Assembly (NCBI GenBank): GCA_037974965.1
Contig: JBBPFI010000006.1
Span: 186,001 to 250,000 of the forward strand
Source of the DNA: Dacryopinax spathularia
Lineage: Eukaryota; Basidiomycota; Dacrymycetes; Dacrymycetales; Dacrymycetaceae
Direction: 5' to 3'
DNA length: 64,000 nucleotides
Shown: positions 1-64,000 of the stretch, piece after piece
Layout of the letters: every line of letters begins with the position of its first letter
Numbering within the stretch: position 1 is the first letter of the stretch
Translations under genes and position numbers: made by a program
Notes under the pieces: generated by a model
Told to the model about the DNA's origin: nothing
Databases searched by the model: none
Seen by the model: only the letters and a program-made list of their open reading frames with translations

Positions 1-1208
1 TGAGGGCGGTTTCGTCTGCCGTGTGTTTGTCAGTTTGTGCGGGAGAGCAAAAGGAAGAGGAAGAGGGGACGCACACATGAGACCATCAACGAAGACTTCA
101 AAGTCCTCTGCTGTTTGTACACGCGCGAACGGTTTCTGACGCTGATACATCTCCCTTTCTTCTTTCGGTCTCTTCCGTTCCGCCATCTGCAACTGCACGT
201 CCTCATCAGCCACACTTACAGGGAGATGAGTGCGAAATGCCACGCTTACCTTCTTGTACTCTAGCAACCCGCGCTGGAACACAACCTGTTTCGCCCGTAT
301 CCGCTTGTCCAGCTTGTCGTAGTACCCCTTGATCAAGCTCAGCTTCACCTCGACCTCTTCGGGCTCCTCGACCGTCACGGGCGGGTCCGGCGGGTCCGGC
401 TCGTCCTGCGGTCCATCCGCGTCCTCCTCCCCGTCCTCCGTCGGCTCCGGTTCCGGTTCTGGCTCTGGCTCGGCTTCCGGTTGCTCGTCCCCTCCGTATT
501 GGAGCACGACGCCGAAGTGCAAGTCGGCGATCCCTTCCTCGGCCTCGTGCACCAGCTCATGCTCGAATTCCAGCCGGCCGGGCATATACCCCGTTATCTC
601 GTGGTTTGCCGGTCCGGAAGTGGGCGGTTTGGGAGGCGGGGGAGGCGGAGGCGCCTCGCTCATCCGTTTGATGCGCCTCCGCTTGCGAGCGAGGAAGTCT
701 TCCCGGTTGTACGACGGGAAAGTGCGTTTGGGGACGCGTGGCCAGGTGGGCGAGTCGAGGTAGATCGTACGGTAGTGTTGCTCGATCTCGGCTTTTGACC
801 GAAGGCCGAAGAGCTTGTCGGAGACGCCTTGCCAGTCCCCGAGACCGGAAGCGAGGATGCCTTCGAGCAGCATTAGCTCTCTACGTACAACGTCCCGTCA
901 GTACATCCTATCACATATGCGCATATAGCAAGGCAAGAAGCGGCGACGCACTCATCTGCACCCCAGTCCTCGTCGTAGATCGGATATGTAGGCTGGTCGA
1001 CAACCCGATACTCATGCCACGCTTTATGCGTTCCGACCTCCCTCCCCTCCAGGAAACATCGCGGGCAGAGATCGATCTCCTCGCACCCCTTTGCGGCGCA
1101 CTTGATCCGGATGGAGTTGGTGATGTCGGCGTCGCAGGTGTCGCAGGTGTACCGGTCGTGGGTGTCTTTAGATGTGGACTGGGATTTGCGCGTGCTGGAG
1201 ACGGTCAT
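1..1208 (-). CDS. ADA2: ADA2, SAGA/ADA transcriptional adaptor (3' end cut by window)
   Basis: Transcriptional adaptor that links the Gcn5 histone acetyltransferase to the SAGA/ADA complexes in the nucleus. Exons read on the minus strand are 952-1208, 250-880, 75-186 and <1-15, all in phase. Exon 1 encodes a ZZ zinc finger (CDTCDADI, then CAAKGCEEIDLCPRC and a distal His pair). Exon 2 starts the SANT/Myb domain (ADEELMLLEGI ... DWQGVSDKLFG) followed by a Pro/Glu-rich linker, then the ADA2 signature YYDKLDKRIRAKQ. Exon 3 gives ERKRPKERREMYQR and KPFARVQTAEDFE, which identify ADA2. The C-terminal SWIRM domain would lie outside the window. The acceptor of exon 3 could be 6 nt upstream (192). It is divergent from the U2AF gene, with a 555-bp shared upstream region. 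Confidence 0.93.
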
Positions 1209-1763
1209 TCTTGCGGATAGTGTAGTGATGGGGTCGACAGTGGCTAATGCTTTGGGTGGAGCACAGCGGTGAGTGCTGACAGTGCGGGGTCAGGGACGCG
1301 TGCCGACCCTCGAGGACCGGCCAGCCAAAGGAGTCGGCTGAAGTCAATCAGCCAATCGCAGGGGGTCAAGCGACAAGCGACGTCCAGACTCCAAAGTAAA
1401 CCGATAAAGGATAATCAAAGTGAAGCCAAATCCGGAGCCGTACGTTGCCGAGAGTATTGTCGACACCGTTATGCCGTCGTTGTCAGCAGCAGCACTCCCT
1501 GCGGCGACAAGCGGGACCCTTACGATCGGTCGGTCGGTGGCTGCTCGACGCTGCTGGAACCTTTTCACGCAGCTGACAAAGCAGCACAGCCCCCACAGTA
1601 TATAAAGACCCACGCCACCCACAATTGGCGGCTTTCATCAACTTTCCGCGCACAGGCGCTTACTACCAACTACTACTGTCAGTTCTTACCAACTACTTTG
1701 TCGACCAAATACCGAATCTTTTCACTCCTTTTTCATTCTTTGGGTTGATACGTTAAACAAAAG
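1209..1763. promoter_or_regulatory. Shared divergent upstream region of ADA2 and U2AF1
   Basis: A 555-bp gap between two divergent starts. It contains a TATA-like TATATAAA at 1599-1606, about 160 bp before the U2AF start, and a GGTCGGTCGGTGG run near 1529-1541. No coding exon was recognised here. Confidence 0.55.
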
Positions 1764-2654
1764 ATGGCTTCGCATTTGGCCAATATCTTCGGGACGGAGC
1801 AGGACCGCGTGAACTGCTCGTTCTACTACAAGGTACGTCCCTCCATCACTCATTTCATGTCCGTGAGTATATGCTGACACATTGTCGTTCTGCAGATCGG
1901 CGCATGCAGACACGGCGACCGCTGTTCGCGCAAACACATCAAGCCGCCCTTCTCACAGACGATCCTGCTCAACAACGTCTACCACAACCCGGCACACGAC
2001 CCGAACTGCAAGCTTTCCGCCCAGGAGCTGCAGGACAACTTCGACCAGCTGTACGAAGACCTGTACATCGAGCTGTCGAAATTCGGCCACTTGCTCGAGC
2101 TGCACGTATGTGACAATATCGGGGATCACCTGATTGGGAACGTGTATGCGCGGTATGAGTGGGAGGCCGAGGCGCAGGCGGCGGTGGACGCGCTGAACGA
2201 TCGGTGGTACGCTGGCAGGCCGCTCTATGCGGAACTGAGCCCGGTGACGGACTTCAGGGAGGCGTGCTGCAGACAGAACGAGAATGGGGAGTGTAATAGG
2301 GGGGGTTACTGCAACTTTATGCATCTCCGGATCGCGAGCAAGGACTTGGTCAAGTCGCTCGAGGCGAGCCAGAGGCTGGAGAGGCGGTTGCAAGGGAAGG
2401 AGAACTCGACTGTCGGCGCTGGGGCCGGGTGGCAACCACCGAGCGCAGCGGCCAAGAGGGGGAGGAGCAGGAGTCCCGTTCGCGCCGAGGGAGAGGACAG
2501 GTATCGACCTGGCCCGCCGCCGGCCACGGGCGAGGATAGGTGGAGACCCGGTGCTGGGGCTGCTCATTCTGCTAGCACGGGCGAGGACAGGTGGAGACCC
2601 GGCGGAGGCGGGAACGGCGCGACGGGTGAGGATAGATGGAGACCTGGTCGCTGA
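1764..2654 (+). CDS. U2AF1: U2AF small subunit (U2AF35-type), 3' splice-site recognition
   Basis: Small subunit of the U2 auxiliary factor, which contacts the AG of 3' splice sites. Exons 1764-1832 and 1896-2654 give 275 aa. Order of parts: CCCH zinc finger 1 (NCSFYYK then [12 protein letters not shown], split by the only intron), a UHM/RRM core ([37 protein letters not shown]), CCCH zinc finger 2 ([20 protein letters not shown]), then a basic linker and a tail. The tail is unusual: instead of a long RS domain it has only RGRSRSPVR and then four copies of GEDR(W/Y)RPG separated by small-residue spacers. Length fits yeast/fungal U2AF23-35. The start is the first ATG after the leader and directly begins the conserved [14 protein letters not shown] block. 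Confidence 0.94.
2490..2651 (+). repeat. Four-copy GEDR(W/Y)RPG coding repeat in the U2AF tail
   Basis: Within the U2AF CDS the octapeptide GEDRYRPG occurs once and GEDRWRPG three times, with variable Gly/Ala/Ser/Thr spacers. The DNA copies differ at synonymous sites (for example gaggataggtgg against gaggacaggtgg), so this is not a recent DNA slippage event. Confidence 0.85.
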
Positions 2655-3878
2655 TCTCTGCGCTGGCCCAGGTGATGCATGTGTCGATCGTCGTGTTGTA
2701 ATTTTCGTGTTCCTTTCACTCCTTTTTGTTCTTAGCTTTATTTAGTTACGGGAATGCACGTTGTTGCACCAGTAAAAATATGCTCGCCTTCCCGCTCATG
2801 TCGCTGAGTCTTCGTTCGCTCTTCGAAACAGGAGTTCCGTGGGGTACTCCGTTTCGGGGAGAGGGCAAGAAGACCCGTGTCGTCGCTTAGCGTAACGTAT
2901 GTATGGATCAGAGGAACGGGGAATGTTGATGCTTCGATCGATCGACAGGCTTGATGATCGTCAGGCTCAAGGAGCCGTGCTGCTGCTTGGGTGGAGTCGG
3001 GGACGGAGTTCACGATTAACTTATCTTCCGACTGTTGCTCATCGGCATGCTGCCGTCGGTCTCAACGCTATCGCTGTAGGACCGGCATGGTAGCTAGAAA
3101 GTAAGTCCTGTTGCGCCTGCAGACCTGAGGTCGATAGATAAGTTGGGAACCAACCACGAGATATGAGTACGCAGACTACTAATCCGCTCTACGACACCCT
3201 GGTAATTGGGTCTCATCATGATCGTCTTAGGACAGTGCATACCACACTGAGAAACATAGGAGTCCAGTGTCTTGTCGCTCAGCTATGGTATGAGCCGATC
3301 GATCAAATTTCGATGATGAACTGTATGATTCACACCTGGCGAGCCTGACCAACATCTACGCGCGCTCTTCTCTTCACTCCCACAACAATCCACGTCCTCA
3401 TCCAGCCCATCTCCATTGTGACTGGAGCAAGCCTATCCCCATCACCTTCACCATCCCCTCTCACAGACAAGAACCTTTCCGGTTAGCGATGCACAAACCC
3501 CGAGCTCCGGCCCCCGAAGCCGCATCTCCGAAGCCGCATTCCCGGGCGGACATTACCCCGCCCTGAGGAAGTCAATTACCCCTTCTGGCCATCCTCCCCG
3601 CATCCTCACACCCACATCGCGCTCTTTCATCCGGGGTGGGAGCATCGGGGTCCCTATGGCGTATGTACGTGTGATGTGCTCGTGACCTCCTCTTTATGCG
3701 CTTATTGGGTAACTATTAGCGAGAAGAAGAGAAGAGAAAGGGCTCGGCATGGAGGATGGACAGCGAACGACTCGCTCGTGGCTAATAAAAGGCTCGCCTC
3801 GCTGCCCAAGCAACGTTGGTCGTTCTCATTGTTACTCGCTGAACTGTGACCTCCGTCGTGCACTGTGAAGACTGAGAG
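2655..3878. other. Intergenic region, no gene recognised
   Basis: A 1.2-kb gap between U2AF and the monooxygenase, containing the U2AF 3' UTR and the monooxygenase promoter. No convincing conserved exon was seen on either strand. Confidence 0.5.
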
Positions 3879-6209
3879 ATGGGCAAAGTATTCCCCCTCA
3901 CCAAAGAGCTCGAGAGCTTCGTCCACCACCTCGGAGAAGTCCTGGAGAGTAAAGACGTCCAGCGTTTTAGTGAGCTGTTCGTCCCCGAGGAAGGGTGGTA
4001 CAGAGAGTACGTCCCCCCTCCCTCCCTCCCTTCCTCCTCCTCCTCCTACAAGCAACGAACTATCGCTAACTTCACTTTCTGTCCTTGCGGATAGCCTGCT
4101 AGTGACGACATGGCAGTTCCACTCTGTACGCGCTGCCGACCTGCAGAAGTTCTTTGCGAACCGGACGTTCCCGACCATTCGCAATCTCAAAGCGGAGGAG
4201 GGACATGAAGTGAGGCAGATGACGTCCCGCATTGGAGGAGGAGAGGAGTTTGATGTCGTCTTTCTCACTTTCGAACTCCCCGGGATCGGTACCGGCCGGG
4301 GCGTCATGCGAGTCAAGCGCCTCCCGTCGGGCGAACAGAAGATCTACACCCTCCTCCTAGCCCTCCATGAGCTGGAGAAGCACCCTCCTCCCACCGGTCC
4401 CCGCCGCCCGCTCGGAACACAACATCACTCCACCACCCACCGCCCAAACTGGCTCTCCCAGCGGCTCAAGACCATCTCATTCGAAGGCACCGAGCCCACC
4501 GTCCTGGTCGTCGGTGCTGGCCAGGGCGGGCTCATGGTTGCTGCTAGATTGGGGATGGGAGGGGTGAGCTGTCTGGTTGTTGAGCGCCATCCGAGGGTGG
4601 GCGATAGTTGGAGGAAGAGGTATAGGAGTTTGGTGTTGCATGACCCGATTTGGGCGGATCATTTTCCGTACTTGGTACGTCCTTCTATCTGCCATCTGTC
4701 ATCCAGTGTCCTCTCGCTCCCCATCCCTGGTCGAGCATGGGATGACGGGACCCGGGACCTGGGGATGCCGAGAATGACAGGATGACGGGATACTGAACTA
4801 GTGGGATAATGTGCTGACGAGTTGTTGCAGCCCTATCCAGACAACTGGCCAATCTTCATCCCCAAAGACAAACTCGCAAACTGGTTCGAGATCTTCGTCG
4901 AAGCGATGGAGCTGAACGTCTGGACATCCAGCACAATCCTCCCCGGCACGTCCTACTCCCCCGAAACCGGGGTGTGGTCCGTCCCAGTCCAGCGCTCCGA
5001 CGGCACCGTCCGAGTCCTTCATCCAAAACATATCGTCCAGGCTACCGGAGCGTCGGGCGAGCCTAATATCCCTCGGTTTCCCGGCATGGACCAGTTCGCG
5101 GGCACGCTCGTGCATAGCTCGCAGCACGAAGGTGGCGAAGCCTGGAAAGGGAAGCAAGCCATCATAGTCGGGTGCTGCAACTCCGCCCATGACATCGCCC
5201 AAGACCTCTACGAGCACGGCGCGTCCGTCACGCTCATCCAGCGCTCCCGCACCCTCGTCCTGTCCTCCTCCCCGGGGCTCCGTACGATGCTAGAAGGGAT
5301 GTATGAGGAGGGAGGGCCGGAGTGTGAGGATGCGGATCTGATACATATCTCTACGCCTGTTCTGTTGCTTGAGAGGATGCATGTGGCGCTGGCGCCGGTG
5401 CTGTGGGAGGGGGATAGGGAGGTGTTGGAGGGGCTGGAGAGGGCGGGGTTTGGGGTGGATAGGAGTGAGGGGGGGTTGTTTATTAAGTATTATCGGAGGG
5501 GAGGGGTGCGTCCTTCCGTTCTTCTCCTTCTCGCTTCTCCTGTGCTCTTGGGCACGCAGCGGGAAAACCAGGAAGCAGGGGCTGATCATCGTCCCGCACA
5601 GGGCTACTACATCGACGTCGGCTGCTCCTCCCTCATCGCCTCAGGCAAGATCAAAATCAAACAAGGCGTCCCCGTCTCCCACTTCACCTCCTCGGGCATA
5701 GCATTCACAGACGGCACCCACCTCCCCGCAGACCTCGTCGTCCTGGCCACGGGGTACGACACGATGAACACGACGTGTGCGAAGATCTTTGGGGATGAGA
5801 TTGCCGGGCGGACGGGGGAGGTGTGGGGGGTCGATGGGGAGGGGGAGATTAAGGGGATTTGGAGGAGTTCGGGCGTGGGGGGGTTTTGGTATATGGGTGG
5901 GGTGCGTCATTTTCCCTCCTGCTCATACTCACTACGCCTCCTCTTCTTGTTGTTCTCCTCCCTCTCCTCCTCTCCTCCTCTCCTCCTCCCCTCCCTCCTC
6001 TTCCCCCCTCCTCTTCCCCCCTCCTCTTCCCTGCGTTCTTCGGTTCCTCGGTTCCTCGGTTCTCCTCTTCCTGGCTAGTCTGTGTGATGCCGACAGTGCT
6101 AACTCGTGTTCAGAACTTCCAGCTCGCTCGCTCCTACTCCCGGTTCTTAGCACTGCAGATAATGGCAACAGAAGACGGGCTAATGCCGCGAGAAGGCTGC
6201 TTCGACTAA
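3879..6209 (+). CDS. FAD/NAD(P)-dependent monooxygenase with N-terminal NTF2-like domain
   Basis: Five exons (3879-4006, 4095-4674, 4831-5505, 5602-5901, 6114-6209) give 592 aa. Residues ~1-150 look like an NTF2/SnoaL-type domain. A flavin-monooxygenase-like part follows: FAD fingerprint VVGAGQGGLMVAARLG near residues 178-193, FAGTLVHSSQH matching the FMO identifying region, a second dinucleotide fold IIVGCCNSAHDIAQDL, and the ATGYDTMN motif. The second fold is degenerate against GxGxSG because it reads G-C-C-N-S-A. Likely an oxygenase acting on a small lipophilic or amine substrate; the substrate cannot be read from sequence. It lies just upstream of, and co-oriented with, a D-amino acid oxidase. 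The start is an ATG whose exon phase agrees with all following exons. Confidence 0.88.
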
Positions 6210-6715
6210 TCTCGACTAGTTCAAGTAGACTGTCTAGAATCTAGAACCACACCCGCCATGTAGCCTTCATTAACGGATACACAATCAATCCAGCTACATA
6301 CATGTAGCCTCTTCCCCAGCCGTTCATGGGGTGGGTATCTCAATACAGCTCTAAGGATCATGACAGGAATGAGAAGCGCCCGCCACAGTTGCGGCTTATC
6401 GATTGGCCGACCTCCGCCCTCGTAGACCCTTTCGGTCGGCCAATCGGTCGGTCGGTTATCGTCCCTCCCCCCACCTCCGGTCGGCCGTCCCCTAACTACC
6501 TCCTCCTTCGTATCCCGAAATATGCCGTGCCGTCTAATGAGCACGCGCTCTGTCTCATGCAATATCCGGGCGGATGGGGGGACTGTTATGGCGAAGATAT
6601 GACTATCTTTGGGGAGAGATAGCTGCTTGCTGCTCTGCGCTCGACTCTCTCTTCTCTTACTCCTCGAGCTCGACCACGACCACATCAACGCTGAATATCG
6701 AGAAGGAGGAGCAGG
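6210..6715. promoter_or_regulatory. Upstream region of D-amino acid oxidase with inverted repeat
   Basis: A 506-bp gap between the monooxygenase and DAO. It contains a perfect 12-bp inverted repeat (gattggccgacc at 6401-6412 and its complement at 6434-6445) about 270 bp before the DAO start, followed by a GGTCGGTCGG run. No coding exon was seen. Confidence 0.5.
6401..6445. repeat. 12-bp perfect inverted repeat, 21-nt spacer
   Basis: The left arm gattggccgacc (6401-6412) is the exact reverse complement of the right arm ggtcggccaatc (6434-6445). Its place in the DAO upstream region makes an operator-like site for a dimeric regulator possible; this is inference. Confidence 0.75.
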
Positions 6716-8297
6716 ATGCCAAGCATAGCAGTCCTCGGCGCTGGTTCGTCCCCCTTCCATGCCCCCTCCCTAACCTCCCTGCTCCTCGTCCCCTCCTTCC
6801 TCACGACAGGTCTAACCAAACATGTAGGCGTAGTAGGCCTCACCACAGCCCTCAAGCTCCTTGACGCGGGTTACGACGTCACGCTTATCGCCCAGCTCTT
6901 CCCGGGGGATGCGAGGGACGTGAGGTATACGAGTAATTTTGCGGGGGCGAATCATTCTAGTATGGCTGGGGATGACCCGAAGCAATTTAGTGCGTTGATT
7001 TTCTCCTCTTTTTCATGCCTGCTCTGCTTCTCTGCTCCTGTGCTCCTGTGCTGCTCTGCTCCTGCGATCCCCCAAGCACTGGGGGGAGGGAGGAGCTGAG
7101 GGAAAGGAGACAGATTGGAGTATTAGAGTGCTAATGCTGATGCATGGGGAGCAGAACTGGACATGGACACATTCAAGGTCGTGTGGGCGATGAGCGAGCC
7201 CGGAAGCCCGACGGCGCACCTCTTCATGCGCACTCCGATAATCCACTACTACCACGAGCCGCAGGACAAGCCCGATCCATTGGAAGGTGTCATGCCCGAG
7301 GTAAGTACGCCCCCTTCCCTTCCCTTCCCTTCCCTTCCCTTCCCTTGTGGACACCGTGCTGACGCACAAGGGGCAGTACCGCAAGCTCCGCCCCGACGAG
7401 CTCCGCGTAGGCGCCACATCGGGGACATACTTCATGTCCGTGACATTCGACGTCTGGCGCTACCTCCCCTGGCTATACGCCCAGATCCTCGCTCGTGGCG
7501 GTCGGTCAGTCCGCGCCCAGGTACAGCACATCAACCAAGTTCTCGAAGGCGCGTTTTGTCCCGTTCCTGATGCGTTGGTCGTTTGCGCGGGGATAGGGGC
7601 GAGGACACTGGGAGGGGTGGAGGATGGGGATGTTTTTCCTATTAGGGGACAGACGGGGTTGGTGAGGGCGCCGTGGGTCAAGATGTGTTTGGGATCGAAG
7701 CATTTGCCGGGGGTGTCGAGTTATGTGATTCCGAGGCCGTGTGGGGATGTGCGTCTCTCCCTCTTCCTCTTCGCTCCTTCTCCTCCTGTGGCACCTGCCT
7801 GGCAGTCAACTGATTGCTTGTTGGGCGTGTGCAGGTCATCCTGGGCGGAACATGGCTCTACGACGACTGGTACCCCAAGCCCCGGCCAGAAACACACGAA
7901 CAGATCCTTCAAGGCGCACTCGCCCTCTGTCCCGAGCTCGTCCCGCCCGAAGTGCGCGCCTCCGGCCGTACTCCCACCGTGGAGGACCTGAAGCCGCTGA
8001 TTATCGAGGCTGGATGTGGCTTTCGGCCGGGGAGGAAAGGGGGTGTGAGGCTTGAGAGGGGGGAGGTGGAGGTGCCTAATGGAGGGGGGAAGAAGGTGCC
8101 TATCGTGTATAATTATGGGTGAGTGCATCTTTGCTCGTTAGAGTTGGGGAAGAAGTGTTGATTGGAATGCGGGTAGACATGGTGGGCAGGGGTATCAGAG
8201 CTCGTTTGGGAGCGCTATGGAGGCCGTGAGGTTGGTGAAGGAGGGGTTTGAGGCGGCTGTTACTGAGGGTGTGAGCGGGATTAAGGTATCAGAGTAA
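6716..8297 (+). CDS. DAO: D-amino acid oxidase (DAAO family flavoprotein)
   Basis: Oxidatively deaminates D-amino acids to 2-oxo acids, NH3 and H2O2 using FAD, normally in peroxisomes. Six exons (6716-6743, 6828-6989, 7155-7300, 7377-7748, 7835-8118, 8177-8297) give 370 aa, the usual DAAO length. The first intron splits the FAD motif, VLGAG then VVGLTTALKLLDAGYDV. Later landmarks are FPGDARDVRYTSNFAGANHS, YVIPRPCGD/VILGGTW around the substrate-binding Arg, and the family signature NYGHGGQGYQSSFGSAMEA spanning the last junction. The C-terminus ends SGIKVSE, so a canonical SKL-type peroxisomal signal is absent. Intron 3 contains a CCCTT tandem repeat. This could instead be a D-aspartate oxidase, which the same signatures would also fit. 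Confidence 0.93.
7314..7346 (+). repeat. (CCCTT)n pyrimidine microsatellite in DAO intron 3
   Basis: About seven tandem TTCCC/CCCTT units lie just after the donor GTAAGTACG and form most of the polypyrimidine content of a 76-nt intron. Confidence 0.85.
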
Positions 8298-8805
8298 ACA
8301 ACGATGTTAGAGAATCTTTATAGACGTGCATAATGTAGGAGAGGATGTACAACTAACAATGGTGAACTGGATGAATAACAACAACCAACACCTTGGTGAA
8401 GAACGCGACGCGCTCCGACGCTCGCAATGTCCGACCAACAACACAGCCACTAACGGAAGCACCGAAGACTCCCCGGAAGCAATCCCCGTCGAGCGACCGG
8501 CAATTTTGGGTGAGGAGGCCGTCCTCGTCGTCCGCACCGTCGTCAGAGCCGTCCTCAACACCCCTTTCCCGGTCAGTGTCCTTCATTCTTTGGGCGGTTG
8601 GGCAAGGTGGGAGACGGTAGTCGAGGTCGTTGGGCGTGCTGGGGCTGGAGGATGGGAGGATGGGATGGATGGATGGAGTGCGAGGTGGATGGATGCACCC
8701 TGCGGTCCTGTCGACGAGACCCTCACCTCATCTCTCACCTTGCCCGACTTTCGGCGGACTGTATGAGTGAGGAGGACACTGTGCTGACGTGCTGTGCAGG
8801 CCAAC
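8298..8805. promoter_or_regulatory. Upstream region and probable 5' UTR intron of RPS0
   Basis: A 508-bp gap. An intron 3' end (ctgacgtgctgtgcag) lies 5 nt before the RPS0 ATG, which suggests a 5' UTR intron as is common for ribosomal protein genes; the donor could not be fixed. No coding exon was seen. Confidence 0.5.
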
Positions 8806-9751
8806 ATGTCAAAATTACCAGCTGTGCTCAATGCGACGGACGATGATATCCAGATGATGCTGGCTGCCCAGGCGCACATCGGGTCCAAGAACTGCGACAA
8901 GCAGATGGAGCCATATGTGTGGAAGAGGCGTGTGGACGGTGCGTTGCCTGCTCTCCAATAAGCCTCGTAGCAGCTGGACTGATTGAGCTGGTGCAGGTGT
9001 TCACATCATCAACATCGGGAAGACGTGGGAGAAGCTCGTCCTTGCCGCTCGTGTCCTCGCGACCATCGAGAACCCGAACGATATCTGCGTTATCTCCTCC
9101 CGGCCGTACGGCCAGCGCGCCGTCTTGAAGTTCGCTGCGAACACGGGTGCGCAGGCCATCGCCGGTCGGTTCACGCCCGGGAACTTCACAAACTACATCA
9201 CCCGCTCGTTCAAGGAGCCCCGGATCATCGTCGTGACCGACCCGCGGACGGACCACCAGGCGATCCGCGAGGCGTCCTACGTCAACATCCCCGTCATCGC
9301 TTTCTGCGACACGGACGCGCCGCTCAAGTTTGTCGACATTGCCATCCCGACGAACAACAAGTCGCGCCACGCCGTCGGCCTGCTCTGGTGGATGCTCTGC
9401 CGCGAGGTCCTCCGTCTCCGCGGCACCGTCCCGCGCACGCAAGACGGCTGGAACGTCATGGTCGACATGTTCTTCTACCGCGATCCCGAGGAGGTCGAGA
9501 AGCAGCAGGCGGACGAGGCGGCCGCCAAGGCCAGCGCACTCGCCGCGGCGGGCGCATCGGAGGAAGTTGCCGCGAACCCCCTGGCAGACTGGGACGTGCA
9601 GGGCGCCGCCGCAGCAGGCGGGATCAACCCCGCTCTTGCGGCGGGCATCGCACAGGAGCCCGGGCTGGACTGGTCTGCTGAGCCGGGCCAGGCAGCCACG
9701 GACTGGGCGGCCGAGCCCGCGACGTACGACCAGCAGGGCGCGAACTGGTGA
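8806..9751 (+). CDS. RPS0: 40S ribosomal protein S0 (uS2, laminin-receptor family)
   Basis: Structural protein of the 40S subunit, needed for 20S-to-18S rRNA maturation. Exons 8806-8938 and 8997-9751 give 295 aa. The N-terminus [20 protein letters not shown] and the blocks [56 protein letters not shown] and [16 protein letters not shown] are diagnostic of eukaryotic uS2. The variable C-terminal tail (residues ~210-295) is Ala/Glu-rich and ends YDQQGANW, with a DWxxE-type acidic/Trp repeat as in other fungal S0 proteins. The start codon is 5 nt after a probable 5' UTR intron. Confidence 0.97.
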
Positions 9752-10194
9752 GCGAGCGTTTCGTGTGCCGGTGAGGGGCTGGCTGGGATGTTGTCGCGTT
9801 GTTCGTCGTTACATACTTTTCGCTTCTGCCTGAGTCTGGCGAGTGCAGGCGGGGCAATAGCACCAAAACTGTGTAAAGTCTAGGGTTAATGCTACGGGCC
9901 GCTATGACTCTATGACCACAATCTCGTGTGACAGCAGGTCGACTGTACTGTGGACCAGTACCAGAACGCTTTTGATGAGTTCGAACATCGGAACTGTGTT
10001 GAGGCACAGTCAAGACGCTGGGAAACTGAACGCGCTGAAATCGAAAGGGTATTGCATTGGTATCATAGCAAGTGGTGGTTATGAACGACAGGGGAATCAT
10101 ACAGAGGTATATAGTAGGGGTCATAAAGGTCGTCAAGATCTGTCCAAGCGCGATATCCCAATAGAGCCGAACAAGAGCTCTCCCTGCGCAGCCG
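9752..10194. other. Convergent 3' intergenic region (RPS0 / DUF6533-like gene A)
   Basis: 443 bp between two convergent stop codons. It holds the 3' UTRs, and nothing else was recognised. Confidence 0.5.
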
Positions 10195-11947
10195 CTATAC
10201 CGCTAATCCAATGTGGATCTCCTTGTCACCCGAATAATACGTCATCGGCGTCTCCGACGTTGTCGATCCAGGCGTCAGCGGCGAAGCGCTCGAGGCGAGG
10301 GACAGAGACCTGTCCCGACCGGCAGTTGCGATTGCCGTGGGTGCTGTGGGCATGTCCAGCCGGAATGGGTTGGCTGCGCCTTGGCTTGAGTTACTACCGC
10401 CTGACACGACGGACGCTTGCATGCTCTGGATGCTTCGCACCTCTGTGACGACCTGCACTTCTCTCCGCCAGTCGTCAGCACGTCGCAGAGGTGAGGGAAG
10501 GGTTGGAGAGATTGGAGATAGCTGGGTGAAGTCGGCCGAGCGATGCCGTCGTCGTAAGCTGTCGAGCTCGATGGTCTCTCCCTCTAGGGCAAAGCCGAAT
10601 GTTGTCTCGGATGGTGCTGGCGACGGCATATAATGCGCGACGTGCCGGACGTTGAGCAACATGCGGGAGCAGGTTACGCATAGGGTCGCCGTCATGATCC
10701 TGTGGATCATTAGCTTGTAGATCTGATGGGAGAACGATGCTGGGCTTACGGTAGACCAAGCGACTTGAGATGCGGCGGCGCTAAAGCAAAGACGACCATG
10801 TTACCGATTCCGAGGCCCAAGCTGAGTGCGAAGTAGACCAGCCCGTCGCGATGCAGGATGTCGACGAGTGGTCCATGGATGACTTCCCGATGGTGCTGGA
10901 TCACCTTCACCAATGTGAGGATAAAGAGGACAAGGTCAAACCCGATTATAGGTAGCCAGAAGGTCCAAAAGTAGGGATCTGGATCCTGGATAACGACGCA
11001 GCCGATATTCAAATCAGGATCGACGAGGACTGTTGAAGGTCAGCTACTAGCGTTGGACGTCTTGGCTGAAGAACTCACAGTCCTGGCCATTACTGATGAA
11101 GCGTAGTAGGATACCGGTGGCGTAAAGGCATCCAAGGAGATAGATGATGAGGATTGCCAGTAGGATCTTGTTCGCGCCCCATAATATCCATGTTCGTGTT
11201 AGGAGAACAACTGCAATATTATGAGCTGGCCGTATCCGCCCATAGCTGTGGGAGACAGACCTTGCACGACGGCCAAGCTCGCCAACGATGAGTACTCTTG
11301 GAACGCATATAAGCCCTTGCATACCTGCACGAGCCATCGTGAGCGAAAGTTACGGGAGGGTCGTTCTTGAAATACGTACATGTATGCTCGGGGTTGCTAA
11401 GAAACCTAGAGAGGGATGAGCGATGAGTTCCAGGAGCTGCGATGAGAAGAATCCGCACCATAGAGCGTCACCGCATACTCCGCGGGAACGAGATAGCGGT
11501 TCTACCACCGTGTGTGTCAGCCTGAAGTGGTAAAAGGACAAACACAGCGTACCAGAAAGAACAGTATCTTCCCGATCTCTATTCGGTCGAAGGACCACAT
11601 ATATCGAAACTGGAAGAGGAACAATAAGCCACGCCGAGTCGACTTCGGATTAGGCAAGTCGCCGCACCTCTTCATCAAAGGTCAAGATGTGATCTGCATA
11701 TGGACTATAAGCGCCCGTCTACCCCGTACTGCTGAATTCGGCTCACCATATAGGAGGAATGCCAATGAGCCAACTATGAGATCGGGGTCAGTGCGAGCCG
11801 TCATCAGGCACGGAAGCTGCTTCACTATATGCTTGCTAGACGGAACATGAGGCACTGCTTCTCAACCGCTTCCGAGTCACTCACGTTCAGGATCAGTGCG
11901 GATCGCACAATGTCTTCGATATCCAACGAGCTTGTCTCGGAGGCCAT
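10195..11947 (-). CDS. DUF6533-like predicted 7-TM protein, copy A
   Basis: Function unknown. The family is abundant in mushrooms and relatives and is predicted to have seven membrane helices. Ten exons on the minus strand: 11885-11947, 11747-11819, 11668-11693, 11553-11609, 11472-11501, 11380-11436, 11261-11324, 11079-11210, 10750-11029, 10195-10699; all phases agree and give 428 aa. Family landmarks in order: YDHILTFDEE at the first helix junction, RIEIGKILFFL|NRYLVP, VCKGLYAFQEYSSLASLAVVQ (helix 3 region), VVLLTRTWILWG, the helix segment WLPIIGFDLVLFILTLVKVIQ, PLVDILHRDGLVYFALSL and TLCVTCSRMLLNVR. A long Ser/Pro-rich cytoplasmic-type tail of about 130 aa follows. Paralogue of the gene at 13310-14958. 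Confidence 0.85.
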
Positions 11948-13309
11948 CCTGCTACGGCGGCGACGATCGTGTATGCGGTATCTTGAGTGCCAGGATTGTC
12001 AACTTGAAGATAATGTACAGGGGGATCCATCGTATATAGGACTTGTCAACACCAGTATATAGCGGCTAGCGCGGCTCGGAGGTCGGGGAATGCGGGAGCA
12101 CGGGAAGGTCGGCTAGCCCCTGAGGCGATACCCATTTGGGTGCGCAGCCTTCTGGGACCCGTGATAATGGCACGGTCAAATATTATTGTATCCAAGGGTA
12201 GGCGGCGATTGAGGCGGCTTCAAGGTCGTCGTTGTCATATTGACAGGTCTTCAAGACCGAATTGCGTGTTCCAGCGGAGGGGTAGTTGATCATGAGATGC
12301 CCCTTGGTCCGCATGGACAAAGGCAAGAAGGCGCGTGGCGCACCCCATTCGCACGCCGTGGCGGACCTCCAATGATAGAACAACACATAGCGCAGAATTG
12401 TAAGGGATCGTTGACAATGCCGGCTAAGCGAGCGGTTTTGTTGGGGGAATGCTGGGGTCGTATGGCCGCTCTATGAGCGCACGGCTGTGGCTGTACGAAC
12501 ATGAGGCCGGGTGTGGCACGCGATGTCCACAAAACGTAATCCAGCCGGATCTGCTCTGCTGTCGCCGGTGGTCAGCTATCGGAACCGACGTAAGATTTGC
12601 CGTGAGCTCCAAGTGACGAGAAAGACGTACATCAAGCATAACCTGCCCTGAGCTCATCCATTCGCGCAGTTCTCGCCGTCAATCCTGAAGTCTCCCCGTC
12701 CCATGGACCATCTGAAGGCCGTGCGATGTCCAGTCATGACGAGAGCACGGCGGCGAGACCGATAAGCGAGAGCTAGAATCCGTAGGGTTGCAAGTCAGAA
12801 GCAAGAAACAGCCTTGAGTGCTAGAAGTCAAGAGCCTGAGCTAGCAGTCAGAGCAGAAGCTGATGCGCGCTGATGAGAACGTCGCGTCCAGATTAGGGGC
12901 ATCGCTTCTGCACGTGACTTCTTACGGAGGCGCTGTAGCTTGTGAGACCTATGACGAGCTTCAGCAGCAAGAGCAAGTATGTTGAAGTGACTCAGATATG
13001 ACTGAGGTCTGAGGCGATTGACTTTATAGACTTCTGTTTGACTCCTGACTCCTAATCCGAGAAGCGATGGGAGCGCATGGTTTTAGCGCCGTTGCTTTCC
13101 GAATCGGGATGTCGCACTGTTGCTTCCTGGAACTGTCTCGATCAGGACAGGTTCACTCGCGATATTGGGACGATTCTGGCCCCTTCATCTCCCAAACTTC
13201 CCGATAAGAGACTGCCCGATCATGGGTATCAAAGTATGAGATAACTCAAAAGACAACATTATTGGTACATCTACTAAGACAATACATTCCCGATCGTGAA
13301 AAGTCGTTC
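11948..13309. other. Intergenic region, possible small spliced minus-strand ORF
   Basis: 1.36 kb between the two DUF6533-like genes. A weak two-exon minus-strand model (about 12298-12658, starting MSSGQVMLD and joining to IRLDYVLWTSRATPG) is open, but it has no recognisable family or repeat copy. Otherwise nothing was seen. Confidence 0.3.
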
Positions 13310-14958
13310 TCACGCAATGCTTATGGGATAAGACACGTTGCTGAGCTGGAAATCGATCCGATCGTCCTCGACCGACATATTCTCGACGGGAGGCGAAAGG
13401 TTCGATAAGGTTGGCGCTCTTGTGCCCGCCAAAGCACGGACGTTGAGCAGCATTCGCGAGCAGGCGACGCAGAGTACCGAGGATAGGATGCTGTTGATTG
13501 GGTTAGTGAGGGTAATAAGCAGTGGAATGGGGTAGCTTACGGGACTCCAAGCGCTTTGAGATGTAGCTGCGAAGAATTAGAACAACGATTGCGTCAGTGA
13601 CCTGTTTCACTTACCGGTGCTAGTGCATACATGCAGGCATTCAAAATGCCCAGAGCTGAGATTTCGATCAGTGTCTCGTCAGTTGTACACATTCGATCGC
13701 ATACTTAAGCTCAAAGCAAAATACGCAAGTCCATCCCGATGCAGCAGATCCACCAACGGACTATGAACATCGTCTCGTCCTACAGTGCCGGTCAGACTTC
13801 GACATGAAGCAATGAAACCGGAATGACGCACGATGCTCGAGCACCTTGATGATCGATAGAACGCAAAGCACAAAATCAAAAAGGATGATAGGTATCCATA
13901 CAGTATAGAACCGGTTGTCCAGTGGCTTGATGTTATCACAGCCTATCATAGGCAGTGTCGAGTCGATGATGACTGTTTCGTGCGTTCAACCGCAGAGCAG
14001 CAGAGGTGTGAGGGAAGACTTACATTCAGTACCGCCGCCTGTTAGAGCAATAATAACGGCGCTTGCGAATGCACAAGCCTACGACCCTGTTAGTCAGGTG
14101 CCTGAGGAAGGTGCGCGGGTCGACGCACAATCATGAATACCGACAAGGAGATGAGCATGTTGCGTTTAGCGCCGTATAATGCCCATGTCCGTAGCATCAA
14201 ACACACTGCTCGAAGGCTCAGCCATCGCGTCTCATCAGGAGCGTTGGCAACCCACATTGTACGACAGCAAGACTGGCCAGGTTTGCGAATTGTTGGAAAG
14301 AATACCAGCCGTGGCAACTGCAGAAGGTTGTTTCAGCTGGCGAGTCCTCCTAAGGGGGATTACGACGCACAACTGCCGGAATTCGCACATGAGCTTTATT
14401 TCCCTATATTAACAGGCGTGATACTTACATCTTCAGTTGGATTGGGTATCGTATTGCCTACAGTTCTGTATTAGCTCACTTTGATAAGGACTGCGACAGA
14501 GCCCATACCAATAATAATGGGTATAAACTCCAAAGGTACACCATAACGATTCTTCCGCCCATTAGCCCCAATTCTCACCTGTACCCATCGTGCTCACAAG
14601 AAAGAACAATATCCTCCCGATCTCTATCCGCTTAGACCAATACCACATATGGATGATCTCCTTGTCCAGAGTAAGCAGATGCTCTGCATGCGGGTCAGCG
14701 AGTCCGTTCGAAGCCGAAGGCAGGGAGCTTCTGCGCACCATAGACCATCCATGCTAGGGCAGCAACTGTCGATGCAGAGATGAGGAACATATTCAAGACA
14801 TTCTGCGACAGGTGTTACCATAGAGCCGCTGTGCAGGGATACGTTAGCGAGCGAGCCCCGCACTTGGCACACGAGGTGCTTACGTTTATTGTCAGACCCC
14901 GAGTCACAAGGTCTTGGAGTTCGTCTGGGGTAAAGTCGGATGCGGTCTTGGAGGACAT
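13310..14958 (-). CDS. DUF6533-like predicted 7-TM protein, copy B
   Basis: Second member of the same family, 327 aa. Thirteen exons read on the minus strand: 14884-14958, 14739-14802, 14598-14683, 14480-14551, 14429-14457, 14256-14317, 14129-14205, 14024-14078, 13832-13972, 13705-13779, 13615-13655, 13541-13566, 13310-13490; reading phase is kept across all twelve introns. Landmarks: EHLLTLDKEIIHMW, RIEIGRILFFL|NRYGVPLEFIP, ICHGWYSFQQFANLASLAVVQ, LCLMLRTWALYGAKRN, IPIILFDFVLCVLSIIKVLEH, HSPLVDLLHRDGLAYFALSL and VLCVACSRMLLNVR. Several exon borders match copy A (after ..LN, VY|, FFL|, PL|, LGVP|), so both descend from one intron-rich ancestor. The tail is short (about 45 aa against 130 aa in copy A). 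Confidence 0.82.
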
Positions 14959-15920
14959 GCGACATATGCAGAGCGCTGGGCGCAGTCAAGCAAGAGGCCG
15001 ATAGGCAGAAGTAAGGCACCAGCAGCAGAATACAGCAGCCAGGGGAGGCCGTTAGGCAAGGGCAAAAGGGGTCACGCTCCTGCCCATGACAGACAGCTCA
15101 TATAGCTCGCATTCCATGGCACTGGTTGAAGAAGCCTGGCGGGCGTGGACGGAGTCCCGAAACAGTTGCAGCGAACCCGTGGACCGGGCGATATTATTCG
15201 CCGCCCTGGCCAGCCAGGAGTGATCAGAGCGGTGATGTGTACCTTTCGAGGCTTAATGACATTGTCGCCCTAGGCCTGTGCTGCCGATCTGGCGTGCTAT
15301 TGGATCGCGCTGATCTGGGGTTACCGAAGTAAGAAAGGCGCCTTTTGATACATAGAGTAAGCCCGGTCGAACGTGACCGTAGAACGCCCGGACGGACGGC
15401 GCAGGGTCTGATGCGTGCGAATTGGTCGAGAGGAGGGCGGTGCGTTGCAGTGCGAGGCTGTGCGGGCGCTTCTTTTCGACAACATTATCGAAATTACGCA
15501 GAAGGCGCCCGAATATATGAGACGGATGTTATTGACATTTCTTTGTTGCTGAGGTGTTTTGGACAGAAGCGTCGGGCTTTGTGGTTCACTCAATGCCGGA
15601 ACGTGGGAACTCACGGAAGCCAGTAATAATATGACCTCGACTTCTTACTACGTCCGAAGCCGGTTGGTGGCTCGGCGTTGAGTGGTACCACCGTAATCCG
15701 TTTCACCTAGTTGGTACTGTCTGACCATTGTCAATGCTCATGCCCGATCTCCTCTAGTGCGTTGCACAATCGGAAGATGCGAATATATTGCATTGCTCGT
15801 ATTCGGTCGTACAAGATCCGGCCGACGACGTTTTTCAAGTCCGCAGCCTCAGCCCGTTCCGTACGCCGATCCATCTCATCCCGCCGCCGTAGTAAAGTCC
15901 CTCCCGATCACTCGCAGCTG
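14959..15920. other. Intergenic region, no gene recognised
   Basis: 962 bp between the start of DUF6533-like gene B and the end of YIP1. No conserved exon or repeat was recognised. Confidence 0.45.
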
Positions 15921-16858
15921 CTATGACTTCCCGGCTCCGCCAACATTAAACACGGTCAGGAGGGCGAAACATCCGTAGAGCAGAGCAACGGGATATGCGA
16001 CGAGTAATCGTTGGTCGTGCATCTGCAGTACTGCGCAGAAGATCGCGCTCGCCGAGTGCGTGCACCATGTAATGCTGAGGACTGAGAGGATGTAGCCGAT
16101 CATGCCACTGAAACCGCGTTAGCGCGCACTTCAGGTGCAAAGTGATTTGGAACGTACTCAAGCTTCACCCCTACGCTCAGGGCGCCCACACCGACCATTG
16201 GTAATAGACAATATCCCAGCACTGATGCTGTCCGATACGCATCGATGCCCGTCTCGCTCATCAGATTTAACAGCGCATATATGCTTGTGCTGCCAAGTAG
16301 GGCAACACCATATATATACCCAAATTGGGGTTTTCCGCTCTGCGCAAGGACAATCAGCCAATGGTATCAGGGCAAAACAGAGCTTACGATAAGGAGAACC
16401 ATGGCGAAGCAGAAGCAGAAAAGTAACGGGCCCGCGAGGTCCGCATCGTCCATTATCCGAGCATCAACTCGTTGAAGCGGGTTGAGCACGGTTAATGATT
16501 TTGCGAGGATATGAGAGAAGTTGATTCCGAGTTCTACTCATTTCGTGAGATGGCCAGGTAGGAGTATATGGCGTATATGCACACCTTCAAGCAATGGCGG
16601 CTCGCCCTCCAGTCCTCCTGTCCCGAAGGCGTACCACCACGGCCCTTCGATTCGTCCGTATGGTGCCCCGCCTACACCGCTGACACCTCCGCCTGTTCCT
16701 ACGTTTCCTTCGAGGCTTGGCCGGTGGTTGTACGCGTTGTATCCCGATGCGTCCGATTGGTAAAATTGAAGGTTGGGCGCGTTTGACGGGGACGCGCCAT
16801 AGTATTGTGATTGAGGAGGGCCGTACGGGTTCTGTTGGTCGAAAAGGACGTTGGACAT
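15921..16858 (-). CDS. YIP1: YIP1/YIPF5-family Golgi membrane protein
   Basis: Multi-spanning ER/Golgi membrane protein that binds Ypt/Rab GTPases and is needed for COPII vesicle formation. Exons 16585-16858, 16388-16533, 16158-16339 and 15921-16107 give 262 aa. A Tyr/Gln/Gly-rich cytosolic N-terminus precedes the family motif [20 protein letters not shown] and TVLNPLQR. The Yip1 domain follows with five helices: [67 protein letters not shown] and [19 protein letters not shown]. The WCT-x-SAS block and the YP-x(3)-LLYG-x-FALL ending are typical of YIP1. Divergent from NSA2. Confidence 0.87.
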
Positions 16859-17213
16859 ACTTGAACGCTGTCCACCTCCTTGATCAAATGAGGAAGAAAG
16901 CCAGGCCGGGGAAAATGAATGATAAGGTATAAAGCTCGATGTCGTGGTCTATATGGGTGGGTACTGCCAGTCTTGCGCTCTTCACTGCGCGTTGCCTGGG
17001 ATAACGTGGAGAGACCCCTGGCTCTGACGCGCAATGACCGCGGGTGCAATCAGCAAAGCGCTCCTTCCTAATTTGGCCGTTTGTTGCTAATCTGCTTCCG
17101 CTCGCGTGCGCCAAAGTTGGTTTTGGAGCGCTTGCTCAGTTTTGCGTCCCTGACTGCCACCCCGCTCTCATCCTTCCTCTGTGCTCTTCCAATCGTTCTG
17201 CTAGTAGAGCAAC
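16859..17213. promoter_or_regulatory. Shared divergent upstream region of YIP1 and NSA2
   Basis: 355 bp between divergent start codons, so both promoters must lie here. No TATA-like element stood out. Confidence 0.5.
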
Positions 17214-18155
17214 ATGGTATGCATATTATAACTACTTTGGCAGAGTCGTGGACTGACTGCCATTGTTCTATAGCCTCAGAACGAGTATATCGAAGAGCAC
17301 ATCAAGCGGCATGGGCGGCGGTTAGACTTCGAGGAGCGAAAGTGCGTTCGTATAGCAAAATGTAAAAGTGCAGATACTGACAGGACTCTAGGCGGAAGCG
17401 GGAAGCGCGTGAGGCGCATCGAATGTCTGCTAAGACGCAGACCCTGCACGGTTTCAAGGCGAAGCTGCACCATCAAGCACAGCATGCTAAGAAAGTGCAG
17501 CTCAAGAAGACGCTTAAGCAGCACGACGAGCGGAATATCAAGACTCCTTCTGCTCCGGAGGAGTCTGGCACTGCGCTGCCTACCTACCTGCTCGACCGCG
17601 AGCAACAAAACAACGCCAAGGTACTTTCGTCCGCCGTCAAGCAGAGGAGAAAGGACAAGGCTGCGAAGTACTCGGTGCCTCTGCCGAAAGTACGGGGTGT
17701 TGCGGAGGAGGAGGTGTTCAAGGTGTTGCGGACAGGAAAGGGGAAGAAGAAGGCATGGAAGCGGATGGTTACGAAGGCGACGTTCGTTGGCGAAGGCTTC
17801 ACACGAAAGCCAGTCAAGCTCGAGCGATTCGTCCGGCCCATGGCGCTCCGTGTCAAAAAGGCAAACGTCACACATCCCGACTTGCAAGCTACGTTCCAGC
17901 TTCCGATTATCGGCGTCAAGAAGAACCCACAATCTCCGATGTACACATCGCTTGGCGTGCTCACCAAGGGAACGGTCATCGAAGTCAATGTTTCCGAGCT
18001 GGGTATCGTCACAACAGGCGGGAAGGCCGTTTGGGGCAAGTATGCCCAAGTAACGAACAACCCGGAGAATGATGGCTGTGTGAACGCTGTATTATGTGAG
18101 TACTGGGTGGTTTCTGTTGGTCTGTGCTTGCTGACCGGTAACGACAGTGGTTTGA
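17214..18155 (+). CDS. NSA2: NSA2, 60S ribosome biogenesis factor (S8e domain)
   Basis: Nuclear assembly factor of pre-60S particles, required for 27S pre-rRNA processing. Exons 17214-17216, 17274-17341, 17392-18095 and 18148-18155 give 260 aa, almost exactly the length of yeast NSA2. Exon 1 is only the ATG, followed at once by the donor GTATGC; exon 2 continues [20 protein letters not shown]. The middle has [13 protein letters not shown] and [20 protein letters not shown]. The C-terminal half is the S8e-like beta domain ([40 protein letters not shown]). The last 8-nt exon completes the family ending VLLV. The start choice is supported by conservation of MPQNEYIE. Confidence 0.96.
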
Positions 18156-19686
18156 TTGTGGGTCTTTGCTGCATCCTGTCGGTCTATCTTTGTACATTTC
18201 TGCTTGCATCCTGTTCTCGCGCTTTCCATCCGCAATTCATTACTCTTCGCATGTCACTTGCCTTCTGGATGCTCTCCTCGGCGACATCCATCTTGGCAAC
18301 TCGAGGACCCGTGTCGAACACAAGTCTGGTTGCATCTTGCCATACTCCTCTACTTTGAAGAAGTCCCGGCTTAATGGGTTTGGCGGGTACGTTTCCTCCT
18401 TGGATCTTGCTGGCGCTCCTCTGGGCGGTCGAAGAAACAGAAGCTTACCAGAACGGTATTCGGGAACGGCCGTAACACTAATCTGGTATCAGTCCTCGGA
18501 GATGGCCCTAATCAGATGCCGATGGGTGATCCTTGTTCTGGAACAACCGATGCTGGACAACAAACTGACCAGCCTCGTGCTGCCACATGTCTGATGAAGG
18601 CCGCGAATAAGCCGGAATGCACGGGTGCACGTTCGTCCCAAATGCTTAGTCGCGGCTAATCTGCTAATTCATTAGTCTTCCTCGATTTGGGAGGTTGCCG
18701 GCCTGTCGACGTATGTAGACCTCTCGCTCTAGGCCATTTTGGTGGGCTCGTACGAGTGCGATGGTGGCTCGCTCGGAGCTGGATTCTACCAACTTACTGC
18801 CGGGCGCAGATTGTTACGTCAAATGCTGGAGCAGAAAGAGGCTAAACGCTACATGCGACTTTTTCGACAATGCGAGGAGATGCGTCATGGGTTCCAAAGA
18901 GACGAAGCACGCTTGGACAATCAACAGCCTCGGAGCACAGATACACACGTCCGAGACCGCCCGATCGGTGACGGAACTTGGCGGCATTCGGCGTGTGATG
19001 AGGTCAATTGAGGTAACCGCCGGACATGCCGATTCACGCCGACCACCGATATGCCGATTCTACTTTCGGCGATCTGTGGATACGTGAGTTCTCGATAACA
19101 CTCCGGCCGGAACTGTCTGGTTGATGATGACAAGATGTTAGGTTTACGCTTCGCGAAGCCGTGAAGGAAGCGTGAAAGAGGGAAAGAGCGCGGGAAGACG
19201 CGCGAAAAGAAGCATGGACGGCAGAAGAGATGACGCCACGAGCGCCACATTGCCGCGGCGAATCCGGCGCGTCGCCTCCTTCCCCGCATTCTTGCACGCC
19301 TTGCTGCTCGCTTTCTCGAAATACGCTCCTGCCGCTCTTCACGATCTCTCTCCTCGTCTTCTTGATTGCTTATGGAAAACATTGCCTCATGTCTGGCTGA
19401 CAAACGATAATCCTGGCTAGGATCTCCCATCATTCCGCGTCATGGGTTCCGTCTCCCTTCAATGATCTTTCTGGAACAAAATGCTGTTGCTTCTGGTGAC
19501 AAGCACCCAAAATTAACCCGGATCTGCAGTGCTCTTGCCGTGGACTTTCCGACCGCTCTGGTTGTTGTTCGGATTGCATATAATCCTGCCTCGAGCTGCC
19601 CACGCCTCACCTCAGCTCAATCTCCCATTGCCTCTCCTCCTCTTCCCATCGCTCGCCGCCTTTTACCACTAATCAAATAATCAACA
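18156..19686. other. Intergenic region, NSA2 3' side and promoter of opsin-related gene 1
   Basis: 1.5 kb. A TATA-like TATAAT at 19579-19584 lies about 105 bp before the next start. A long Arg-rich minus-strand frame at ~18.9-19.4 kb has no family features and is not called. Confidence 0.45.
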
Positions 19687-20684
19687 ATGGCAGCCGGCAA
19701 CTACGCGCTCGACGCGAACCCCAGCAACAGCCAGATCGACATCAACACCAACGGCTCCGACTGGCTCTGGGCAGTCTTCGCCACTTTCCTGTTCACCGAC
19801 CTCCTCTTCGTCGCATGGTCCTTCACCCGTCCTCGTGGTACCCGTGGCTTCCATATCCTCGCTATTGCGATCCTCTCCGTCGGCGTCGTTGCGTACTACT
19901 CCATGGCCTCTGACCTCGGTGCGACACCCGTCATTGCCGAGTTCTACGGCGACAGGCATCAGAACTATGCCGGCATGCCCGCGACTCGTGCTATCTGGGT
20001 AAGTCGAGGCCCCCCGGTGTACTCTGCTACAGAAAGCTGACCAGGCCTTCAGTATGTCCGCTACATCCTGTGGTTCTTGACGGGTCCGATGCTCGTCCTC
20101 GAGGTCGCCCTCGCCTCTGCTCTCCCCGTGTCCGACATCTTCGGCGCGATGTTCATGATCGACGTGACCGTCATCTGCGGCTTGGTCGGCGCCCTCACGC
20201 CCAGCACCTACAAGTGGGGCTACTACGGCTTCGGCTGCGCTGCTCTCATCTACGTCGTCTCTGTCCTCCTTGGTCCCGGCCGCATCTCTGCTGGCTACGT
20301 CGGCGCTGATGTTGCCCGTATCCACACCGTTGGTGGTATGTCTCCCCCTTCGTCCATCCTGCCGCCCGATGGCTAACACAGCGCGTAGCCGCTTATCTCG
20401 CCTTCATCTGGCTCATCTACCCCATCTCTTGGGGTCTCTCCGAGGGCGGCAACGTCATCACCTCTGACGGCGAAATGATCTTCTACGGCATCCTCGACCT
20501 CTTCACCATGCCCTTCTTCCTCCTCCTGCACTGCTTCCAGCTGCGCACGATCGACCATGCCAGGTTCGGGATGACCGGCCGCGGTGTTGGCGGCGTGGAC
20601 AGGCAGTACGTCCGGGGCGAGAAGAGCGTCCCTCTCGCTGGGACCGAGCCGGGCGTCCCGGCCGCTGGCGCTCCTGCTGTCTAA
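19687..20684 (+). CDS. Opsin-related protein 1 (HSP30/YRO2-type), lacks retinal lysine
   Basis: Seven-helix membrane protein of the microbial-rhodopsin fold. Exons 19687-19998, 20053-20335 and 20389-20684 give 296 aa. Helix C reads RYILWFLTGPMLVLE (residues 107-121): the Arg equivalent to BR R82 is kept, the D85 position is Leu110 and the D96 position is Glu121. In helix G, ILDLFTMP keeps the Asp (D235) but has Met239 where the Schiff-base Lys of bacteriorhodopsin would be. It therefore should not bind retinal covalently and belongs with fungal HSP30/YRO2/MRH1-type proteins, which are membrane stress proteins rather than proton pumps. A near twin lies at 27317-28400 with identical exon 1 length and the same intron positions. 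Confidence 0.92.
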
Positions 20685-21401
20685 GCGACTTGCGGCCACG
20701 AATGACGACGGGGGCAATTATCGCCCTCATGAAACAAATGAATGTTCGGATTGGAATTTCTTTTGATGACTCCATGACTCCTCTTCACGTCTCTGTACAG
20801 TCCTGTAATAGTGTTGTCCTCTGTTCAACAGCAGTAGGACCGCATGTACCCCTAGCGTGACGATCAACGTGAATGACTATGGTTTACCCCTTAACGAAGA
20901 GTATCTAAAGAGGACGACAGGCTAGGCTACTCAAACCGTTGTTACGGAGAGCTGGTTAAGAGATATGCAAACTCAGCATGACTAGAGATTCTGTTCCTAC
21001 GCTATCTTACGCGGTGGAAATCCTAGTCTCAGCGCAACTTCTTACCACCGAAATGCTTGCCGGCCAACTGCTCTCCTCTGTACAAGGCGCAGGGAATGAA
21101 TACCATCAAGACGTTCAAGACATGCTATCTCCGACCCCGCACACTGATATTGCCGACCGGCCCGGCAATTGACGGCCGATGATATGCACCAATACGATCG
21201 TGCCACCGTACCGTACGGGTTCGACCTCCATCGCGTCCCTATCCACCTGCATTGGTGCAATGGGCTGAGCCTATTTTAGTCCACGTCGGCGGAGGTGTGC
21301 TGGCTATCAAGTGGAGACGATCGCCCTCTCCCCTTCACCTCCTTTCAACGCTCATCAGCTCCTCTCACCTACATACCTACTCTACGAGCTAGACGTCCAG
21401 C
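20685..21401. other. Intergenic region, no gene recognised
   Basis: 717 bp with the 3' UTR of opsin-related gene 1 and the aldo-keto reductase promoter. Nothing else was recognised. Confidence 0.5.
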
Positions 21402-23024
21402 ATGTCCCTCCCAACGCGCAAGATCGGTAATGACTCCGTGCCCATCCCTGGATTGGGGACGATGGGCATGTCCTTCTCCTACGCGACAGCGCATAACGAG
21501 GCGAACAACCTCGCCGTCTTGAAGGCGGCTCATGAGCTGGGTTGCAGGCTGTGGGATACGGTATGCCTACCCGCTCTTTCCGATCCGGCATGGTGTGCTG
21601 ATGTAGGATGTTCGCATATAGGCGGATATCTATGGAGACCACTTCATGGGCGAGAACGAGCAGCTGCTCGCAAAGGCTTTCAAGGCCGGCGTGCCCAGGA
21701 AAGACATCTTCCTTTGTACGTCTCCTCTTCCCCCCCCCCCCTCCCCCCCCCTTTCCACTTTCCCCCCATTCTTTGCTTCGAGTTAGTCAGAGGGACAGCA
21801 CGGCTGACGGGCCCGCAGGCTCCAAGTTCGGCAACTACCGTGGCCCGAACGACGAGCGCGCCGTGATCGGTACTCCCGAGTACGTCCATTCCGCAATCGA
21901 GAAGACACTCAAGAACCTCGAGGTGGACCATCTGGACCTGTACTACCAGCATCGGTGCGTCCTCCTCCTACTCTTTCTGCCGCTGAGGCACAGCACCGAG
22001 TACAGAACCTGATAAGAGCATAGGGTGGACAAGAACACGCCGATTGAGGAGACTGTCAAGGCTATGAAAGAGCTCAAGGACGCTGGGAAGATCCGGTACG
22101 CCCTCCCGCCTCCCTTTCTCCCTCTGCCGCATATAGCTGACACTCCCTGCTCGCCCGGCTTCGTAGGTACATCGGCCTCTCGGAATGTTCCGCCCAGACC
22201 CTCCGCCGAGCCTGCAAAGTCGCCAAGGTCGACGCAGTCCAGATCGAGTACTCTCTCTGGGAGACCTCGATCGAGCGGAATGGGATCCTGGATGCGTGCA
22301 AAGAGTTGGGCGTCGCGATTGTCGCTTATTCGCCCCTGGGGAGGGGGCTGCTCAGGTGCGCGGCTTGCTGTCCTGCGCTGATTCGAGTGGGAAGAGGCTG
22401 ATGTATGCGCGTGTATAGCGGGAAGATCAGGAGCAGGAAGGATCTGGAGGGGGATTCGAGGTTGAATCATCCTAGGTGAGCTGGCGTTAGCTCTTAATGT
22501 TTCGAAGCACGCTGACGGAGCGCAGGTTCTCGGAGGAGAACTTCCCGAAGAACTTGCAGGTTCGTCCATCTCGTGCACTTCCTCATTCCCTATACCTCCT
22601 GTTCTCCCGCGACTCCTCTCTCCTTCCCTTCGCTTTCTACCCACCCGTCCTGTCCCCTTCTCCGTATCATACTCAACAGGACTGATCACTCTGACCCTCC
22701 CGCACAGCTCGTCGACGCCCTCATCGACCTAGCCAAAAAGAAAGGCTGCACGCCCTCCCAACTCGCCCTCGCCTGGGTGCACGCCCAATGGGAAGGGATA
22801 ATCGCTATCCCCGGCACGACGCGGCTCGAAGGGCTGAAAGAGAACTTGGCAAGTAACGACGTCAAGTTCACTTCTGAGGAACTGGCCGAGGTCCGACTTC
22901 CCGCCTTCCGCTCTCTTCGTGGGGAGCAGTACTGATGAGAGTGCAGATAAGGAAGATCCTGGATAGCTTCAAGACGGCTGGAGAACGCTATCCGGCATTC
23001 CAGATGGCGGCGCTAGACCAATGA
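21402..23024 (+). CDS. Aldo-keto reductase (YakC-like)
   Basis: NAD(P)H-dependent reductase of carbonyl compounds, cytosolic. Nine exons (21402-21560, 21622-21715, 21819-21954, 22024-22095, 22167-22355, 22419-22475, 22526-22559, 22708-22890, 22947-23024) give 333 aa, the normal family length. Begins [20 protein letters not shown]. The catalytic tetrad is visible: Asp and Tyr in DTADIYG, Lys in FLCSKFGNY, His in [13 protein letters not shown]. Later blocks [47 protein letters not shown] and [16 protein letters not shown] are standard AKR cofactor-site segments. Intron 2 carries C-rich tracts. The natural substrate cannot be told; pyridoxal or alpha-keto substrates are known for relatives. Confidence 0.95.
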
Positions 23025-24511
23025 GTGAGCGACCGAGCCAGCGGGTGCCCTCGACGGGCGAAGTCAAGCCCCGTTCCGAGCAGGGGTTTGATAGGGCTCA
23101 TCGGGCATGACACGTTTGTGAGGCGTGGAGAGAGTGATACGGGATCCCTTCGGGGCATGTGCGCTGTGTAGCGAGTGATCTTTGTAGGGTTATGAGATGA
23201 AATGAGAAGCGTGAGATCAAGCAAATCAAGCAGTTAGGAGGAATCATCTCCGCCATACTGTACCTTGTGCAGACCTATCTGTCCGGACGTGTGGGCACTT
23301 CCTTCTCACGCGAATCCTTCCGTCCGAGATTTGTGCGAGCTGTGGTCAGTGCCTTTCGGTTCGTTCCCTTCTTTCTCGTTCAGCCCACCACAGCCAGTGC
23401 GCGATGGACGACCATGCTACTACGTAGGAGGACAATCTTCCCAATACGCTCTCTGTCAGGTTGAGCAGCGCACCACGGATAGCTGGCAGCTCATACTGTA
23501 TTATCACATCTCATCATCTCATCACACCTCATCATCTCACGCCAACAACCCATCAACATCCCAACGAAAAATCGCAACTCGGGGAAAAAGAAGTGTTCCA
23601 AGATCTTATCAATATTGTCATCATGCCGAACCCCCATCCTCTCCACCCCTTCTATCATCACAATCAGACGAAAATCGATGTCTCATTCATCATGGGCATG
23701 GAGAGAACACAGCCCTGACCCCGCCAACACTTCCTACTGTAGGGTTAACGTAGTTGACAGCGTGTGGGTCTGAGCACCAGTTCGGATGCTTGCTCGCCCT
23801 CTGAAATCGTAGACCACTGTCTGGAAAGACAGACCAGTGGGGACGAGGAGGGACGGAGATGGAGAGGCGACTGCGAGCGGTGCACCTTTCGTCCTGGGGG
23901 TTGCTGCGCGACCGGCGCTCCGTGCCGTAATCCGAAGCTTCTGTTTTCTCAACACTGCAATCAGTGGCTGTACGCTTCGCTTCCGGCTTCCGGTGCTTCC
24001 GGTCTATCTGATGGTCAGTACTGAAGTACTTCGCACGGCCTCCGGCAGCGATGTGCCGATAGATCCACGCACCGAAGGGCGAAGGATCGCAGCGCCAAAA
24101 AGGGAGTCATCTTGCCCTTTTCCCAGCCTCGACTGATCCGGCCGCCTTTTCCTCCTTCCGACGAGGGGTCTGACCCCTTCTTTCGCGGGGAGATCGGCCC
24201 AATTCCCAAGGGTCACCAAGGGTCCCAAGGGGTCTCCTACTGTGTTCGGCAGGTTGCTCGGCTTCTTTCTGATGGTCTGCTATTTGACTCTTCTTGTTGA
24301 TGGATGGATGGGAAGGCTGTGGGGGATGTGACTGCGCTGCGCTGCCGTGCATTGGGACAAGAATAGAACGGGGATGATGAGGTTGAGAGTCTAATGCTGA
24401 GGGGTTTAAATTGCCCACTTTGCACGAACAGTCTCCATCACTATTCCAACTCCTCCTCGCCTGCTTGGTTATCCACCAGCTGCAAGTTCCACTTTCTGCA
24501 CCCCGTCAAAG
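23025..24511. other. Intergenic region with (TCATC)-rich tract
   Basis: 1.5 kb. A low-complexity TCATC/TCACC stretch lies at about 23505-23545. No conserved exon was recognised on either strand. Confidence 0.45.
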
Positions 24512-25714
24512 ATGTCCGCCGCAGGCTCCGGCTCACTCGCCTCCCGCCTCCCAGCGATCAGCGGCGGGATCCCCACCTCGTCCGACTTTGCCCCCTCGAT
24601 CCTCTTCACCGTCCTCTACGCCCTCCTCATCCCCCTCCTCTTCTACCGCGCAATCCAATACGCCCGCCCCCTCTCGCTCGTCTTCTCCACCGTCCGGCTC
24701 TCCCTGTTTACAGGGATAAGAATAGCGACATTCATCATCCGCGCTGTGGAGGCTCACCAAGCCGCGAACGGGTTGGAGAGCCCGGAGATTGGACCTTTTG
24801 TGGCGGAACAGGTGTTTTTGGGGATTGGGTTTATAGTGCTTGCGACGACGCTTGTGAGCCTTGTGGTGGCGCATTTGAAGAGGGACGATGTGCCGAGGAC
24901 GCAGGAACAGATGGGGCTGCCGCAGCAGATGGGGCTGGTCGAACGGGTCATGCAGGTCGGGTTGCTTGTAGCGGTGTACGTCCTCTCCGTCTCTTCGTCC
25001 CTTCCCTCTCACTCTCCTCGTCTGCTGTCTCTTCCCTCTCTCTTTCCCCTCTCTTCCCTCTCTCTCCCTCCCTCTCCCGCTTCTCTCCCTCCCTCTCCCG
25101 CTCTCTCCCTTCTCCACCCCTCTCTCCCTCTTCTCTGCCTTCCCGTATCCCCTGACTGACAACCCCCCAGCATCCTAGGAATAATAGCCGGAACGCAATA
25201 CAGCTCCGCCCTCACCTCCCCCCCCACAGCCAGCCAAACAAAGACCGAACGTCTCGCCTCATCCGCCCTAACCCTAGCCGCAATGGCCCTCGCCTCGCTC
25301 CTCTCCCTCTACCTATTCATCTCCCACCCTCAGCTCCCTCGTCGTTCTTCCCTCTACCTCGCCTTGACGGCCCTGTTGACGCTGGTTATTCCCGCGTATA
25401 GGATCTCGACGCTTACGGGGAGTAATGCGTCCCCGACACTGGCGGACTTGGTTAGTACGAAGACGAAGGTCGAGTTCTGGATCTTGCAGGTAGCGCTGGA
25501 GTGGGTGGTGTTGGGGTTGTTGTTGGGGGTGGATATGAGGGTTTGGTTTGGAGCGGGGGGGGAGGAGGCGAGGCGCCATATGGGGGGGAAGGGGCAGGGT
25601 GCGGCGTATGGGAATGGGGGAGGGAATATGGGACAGATGGAAATGGCTGGGAGGGGAAGGGAGGGAGAGGGACAGCAGTGGGTGGGACCTGCTCCTGCTC
25701 AGGGTGAGCAATGA
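24512..25714 (+). CDS. Predicted 7-TM fungal protein (DUF7702-like), copy 1
   Basis: Function unknown. Exons 24512-24975 and 25171-25714 give 335 aa. Seven hydrophobic segments are visible, with the paralogue-conserved motifs PAISGGIPT-x-DFAPSI near the N-terminus, RIATFIIRAVEAH, AEQVFLGIGFIVLA, and near the end VIPAYRIST followed by LQVALEWVVLGLLLGVDMRVWF. The C-tail is Gly-rich and probably cytosolic. The single intron is in phase 2 after ..LLVAV, the same place as in the two paralogues at 29096-30132 and 34098-35139. I assign DUF7702 from memory of the family pattern, not from a search. Confidence 0.8.
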
Positions 25715-27316
25715 TAGCGCGGAAGGTTGGACGAGGAAAGCCGGTGGGAGAGAAGGCGGATGGAAGGATGAACGGATCGGCGCGCGGGTTGGATCTTGAT
25801 CGCGTTTTTTGGAGGGATGTGTGTTTATAGACCTTCCGACGCTCCGTCCTGTAGCTATATATAATTTGCTCTTTTCCGCTTGGCCTGATGCGTGCCACCC
25901 ATCCCTGTCCCTCGAGTTTTGTCCCCGAAAACGACGTTCACACAGAAGTCAAATACAGTACCCCAATCAGCACATGCTCTGCTCGGACTCTCTGCAACCC
26001 AGCCCAGGTTCAGGCAGAGACTCAGAGTGTGGACCCCAGCGGTCGTATGAGCCGCCACGGGCTCCTTCGGCTCGTGGCCGGTACGCGTGGGATCGAGCTC
26101 GAGCTCTCACAAGGGGTTAGTGCCACATCGTCCGGAGGGGCAGCGATCTTCTGCCAGTGGGCCCAAGTGCTGACTTGTTTGCCGGTCACCGCTTCTGCAG
26201 CTCTTTGTGCAGTCCCGGGGCACGTCGACTGCTCTAGAGGTACTGTATGTGATAACGAATCTAGCTGGCGTGCCCCTCAGTTCCGCTGATAGATCTTGGC
26301 GAACACCATTTCTCTTCGCTATGAATCTTCAAGTACCTAATGCGACAGATAACGAGGGAATGTGTGCTACTGTATGACGACGCGCCTGCCCGAGTAGAAA
26401 GAAGCTGACTTCATTGATGATGCGCCGACTCGCGAGCGGTCACTTGTCAGTCTAGGCCATAACTTCCATAAGTTGTCGCTGCTCCAAGCGATCAGTGGGA
26501 GTACGAGCGGCGAGAAGCGTTTGTGTGGCGCCAAGTCCTGTACGCCTAACTTATGCGAGCGGTACCAAATAAAGGCAGGTAAAAAGCAGGTGAGAATCCA
26601 GCCAATCTGGAAGGGCCCGATCTGGGCCAGATTCGTGATCAACGACGAGCGGAGGCACCTGAAAGCGGTGCTGTGCTGACGGGGAGCCACCGCTTCGGGA
26701 AGCGTCCGATTCTGAGAGAGTGCCGGGTCGAAAATAGGCGCATGAGGAAAAGAAGGAGGGAGGCAGGAGGCAGAAGCGGAAGAAGCCAAAATTATGACGC
26801 GCCGTCGACGTCTTGTTTCCAACTCCTCTCCTCGCCATTTCCAGACTCACCAGAGACCGCCTTCTCGCCTCCTCGCCTGCTCACCCACTGCAACATGCCG
26901 CAAACCTGTAGCGTCAGACAAAACTTGTCGCTTACCTATTTTCTTCTCTCGCCTCTTTCTATCGGATTCCGCCATCTGGATAAGAGTCGGATGACCAGTC
27001 ACCAGTCTGGGCCTCCACGCCCCCACAACATCGGAATCTCGTCATCATCCTTTGCGTCATGAACTTCGACCAACGCGTAAGACTGATAGAATGGCTGGGG
27101 TAAAGAAGGCAAATCCTGCGTTCAGAGTCGGTTTCGGAAGCCGGCAATGCGTCATCGGCAAGTATGATGTTGGTCGTCTTCCCTCGCTTTGGACATGAGG
27201 AATTCCATATAAGCCTCGCCTAGCTCGAGCAAGACGAACTAGCAACGTCTCTCGCCTTGCCCTTCTCGCCTCGCCTCACCTCACCCTCAGCAAATCGCCC
27301 TACCAAGAAAGCAGCA
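25715..27316. other. Intergenic region, promoter of opsin-related gene 2
   Basis: 1.6 kb. A TATA-like TATAAG at 27208-27213 lies about 105 bp before the next start. No coding exon was recognised. Confidence 0.45.
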
Positions 27317-28400
27317 ATGGTGCGCGGAAACGGCGCTCTCCTGACCAATCCGCCCAACAGCGGGATCGACATCAACACGCACGGCTCCGACTGGCTCTGG
27401 GCAGTCTTCGCCGTCTTCCTCCTCACCGACCTTCTCGTGGTCGCATGGACGCTCACGCGCGCGCGCGGGCATCGTGCGTTCCATATTATCGCTATTGCGA
27501 TTCTTACCGTTGGGACTATTGCCTATTTCTCTATGGCGTCTGATCTTGGCTCTACTCCTGTGATGGCGGAGTTCTATGGCCGCCATCATCAGAACTATGC
27601 TGGTGTTCCTGCAACCCGTGCCATCTGGGTGAGCTACAACTCCGTTCACAAGTGATTGTCAGAAACTGACTCGCAAACAAGTGGGTGCGCTACATAATGT
27701 GGACGATCTGTGCCCCGCTCCTGGTGCTCGACGTCCTGCTCGCCTCCGCCCTCCCAGTGTCCGACATCTTCGGCGCGATGTTCATGATCGTCGTTGCTGT
27801 CGTCTGCGGCCTAGTGGGCGCACTTACCGCCACCTCCTACAAATGGGGCTTCTACGCATTCGGAATCGCCGCTATCGTCTATGTCGTCTATGTCCTGCTT
27901 GGGCCTGGACGGACGTCGTCTGGGTACTATCACGGCCGTGACGTGGGCACAATCCACACTCGTGGTGGTGCGTCTCTTCCCATCCTCCTCCGCCTCCCCC
28001 TTCCTAACCTTTTTCCCCCTTTCCTACAGCGGCCTACCTCTCATTCTTCTGGCTCCTCCTGTACCCCATCTCCTGGGGTCTCTCAGAGGGCGGAAACGTA
28101 ATAACCTCCAACAGCGAAATGGTCTTCTACGGCATCCTCGACATCCTCACCATGCCTCTCTGGCTCCTCCTCCACTTGTTCCAGCTGAGGACGATCGACC
28201 ATACCAGGTTTGGGATGACGGGGAGCGGGATTGGAGGTGTGCACCAGCCGTACGTGGGCGGCGGGGGGGAGAAGGGCGCGCTGGGGTCGGGGGCGCCGGC
28301 ACCGGGTAACGCTGTGAATGCTGGCAATGCGGGTTATGCGGGGAATGATGCCGCGTACAATACCGCCGGAGCCGGCAGGCCCGTTGCGCCTCTTGCCTAA
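27317..28400 (+). CDS. Opsin-related protein 2 (HSP30/YRO2-type), lacks retinal lysine
   Basis: Paralogue of the gene at 19687-20684. Exons 27317-27628, 27682-27967 and 28030-28400 give 322 aa. Exon 1 is 312 nt in both genes, and the DINT(H/N)GSDWLWAVFA, MASDLG-x-TPV and SDIFGAMFMI blocks are shared. Helix C reads RYIMWTICAPLLVLD: the D85 position is Met110 and the D96 position is Asp121. Helix G has ILDILTMP, so Asp237 is kept and Met241 replaces the retinal Lys. The C-tail is longer than in copy 1, with an Asn/Ala/Gly-rich stretch (NAVNAGNAGYAGNDA). Likely plasma-membrane stress protein, not a retinal pump. Confidence 0.92.
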
Positions 28401-29095
28401 GCGTCTCGCCCTAATCCCCACCCAACTGCACTCTTCAAACCGACCAACCAACCAACCTCCTCACCACTGGGACCCAGCACACGTCATGGGCCGATACACG
28501 TCGCCTGATGCCCTCGCACGCCTTACGATCCGCAGTTATAATAGCAGCCCATCTTGAGGCTGCCAATCCCCTTTCTTTATGCTTGCAAATGCCTTGTAGC
28601 CGTAGCGCAGTAGTATATAGACGACGAACAGAGATGCCTTTTTATATCTTACATCCTGCGTGAGCCTGGATTTGAAGACTCAGGAGTGCGCTTCGCCTAA
28701 GTGTGCCAGAAATCTGTTGAGTGAGTTACTTCGTGTGGAAGTCTGAAGCAAGGAAATGTTTTTCAGACGAACCCGACGAATTGGAGCGATAAGGGACAAC
28801 GGCTGAGTATTTTGCAAACTGAAGAAGATGCATAGTACTCTTTTGCTCGCGCTGATGAAACATCAATTGCGGGCCTGTTCGACGAACGAGATGACCCAGA
28901 AGATATTCATAGATATCGATAACGTAACTTACGCGCCAAGCCCAAGTCTACAAGTACATCCAATATTGGCTTGGCAGGGTCTTTGCCGATGCGGAAAGGC
29001 CAGCCCAAAGCGTTGACCAGCCACCTGACCGGGGTCCGTTCTATACCAGCCCTGCGCGCAACCAGAGAGAAACGAAAGAGGGAGACACGACCGGG
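28401..29095. other. Convergent 3' intergenic region
   Basis: 695 bp between convergent stops of opsin-related gene 2 and DUF7702-like copy 2. Nothing was recognised beyond the 3' UTRs. Confidence 0.5.
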
Positions 29096-30132
29096 CTAGA
29101 CATAGGTGCCCTCGTTCTTTGCCCCGAGGGCGAGTTGCTCGCCGTTCCCTGCATATGGCGGCGGGTAGGCTTGCACAGGTGCAGCGCGAGCGCCGGTACC
29201 GAGCATCATCTGAGCCCTCTCGCCACCAGCGAAGAACCAGACCCTCGTGTCGACCAGCACGAGCGCAACGGAGACGAGCCACTCCATCGCCCCCTGCAGC
29301 ACGTAGAACTTGACCTGCGTGCTCGTACTGATCAGCGCGGAGAGGCTCGGGTCGGCCGTGACGCTCGACAAGCGGTAAGCGGGGATGATGACGAGGATAC
29401 AGCTGACGGCGAGGAGGTAGAGCGTGCGGAGGATGCCGATGTGCGGGTGGGTGACGAGCAGGAGGAGGGAGACGAGGATCAGAAGGCCGCAGACTGCGAG
29501 ACAGAGCGCGACGGAGACGACGCGCAGGGTTTGGACTTGGGAGGCGGTCGAGGCGTTATTGATCGCGCCTGAGTATTGGGCGGCAGCGGCGATACCAAGA
29601 GCACTAGTTTGAACGTCAGTATCTGATAAAGCTTCAAGCGGTCGATCACAACGCACACTGCGACGATCAGAGCCAGATGCATGATCCTGACAATCCGCTC
29701 CAAGCTGAACCTGCCCTCCGGCAGCGCCCAACGCGTCTCAGCTGCAGGTGGCACATCCGTCCTCCAAATATGGCTCTTGAGGAGCTCGATCATCAGATCG
29801 GCCAATACGATGAACCCGATCCCGAGCAGCACCTGCTCGGCGATGAACACGCTCAGATTTGGTACAGGGTTGTTCGGCAGGCTCGCGTTGTGTGCCTCGC
29901 TCGCTCGGAGACCGAAGGTCGCTATACGCATCGCGACGAATAGGGTGAGCCGGATGAACGTCCACATAAGCCGGGCTGGGTGACGGTAGGTGTATGTCCG
30001 CCAGATGCATACGGGCAAGAGAAGGCCATAGACGACGCAGAAGACGATCGCAGGCGCAAAGTCCGGATGAGTGGGGATACCGCCGCTGATGCTGGGTAGA
30101 GAGCCATAGGAGCTTGAACCGCTTGACGACAT
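29096..30132 (-). CDS. Predicted 7-TM fungal protein (DUF7702-like), copy 2
   Basis: Second paralogue, 327 aa from exons 29657-30132 and 29096-29603. Starts MSSSGSSSYGSLPSISGGIP; conserved blocks are HPDFAPAIVFCVVYGLLLP, YRHPARLMWTFIRLTLFVAM, RIATFGLRASEAH, IAEQVLLGIGFIVLADLMIE, VIIPAYRLSSVTADPSLSAL and LQGAMEWLVSVALVLVDTRV. The tail is short and ends NEGTYV. The intron is phase 2 at the same place as in copy 1. An ATAAAAG-type TATA element lies at 30318-30324 (minus), about 190 bp upstream of the start. Membrane location is predicted; the role is unknown. Confidence 0.8.
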
Positions 30133-30803
30133 GCTTGGTTCAATCGTAGTCGATGGTCGTGTGGACGCTTCTAGTCGATGTGGTCGTCCGCGACAGAGTC
30201 AGGAGACGGGCTGAGATATGGTATGGCAGGAATATGCCTCAGATGGCTGTTTTAGGGGTTGTTGAAGGGCTTGTACGAGATATGCAGTCTGACCAGCCAT
30301 CTCGACCGTTCCAGGGGCTTTTATCCCGCCTCTCGACCTGCCCATTGCCCGCAAACGACGAGGACAATATCACCGCGAGACACGGATGAACCTCATGGTG
30401 AAAGCTCGCAGTGATCCTGTCTCATGGGAAGTTTTCTCTATACAAGAGCCAAGAGTCTAACTGAGCTGTCAGGCTAGTCAAGCAGGCCGAGATCCAGGGC
30501 AGAGAGCAGGAGACAAGAAAGAGTTTCGCTGTCATATGCAACCCAAGTTCCTCTTGCGGGCGGCGGTGCAGTGGCTGAAGTGTCTCAGGGTTCTAGGGGT
30601 CCTTGTCTTTCCGCTTCCGCATCAACATCTACAAACGGGTACGGAGCTTGAGCCGTCGACGTCATGTGCACCGGTCGCGTCTTGCGCCGACCATTATTGT
30701 CAAAAAATTGACACTATAACCTGCATCGCTTCACTAGTCTCACATCCCTGAATAGCGTCATTGTAAAGACCATTGCTGACGTCGGTAGGCAGAGCCTGCG
30801 TGG
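30133..30803. other. Intergenic region, no gene recognised
   Basis: 671 bp between divergent starts of DUF7702-like copy 2 and Cys-rich gene F1. Apart from the TATA-like element at 30318-30324, nothing was recognised. Confidence 0.45.
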
Positions 30804-31097
30804 ATGTGTCGACTGGTGTACTGGAAGCCATGCGAAAACTGCGGCAGCGCCGTGAAGGCCTGTTATCTGCATGTCAGGCGTTGCCCCTTCTTCGAAGAGT
30901 TTAACAGAATGGCAGGAGATGAGGAGCGAGACTCTTGGGGAAGTCGATGGGGGAGGGCCTGCTATCGATCGCAAAGGAGAATTTGGAGATGTATGGAGTG
31001 CCCGGCACCACCGATCTATTGCTTCTTGTGCAAGCCGGTTGTGCTGCCCGAGCATGGTCCCCGTCGACGTCGCACATGGGTACAGCTCGTTGTATAG
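30804..31097 (+). CDS. Small cysteine-rich protein F1 (novel family)
   Basis: 97-aa protein of a family I do not recognise, with five members in this window. Begins MCRLVYWKPCENCG. The first module is C-x2-C-x6-C-x2-H-x3-C-x-F-F (CENC ... CYLHVRRCPFF); the second is C-x9-C-x2-C-x6-C-x2-C, slightly wider than the C-x9-C-x-C-x4-C-x2-C of the others. The nine Cys plus His pattern suggests zinc binding, but no catalytic motif is visible. The C-terminus is Arg-rich. No signal peptide, so probably intracellular. An AG at 30792 (taggcag)  lies 12-13 nt before the ATG, so the intron-to-ATG distance differs from the other copies. This is the most divergent copy. Confidence 0.6.
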   Translation: MCRLVYWKPCENCGSAVKACYLHVRRCPFFEEFNRMAGDEERDSWGSRWGRACYRSQRRIWRCMECPAPPIYCFLCKPVVLPEHGPRRRRTWVQLVV

Positions 31098-31737
31098 TCG
31101 AGTGAGTACTTCTATTTACTTGATTGAGGAGACTTCTGGCTGTACTGATCTTTCGCTCGTTGAGCCATGTCGAAGACGACTGGCCTGCTACAGCATGCTC
31201 GCTTCCACCCTTCGTGCTTGCGTTCTCCGGTGCCGGTGTATCTTCATGCGTCCATTCCTTGTTATCCTCCCCTATGGAGTCCTCCCTGTCAGGAGTTGCT
31301 CGCTCTATCGTGTGAATACGTCTCCACCGATCTGCTGTATTGACATATTTCTGCAACCCCCATCCACATAATCGCCACTGGATCAGGCTGCCTTCTCCTA
31401 TACATGATTCCCTACTAATACCCGCCTTGCTCGCTGCTACTTCCGAACCCTGTTGATAGTCTAAGGTGAGCTTCTCTGATTATCGCACTTGCAGACTGGC
31501 TGACCCGTGGTTTGTGGCAGACATGCCAAATTTTCGGGGTGCGTTGTGCTTGACGACGCACCTTGTCACAATCCCAGGAGCACAGATATATGCGCCCCAG
31601 CTTTCGTCTAGCGACAGCATACCCTGTTCTCCAACGTCCACGACCTGTAACTACACCGTGAGTTTCCTCCCCTCTTCCATTCTCTCTTCACCCAGCACAT
31701 TTCCTGCTGTGAGCCGCATACTCATGATTTAAGGCAG
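31098..31737. other. Upstream and 5' leader region of Cys-rich gene F2
   Basis: 640 bp. A 5' intron seems to end GTTTGTGGCAG at 31520, and a second intron (31658-31737, GTGAGT...GGCAG) ends directly at the ATG of F2. The same arrangement occurs before F3. Nothing else was recognised. Confidence 0.5.
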
Positions 31738-32033
31738 ATGTGCTCACTCGAACCTGCGAAAAATGCGACTACTGCGGGATGATCTTCCGCCACTGCAATC
31801 GCCATGCAGTCGAGCACTGCTCCTACTACTACCTCTTCCAGAAGATGGCAGAAAAAAACGACAAAGTCAGCAAGGCTTGGGCGAAGAAGAAGCAGGAATG
31901 CCTCGCACAGCAGTCGCACTGGAAGGAATGCACTTGCCAGGAAGAGCTCTGCGACGAGTGTAGTACCAGCTTTGAGGTTCTCGAAGCATACCGTGAGGAG
32001 AAGCGCGAGGCTCGTCGTCGTCGTCAGCAGTAA
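31738..32033 (+). CDS. Small cysteine-rich protein F2 (start or frame unresolved)
   Basis: Member of the Cys-rich family. The conserved frame runs from 31740 (LTRTCEKCDYCG) to the stop at 32033. Modules: C-x2-C-x6-C-x2-H-x4-C-x-Y-Y (CDYC ... CNRHAVEHCSYY) and C-x9-C-x-C-x4-C-x2-C (CLAQQ ... CTCQEELCDEC), then a Lys/Arg-rich tail ending RRRRQQ. The ATG at 31738, which sits exactly after an intron as in F3, is in the wrong frame: compared with F3 one base is missing just after ATGTGCT. Either this copy is frameshifted near its start, or translation begins in an upstream exon (for example at ATG 31523). The rest of the frame is intact, which argues for use or a recent loss. Confidence 0.5.
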
Positions 32034-32556
32034 ATCTCCTCCCCGACAACCGGTACGTTAACATGGTACCCATGATCCAGCCCTTCGCTGAACTCTCTGA
32101 TTTAGGCCTCAACGACACAAAACCTCAGCACTGCTCGAACCCGATCTCTTCTCTCCACTTAGTTACGTCCTCGTTCCATCGATCCCACATATTTTTTTCG
32201 CATAATACGAGTTATTCCATTCTCAAGTTCCTATGCATAAGCTCCGAACATTTGCTTATTCCTCAACGGCGAGCGGGACTTGCTCAAGATTGAATCGAGG
32301 TGAGTGGATACAAGCGGGTTGTCGTAACTCTGCTGATTGTGGTTTGTGGCAGATTCAAGAGAAATCTCTAAGGTGGTCTCTGACGCTGAACGACCACCAC
32401 TGTCGCCACAAACCATGCTTAGATACGCTCTGTTCCATATAAGCGCCATTCCCCGATCACAATGGAGCAGGAAGACGTCCTCTTCAAGCCTACCCGATCC
32501 AGGACACCGTAAGCTCTCCCGAACTGGCGTCGGAAGCGAACTAATAGGTATCGCAG
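32034..32556. other. Upstream and 5' leader region of Cys-rich gene F3
   Basis: 523 bp. Contains GTGAGT ... GTTTGTGGCAG (to 32351), matching the leader of F2, and a 48-nt intron at 32509-32556 (GTAAGC...ATCGCAG) that ends at the F3 ATG. An ATG at 32462 would open a different, non-conserved frame. Confidence 0.5.
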
Positions 32557-32850
32557 ATGTGCTTCACCTTCGCCACCATCAAATGCGACTACTGCCGTCT
32601 CCCCTTCGGCACCTGCCACCGTCATAGCGTCACCCACTGCCAGTACTACTACCAATACCGACGAATGGCGCGAACGTCGGATCCGGTAGACGAAGCCTGG
32701 GCGCAGATGCAGCAGACTTGTATCGTGCAGCAACAGATTGGGAAAGAGTGTACTTGCCCGCCGAGTCTCTGTAGGGCATGCGAGTCGAGGGTTCGCGGGA
32801 ATCCAAGGGCGTATGAGGAGTATCTCCTCCGGTCGGGCCGGCGCCGTTAG
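32557..32850 (+). CDS. Small cysteine-rich protein F3 (novel family)
   Basis: 97 aa, the best-preserved member. Begins MCFTFATIKCDYC. Modules: C-x2-C-x6-C-x2-H-x4-C-x-Y-Y (CDYCRLPFGTCHRHSVTHCQ) and C-x9-C-x-C-x4-C-x2-C (CIVQQ ... CTCPPSLCRAC), with an invariant Trp (EAW) and QQ between them. Basic C-terminus. No secretion signal or membrane helix. A 48-nt intron with a CTAAT branch-like site ends directly before the ATG, so the start codon is created in context by splicing of the 5' UTR. F3 and F2 are tandem copies in the same orientation. Function unknown; zinc binding is inferred from the Cys/His spacing. Confidence 0.7.
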   Translation: MCFTFATIKCDYCRLPFGTCHRHSVTHCQYYYQYRRMARTSDPVDEAWAQMQQTCIVQQQIGKECTCPPSLCRACESRVRGNPRAYEEYLLRSGRRR

Positions 32851-34097
32851 TTGGCTGGATGTGCGAGCAGATGTACCGTATGTGAAATCGCGCTCCGTTT
32901 GTTTCGGAGTTGAAGCTGATACTGGAGCTGTAGAGCCCGAAATCCGGTCGCTGAACCGGGATTTAACCTACCCACCAAGCCTGCCAACCTTTGCTTTATC
33001 GTAAACGTCGCTGTCGTCCGTTCTATTTTACAGGCCATCCATAATCTATAAACTCCTTTCGACCACGCAAGATCGATCGAACCGAGGCTCCGAGCAAAAG
33101 AGACCACCAACATGCGTGCTATGGCAGGGTCTTCCCACCATCGGCCGATCTCGGAACATCTCTGCCTAACTTCTTACCCTAGTTACCAACCCTTAAGATG
33201 TCTTCACGGGTAACCATCCTCTCTCACTTCTCTTGCTCTTCTTTAGTAGGAGCTAGCGACGTCCTCCCGAAGCCCCAGCGACGGAGCCACGAGTAAGTAA
33301 GGAGCATCGACATCACCGGCATCACCGGCTGTAGGCAGTACCGGTTGTCGCAGCTCAGGCCCCTTTCCCTTTCCCGCTTTGACTATCGGTAGATTGCTCG
33401 CTCCCCAGCACCTCGGCAGGTCAAAGCCGAATGATCGGTCAGCGGTGGGGTTTGCGGTACTTGATGCGGCCAGAGCGGCTGTCTCACCTTGCTTTGATCT
33501 TTTCACAGCAGCAGAATGCTTTGACTGATGGCGTTTAGAGAGGATAGAGAGTTAGCGCTTAGACGGAGAAAGGAGTTCGGCACTAGTGAGAACTGAGGTG
33601 CGGACAAGCATCAACCAACGCGCATATATTACACTCTTTTCGTCGTGAAACGTTGCATTGGAGGCTGACAGACAGTGATATCTCGTCAAATGAAAAGAGA
33701 AGAAAGGAACAACAAGAAAACGGAAAGATAAAAGAGAAAAGGAAGGAAAGAGGACGTTCTGCATCATGCGCGGGATATAGACAGACATGATTGATGGCTC
33801 GCACGAAGTGTAGGGACTCGGTTGGAACTTGGATATCGTCATCGGTCACGGGAAATTGTACGGTCTTCCGGGTAAGGGGTACTGTACTGGGACGGAAAGG
33901 GAAGGGAAGGATCGACGTCGTTCTATTCAGCGCCGGGACGCTGGGGAGATCGGGAAAATCTGTCCAGTCCACTTGATCTGCTCTGCTCCGCTCTGCTGGC
34001 TCTGCTCCTAACTCCTCCGCGCATCGTGTGCCTGTCCAATGCTGTACTGCTCTCTCGGACCATGGCGTACCGCACATACAGGCCCATCAACGACAGC
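32851..34097. other. Intergenic region, no gene recognised
   Basis: 1.25 kb between convergent genes F3 and DUF7702-like copy 3. An 87-codon minus-strand frame at 33243-33506 has no family features and is not called. Confidence 0.4.
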
Positions 34098-35139
34098 TTA
34101 GGCGTAGTTCCGCCCGTACTGTTGCTGGCCGTACTGCGGTCCGTACTGCGGGCCATAGGCGCCCTGAGGCGGGGCCATAGGGTACTGGTTCTGGTCGGGA
34201 GGCGGGCGGTACTTGCCCAGCGCCATCTGGGCCTCCTCGCCCCCGGCAAAGAACCAGACCCGGACGTCGACGAGGATGAGCGCGGTCGCGACGAGGAACT
34301 CCATGAGACCTTGGAGGATGTAGAACTTCAGTCGGGTGCTGTCGCTCACCAGGTCTGCGAGGGAGTTGGCGGGCTCGAGGGTTGACCAGAGACGGTAGGC
34401 CGGGACGACGGCCATGATCACTGCTGTTACTGCGAGGTAGAAGGAGCGGCCGGCGCCGAGTGAGGGGTTGTTGACGATGAGCAGGAGGGAGATCACGAGG
34501 CAGAGGACGGAGACGGAGAGTGTGATGATCGTCGATGCGAGACGCATGGTCTTGACTTGGCTTGCGATAGACGAGCTGTTCATCGCTTGGCCGTACTTGG
34601 TACCTGCGCTAATACCGAGGACGCTAAGGGAGAGTCAGCCACGCGGTTCTGAGTCATAACAGGCAAATATATGCGTACATGGCGATAACCAACGCGATGT
34701 GCATGAGGCGGACGATTGTCTGGAGCATGCTTCCCTTTTCGCCTTTGCCTGCAAAGTGCGTCGGGTTTGGCACGTCCGAGCGGAAGATATGGGCCTTGAT
34801 AAGCTCGAGCAGGAGATCGACGAGGACGATGAAGCCGATCCCGAGCAGGATCTGCTCAGCGATGAAGATGTTCATGTCTGGTACCGGGTTGAGGAGCGTC
34901 GCCGTTGCACCTTCTTCTGCCCGCAGACCGAAGGTTGCGATACGGACGAGGACGAAGAGACAGAGACGGAGGTAGGTGAGGAGGAGCTTGCCCGGATGGC
35001 GGTAGGTGAACGTCCGCCATACTGTTGGTAGGAGGAGGACGCAGTAAGCTGCGCAGAACACGATGGATGGTGTCTCGTCCTGCTTGACGGGGAGACCACC
35101 TGAGAGGGCAGGGAACGCTGTTACGTTGAGTGCGGACAT
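34098..35139 (-). CDS. Predicted 7-TM fungal protein (DUF7702-like), copy 3
   Basis: Third paralogue, 328 aa from exons 34679-35139 and 34098-34623. Starts MSALNVTAFPALSGGLPV; conserved blocks are TPSIVFCAAYCVLLLPTVW, YRHPGKLLLTYLRLCLFVLV, RIATFGLRAEEG, IAEQILLGIGFIVLVDLLLE, VVPAYRLWSTLEPANSL and LQGLMEFLVATALILVDVRV. The C-tail is Tyr/Gln/Pro-rich with repeated (A/P)YGPQYGPQYGQQQYG. The intron is at the same phase-2 position as in copies 1 and 2, and its donor is GTACGCATATA. Closest to copy 2 by eye. Confidence 0.82.
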
Positions 35140-38082
35140 TGTTGCCGCTGAGGTTGGAGGGAGGAGGGAAGGTTATCGATCGAGGGCCTTTAAGGTTGTG
35201 GTCGATGTGTTGAATGACCAGATAGGGGTCGACCAAGGTGAGGGAGGAAGGTGAGATAGCTAGCGATAGGCGTGCGGGTTGGGGGGGAATAAAACTGTGC
35301 AAGTAGAAGAGCGTTGATGGGATGGGCGGACGATGAGCGTATTTATGCCAGCACCACGTCACGGCGCCTTCATCGGCATGGCCTTCGCACCACCGTGCGT
35401 GCCGGGAAAGGAGGGGAGGCGAAAGGTGATACCTCATCACAGCGATTCTCCACCCTTCGCGAAGTCATCCTCAGCTCCCACCAAAACCGAGTGCATACAC
35501 ACACGCACACTCCATCGCCGCCCACCGCCGTTCAAGCTCGCAACGAGCAAACTACAATAGGGTCTCACAGCCTTTCAGCGCCCGATCTGGCTTCCCTCGG
35601 GCATTAACTCGCGACTTCGGCAACTCGGACCCTGGCTTCCTCGGCCCCCTCCCAGCCAATCAGAGCGAGGCTCGGAGGTTACTTCGGCGCTTAACGAGCG
35701 TTGTCGGTACGGATTAGGCCATACGTTGGACAGGCGGTGCGAGGCGTCCTGTCTTTGGATATGGGTCTGTCTCTCACTCGCGCGGTTGTACGACCAAAGA
35801 AGCTGGACGGCCGTACGAGGGTACGACTGCGCAGAGACAAGAGCACAAATCCGGGTGGCGGATTTGGACGCTGGGCGAGCACAGAGTTTATTAACCCCAA
35901 CCCACCCTTTGCAGTCGTACGGCCGACGACCAACGACCGTCAGGTGCGTTCCAATCCCTCATCTTTCTGCGCAACTACGCCGCTCTGTGCTACCCGGGGT
36001 TCGCTAAAAATAGAAATACGGCTACTCCACTCGTACTGCATTCACCACCGCCTCCATTAGAGCTGACAGCGACGACAATACGCGCAGCCTAACCCGGCGC
36101 ATGCAACATGTCTTATCCTCTGTTCACCTTCACCCCTCCCCGCGGCAATCATCCAGCGAAAATCAACGCCCCATCCTACTCCCGACACCTGATAATCCCC
36201 TAACGTACAACAACGCGTCCCCAAACCGTCCAAGCAGCTGTCAAAACACGTTCGGCACAAGTATGTAACTTGCCGGCAACTAGATACAGCTTCTTATCTC
36301 CGCCTCCGGCATATCTCCTGCCAACTGGCGTCGATGCGTCATACCTCCGCTCAACAGCTGTCAACCCCTCCGTCAGCGGCGCAAACAACCGCAAGGGTCC
36401 CTAGCGCCACACCCATAAACCACGCAGATCTTGCGGTTAATCGCAAATCTGGCTATACGCATCCGGAGATTCTGCGCTTCCGGCGAGGAGCCTTTCTCTT
36501 CGCACCGCAGGCGATACGACTGAGCTCTATCGACTTCCTTTGCTTCTATTAATGACCTTCGCGCATCCTTACAGTACATCCAACGAGCTCCTTCCAGCAA
36601 ACCAGACGAAAACTTCCACCAAAGATAAAAAAATCCATTAATCACCCCACCTCAGCTCACCCCACTTCCCCTATCCGTACACGACCATAGCAGGTCCCCT
36701 AGTATTACGTCGGTATGACGCACCCCTTTACCCTAACTTTAACATCTGCAGTACAGTAAATCCGCCCCGCATTCCCTTTTCCACACAAGGAGGCGATGTG
36801 TAAGGGTAGGGTAGGCTCGCGCGGAATTCATCGATTTGCTCATAAGCAGCGTACGTTCCTGGCGCGTGTCACGCACGTGTCCCTTCCCCTAGTGGGGGAG
36901 AGAGCGGGCAACAGGTATTGCAGCCGGTTTCCCGCGCCGTACGTGCTGAACGCCCAAGCTCGAGCTCGAGACCTCCACCTCTCCCCCCTATACACATCCC
37001 AGCCAAACCATCCGAAACCCGTCTGACAGGCTCTCGGCGCCTTCCAGCGCGCGAGCGGTGGGAAATCTTATCGCTGCCTGAAGCTGATCCTTCCTCATTA
37101 TCGGCGCGCTCGAATCCTCGATGTCTTGCGAAGCTGTTGCGCTGGGGATTGTCGGGTTTGGACACTGCCGCTTCCGTCCGAGCTTCCGATCTGGATCATC
37201 ACATGTTAGATCAGGTGAAGATACGGATCGAGCGCGGGGGCGACGCGCCCGGGGAGTTGGCGGGCGGATGTTGTTGTTCGACGGTCGTGAGCGGGGAGAG
37301 AGGGAGACTGTTGGACTGTTGGTTGGTTGGTTGGTTGGTTGGTTGGTTGGTTGGTTGGTTGGTTGGTCGGAGGTTATGGGTCGGAGGGCGCTCTATGCCG
37401 GGCGTCCTGCGTCCGTGTTCCGCTGGCTGTTGTGCTGGGGATTGCTTCGCGTTGAGGACTGTATCTGATAATCGACTGCTAGGGTAGTGGAACATCAGGG
37501 CACGGGCCGACGGTAACCCACCACGTACGGAACGTGCACTTGGCTGGCATGCTGATGGAGTTTGAAAGCATGCTGGACTGCTTTCCCCAGCCCTTGACGT
37601 CTGTCTACAGGCCGACACCGTCCATTCCAAAGGCGAGAGGCAGCCATGTAACTTTGTTCTTCCGATACCAGACGAAAATGGTGCCGAATGGTCGGAGGCG
37701 ACACTGTCTTCCCTCCTCGTCGGACGCGGCACTATTGATAAATACATAAATATATTCGACATACATATCTTGGGATGCTACAATACATAATGGCAAGATA
37801 CTCTACATGGAACGGTCAATCTCCGGCCGACATTTGGACAATACAATAAATAGGCCCGATATGGGCGATGTCTAGTGTAATAAATAACGTTAGACCGATG
37901 ATAGCTTGCTTGGGACCATAAATAGATCGGGAATGAGGAGGCAAACGAGTGGAAGGTATTTCGTTGTATGCTTCTTTCAGTTGTATGGGGAAACCTGGAT
38001 TGACAATGAACATTTCGACAAGCAGAAAGGAGTGCTAATCGCGTACGTGACTCGGTTCATTCATACGTACAAAGGAACTCCC
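35140..38082. other. Large intergenic region with GTTG microsatellite
   Basis: 2.9 kb, the longest gene-poor stretch in the window. It has short open frames on both strands but none with recognisable domains or consistent splice partners. A GTTG tandem repeat lies at 37318-37366. No transposon-like terminal repeats were noticed. Confidence 0.45.
37318..37366 (+). repeat. (GTTG)n microsatellite, about 12 units
   Basis: Uninterrupted tetranucleotide GTTG/GGTT tract in the 35-38 kb gene-poor region. It would read as a repeating LVGW peptide in one frame, which is why a spurious open frame covers it. Confidence 0.95.
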
Positions 38083-38328
38083 TCAAGCGCTCGCCCCTGA
38101 CTCGTTCTTGCAGAACGAGCACAGCACACGCGGACAGGTACAAGGCTCCCAGCCCATCTGCTGGCGGATACAGTTCTCCCGTGCCTTCGTCCACGTGCCC
38201 TCGGCTTCTTTCGTCGGTGCCGGCTTCTGGAACTCGTCAAAGTAGGCGCATTTGCCCGTGTGCAGGTAGCACAGTGCAACCACGTCGCCGCATCGCTCGC
38301 ACAACTTTGACGTCACGGTGTAGCACAT
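38083..38328 (-). CDS. Small cysteine-rich protein F4 (novel family)
   Basis: 81 aa. Begins MCYTVTSKLCERCG. Modules: C-x2-C-x6-C-x2-H-x3-C-x-Y-F (CERCGDVVALCYLHTGKCAYF) abbreviated here as CERC ... CYLH ... CAYF, and C-x9-C-x-C-x4-C-x2-C (CIRQQ ... CTCPRVLCSFC), with the invariant Trp (GTW). A short Ser/Ala tail replaces the basic tail of F2 and F3. A 51-nt intron (38329-38379, donor GTAAGT, TTAAC branch-like site, acceptor GTGAAG) ends exactly at the ATG, as in F3 and F5. Opposite strand to F1-F3. Confidence 0.68.
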   Translation of the reverse strand: MCYTVTSKLCERCGDVVALCYLHTGKCAYFDEFQKPAPTKEAEGTWTKARENCIRQQMGWEPCTCPRVLCSFCKNESGASA

Positions 38329-39174
38329 CTTCACCAGAGGTTAAGAGCTGGACTTGAAGACTAGCAGGTGAGAACTTACGAGGTCAGGTTGATAAGTGGT
38401 CGGGAAGGAGAAAGAGGACGAATGCGGCGACCGGGATGCTGGCGGCTGGACTACATATAGGAATTAGGAATTAGGAATTAGGAAGACTGTGGCAAACGGG
38501 CCTGTCGCCACAGATGATCTAGCCCCGAAATTTCTCCTGCGCACGCCACAGTTCCTCGTCCCACTTTTTGTTCTTCCTTGCGGACCTGCCGGAACCTAGA
38601 GACTAGTGTCGTTTGCCGCACGCCGGGCGGTGCGGAACAAGAAAATGCGCAGTAGCGCGGTTCGGGTATCGTCTAGACCGAGGCGACATCGTCCCTGCGG
38701 TTAGAGACGGAGGTGATGTTTTTTTTTTCGCGGGAATACGGTTATATGGTAACGGCCGCTCGGGTGGTTTCTTCGGCATCGTGGACGATGATTAGATAGG
38801 GATGTGGCAAAGGGGCCGAATAAGGTGGGTGGCGAGGTGGTGATGGGTGGTTTCGGTGCTATGTAGGATGTACTGGTGTTGGCAGTGGCTTTCGTTCGAC
38901 ATCGCATAGCTCCTACAACCAAGTAAGACCACGACATCGACAGAAAAACAGAAACCGCATACCGCTTTCCTTGGGAAGCAACGGGCTGGCCTCTCCTGTA
39001 CCTGTACTCAATATCCTCATCCGACCGCGCAGGATCAGCCAACATCGCTTCGCCGCATCGTCCACAAACCATTATTTGAAGAGTGTCGGCTTGAACGATC
39101 TCGACAATTCACCGACGAATCATGCTTAGAGGCGGAACGAGTCCGTCCGACGAGGGAAGATGATAGGTGATTCA
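38329..39174. other. Upstream region of F4 and 3' side of unknown gene
   Basis: Contains the F4 5' UTR intron, three tandem GAATTAG heptamers at 38461-38481, and a weak minus-strand frame from 39072 starting MVCGRCGEAM. That frame has one CxxC but not the rest of the Cys-rich pattern, so it is not called as a family member. Confidence 0.4.
38461..38481 (+). repeat. Three tandem GAATTAG heptamers
   Basis: Exact 7-bp unit repeated three times in the F4 upstream region. Confidence 0.85.
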
Positions 39175-40068
39175 TCAAAATGCCGCTATTTGCTGCACGA
39201 CGGCGGCACCATGGAACATATCGGTACCAAGCGCAGTCATAGCATGCAGAGGAAGACGGCGAGCGAGAGTAGATAATCCATTGCGGCTTGGAGAAGAACG
39301 AGCAGGATTCCCGTGCAGACGCGTGGTCACCGCCGTCAACAGGGGCAAGGCACCCGGCTCAGTATTGGAGGCTCCTAGCATCGGCGTCCCTAGCGCATAT
39401 ATGCGCGTGCTAGTAGACTGGTCCATTGGTATTGCATAGTATACTTCAAAAACCAGGTGTCCTAAGCTCCAATTCGGGTACAGTACGCTGGAGGGTGAAG
39501 CCGTGCGATTCATCAGCAAATAGCAGGTTGTCCCAGTCGTGGCGTCGAAGAGTCGTTCCAAGCAGCCCAGATTGAGCGGTATCTCCATCTTTACGAAGAT
39601 GGGGAGATCGTCTGTTGGAAGATGAAGCTTGGGGATTGCAGTAGACGGCCAGAGCAAGACGTGAGCTCGGTGATGGTGCCGGACCATTTGGTACCGCCAT
39701 ATGATCTATGCGACGAAATGCAGCCAGTAGCGGAGAAAGCAAGACGAAGCAGTCCATTCGTATTGTCGCCGCGGTCCCGTAAAGTTACATGAAGTGGAAA
39801 GACGAGCTCGAAACTGTCGAGCTGAGTTAGTTGTAGTAGGACTGTTTGGTTCAAGATGCTGTTGGGAGGACATCAAATCCCGATCGATCGCTCGGCTTCC
39901 GGAGCCGAAGCACTGCCACTATCGGCTTCTTTGCCACCTTGCCGCCCAAATACAGCTCTTCATCCTTCTCGTCCACAAGCCGCAGAGCGACTCGCTGCTT
40001 GTACCATCCACTTCCTTGGGCAAGGTATCGTCTTTGTGCGTGTGTATGGATGCCAGCATCACGTCCAT
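39175..40068 (-). CDS. Hypothetical protein, three-exon model, no recognised family
   Basis: I do not recognise this gene. Exons 39938-40068, 39695-39858 and 39175-39611 join in consistent phases (2, then 1) through GT-AG introns of 79 and 83 nt to give 243 aa. Visible segments: MDVMLASIHTHKDD at the start, then ILNQTVLLQLTQLDSFELVF, PLHVTLRDRGDN, DDLPIFVKMEIPLNLGCLER and LLMNRTASPSSVLYPNW. No transmembrane helix or signal peptide is obvious. Intron 1 could instead be read through in another frame, so the 5' half is uncertain. It is divergent from the F-box-like gene, with 331 bp between starts. Confidence 0.4.
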
Positions 40069-40399
40069 TGATATGCTGCGCGGTGCTGATCGCCACATCG
40101 GCGCTCCTTGCTGACGAGAAGGCTCGCAACAAGTGGCGTAACGCCCGCTACTCTAATTGGCTCGACCTCGTGCGCTGGCACCCTGCCTCCGGGAATCTTG
40201 CTTTGTTGAGACACGAGGCACCGGGCGGTGGTTCCTAGGAGCTGCCAGCTCGTTCCGACTCGCCTCCACTCACCTTGAACTCTCTGCTCTTGACCACGAC
40301 CTTGTCTAACCACCGTCTCGACGATTCGATTGCAAGAAGAACTCAGAATACTCTTACTTGGCTGGAGTCGGGTAGGTGTCCTCGTCAGACGTCGCTAAC
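40069..40399. promoter_or_regulatory. Divergent upstream region (hypothetical gene / F-box-like gene)
   Basis: 331 bp between divergent starts. No specific site was recognised. Confidence 0.4.
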
Positions 40400-42025
40400 A
40401 TGGAGCGCGCCTTGAAGATACCCGAAATCGTGTCGATGATCGTGGATCATGTCGCCGCCTTCCGCGATATAAACCACACACGCAGGCGCGTGGACGAGAG
40501 GGCAAAGCCGGCAATATCCTGCTTGGCCAAACTTGCTCGTTGCGGACGTATATGGTGGTTGCCCTGCATAAGAGCTCTGTACCACGACGTCAACAACCTC
40601 CGCTTCCATATGTTGCTTCGTGTTATCGATTTCAGGTGGAAGTCGGACAAGGTTTGGCGTGATTCGTGCAGATGAACCCCAGGCAGCTGAGCAAAACTGT
40701 AGATACCCAAACGACTTCCGCGATCATCCGCTATCTGGGAGAGGTTCCTTGAGCATACTCGCCACGTTCGGCTCATGGTAGTTTCTATCAGCCCGGTAGA
40801 GGTCTCGTCGGATCCGGCATGGTACTGCAGCGCGCTAGCATTCAAGAGACTTGCTGTACTGCGCGAAAGGTTCACACCTACGAGAGAGATATTTCCGCAA
40901 CTGAGAAACATTCGACTGGTTCTCAGCGATAACGACGCCATGAAGGCAACACGTCTCCTTTTGCAGCCGCAACTCAGGTGGATTACGTGTACAGTTATGC
41001 AGGGACCGGTACCGGGACTTCCCCAGTTCCTGGAAGCTGTATCCGAGTTCGCCCCTGACGTGCAAGACATAACATTCCAACCATATGATGCGGGAGCCGA
41101 CCTCAATGCCGTTATAGAGGAAGCCCACAAACTCCGCGCCCTTCGAGAGTTCAGTCTGGCCTATCCGGAGCACCCGCTCGAGTTTGTGCGGGCATTGTCC
41201 TCTCTCAGAGGTCTCCAAAAAACCCAATTAAATCTGGAAACGCCACGAGCGCGGGAGGATAAGGAGATCACCCTGTTGTTCCCCTCGCTGCGGCACCTAA
41301 CACTTGCGGGGCGTACTCATGCGCTGGTGGACTTCCTAGAATGCGCCAGTATGCCTTGTTTGGTGGACCTCATTCTTTACATACGGCCGCACAACGCCTC
41401 TGAATTCGACTTGCTACGAGATACAATATCCGAGAAGTTATGCGGCCTTCAGATGTACCTCTTGATCATCAGCGCTGAGAGACTGGCCGACGAAGATCCA
41501 TCCGATGTATTTTGGACGAAGCCGATCAGAGATTTCTTACCTTTTGGCGCTTGCCCGAACCTGGTGCGTTTGGAGGTACGAGACTACCGCGTCAGGCGGA
41601 ACATTGGTCCTCAAATTCGTTTGGGGCTGGATGACAGTACACTGGAACATATTTCTCGCAGCTGGACGAAGCTTCGAATGCTCGTCGTCGAGAATAAACG
41701 CTGGGCGGAGCAAGAGCAATTTCAGCCAGCGAGAATCTCGTTCCAAGCCATGGTACGCTTCCTCTATAGCTGTGTCGATATTCGGATAGCGACCTTGGCC
41801 ATCGAGACCGGCACGATTCCTTACGCGGAATTTGAGCCAGATGACGCCCCCTGGGCTTGGTTACATCTCTCAAGACAGTCACATGAGCAGGAGTCGAGCA
41901 CATTCGCGGTCACCATGGACGTCGATCGCCTTGGGATTTGGGAGCCCGCTGCGAAATTCTTGGCTTTCTCGCTAGTATGCTATTACATCAGATGGAGGTA
42001 TTCGTGGAGTCCGCTTGTATTATGA
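40400..42025 (+). CDS. F-box-like / LRR-type basidiomycete protein
   Basis: Exons 40400-40651 and 40703-42025 give 524 aa. The N-terminus MERALKIPEIVSMIVDHV ... CLAKLARCGRIWWLPCIRALYHD matches the F-box-like motif of the large basidiomycete F-box families, which bind Skp1 in SCF ubiquitin ligases. The remainder is a series of degenerate leucine-rich segments (FPQLRNIRLVLSDND, ALREFSLAYPEHPLEF, FPSLRHLTLAG, MPCLVDLILYI, CPNLVRLEVRDYR, WTKLRMLVVENKRW). The intron has a weak donor (GTTTGG) but is needed because a stop lies directly before the second exon's frame. The target protein cannot be predicted. Flanked by Cys-rich genes F4 and F5. Confidence 0.72.
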
Positions 42026-42151
42026 GCTTCGCTCATAACTGCTGAAAGATCGTAGGTAGCGAGATATCATCTTCAGTATCATGTCAATCCTTGCTCAATC
42101 GGGTATCGCGGATAACACGCACATTGGAGGAACCTGCCACAACTTAATCGC

Positions 42152-42418
42152 CTACGCCCCCATCATCTCTTGAGCAGCTCCATGCCGAGCACACGCCTCA
42201 CAAGTACCCGGGCCACAGTCACATGAGCTTCCATACCGTTCCTCACGGATACAACGGTCGTACAGAAGGCGCAAGCATTTGCGCACACCCGCTCGGTTCC
42301 CCTGGCTGGCTCGTTTACCCGTCTTTTCGAAGTACTTGCATTTACTCGCGTGGAGTGGGCATCGAATATTGCTCTCGTTACACTGACTGCAAGTTTGCAT
42401 ACCGAAGCTCGAGCACAT
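42152..42418 (-). CDS. Small cysteine-rich protein F5 (novel family)
   Basis: 88 aa. Begins MCSSFGMQTCSQCNES. Modules: C-x2-C-x6-C-x2-H-x3-C-x-Y-F (CSQC ... CPLHASKCKYF) and C-x9-C-x-C-x4-C-x2-C (CIREE ... CDCGPGTCEAC). The spacing is the same as F4 although most other residues differ, which marks these positions as structural. A 59-nt intron (42419-42477, donor GTTAGT, acceptor TTTCATAG) ends directly at the ATG. The invariant Trp of F1-F4 is absent here. Convergent with the F-box-like gene, 126 bp between stops. Function unknown. Confidence 0.66.
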   Translation of the reverse strand: MCSSFGMQTCSQCNESNIRCPLHASKCKYFEKTGKRASQGNRAGVRKCLRLLYDRCIREERYGSSCDCGPGTCEACARHGAAQEMMGA

Positions 42419-43651
42419 CTATGAAAGCAATCAGCACAGGCCTGCAAGACACCAGAGGGTGTGTGTATAGAACTAACCTCTGCCGATGTTGGAATAGTGA
42501 GTGGAATTCAATGGTAGGTTTGGGAATTCGCGCGATGAAGAACAAGGATACATTGAGAATTGCTTTTATTCCAGAAATACGGAGGCGACTGATGGCCTTC
42601 ATGCGGTGTTAAGTGGAAATAGGTCGGTGGAAAGAGCTCGTTCATCGCTGGAGGACAATCGGCGCTGCGAACAAGTGAGGCGGTCATGACGCATGGTCTG
42701 TCGCCCATCGGCAGGGCTCAGGCATTTAAAGACGACCCCAGAAATTCCGTATGCGGCGTTAGCAGAGATGAGCGAGGGAGAATAAATGTGGCTGGAGGCG
42801 TGCATTACGGGGTTTGTGTTGACGGAGTCCCATGCGTGAAGTCAATGCCACGTCGACCGTAAATCCATCCGTGAGGACCCCCCATACGCCTAGGTTACTT
42901 GCCCCACAACGGGCTTCGTAGTCGCTGAGGTTGCCCAGATACGGTCGTGCGACCGAGGAGCTTTTCCGCGGGTTGAGAGGGATGATGCGCCTCTACGCGC
43001 GACTAGGCCCGCATCAATGTCAATGTGCGCCAACCGACGTTAAAGACGCACAATCCCCTCACCTCTCCCCACGAACATACCTTCATATCCGTACATCTTC
43101 TGCTATATACCGAGGACAATCGTCCGTATATTCGAGCATCGGCGGCGGCGCCGCGAGAGGCATCAGTAGATGGACGGAAAAGGGATAACGGTCCCGAAGA
43201 TGCGGCGCTTGGCGCGTCCGGATCGCGGAGTCTGTCCGGACAAAGCCGTCCGCATGGTACATTCTGAGCCTCTTCTACTACAGATAGTCACGCTGCTCTA
43301 CCCTCAAGCAGATATAGCATAGCACGAGGAGGTTGTCCAGCCTCACGAAAAGACATAAGAACGAGAGATGGAACATGCATTCTCTCCCTCTTCAAAAGGG
43401 ATTCGACCTAGCCGCGCGACGGCCTGTCGCGCGGCTAGGTCGAATCCCTGCCTTCCCAACGTCCGCCTCTCTGATCGCCGCTCACCAGATCTCATGACCC
43501 CTCACAAAGCACCCCTCCACCCCACAGCCCCGCCAAATCCCATCAACCCCACGATCCAGCTCCGGCCGACCGCGCTCCTCAGCAGACAGTACGCACCATC
43601 GCCCCCCAACCACCCAACCAATCCAGGAACAAAGGCCGCCGTCGCCAGCTG
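42419..43651. other. Intergenic region with perfect 24-bp hairpin
   Basis: 1.2 kb, with the F5 5' UTR intron at its left end and a strong palindrome at 43395-43447. No other gene was recognised. Confidence 0.5.
43395..43447. repeat. Perfect inverted repeat: 24-bp arms, 5-nt loop
   Basis: The left arm 43395-43418 (agggattcgacctagccgcg...) is the exact reverse complement of the right arm 43424-43447, with loop ggcct. Its T-arm-like GGTCGAATCC looks tRNA-like, but no cloverleaf can be drawn. It lies about 200 bp beyond the ELP5 stop on the ELP5 3' side, so it could form a stem in the ELP5 3' UTR or act at the DNA level. Confidence 0.95.
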
Positions 43652-44902
43652 TCAGATATCCAAGTCCTCATCAGGATCATCGTCGTCCACATCATCCCCC
43701 GAGTCGGGCTCGTACAGTATCTCCCCCGTTTGTGTTGGGTTTTGGGGCGGGGAGTTCGTGTGTGCGTAGGGGAGGGGGACGGCCGCGCGGGCTTGGGATT
43801 GGGCGGGTGTGAGGGTGAGGTTGAAGGGGAGGTTGGAGGTTGGGTCGGCTGTGCTTGTCGGGGCGTTTGTCTGACGAAGGGTGAGCATATTATTGGAGGA
43901 GGTGGCGGGGGGGAAGGTCCTTACCTGAACCTGACCGGTGCGAGCGAACGCGTCGACCATCTCTTTCATCCCTGTCAGTTCTTCCCATGAACAAGCCCTC
44001 ACATCCCCCTCAACCTCCTTCCACGCCTCGAGCGTCCTCTCCACCCTACTCCGTTTCCTAACCCTGCACTCCACCAGCCCTTGCTCAATCCCGACCTTCC
44101 TAGCCCGTACGCCCTCGCCCCGCTCCGCAGCGCCCTCGAACAGCGCCCAGAATTTGCGCGAGTCGCCGTATGGCGGTGGAAGGGTCAGGAACTGACTGGA
44201 GAGGTGGGATAGGAGGGAGGGAGGATGGAGGAGGAGATGGGTCATGTCGGATGAGAGGGCTGTTGGGGGGAGGAGGATGTCGGCGAGGGGGGATGATGCT
44301 GTGAGAGGTATGAGGAGGCGGGAGGACGGGCGGGATGTTAGTGTTGAGTGGAGTGATTTGAGTAGGCGGTATGCTGTTGCGCTGGTTGTATCAGACACGT
44401 AGGTGTCCAAGCCGAGCACGGCGATGGTCGCTGGACCCGGAGGTACTGCAGCCGAGATTAATCACGCGGCAAATAGACGGAGGAGGGTCGTACGCACAAG
44501 TCTTAGCAGCAGCGAGCGCTTCTTCCGATACATCAACCTCCTCCTCGCCTCCCAGCTCATATCCCGGCACTCGCCCAGAATAGTCCAGTATCACCGACCG
44601 CCCCTGCCCCTTCCCATCCTGCAGCCCGCGGGCAAAGTAAGAGCGCGGAACGTCGAATGTCACGACCAGAACCGCATGCTTCCTCCAGCCCGTTGTCAGT
44701 ACGTTTCCATCGGGTGCATGAAGGGGCATGCATACGACGATAGCGATGCCTGAAGCAAGGCGTGAACGAGGGGAAGATGAGTGTTGTGTGCCGCTTGGAG
44801 GAGGACCACCTCGGGCTGAGGGGAGCGGGAGGTCGAGGGGATTGGGCCGAGGAGTGCGGCGAGGGGTGAGGAGGTGTCTGATGAGCGTTTGTACGACATC
44901 AT
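43652..44902 (-). CDS. ELP5: ELP5 / IKI1, Elongator subunit
   Basis: Subunit of the Elp4-Elp5-Elp6 RecA-like ring of Elongator, which modifies wobble uridines of tRNAs. Exons 44736-44902, 44498-44682, 43925-44445 and 43652-43870 give 363 aa. Seen: PEVVLLQAAHNTHLPLVHAL, then HAVLVVTFDVPRSYF (RecA-like beta strand and Elp5 P-S-x-Y/F), VILDYSGRVPGYE, and the C-terminal signature LPFNLTLTPAQSQARAAVPL leading to GEILYEPDSGDDVDDDDPDE and the ending DLDI. That NLTL-x-RAAVPLPY plus acidic DPDEDLDI ending is characteristic of ELP5. Assignment rests mainly on this C-terminal block. The alternative start at 44899 differs by one Met. Confidence 0.87.
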
Positions 44903-45427
44903 GATTATGAGATAGCGCGAGTGTTTCGTATCTAATCGTTTCGAGTATACTGGCAGTGTGCGTCGCGGTCGGCAAGACTTCACGGGTGGCGAGTGGACGC
45001 TCTGGCTCGCTGAATGTCGTGAAAGTGGCCGAAGTTAAGACAGGTTCCTTCCGTCCTAGCTTGGTTTGTCCAGGACGTATTGACAGACTGCTTTCACCTG
45101 CTGACAGATAAGCCCAGAGCAGACGCGTTTGAACGTACGCGAAGGGTCGTGAGGCGAAGAAGATAAAGAGCCAACGGGCGCTCGAGAACCGAAGTTGACA
45201 GCACCGCCACTAAGTGTGGGCGCCTAAACCTTGCCCTCGCACTAAGAGCGAGCCCGAAGCAAAGTTGTACTAGACAACGCATAAGTACAAGTATCTCATT
45301 AATCGGTATCACCAGTGGGATATACGCTACCAAGCCGCAGCCGTGATCGTCCGCGAGCGAGCTCTGCCCCATACATACATACCTAATAAACAAACAAGCC
45401 CAGCAGCCTCCGCCCTCTAAGCGCGCA
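44903..45427. other. Intergenic region, no gene recognised
   Basis: 525 bp between the ELP5 start and the MGS1 stop, both on the minus strand. Holds the ELP5 promoter and MGS1 3' UTR. Confidence 0.5.
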
Positions 45428-47903
45428 TCACAGCCCATCCAGCTCACTCCCCCCCTCCCTCACACCCCTCATACCACCCCCTCCGATAACAGTAGCCTGC
45501 GAGTCCTCCCCCCTCGCGAGCGCATCCAAGTCCCTCACTATCCTCCTCCGGCCCTTTCTACCTTCCCATTCTTCTCCTGCGTTGTCCTTTTCTTCCCATT
45601 CTTGAAGGGCGGCTTCGTCCCAGGTTTTTCCTTCGCCTTCGTCGTAGAGGAAACGGGAGCCTTGGAGTTGGGGTGGGAGGAAGTCGTTGTGCACCGGATG
45701 CCTGGTTGCATATATCGGGTCAGTCCTCAGCGTGACAGGGAAAGAGAAGGACAGTCCTTCACTGGTGAAGGCACGCGGGACGTACGCGAAGTTAGGGTTG
45801 TACCTGTACCCTTGACCGTATCCGAGCTCCTTCATCAGCCGCGTTGGAGCGTTGCGGATGTTCATCGGTACAGGGATGGTTGTGTCCTCTTTCGCGACGG
45901 CTTCCGCCTATTCATGGGAATTAGCGCCGAAAGCGAGCGACTGCGGGGAAGGAGCAACTCACCCGATTATAAGCCATATAACTCCTCGTACTCTTCTTAC
46001 TCAACGCCAAATAAGTCACACAATGCGCCAAATTGATCCTACACTCCGGCATGCCAATCAACTGACAAGCCTGGTACGTCGCCACCGCCTATGCGCAACA
46101 ACCAGCCACCGATCAGCAACTCGCGCTACCACAGCGACGGGACGGGAGGGAGGGGTAGGGTTATGGGCAGGGGACAGGACGTACGAGGGGGAGGGCTTCG
46201 TTATTTGCTAAGCCGACGTCTTCGCTCGCTACTACGATTAGGCGACGGGCGACGTAGAGCGGGTCTTCGCCTGCTGATAGCATCCTAGGTGCATGCGCGT
46301 AAGCACCTTGTGTAGGCTCTTGGGTAGGAGGAGAAGTGGGCGCACCGTGCGAGATAGTACATCGCTGCATCCGCATCGCTCCCCCTTAACGACTTGTGCA
46401 GCGCCGAGATAAGGTCATAGCGATCATCGCCCGTCCGATCGTATCGCGCAACCACGCTTCTCCTGACGCTCTCCAGTAGCTGGGCTGAGCCGACGGATGG
46501 CGGAGCAGCAAGGACGAGTTCAAGCGCGGAGAGCGCCGTCCGTGCGTCACCCGCCGAAAGACGCGTGATATGGGAGAGGATCTCTTCTGATACTTCTCTT
46601 GTTTGGCACGACCCGGGCTCTGACGGGGAAGAGGAAGAGGAAGAGGCAGAGACGCGCCGAATGGCATTGCGAAGGATCTTGAGCAGGTCTTGTTCGGTGA
46701 GGGATTTGAGGATGAATACCCTGCATCGGGAGAGGAGGGCGCCGTTCACTTTGAAGGACGGGTTTTCGGTCGTCGCTGCTATTAGCTGGATCTGCCCGGA
46801 CTCGACGTAGGGCAGGAAGAGGTCTTGTTGCGCTTTGTTGAATCGCTGGATTTCGTCGACGAAGAGGATCGTCCGCCTGAAGCCCCAAGTTAGCGCTGGG
46901 CGAGCATGGGGAAAGGGGTAAGGAACGCGCCTTCCCGTTAGCTTGAGGACGTTCTTCGCTTCCTCAAAGATACCTCTCACGTCCGCCGTGCCGCTGCTCG
47001 TTGCGCTGAGCTCTTTGAAGATGGCATTACTTGACCGTGCGAGAATACGAGCGAGAGTGGTCTTGCCTACGCAGCAGAGTCAGCACAGGTACACGAAGCG
47101 TGAAAAAGGCGGCGTTCGCCACATCAATGAAAGAGTCACGCGAATCCGACCAAACCAGGCGCATATATGCGCGCATATCCGAACCCAAGGTGCATATACG
47201 CTGCTCCCCAGGCCGGAAAGGTAGGAAGACATACAGAAGAAGGGCAAACGGACTCACCAGTCCCAGGCGGTCCCCACAGCACACAACTCCCCACCCCCGT
47301 ACTCCCCTCCCGCTCCATCAACCCCCTCAACAAGCTCCCCGGCCCAACCACATCCTCCTGCCCCACAAAATCGTCCAGCGTCTGCGGCCTTAGCCTTTCA
47401 GCCAGAGGCTGGGCAGCTAGGAGGTGTGAAGTCGTGCTCGTGCTTGCTCTTGCTTGTGTGGGTGAGGAGGGAGTCGGGGCAGGTCGGAAGGTGGAAGGGC
47501 GAGACCGTTTGGCAGGTGGGGAGGAAGGACCAGCAACAGCGCCGTTCGTTCGGGAGACTGAAGGTGGTGGCGAAGCGGCTCGTTTTTGTGGATGTTGGAA
47601 GATGGGTGCGATGGGCCCGTTGGGTTTCTTACTTGATGAGGCTGCGCCGCCATTATTTGTTGATGCGGATGAGGGGGGGCCTGTTGTTCGGGATGGGCGC
47701 GGCGGGGTCTGGCTGCAGCAACTGTCGAGATGGGCGTTGATGGAGTCGGAAGGGACAGTGGATGAGCAGATGGGACTGCATAGATGTTCGTCAGCGATTA
47801 GCAACCAACTTGCAGGTAGCTACCAAGACGAAGAATGAGGAGGAGGAGGAGGAGGAAGGGAAGGCGTAGAACGACCAACATACCATGTAACGGTGTCACC
47901 CAT
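45428..47903 (-). CDS. MGS1: MGS1 / WRNIP1, RarA-family AAA+ ATPase with UBZ4 finger
   Basis: DNA-dependent AAA+ ATPase at stalled replication forks, recruited by ubiquitinated PCNA. Exons 47884-47903, 47258-47775, 46931-47066, 46346-46876, 46185-46284, 45963-46088 and 45428-45907 give 636 aa. A UBZ4 ubiquitin-binding finger at residues ~7-27 ([20 protein letters not shown]) is split by the first intron. After a Ser/Pro linker come [14 protein letters not shown], Walker [14 protein letters not shown], Walker [11 protein letters not shown], sensor 1 [16 protein letters not shown], then the RarA/MgsA C-domain ([59 protein letters not shown]). The third intron (46877-46930) appears to use a GC donor. 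The C-terminal tail is Gly/Arg-rich. Confidence 0.95.
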
Positions 47904-48818
47904 CCTATCGACCGTCTGAGACGAGGAATGTCCGATCTTCGATCTCGCTTGGGAAGTCTAACTTCTAGCTTTGGTATGAGGCCGTAAGGTGACGCGACTG
48001 ATCGGGCGATGTGGGGAAACACATAAAGCGGACGCGTTCTTCATGTGCTTCTCAGGGACGCGTGGCGTTGGGGACTTTCCTTCTCTCTCTCGTCATCAAA
48101 GTCGGCCATCATGATCTCTTCGTCCTATTGATTTCTTGTGGATTGCGCTCTTGAAGTCGACTTCTACTTGGTATTGAACTTTGCGACTGGCTTTAGGCTC
48201 GACCCTCAAATTGCTGATTGGAGGTCGGACGATCGGAGGATATTACAGACGCGCCCTGTTGACATCTCTCACTCGCACTCGTCTCAACTTTCCTCTGCTC
48301 AGCCAGCTCATCTTGAGCTTCAAGATAATCCGGTGCATCGACATGTGTAGTTACTATTGAAGAACCTAGATTGTTGGGGGGAATCGACGCGTTCTACCCT
48401 GGGCTTCAGCTGTATATCGAGGTGTTTGACGGTGGCTATGCCTCGGCTCTGACGGCTTCTCACGGCTTCCCAACTCCTGCTCGAGTGTCTCGGAATGTGG
48501 CAAACAGCATAACGACCACGCCCACGCAGGACCAGGCCTCCCGTCTCTCATCTTGTCTCGGGTAAGCACCTCCTTCCTCGGCAAAGCTGAAAGGCAACGG
48601 CTAGATTTCGTGCAATCTTCATCCTGCGACTTCTGATCACTTTGGCCACCCACTATGCTCGGGTCTTGTCAGCTTGGGTAGCCAGGCTTAGTCCTCCTCC
48701 TTGGGCGCTGGGGCGTATATAAGCCCTGCTTGAAAGCGGGTGTCTCGCTCTATCCTTCTCACTCTCCACCTTCGACTTGACATCCCAACCAGAGACCAAC
48801 ACTTGTACCTCTGTCGAC
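47904..48818. promoter_or_regulatory. Divergent upstream region of MGS1 and P1
   Basis: 915 bp. The P1-proximal half contains tgtctcggaatgtggcaaac (48486-48505), shared with the P2 upstream region, and a TATATAAG box at 48716-48723 about 100 bp before the P1 ATG. No coding exon was recognised. Confidence 0.55.
48716..48723 (+). promoter_or_regulatory. TATA box of P1
   Basis: TATATAAG about 96-103 bp upstream of the P1 ATG. P2 and P3 have TATA elements at nearly the same distance. Confidence 0.6.
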
Positions 48819-50225
48819 ATGGATTCGAGCGAAGACACGCTCATGCCCACCTACAAGCATCGCATCTTGGCTGCGGGTCGCAAGCTCAGCCCGCCAAAGT
48901 ATCCAGGCGTTGGCATCTCCGTCTCTGTAGCTCTATTGTTGGCGCACCTTTCTCATATCGGGGCTGTAGAGGCGGCAGATTGGCTGTATTGGGAGGCTGT
49001 CGACAAGCGGAACCGCAAAGACGACCGACTGCTGGATGAAGCGCAGCGTATTGCGCGAGACGCAGCTCAGATCGCTCGACATATGGACAACTGGTTCTTC
49101 AAGACCGGGGACGGCTACATCACAGCTGCTACGGCGAAACGCGTACAAGATCTGAAAAGCAGGGCAGCTGCTGCCAGACTCACCGAGCTGGACTTAGCCC
49201 ACGCTCTCGGCGGAGTCGCTGCAGCCGATGCATCAATCGAAGAGATTGTTCACGAGCGTCGCTTGCATGATGCGATGATTGCACGACTGGATGCATTGGA
49301 CGAAGCAGCTACTGCTGTTGCGACCATCACCGATTTTCCAGGTATGACCTCTCCCAAAACCTGTCGAAGCAAGCCAGGCAGGCTTACATGTGACTTTAGA
49401 TCCGGGTCCGAGCCACTCGTCGGCGGTTGCGGAGGGTACATCATCGAGTACTATTGCCGCTTCTTTGCTCCCACCGCTCCTCCCTCCCCCGGTCACAGAC
49501 CTTCATTCGCTGGGAGCCTCAGTTCCTGTTGACGACCCTGCACCCGTGGAACCTCGACCGGAAGCGGCACAGCATGACCCCGTCGCTCCGATGCCTGGAA
49601 CATACCCACCTGGCCGGGCATTGACGGTCATTCGTCAAGATCCTGGTAATGCATCACCCTTGACAGGTGCAATCATGATGCTGCTCCGCGCACTCTTCCA
49701 CCCTGCGTTGGACATCATCCGAGTGTTCTCAGAACTGCAAACGAAGCTTGCGGTGTGGGGTGCGGCTTTTGCCAGCGGCGCTCGTGCCGCTTCGGAGCTC
49801 GCCGCTGAGACATCCAAACACCTGTGGGAGTGGATGAAGGTTTGCGCCCGTGACATCAGCCTGAAAATCATATACGTAGAAGAACGCTTGTCCTCCATGC
49901 ACGTCCGCAACACGCTCAGTTCACTCGGCAAAGTGCTGTCTGGCGCATTTACGATCTACGGCACGTTGTGCCCCCTCGCAAGCACTGCCTGCTCACCACA
50001 CACTGCGGCGATGTGGCTTACTATGGGATGTGCTGTCAACATGGTCTACTCATCGTAAGCACCTTTCATTTCCGTGACAATGTTGTCCCTTCATCTGACC
50101 TGAGCCCCAGATACGATCTCGTCGCTCATGTAGTTGTTACTTTCCTACTGTGGGTCTGGAATTGCATGACCTTCGTGGGGCCAACCCCTGCCTCAGGTGA
50201 GCTTGACCATGTTCGGAACGATTGA
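48819..50225 (+). CDS. P1: unrecognised membrane protein family, member 1
   Basis: I do not recognise the family. Exons 48819-49341, 49400-50054 and 50111-50225 give 430 aa. An N-terminal hydrophobic segment (VGISVSVALLLAHLSHIGAV) precedes a charged helical block, DWLYWEAVDKRNRKDDRLLD to ARDAAQIARHMDNW, then GYITAATAKRV, which clearly matches P3. A Pro/Ser-rich linker (residues ~175-265) follows, then helical segments and a C-terminal module with FTIYGTLCPLASTACSP, WLTMGCAVNMVYS and a last hydrophobic helix LVAHVVVTFLLWVWNCM. The C-terminal module is the part shared by P1, P2 and P3. Introns 1 and 2 are phase 1 and phase 2 as in P2 and P3. Probably an integral membrane protein; role unknown. 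Confidence 0.7.
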
Positions 50226-50453
50226 GCACCTCGTCATACTGCATCTCACCCGGATCCCTGCGGAACACAGATCCATTGTATACCATTGCAGCCTCGTTGG
50301 ACTGTCCTCCATGCTCTCTATATCTCGTCTTGTAGCTAGGACAGTAATCCCAGCTCTTCGACAAACTGCAGTGCGATTTTTCCGACCTTTTCCACTAAGG
50401 CGAGCAAACGTGAGGCACCATCGTCCCACGTCCCGCGTCCCATGTCTGTATTC

Positions 50454-50478
50454 CCCCCCCCCCCCCCCCCCCCCCCCC
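50454..50478 (+). repeat. Poly-C tract, 25 nt
   Basis: Homopolymer of 25 C in the P1-P2 intergenic region. The exact length is prone to sequencing error. Confidence 0.95.
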
Positions 50479-51678
50479 GCTCGCCCCAAATCCAGTGTCA
50501 ACACGTGCTGCATTTCGATCAGGCTTATGCTTGGTATGAGGCCAGAAATCGTCCTTGCACTCGTTGGTGCACAGGCCCACCCGTCACGTGATCATCAGGG
50601 TCGCGTCGTGCAGTCTCAGTCGCGCTGCTCTTACATAGCGACGAACATCTCCCTGATCTAGCCAGCCTCGAATTTACTTTTGCCTTCACCGAACGTACTA
50701 TCGCTGTCTGGAGTGCTTCAATTGGAAACTTGAGATGGATTCTCAGTGAAGTGTGCGCCTTTCGAAATCATTACCCTTACAAATATTTGTGGACTCGCAC
50801 AACAGATGACAGCCATCCTCCTGGTTTTCGAACAGCGCGCGCACGCGCAAGTCTACGTGTTTGCTAGATCTTGAAACGCATGACAGACTGTGGTGAGTTG
50901 ATCTCAAGAGTGTAGATAAGGAATCGACCTGATCGGCACAGAATGCAGAGCTCAGAAAGCGTACGAGAGTATCTCTCGCGTTTGTGATGCTCCTCGCGGA
51001 AACCAGCTCTTTCCTTCAGCACCGTCAAAATTGGGTTCTCACTGCGTCCTGGGCATTTTCTGCATCGTCTCTGGGGCAGATCTCAATGCTGTGATATACG
51101 CGTCCCAAAGGCTACTCTCCTCTCTCCGCCCTGGGCCATGGGGCATACTTTCCGCTCCTCCTCAGCGACTTCGCCCAACAACTGTTGATCACAGTCGCAC
51201 CTTTACAATGTCTCGCGGCTTTTGAAAGACATTTCCTGCACCTTTCATCTCGACTTCGAAGCTGCTCTTGATCTCGCATGGGGATTTCGCTGGCGAGGAA
51301 GTCGTCTGAAGGTGGTGGCTATGTCTTTCGCTCTGAAGGCTTCCTGGGGCTTCCCGGATTAGGCTGGATTGTCTCGGAATGTGGCAAACTGCAGACCCTC
51401 ACGTCGTCTCGATATCGTCCTCCCCCACTCTACCCTCACGGGACTGCGCTCGCTTGGTCGGCAAGGTCGTAAGGCCACGGCTAGGATGCCCACCTCTCAC
51501 CTAGTCATCTTCCGTGGACTTCTGAAGACTCTGGCGGCCGAAAATACGAGGAGAACAAAAAGCAGCTTGCTCCTTCTTCTTTTCCCGTACTGCTTCTTGG
51601 CCTTAGGCACAGCTATTCGGATTTATTCCCCCTCCAATAGCATGCTCTGTGGCAGTCGATGAGCCTTGCCATGAGGGC

Positions 51679-51685
51679 TATAAAT
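51679..51685 (+). promoter_or_regulatory. TATA box of P2
   Basis: TATAAAT about 100 bp upstream of the P2 ATG at 51781. Confidence 0.6.
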
Positions 51686-51780
51686 TCTGCCTTCGAGCAC
51701 TCTTGTATTCCCACTCCTCCCCGAGTCTTCAATTCGATTCCCCTCATCCCCTACACACCCTTTCTCTCGCCTATCTTCCC

Positions 51781-53077
51781 ATGGCTACTCCATCTTCGAA
51801 TGCCAGCGCGCGCGGCCTCATGACCAGGCTCCGGACGACCTTTCGCCGGCGGACCGAATCAGCACGGGGACCGGACGACGCGCTCATCGGCAAGGGCCCT
51901 CGACTGTTGGAGGAAGCTGACCACCCCCTCATTCACTTGGAGACCACCGCCCGCTGGCTTAGACGGCAGCCACTCTTATCGGCCCGCGTCCACGCTCGTT
52001 CTCTGCCCGACAGGGAGCGGAGGTACTGGAGCCTCCGCTTCCATAGGAGAGAGCGCCATGCAGAAGAAGAGTCCACGGCTGTACCGGGGCCAGAGTCCCC
52101 GCCTTCCACCCACAGTCCTTCACAGGAGGCTACGGTCATCGATCCGCTTTCAGACGAGGCGCCGGGGGAAGGGAGGCTGGGAGGGTCCATACCTGGTGGT
52201 CAGGAGGCGTACTTGCCACCTCCTCCCCTAGGTATGTACTGTCCTCTGATGCCTTCCGATTGAACCCTGACGATGCTTTTCAGCACTGCACCCTGGCCGC
52301 GACCCGCTCTCTCCACCCATTTCGCCCCTTCCCACCCTTCAGGACGGCGCGAGCCCAGCACTGGAAGCGGGACCCGTCAGGACGACTCTCGAGCCAGCTA
52401 GCCCTGCTGCGGTTCATCCTCACGACCGTTTGCGTTCCCCACACCCTGCTTTCTCGTATTCACCTATCGAGTCACCCGAACGGGCCGAACCAGCCGAGAT
52501 TCCCGCCCCTTCACCGGCATGGCTCGTCCAGTCAAGGCCGGAGGGATTCTCGTCATTACTCGGCTGGATAGGTGCACTATGCATTGCGACCCTCGTACGG
52601 TTCCGCGACTCGGTTCGCGGTTTCTTCAAGACGTCGACGACAGTGGCTGCTTCGAAGGCCGCGAACCTCGCGCACTGGAGCCACGCCGTAGGGCTTTCCG
52701 GAATGGAGCTCCTCAAGGCTGTTGTTTGTGCCGTGTGGACAGGCGTGCAGAGCGGGCTGGGTATCGCCATATTCGCGATGGTGGGCGGAGGATGTGCCAT
52801 GTACGGCGCCTACTGCGCTGCATGGGATCACTGCTCCCCCGGCACGACGTTCATCTGGACGGGTCTTGGAATTGGACTGACCGTGATTCCCTTCATGTGA
52901 GCATATTCCTGTCCTAGGCTTTTGACTGCTGCTAACTTCATCTCTGCGTCTAGGCCCATGCTGATCACCAAGGTTTGGGGTTGGATCTCGTCTACTTGGG
53001 CCGCCATTGCTCGCATATCACGGCGCAAGCACACATCGTCACGAGGAGATACGGATCACTGGGTAGACACTGTGTAG
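51781..53077 (+). CDS. P2: unrecognised membrane protein family, member 2
   Basis: Exons 51781-52231, 52284-52896 and 52954-53077 give 395 aa. The N-terminus is Arg-rich (RLRTTFRRRTESARG) with RLLEEADHPLIHLETTARWL loosely like the P1 helical block. A Pro/Ser/Glu-rich linker covers residues ~110-220. The C-terminal membrane region reads FSSLLGWIGALCIATLV, VVCAVWTGVQSGLGIAIFAM, VGGGCAMYGAYCAAWDHCSP, then WTGLGIGLTVIPFM and a terminal Trp/Ser/Arg tail. The Y-G-x2-C ... C-S-P spacing and following Trp correspond to YGTLC ... ACSP in P1. Intron phases (1 then 2) match P1 and P3. An in-frame upstream extension exists, but this ATG fits the TATA spacing. Function unknown. Confidence 0.68.
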
Positions 53078-55035
53078 GGTGTATGGTACCTGCCTCTGCA
53101 GCGTCACCCTCGATGTGAGTCGTGACGTGGGCAGAGCTGACAAGGACTTTGAGCGCGGACTCCAGATACGGACTTCATCATTTCATCGCATGTAGCATGT
53201 AGCATCGCAATCTATTGTACTTTCTACAGTCTTCTACTGTGGTTTCCGCATTTTCCGCATGGACCGATCTTGTCTTTTAAGAAGCGGGCATGAGAAGCGA
53301 GCAGGGAAATGGTGCCAGCAGCATCATGCGCGATGCGGCCGTTAGTAGTTCCCACAAGAACCCCTTGTGCCCTGGTGGCACTTAGATCGAAAGCCCGTCA
53401 GGAGGAATGCCCGATGTCGAGTAGGCACGTCACTGAACCGGGCCGAAAATAGAGAAAAACGGACGCGCCTCTCACGCAAGGTTTTGTGCGGCACTGCTGG
53501 CGGACTCGCGGAGGCTGTTTTTATGCGGTTAGGTATGTATGTCAATCGGTGGCCGGGATGATTGGACGACCGCTATTCGAGCCGTGCTCTCCTGCTGCTC
53601 ATGTAGTTTTTGCATCTGGCTCAGCTCTTGCCACTTGCTTTGGCGGGTGGTACGGAAGGACATCTGGGATCATTTTGTTCGTAGATCGGAGGGAGAGCCC
53701 GAACCCCGGACGTTGATGGAGACTGCATAAGTTGGGCATGTCGAGTAAGTAAGGAGGCTTGCGTCCTTCGACAACGAAGTAGTAGAAAGTGTATCGGATT
53801 CTCTCCATGGCTCTCAGCCTACATTTTTTCCCTACGTACCGACCAGCCTTGGCCGGAGAGCATCAGATTGACCATTGCGAGGTTCGAAAGCCAGCAATGA
53901 CGCCAATCAGATGCTGAGCTTTCCGACGACCTGTGGCGGGACTTCCCCGCTTCTGTATGTTATCTAGTGATCCATACCCCATTGCCTGATAAGAAGAATA
54001 GGTGACAGCGAGAAACTCCGCTCAGTCATCAGCAATGATTTGTACCGACAGGACAATAGAACAATAGACAATCCTTCCGGCGTCAAGTACCGTCCACATC
54101 TGTCCACCAAGTCCATTGTCCCCTAGCTTCCGCGCGGCGGAGTGGAAAGCAGTCAGGGAAGAAGGAGGCCGCACCCTAGCGACTGCCGTTCTCGGCACCG
54201 CTGGTCCGGGTGTGGCTGAGCTGGGGTGGCTGCACGTGGCTGGAAGAAGCGGGAATGCTTCCGCTGAGCAGGGGTCCGGATCGGTTTTGACGCTGATCGT
54301 TGGATTGGGTCGGGGTGTCTTTGAGCGAGGGAAAGGGTGATGACGATCGGTGGTGAAGCTTACCATGAACTTGTCGAACAATCATTAATCGCATTCTCAA
54401 GTCAGGGAAAGACAATCATCTTGCCTGAATCACTTGTCAGCGAACTAGTATCAATTCATCGGCGGTCCGGTCAAAGAGCTTCGACTCGCCTAGAAGTGCT
54501 TCCTTGCAGCTGCCGCCTTACGACGCCCCATCTGCCTCCGTTCATTTTCGTGCAAAGCGGGTCGCGACGTTCCCCATGGAAATCCGTTTCACCTCTCTCA
54601 CGCTAAGGACCCCAGCCCACTCACCCAGCCAGCCAGCCGTTCCTCCCCCTCCATCCATCTTTGCCTGTCGCAGCGGTGTTGCGTGCCCGCTGTTGCTGAC
54701 CGACTGATACCGCCACGCGACCGCTTCTCCATTCTTCGGCTCCATCCCATCACCCTTCAAGCCCTTTGTTTCTTTCCTCCCTTACTCACCCACCCTGCCG
54801 TTCTCGTCGTCGTTGACTTGTGCTCTTGTCCCCCCCCTCGTCTTCACCTCTCTTCTCGCTGTCCCCCTCGACGACTAGCCCGCTTGTGCTGCTAGAAGGC
54901 TTGACGCCCCGACTACTTGCTTGACGCTCGCACATACCCAGCCGTTCAAGCCACCCCATCACCCTCCATCTCACCTCATCTCAAGAACCCGACCGTACCC
55001 CCTACATCCAGCAAAGCCGATCAGAATAACCAACA
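53078..55035. other. Intergenic region and long CT-rich leader of the G-alpha gene
   Basis: 1.96 kb. The last ~450 bp (about 54590-55035) are strongly pyrimidine-rich on the plus strand and probably contain the G-alpha promoter and 5' UTR. Short frames at 54.1-54.4 kb have no family features. Confidence 0.5.
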
Positions 55036-56392
55036 ATGGGCTGCGCATCCAGTTCACCAATCGACTCCGAGGCTAAGGCCCGTAAGTACTCCCTCCTTTC
55101 TACCGCTGTTGTCGATCCTCGGTGGTCGTGGCGGGTGTTGGTCCTGGTGCTGACGAGGTGTATGCAGGGAACGATGAGATTGAGAACCAGCTGAAGAAGG
55201 ATCGCATGAATGCCAAGAATGAGATTAAGATGCTTTTGCTCGGGGCTGGAGAGTCTGGCAAGGTGCGGCTTCTTCCTTTCTCCCTCTTCCAGTCTCAGCC
55301 AGAGACGGGTGAGGTAACGTGTTTTGGGGAGAAAACGCTCATATATGCGCTCTATAGTCCACGATCCTCAAGCAGATGAAGCTCATCCACAATGGCGGCT
55401 ACTCCGATTCGGAACGCGAGTCCTACAGAGAGATTATCTACAGCAACACGATCCAGTCTATGCGCACGATCCTCGAAGCGATGCAGGTGCTTGATATTCC
55501 ATTGAACCCAGCGAACGATGCCAGGAGGGACGTTGTCCTTTCTCTTCCTAGCCAGTTGGAGACAGACATGATGCCTCGGGATGTTGCGGACGCTATCAGG
55601 GGGTTGTGGGCGGATGAGGGTGTGAAGGAGGCTGTTAGGCGGAGCAGGGAGTTCCAGTTGAATGATTCTGCTGTCTAGTGAGTTAGCGTTGTCGATATTG
55701 AAGAGGGCAAAGGTAACTGACGGACTTATGTCCAGCTACTTCAACTGCCTTGACCGGATGGCCTCGCCCAGCTACCTCCCCACCGACCAGGATATCCTCC
55801 GCTCCCGTGTAAAGACAACCGGTATCACCGAGACGACCTTCCGGGTCGGCGAGCTGACCTACCGCCTATTCGACGTCGGTGGGCAACGTTCCGAGCGCAA
55901 GAAATGGATCCACTGCTTCGAGAACGTCACTGCCCTCGTGTTCCTCGTCTCCCTGTCCGAATACGATCAAATGCTGTACGAAGACGAGTCTGTGAACCGG
56001 ATGCAAGAGGCCCTAACGCTCTTCGACTCGATCTGCAATTCCCGCTGGTTCGTCAAGACGAGCATCATCCTCTTCCTGAACAAGATCGACCTGTTCGCGG
56101 ATAAGCTGCCTGTCAGCCCGCTCTCGGACTATTTCCCCGATTTCACGGGTGGAGCCGACTACGATCTTGCGTGCGAGTATTTGCTGAACAGGTTCTTGAG
56201 CCTGAACCAGCAAGCGGCGACGAAACAGATCTATGCGCATTATACGTGCGCGACGGATACGCAGCAGATAAAATGTGCGCATACATCTACCCTCTTTTCC
56301 CCCGACTCACACTAACAATCCTTCCAGTCGTCCTATCCGCGATCCAAGACATTCTCCTGCAGCTCCATCTGCGGGAATGCGGTCTCCTGTAA
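55036..56392 (+). CDS. Heterotrimeric G-protein alpha subunit
   Basis: GTPase transducing signals from 7-TM receptors (pheromone or nutrient sensing in fungi). Exons 55036-55081, 55168-55262, 55358-55677, 55736-56274 and 56328-56392 give 354 aa, the standard length. N-terminal MGCASS supports myristoylation at Gly2 and palmitoylation at Cys3. P-loop GAGESGKST at residues 41-49, switch [11 protein letters not shown], switch [14 protein letters not shown], base-binding NKIDLF, TCATDT, and the C-terminus LRECGLL. The Cys four residues from the end fits a pertussis-toxin-type Gi-like class. Which fungal subgroup (GPA1/2/3) it belongs to needs a tree. It sits between P2 and P3 and within the same 65-kb window as seven predicted 7-TM genes. 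Confidence 0.98.
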
Positions 56393-57360
56393 TCTTGTCG
56401 CCTCTGCTCGCTCGCTCGCTCGCTCGTTCTCGTCTCTCCGGTTCATCCCTAGGTCCTAGGTCGTCATATTCCCCTATTCCTATCCGTATGCAGTCTATAC
56501 CGATATCCTTTTCACATTCTTTCGCGCCCTGCTTCTCCGCGCGGGGGCCCGTTGTTGTCCCGCACTCGCTCGCTTTGACGTCCCTTCTCCGTTCATGTTG
56601 TTGCGCCAGTTTGGTGTATTGACCACTACATCACCCCTGCCCCCCGTCCTCGCCTCCTCGTATGTGTTGGAGGGCGATTTGTGCGAAGAGGTGTACATAT
56701 ACGCTCCCCTGTCGTTTTTTGCGTAATTTGATGCTGCCAAATCCTGCTGTTGTGCGCTTTGCTCCATGACTTGAGGCTGGGCGAAGAGCATCATGTTGGA
56801 AACACGTTGGAAACTTTGGAAACACATTGACCATGACACTTTCCCTAACTACATACTTCGAAAGTTAGGGTTCCAATCGCTTCGGTCCGTTTCGGTCCGC
56901 GATTCCCATGAATTGGGAAGCCAAAGCGACGCCTTAACTTCCAGCAGGGGCGCGATTGTCCTCCATTCTTCCCAATGTTCTTTCCATTGGAAGCGCCCAT
57001 ATTATACCTTTCTTCCTCCTTCGTCCTAATTGGGAGCCTCTGGCGCCCAGAGCGAAGTGTTGTGTACTGTACAACAACTGAGATTACTGTCGTTGTGAAC
57101 TAATGACAGCTGTCTAGTGTGGATGCTAGGAGTGTACAGATGCGGGTTGTATCCAACAAGCAAATAACGGTTAACAAGGAGTGTAGGGTATCCTCCGGTG
57201 GATGCGTGAGGGATGCGTGAGGCTCGTAAACTGGGTAGGAAGTGCATATCAATCGCGTAAAATGGACTCAAAGCAGATGCTCGCAAGAGATGCCGGCCGG
57301 CCAGCGGGTGATCGACATTTCGTAGCCAGATTCGATTGGGCGCTCATGGATCGCGCATCG
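56393..57360. other. Convergent 3' intergenic region
   Basis: 968 bp between the convergent stops of the G-alpha gene and P3. Nothing was recognised. Confidence 0.45.
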
Positions 57361-58908
57361 CTATGTCGTGCGGTCGGTCGAGGCTGTACGAGAGCGCCAA
57401 TGGAATATACCGGCGGTGCGGGTTCTCCACCAGAGGCCGAAAACCTTGCCATAACCTTTGTGCCCTGAGGGCCTGTTGGGACCTTAGGTAAGAGCGGATG
57501 TCAGATGCACGTACGATATGAGGCGCTTACAGAATACCAAGATAAGCACCAACGACGGGAAGCAGCAAGCTGAATGCAAGGCAAATCCGGAAGCCAACGG
57601 GATGGCAGCTGCCTTCGTCCTTGTCGGGGCCACAAGCCCCGGCGTAGGCGGCGAACGGTACGCCTGCAAGCATGCACAGGCAGGCGAAGGGTCTGCCCAG
57701 TGTCACCACCAACAGGAAGTCCTTTACAACCGCGAACGATAGGCTGATCGGAGCGTCCGCTTCTGGCGTTGCTGTTTCTGTCGCTGCTACAGGAAGGCCG
57801 GGTGGCGGGACAGGTGACGTTGCTCCTTCGGCTTCGGAAGACGAATGTGGCGTGTTATGTGACGTCCACGTCCAAGTGATAAGGAGAAACTCGAGCCACG
57901 CCAGGAGCATCTGGAAGAAGGGGACCGTTGTCCAGGTGCTCCAGACGGAAGGGCCGGTGGTCTCTGTATGCGCCATCTGCACCAGTGTGGATGGGGACGC
58001 TACTGCCGAAGAGTCCGGCTGGGCAGCCTGTTCCCCAATCGCATGAGACTCGTCGGGAGCTGGCGCAGCAGGAGGGCTCGACGGGCTCTCGACCTCGTGT
58101 GGGTTCCTCGTCATCGGGAGCACAGGCCCATGCTGGCCAAACAAAGAGCCGAGCGGACTGGGTACATTGTGTAACACGTACACAGGCTCGACTCCTGGTT
58201 CGGTGACGACGGCAGCCGGCCCTTCGAAGACAGGTTCATTGTAGCGTCCCTTGAGGACCGGCCAAGTCTCGTTCGACTGAACAGCCCTTTCGTGCTGCCC
58301 ATACGCTTTTCCGGGATGGAGGCCCAGAATGGACGCGACGGAAGGTGTGTCAGGCGTGGATTTGCCGAACAAGGCCTCCAGCTGCTTCACGGCTTTGAGC
58401 TTGTTCAGGTTGTCGGCTAAGAACAACAGCAGCGCTTGAGCGTCCAGCAACGTAGTAGCACGGGGAAGAGGCAGGACGTACCTTGAGCTCCAGCGGCAAC
58501 CGCAACACCATCCTGTCGGTCCAGAGCATCCAGCCTCTCACTTATAGCTCGATGTACCGAGCTTGACTGTCCCCCCTGCTGCTCGATGATTGCAAACGAT
58601 TCACTCGATATGGGGGTCCAGCGCTCGGAGGAGTCGAGTTGATTTGCTCTGGCAGCAAAACGGCGGCTTAGCTCGGCGATTTCTCTAGTGGTCGCTGACG
58701 TGATGCCACGGGATGTATGAACAGCCCCTCTTTCCAGGTGGCGGGCGAGGTGTTCTCGGTCGCGTGCGAGCTTTTCATCCTCGTCCATTCGAGCATCGAG
58801 GCGCCGATTTCGTCTTGCCACGTTCTGCCAGTATAGGTTGTCTGTCATTTCTACCAATTCGTCTCGGAGGACGGGTCCCAGAGCCGTCCACTGACCCATG
58901 AGAGCCAT
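57361..58908 (-). CDS. P3: unrecognised membrane protein family, member 3
   Basis: Exons 58482-58908, 57531-58416 and 57361-57472 (minus strand) give 474 aa. The N-terminal block DNLYWQNVARRNRRLDARMD, LARDREHLARHLERG, GITSATTREI aligns with P1 DWLYWEAVDKRNRKDDR, IARDAAQIARHMDNW, GYITAATAKR. A long Pro/Ser-rich linker contains a hydrophobic segment MLLAWLEFLLITWTW. The C-terminal module reads FACLCMLAGVPFAAYAGACG, EGSCHPVG and ICLAFSLLLPVVGAYLG, matching the Y-x3-C ... C-x-P pattern of P1/P2. Intron phases 1 and 2 again match. The acceptor of the last exon is the least certain border (57472 chosen because it gives a tail, GKVFGLWWRTR, like that of P2). Function unknown. Confidence 0.66.
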
Positions 58909-59916
58909 GGAAGCAGGTCGCGAAAGACGGGAGACGTAGGGTATGTTCTCTTCTCGTGGGTCCGGAGGAGGTCAGAGAGGGCGAATGATGAGGCTAAGAG
59001 CTGCTTTGGGTCAGTATTTATAGGCGTTCGCACGTCGAACCCAGCAGACAACGACTCACACTCGCCCATATCCAGACAGCCATATACGTATATCGGTGTT
59101 CCCGGCGAAAATGGCACCAGGAAAACGAGGCTGAGCTATTCGTGCCGTGCGCGATTTGGGTGGTTCCAGTCATACGAGGTGTGCCGTCAAGCAGGTAGCA
59201 GCACGATTTGAGAACTTCACGGTCACCGGCGGAGATCACTGGAGCGAGGATCACTTGAGCGCTTTCCCGCACAAAGAATAGGAGAGGAAGGACGTACATG
59301 GTCGTCCGTTTCTGGAGTCGCCGCATTCCGATGGACGACCGCGGAATCCGTCGTCGGCCACCGCCACGGATAAGAAGCATTTCCATGGAACGCGTGAAAA
59401 GACATACATTGCTGGGTATTTCGCTGCATTCTGACAACATCGTACGGCTAACAGCTCGCCAGCCAAGCGCTCGCCCATGAGGATATTGGCGCCTGGTGCC
59501 CGAGCTGACATACTCTTTAGGATGGTTAGTTTCCAAATGTGGCAATGGACATCTCCGGCTCCTTAACGCTGCGTTTCGCGCAACCTGGGCACGTGCGGAT
59601 AGGACAAAATCATGGGCTTCGCGGCCAGCGGTATCAGGGAGGCCCGATCGGGTTAGCATCAAGAACACGCAACGAACGCACGCATTCGTGTGTTGATGCC
59701 GATCACCTACGGACTTCACCGCCGTGAACATCCGGAAGCACGCTCAGTCCACGCACGAAGCATTCTCTGAGCAAGAAAAGCAATTTCCCTTTGGGGCTGG
59801 GGCCGCACTCTTCGGACTTGCAAGACACTTGATTTTGCAATTTTGGATTAGGATATACATGAGTCAACGCTCGCCCTCTTGGCGGCAGTCGTTCTACCCA
59901 TATCCGGGATATGATA
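58909..59916. other. Intergenic region upstream of P3
   Basis: 1.0 kb. A TATA element (TATAAATA on the minus strand, 59015-59023) lies about 110 bp upstream of the P3 ATG. Open frames on the minus strand at 59.0-59.7 kb lack recognisable features. Confidence 0.5.
59015..59023 (-). promoter_or_regulatory. TATA box of P3
   Basis: CTATAAATA on the minus strand, about 107-115 bp upstream of the P3 start. Confidence 0.6.
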
Positions 59917-60643
59917 CTATACGGATTCTGGGGGGTCGTCAGCCTTGCGCGCGGAAGGGGGAAGAAGCATAACTCACCCTGCAGGAGCGTGTTCAGCTTA
60001 TTTACCCGGTTCGAGACTGAGAGGTCGATGGTCTTGTCGCCAAACTCGACGATGAGGCCCCCAAGGATACCAGGGTTCACCTGAGCTGGGGGTGAGCGGT
60101 GGACTAGGTGACAGCCGCGCATACACGTACCTTGTTGGTCACCCTGAGGCTCTTTGAGTCCTTTGCGGCTTGGCTGCTCTTCATCGCGTTCTCGATCCTC
60201 TTCAGGATGTCCGCAGGCAGAGGCTTGTCGCTGGTGACGATGACCTCCAGCTCACCCTTGTACTTGCTAACGAGCTCCTTGAACTCCTCCACAACCTCCT
60301 CGAGCTCGCCCAGCCTTCCATTCTCGCTCATCACCTCGAGCAGGTTGCGGGTGATCTTGTCCGTATCCTTGCGCACCTGCCACAGCGCGTCGAGTCCCTT
60401 CTTCCGATCCTGCGAGGAGAGAGTGGGGTTGTGGATGAGGGTCTGTACGTCGGGGGTCTGCGAGGCCAGCGAGAGGAGGGCGGTCAGGTCGGTCTGGACC
60501 TTGTTCAGGGTTGCTGGGGACTGCTTGAGTGCGGCGCCATATGCTGCGTGCGCATACTTGGTCGCAATCTGGGAGGCAGCCCGACGCTGCATCGCCATGG
60601 AGATGGCATGTGCCGCGGGGCGAACGGCAGAGGTGAGCAACAT
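59917..60643 (-). CDS. ATP5: ATP5, OSCP subunit of mitochondrial F1Fo-ATP synthase
   Basis: Peripheral-stalk subunit that ties F1 to the stator. Exons 60131-60643, 59978-60080 and 59917-59927 give 208 aa. The N-terminus MLLTSAVRPAAHAISMAMQR is a typical amphipathic matrix presequence. Then YAHAAYGAALKQSPATLNKV, FKELVSKYKGELEVIVTSDK and NPGILGGLIVEFGDKTIDLS, the OSCP/delta signature near the C-terminus. The last exon is only 11 nt and supplies the ending ESV after KLNTLLQ, which agrees with how OSCP proteins finish. Divergent from NIP1, with 336 bp between starts. Confidence 0.95.
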
Positions 60644-60979
60644 GTTGAGGAGAGTGGTGGGGGACGACGAGGACAGCTGAGTGCGGACTTGGTGCTCGTT
60701 GTCCACAACTGTGTGGTCGCCGTCGGATTGGAACGGACGGAAGCATTCGGTGACGCTCTCAGTGGCTATGCAGTCAGTTTAGGGCAAGCACACGGAGGCA
60801 GACTGAAATTTCAGTACCGCACACCGCGTCCCTTTGATCGATTAACAGCCTGCAACAAGGCAGTAGTAAGTGTGACTAGAGTCGCTGTCATACCCTCTCT
60901 TCAGCGTATCTCCAGCACACATCCACTATAAAAGGGCTCTTCTTTGTCGTCGTCTCAGCCAACAACAACATCAGCAAAT
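60644..60979. promoter_or_regulatory. Bidirectional promoter of ATP5 and NIP1
   Basis: 336 bp between two divergent housekeeping starts. A TATAAAAG at 60927-60934 lies only 46-53 bp before the NIP1 ATG, implying a very short NIP1 leader. Confidence 0.6.
60927..60934 (+). promoter_or_regulatory. TATA box of NIP1
   Basis: TATAAAAG close to the NIP1 ATG at 60980; with a usual 30-nt TATA-to-start distance the 5' UTR would be roughly 20 nt. Confidence 0.55.
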
Positions 60980-63813
60980 ATGTCTCGATTCTTCAGAGCT
61001 GCAGATAGCGACACCGAGTCGGAGGAGTCGTCCGAGGAGGAGCTCTTGTCTGAGGAGGAGGAAGAGCAGAAACCCGCCAAGCCCACACCCTCAGCACCGT
61101 CTGGTGGCAAGCCGATGGGCATGTCCCGCTTCCTGCGTACCGCAGGCGATGAGTCCGAGTCGGAGTCTTCCGAAGAGGAGGACGAGATGTCAGACGAGGA
61201 GGAAGAGGAGGAGGAAGAAAAGCCTCAGCAGAAGAAGGTTGCTGGCAGTCGATTCCTGAAGGGTGCAGACAGTGAGACAGAGAGCGAGGAAGAGGAGGAG
61301 AAGAAGGTTGTCAAGAGCGCGAAGGATAAGCGTGTGGAGGAAATTGAGGCATGCGCACGTGGCATGGAGAATGGGCTCAAGATCAACGACTGGGTGAAGA
61401 TCCAGGATGGTACGCATATACCTGCCGTGCTCGGCTGATTTGTGCTGAATGGCATCTGCAGACTTCGACAAGCTCTCTCGCCTTGTGCAACGGCAATCGA
61501 TTGTAAATGAGGCGATCCCTCCGCTGTACATCAAAACCCTCATCGACCTTGAAAGCGCGCTTAACGCTACTCTCGCGAAAGAGAAGTCTGCTACCAAAAA
61601 GATGCAGGCTAACAATGCCCGCGCTCTGAATGCCATGCGGAGCAAGCTCCGTAAGACGCTGAAGGAGAACGAGGAGCAGGTCAAGCTCTATCAGGAGGAT
61701 CCGGAGGCGTTCGAGCGGGCCTTCCAGGCACAGCAGGCGCCTCCGGATATCCCCCCTCCTCCGGCCAGGCCCAAGAAGGTCGTCGTGGGTATCGATGAGG
61801 ATGAGGAGGAAGGTGGTGCCGGCGATGAGTTCACAACCGTTGGCAAGGGCGGCAAGGCCCTCTCCTTCACTGCCGACCAGGTGCTCAAGACCCTCGCGGC
61901 GGTTGCCGAAGCTCGCGGGAAGAAGAACACCGACCGTGCTGAGCAGTCGCGTGTGCTCGAGAAGCTTGCTGAGGCCGCTGGGACGACTTACCAGAGAATC
62001 CGCGTGCTGCTTGCTCTCATCAGCAGCAGGTTCGACTACAACCCCATGGCCTCGTATATGCCTCTGGACGCGTGGACGAGCGCAAAGAGCGAGCTTGATC
62101 AGCTCGTGAAGATCCTCATGGCTGACCCACAATACGCGGTTGTTGAGGACCTCGCACTCGAGTACAGCGACCTGGACGAGCGCTCGCCAGAGAAGGAGGG
62201 CGGTATCGTCCGTATTCGCGGCAGCGTCATCAGCTTCGTTGACCGGCTCGACGACGAGTTTACTCGGAGCTTGCAGAACATCGACCCGCACGGTCAAGAG
62301 TACGTTGAGCGGCTCAAGGACGAGCGTGGGCTTTATGAGACCATCTGCCGCGCGCAGGTCTACTTCGAACAGAAGCAGGAGAGCGAAAGCGCTGCTCGTG
62401 TTGCTTACAGGAGACTGGACCACATCTACTCGAAGGTATGACCGATCATCTATCCGTTGAGTGTTTCGTCTGACTGATATTCTATAGCCCGATATCCTCA
62501 TCCAAGCGCTCGAGCAAGGTGTTGCCACCGCTATGCCCGAATTCACCCGATCCTCCAGCTCTCTTTCCGTTACCGGCTCCAGTGACGCCCTGATCGACTC
62601 CCTGTGCAAGCAATTGTACAAGTCCGGCCAACCCTTCCTCCGTACCAGGGCCATGCTCTCGCACATCTATCATCACGCGCTCGCAAACAACTTCGAGACT
62701 GCACGCGATATGATGCTCATGTCCCATCTTCAGGACAGCATCCATGCTGCGGACGCGGGCACACAAATCCTGTACAATCGCGCTGTTGTACAACTCGGCC
62801 TGGCTGCGTTCAGGCAAGGCTTGGTTCGCGAGGCGCACTCCATCCTGCAGGAGATCTTCTCTACCCAGCGGGTTAAGGAGCTGCTCGCTCAGGGTCTGCA
62901 CCAGCAACGATACGGCGTTGTCCTCACTCCCGAGCAGGAGAAGGCAGATCGTGCACGACAAATGCCTTTCCACATGCACATCAACCTCGAACTGCTCGAA
63001 GCTGCCTTCCTCGTCTCTTGCATGCTGGTCGAAGTACCTACTCTCGCAAGCCTGGACACAGAAGAGCAGCGACGCAAGACGGCCAGCAAGCCTTTCCGCC
63101 GGTTGCTCGACTACGCGGAGAGGCAAGTATTCATGGGCCCTCCCGAGCACACTCGGGATCATATCATGCAAGCCTCGCGTGCGCTGCAGGACGGCGAGTG
63201 GGAGAAATGCCGTGACCTCATCCAGGGGATGAAGGTGTGGAGCCTGATCGGGAACGAGAAGCAGGTCAAGGAGATGCTCGGCCAGCGGATCCAGGAGGAG
63301 GGCGTGCGGACGTATCTCTTCACGTTCGCACCGCACTATACGACCGTCTCGCTCGAGCTCCTCGCCAGGACATTCTCCCTGCCTGTCCGGTCCATTACCT
63401 CGATCGTCAGCAAGATGATCTGGAACGAGGAATTGGCTGCGTCGCTCGACCAGGAGACGGGTGTTGTCGTCTTCACACGAACCGAACTCTCGCGCGTCCA
63501 GCAGCTCGCACAAGCCCTCGCGGATCGGGTTGCCAACCTGGTGGATGCGAACGAAAAGGCACTCGATGCCAAGCTGGGCGGTGGCTTGGAAGGCCGGGGT
63601 ACGGCAGAAGGCGGCAAGCCCGGCGAGCGGAAAGAAGGTGGCGGTGCGGCTGGCGGTGGTGGCGAGAGGAGGTTCGACCGTACTCGTACGCAACGCACTG
63701 GCGCACAACGGACGGGCGGTACGGGCTTCAGGGGAGAGAGGTTCTCACAGGGACTTGGGAACAGGGTCGGTGGCGCGCAGAACGCGGGTGCGAGGACGAG
63801 GGTGGCGGCTTAG
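60980..63813 (+). CDS. NIP1: NIP1 / eIF3c, translation initiation factor 3 subunit c
   Basis: Core PCI subunit of eIF3, which binds the 40S subunit, eIF1 and eIF5. Exons 60980-61409, 61462-62435 and 62488-63813 give 909 aa. The acidic N-terminus has three related copies of SRF(F/L)(R/K)-x2-(A/G)D-x-(D/E)-(S/T)-E-S-E. Then DFDKLSRLVQRQSIVNEAIP, PLYIKTLIDLESALN, MASYMPLDAW, SFVDRLDDEFTRSLQNIDPH, YKSGQPFLRTRAMLSHIYHH (reads LYKSGQ), RDMMLMSHLQDSIHAAD, YNRAVVQLGLAAFRQGL, and the PCI domain EGVRTYLFTFAPHYTTVSLE, VRSITSIVSKMIWNEELAAS. The C-terminus is Gly/Arg-rich. Divergent from ATP5. Confidence 0.97.
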
Positions 63814-64000
63814 GTGGTGTTCGTCTGGTATGTGGATTACGTCTGCATTCATGTAATGACATGTGCATATCCCCTTCTCTTGCGCCTCCATTTGTTAGCC
63901 GTGGTGCGACGCACAGGCCCTGGTCCAGGAGTTGTGTGGTCGCATGTCGCGAGTGGCACCCTCCGGTCAGTGGCCTTGGACTTCAGCCCTGGACTCGGGT
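63814..64000. other. 3' flank of NIP1
   Basis: Probable 3' UTR and downstream sequence; nothing else was recognised. Confidence 0.5.

Follow-up and report, generated by a model that had tools for sequence, protein, structure and literature searches.

A locally clustered family of five small Cys-rich proteins with a shared Cys/His pattern in Dacryopinax spathularia

Small Cys-rich hypothetical proteins beginning with MC are common in other fungi and offer a lead for the proteins described here. They share a Met-Cys start, a length under about 100 aa, paired Cys residues, a C-x2-C motif near the end and no evident signal peptide. Small, lineage-restricted and locally duplicated families are also common in fungi, so the surprise in meeting another is limited; the five proteins of this study look like a real family, undescribed within the databases searched, that belongs to this common kind. 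Metallothioneins, which have a very high share of Cys and no core, were considered and rejected, as Cys makes up 10–13% of the five proteins (10–11 residues in 81–97 aa) and aromatic residues are retained beside Cys27/28.

We analyzed a stretch of 64,000 nucleotides (C6:186001-250000, hereafter the window) from the 29.2-Mb, 24-contig assembly of D. spathularia. The original prediction had named five small open reading frames of 81–97 aa, and all of them were located as claimed:

F1, 30804-31097, + strand: 97 aa, with an MC start, a wider second Cys module (x9, x2, x6, x2) and an Arg-rich tail.
F2 (Cys frame), 31740-32033, + strand: 97 codons, with no in-frame ATG.
F3, 32557-32850, + strand: 97 aa, with F2 as its nearest relative (43% identity).
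F4, 38083-38328, - strand: 81 aa, with exactly 10 Cys and 1 His, every one of them in the conserved set.
F5, 42152-42418, - strand: 88 aa, the most divergent member, with one extra Cys.

The genes are more closely grouped than had been proposed. F1, F2 and F3 form a tandem of three on the + strand where two tandem genes had been counted, and to call the others dispersed among unrelated genes gives too weak a picture of the clustering. The genes for uS2, S8e, Elp5 and eIF3c lie around the cluster. With each of the five proteins as query, six-frame searches of the assembly found no further member among the best 3–7 candidates scored per query, a depth at which divergent or intron-split copies may be missed. 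The family therefore looks confined to 12 kb. When a profile of the five proteins was run against 5555 six-frame ORFs from the window and 100 kb on either side, the five were recovered at E ≤ 8.2e-29. The next match, an ORF at E 0.0065, was rejected since it does not carry the Cys pattern. Weak genome matches on C1 (E 0.01) and on C7, at two places on C8 and on C11 (E 0.1–0.5) were likewise rejected, because C-x2-C-x3-10-C-x2-[HC] occurs in none of these five loci in any of the six frames; one of them, at C8:710996, was judged by eye to be a repeat protein.

For a neighbouring membrane-protein gene, three copies were found in the genome, all of them within the window, so that the region as a whole has the look of a hotspot for local duplication. 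A mobile element was considered and rejected, as an odd stretch at 35650-36110 occurs once in the assembly and the long direct repeats in 24000-44000 consist of parts of the paralogous genes. No RNA family reached its gathering threshold.

The first half of the Cys/His pattern, C-x2-C-x6-C-x2-H-x3/4-C-x-[FY]-[FY], is exact in all five proteins, and the second, C-x9-C-x-C-x4-C-x2-C, is exact in F2–F5 and wider in F1, both as originally described. Ten columns are invariant in the five-protein alignment (eight Cys, one His and one Ala), and two further Cys are kept in four of the five members. Cys2 is fixed as well, giving MC-x7-C in the four intact starts (F1, F3, F4 and F5), a feature absent from the original prediction. 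An expression for the full pattern matched five real sites against a mean of 0.0 in 60 copies of the window generated by an order-1 Markov model, and the looser C-x2-C-x5-7-C-x2-H matched 5 sites against a mean of 0.42 (maximum 4); both expressions were derived from the five proteins, so these counts are not blind and serve as a guide only.

The five proteins are homologous beyond the Cys/His positions. With Cys and His held fixed and the remaining residues shuffled, the real alignment score was equalled in only 0–9 of 300 shuffles over the ten pairs (0 of 300 in five pairs and 1, 1, 2, 4 and 9 of 300 in the remaining five), so homology extends to the rest of the sequence. F4 is matched by F1 and by F2, in each case with E about 1e-9 to 1e-8; F2 and F3 are the closest pair (43% identity), and F5 is the most distant member (E 0.001 against F4). 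The original statement that residues outside the pattern diverge strongly is a fair one, as pairwise identity is 20–43%.

We consider it probable that these genes form a lineage-restricted, locally duplicated family, spread over ∼12 kb, of small intracellular zinc-binding proteins that may bind a partner protein or nucleic acid, with F2 broken or misassembled. The family would have arisen by local duplication within about 12 kb, and its genes are presumably expressed. Coding support is good for F2–F4 and less strong for F1 and F5. A codon-usage measure trained on ten open frames of the window with Pfam support (3038 codons, read stop to stop with some intron letters included) ranks the true frame best of six for F2, F3 and F4, third for F5 and fifth for F1. 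The third codon position is changed most in 10 of 10 pairs, which are non-independent. Among the copies, pN (0.39–0.61) lies below pS (0.69–0.91) in all ten non-independent pairs, but saturation of synonymous sites makes these statistics weak. Between F2 and F3 the differences at codon positions 1, 2 and 3 number 43, 37 and 51, a small contrast and not a strong signal.

F2 departs from its intact relatives F1, F3, F4 and F5 at its start. An ATG TGC at 31738 does not share the frame of the Cys pattern, and for this reason the F2 open reading frame begins at GTG; the frame of that ATG stops after 14 codons. Read after splicing, the Cys frame has a stop four codons ahead of the GTG at 31740, and the interval contains no ATG. 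Judged by these letters, F2 may be a pseudogene or broken copy, may reflect an assembly error or may use another start.

A start of this kind would also be expected if the frames were decaying relics of an old duplication array that now lack function, one or two members perhaps being still live, and this reading could also account for the low identities and for the lack of codon-usage support for F1 and F5. We regard it as unlikely, since relics should lose the pattern, whereas the five open frames keep all nine Cys/His columns despite saturated silent sites.

Upstream of F2–F5 a common 5′-UTR intron is a candidate feature, recognized by a rule fitted to these genes (GTnAGy, then a branch-like site, then an AG that immediately precedes the ATG). 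The candidate introns, all read from sequence only, are:

Candidate 5′-UTR intron of F2, 31658-31737, + strand: 80 nt, ending AG|ATG.
Candidate 5′-UTR intron of F3, 32509-32556, + strand: 48 nt, ending AG|ATG.
Candidate 5′-UTR intron of F4, 38329-38379, - strand: 51 nt, ending AG|ATG, with a branch-like site off the CTNAY consensus.
Candidate 5′-UTR intron of F5, 42419-42477, - strand: 59 nt, ending AG|ATG.
Second candidate 5′-UTR intron of F2, 31466-31520, + strand: GTGAGC...GTGGTTTGTGGCAG, 55 nt, with a 15-nt identity with the F3 upstream region.
Second candidate 5′-UTR intron of F3, 32300-32352, + strand: GTGAGT...GTGGTTTGTGGCAG, 53 nt, with a 14-mer present at just two places in the window.

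Of the 2010 ATGs in the window, 6 show the AG|ATG intron feature, and the starts of F2–F5 account for four of them; the arrangement is not present at F1. After splicing, the frames of F3, F4 and F5, followed upstream, run into a stop after 22, 28 and 10 codons, respectively, without an ATG, and thus we found no upstream exon in frame from which these three proteins could gain a signal peptide.

This bears on the quite unlikely reading that the family consists of secreted, disulphide-rich small proteins, antimicrobial or effector-like, in which the Cys residues form cystine bridges and do not bind metal. Small size, a content of 10–11 Cys, strong divergence and a history of local duplication would all suit such proteins. 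However, besides the lack of an ATG-bearing upstream exon in F3–F5, there is no strongly hydrophobic stretch at the N-terminus: the best 10-residue Kyte-Doolittle mean within the first 35 residues ranges from 0.19 to 1.76 over the five proteins, and in F4 the peak falls on the Cys20 region. Moreover, metal sites typically combine close C-x2-C and C-x-C pairs with an invariant His.

Small intracellular structural-zinc proteins are the most likely reading, in view of the ligand set, of the tight spacing in C-x2-C and C-x-C and of N-termini without strong hydrophobicity. The original prediction of a two-module zinc-binding fold kept by selection holds in part. A metal-binding fold under selection is the best reading, given that the Cys and His residues of F4 are all conserved and that third positions change most in every pair, and metal binding is suggested by the Cys/His anatomy; zinc as the metal and the division into two modules, by contrast, we infer. 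C-x2-C and C-x-C spacing fits zinc sites. In the arrangement that we propose, the conserved Cys and His residues would bind structural zinc, most likely as two ions at two sites. The first site would be formed by Cys10, Cys13, Cys20 and His23 plus Cys27/28, and the second by the five-Cys set of the second half. The charged middle of the proteins, together with the Arg-rich tail of F1–F3, might then bind a partner protein or nucleic acid.

The same Cys sets could instead hold a [2Fe-2S] cluster or act as a thiol/disulphide switch, as two blocks with C-x-C and C-x2-C recall the twin motifs of anamorsin/Dre2. This we hold to be very unlikely: the spacing is unlike that of the anamorsin/Dre2 motifs, the His is invariant, and no matches to such families were found in Pfam or NCBIfam. 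Most speculative of all, and hardly to be expected, is a new small fold for metal binding, with ten Cys (including the Cys2 of MC-x7-C) and one His forming its sites and with the N-terminal Cys, exposed after Met removal, acting as a redox- or oxygen-sensitive degron; the fixed Cys2 and an ATE1-type domain (PF04377) on C1 lend it slight support, and a search for PCO/ADO (PF07847) gave no match in this genome, nor in the control genomes. Were it true, metal or redox state would be linked to protein stability through a locally expanding family. Structural zinc in small intracellular proteins remains the preferred explanation.

The statement that no named family has this pattern agrees with our searches, as no credible match was obtained in Pfam, NCBIfam, PDB-sequence or protein-database searches. 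In Pfam-A no family matched any of the five proteins at E ≤ 1, and at E ≤ 10 only DUF7563 appeared, for one member (E 2.4). The bacterial and archaeal models of NCBIfam gave one match at E ≤ 10, the S27ae model with one member (E 0.062), which is not credible, and no meaningful match was found among PDB sequences. The protein database yielded no candidate for F3 alone; when the alignment served as query, none of 134 candidates reached E ≤ 1. As that search needs shared 5-residue words and covers fungi patchily, the orphan status of the family is not proved; for the neighbouring membrane-protein gene the search found one relative only, from Calocera cornea (66% identical), a single hit that makes a dacrymycete (Basidiomycota) host probable. 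Literature searches, at the level of titles and abstract openings, showed nothing on such a family.

Structure prediction, a check put forward with the original prediction, could be carried out for two members but was too weak to name a fold. AlphaFold2 models from the five-row alignment had a mean pLDDT of 64.6 and a pTM of 0.48 for F3, and of 51.6 and 0.31 for F4, so the fold is not settled by these values. A fold search with the low-confidence F3 model only found no significant match.

If real, the family is undescribed, and its Cys/His pattern lies outside every family model searched. The proteins are small and hence suited to quick structure work, and with one locus found, gain, divergence and breakage of members could be traced in related Dacrymycetes.

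Among described zinc-binding proteins, the AN1 zinc finger resembles the second module, in that C-x9-C-x-C-x4-C-x2-[C/H] falls within the spacing of the AN1 middle. Yet the C-x2-C with which AN1 opens and the His and Cys with which it closes are absent from the second module here, and AN1 was rejected, as PF01428 matched none of the five members while the same model gives 2 sites elsewhere in the genome (contigs C2 and C4). The likeness to zinc knuckle and treble-clef proteins lies in C-x2-C followed by C-x2-H, and the low-confidence F3 model places strands at residues 5–10 and 16–20, followed by a short helix at 21–24.

The F genes, which encode small Cys-rich proteins, are interleaved in the window with three copies of a membrane-protein gene:

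24515–24982, plus strand, membrane-protein gene, copy 1
29647–30129, minus strand, membrane-protein gene, copy 2
34657–35172, minus strand, membrane-protein gene, copy 3

These three are all the copies that a search of the genome recovered (E ≤ 0.001). The sole relative found comes from Calocera cornea; it is labelled RTA1-domain-containing by a source and gave no Pfam match in this analysis.

Three further features were identified:

37310–37369, array of a 4-base repeat (GTTG)
40703–42022, plus strand, open frame of 440 codons between F4 and F5
43397–43449, inverted repeat whose perfect 24-bp arms are separated by a 5-base loop

The complement of the GTTG array also occurs, as a shorter stretch, at 28438–28466. 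Judged by eye, the open frame looks F-box/LRR-like, and Pfam at E 0.01 gave no match to it. The inverted repeat returned nothing from either ARAGORN (bacterial setting) or Rfam.

Based on Pfam, the neighbouring genes across the window (1–64000) are ADA2-like, CCCH/RRM, FMO, FAD oxidoreductase, uS2, S8e, Elp5, AAA, G-alpha and eIF3c. We read the CCCH/RRM gene as U2AF small-subunit-like and the AAA gene as WRNIP1-like, both names being our own interpretation.
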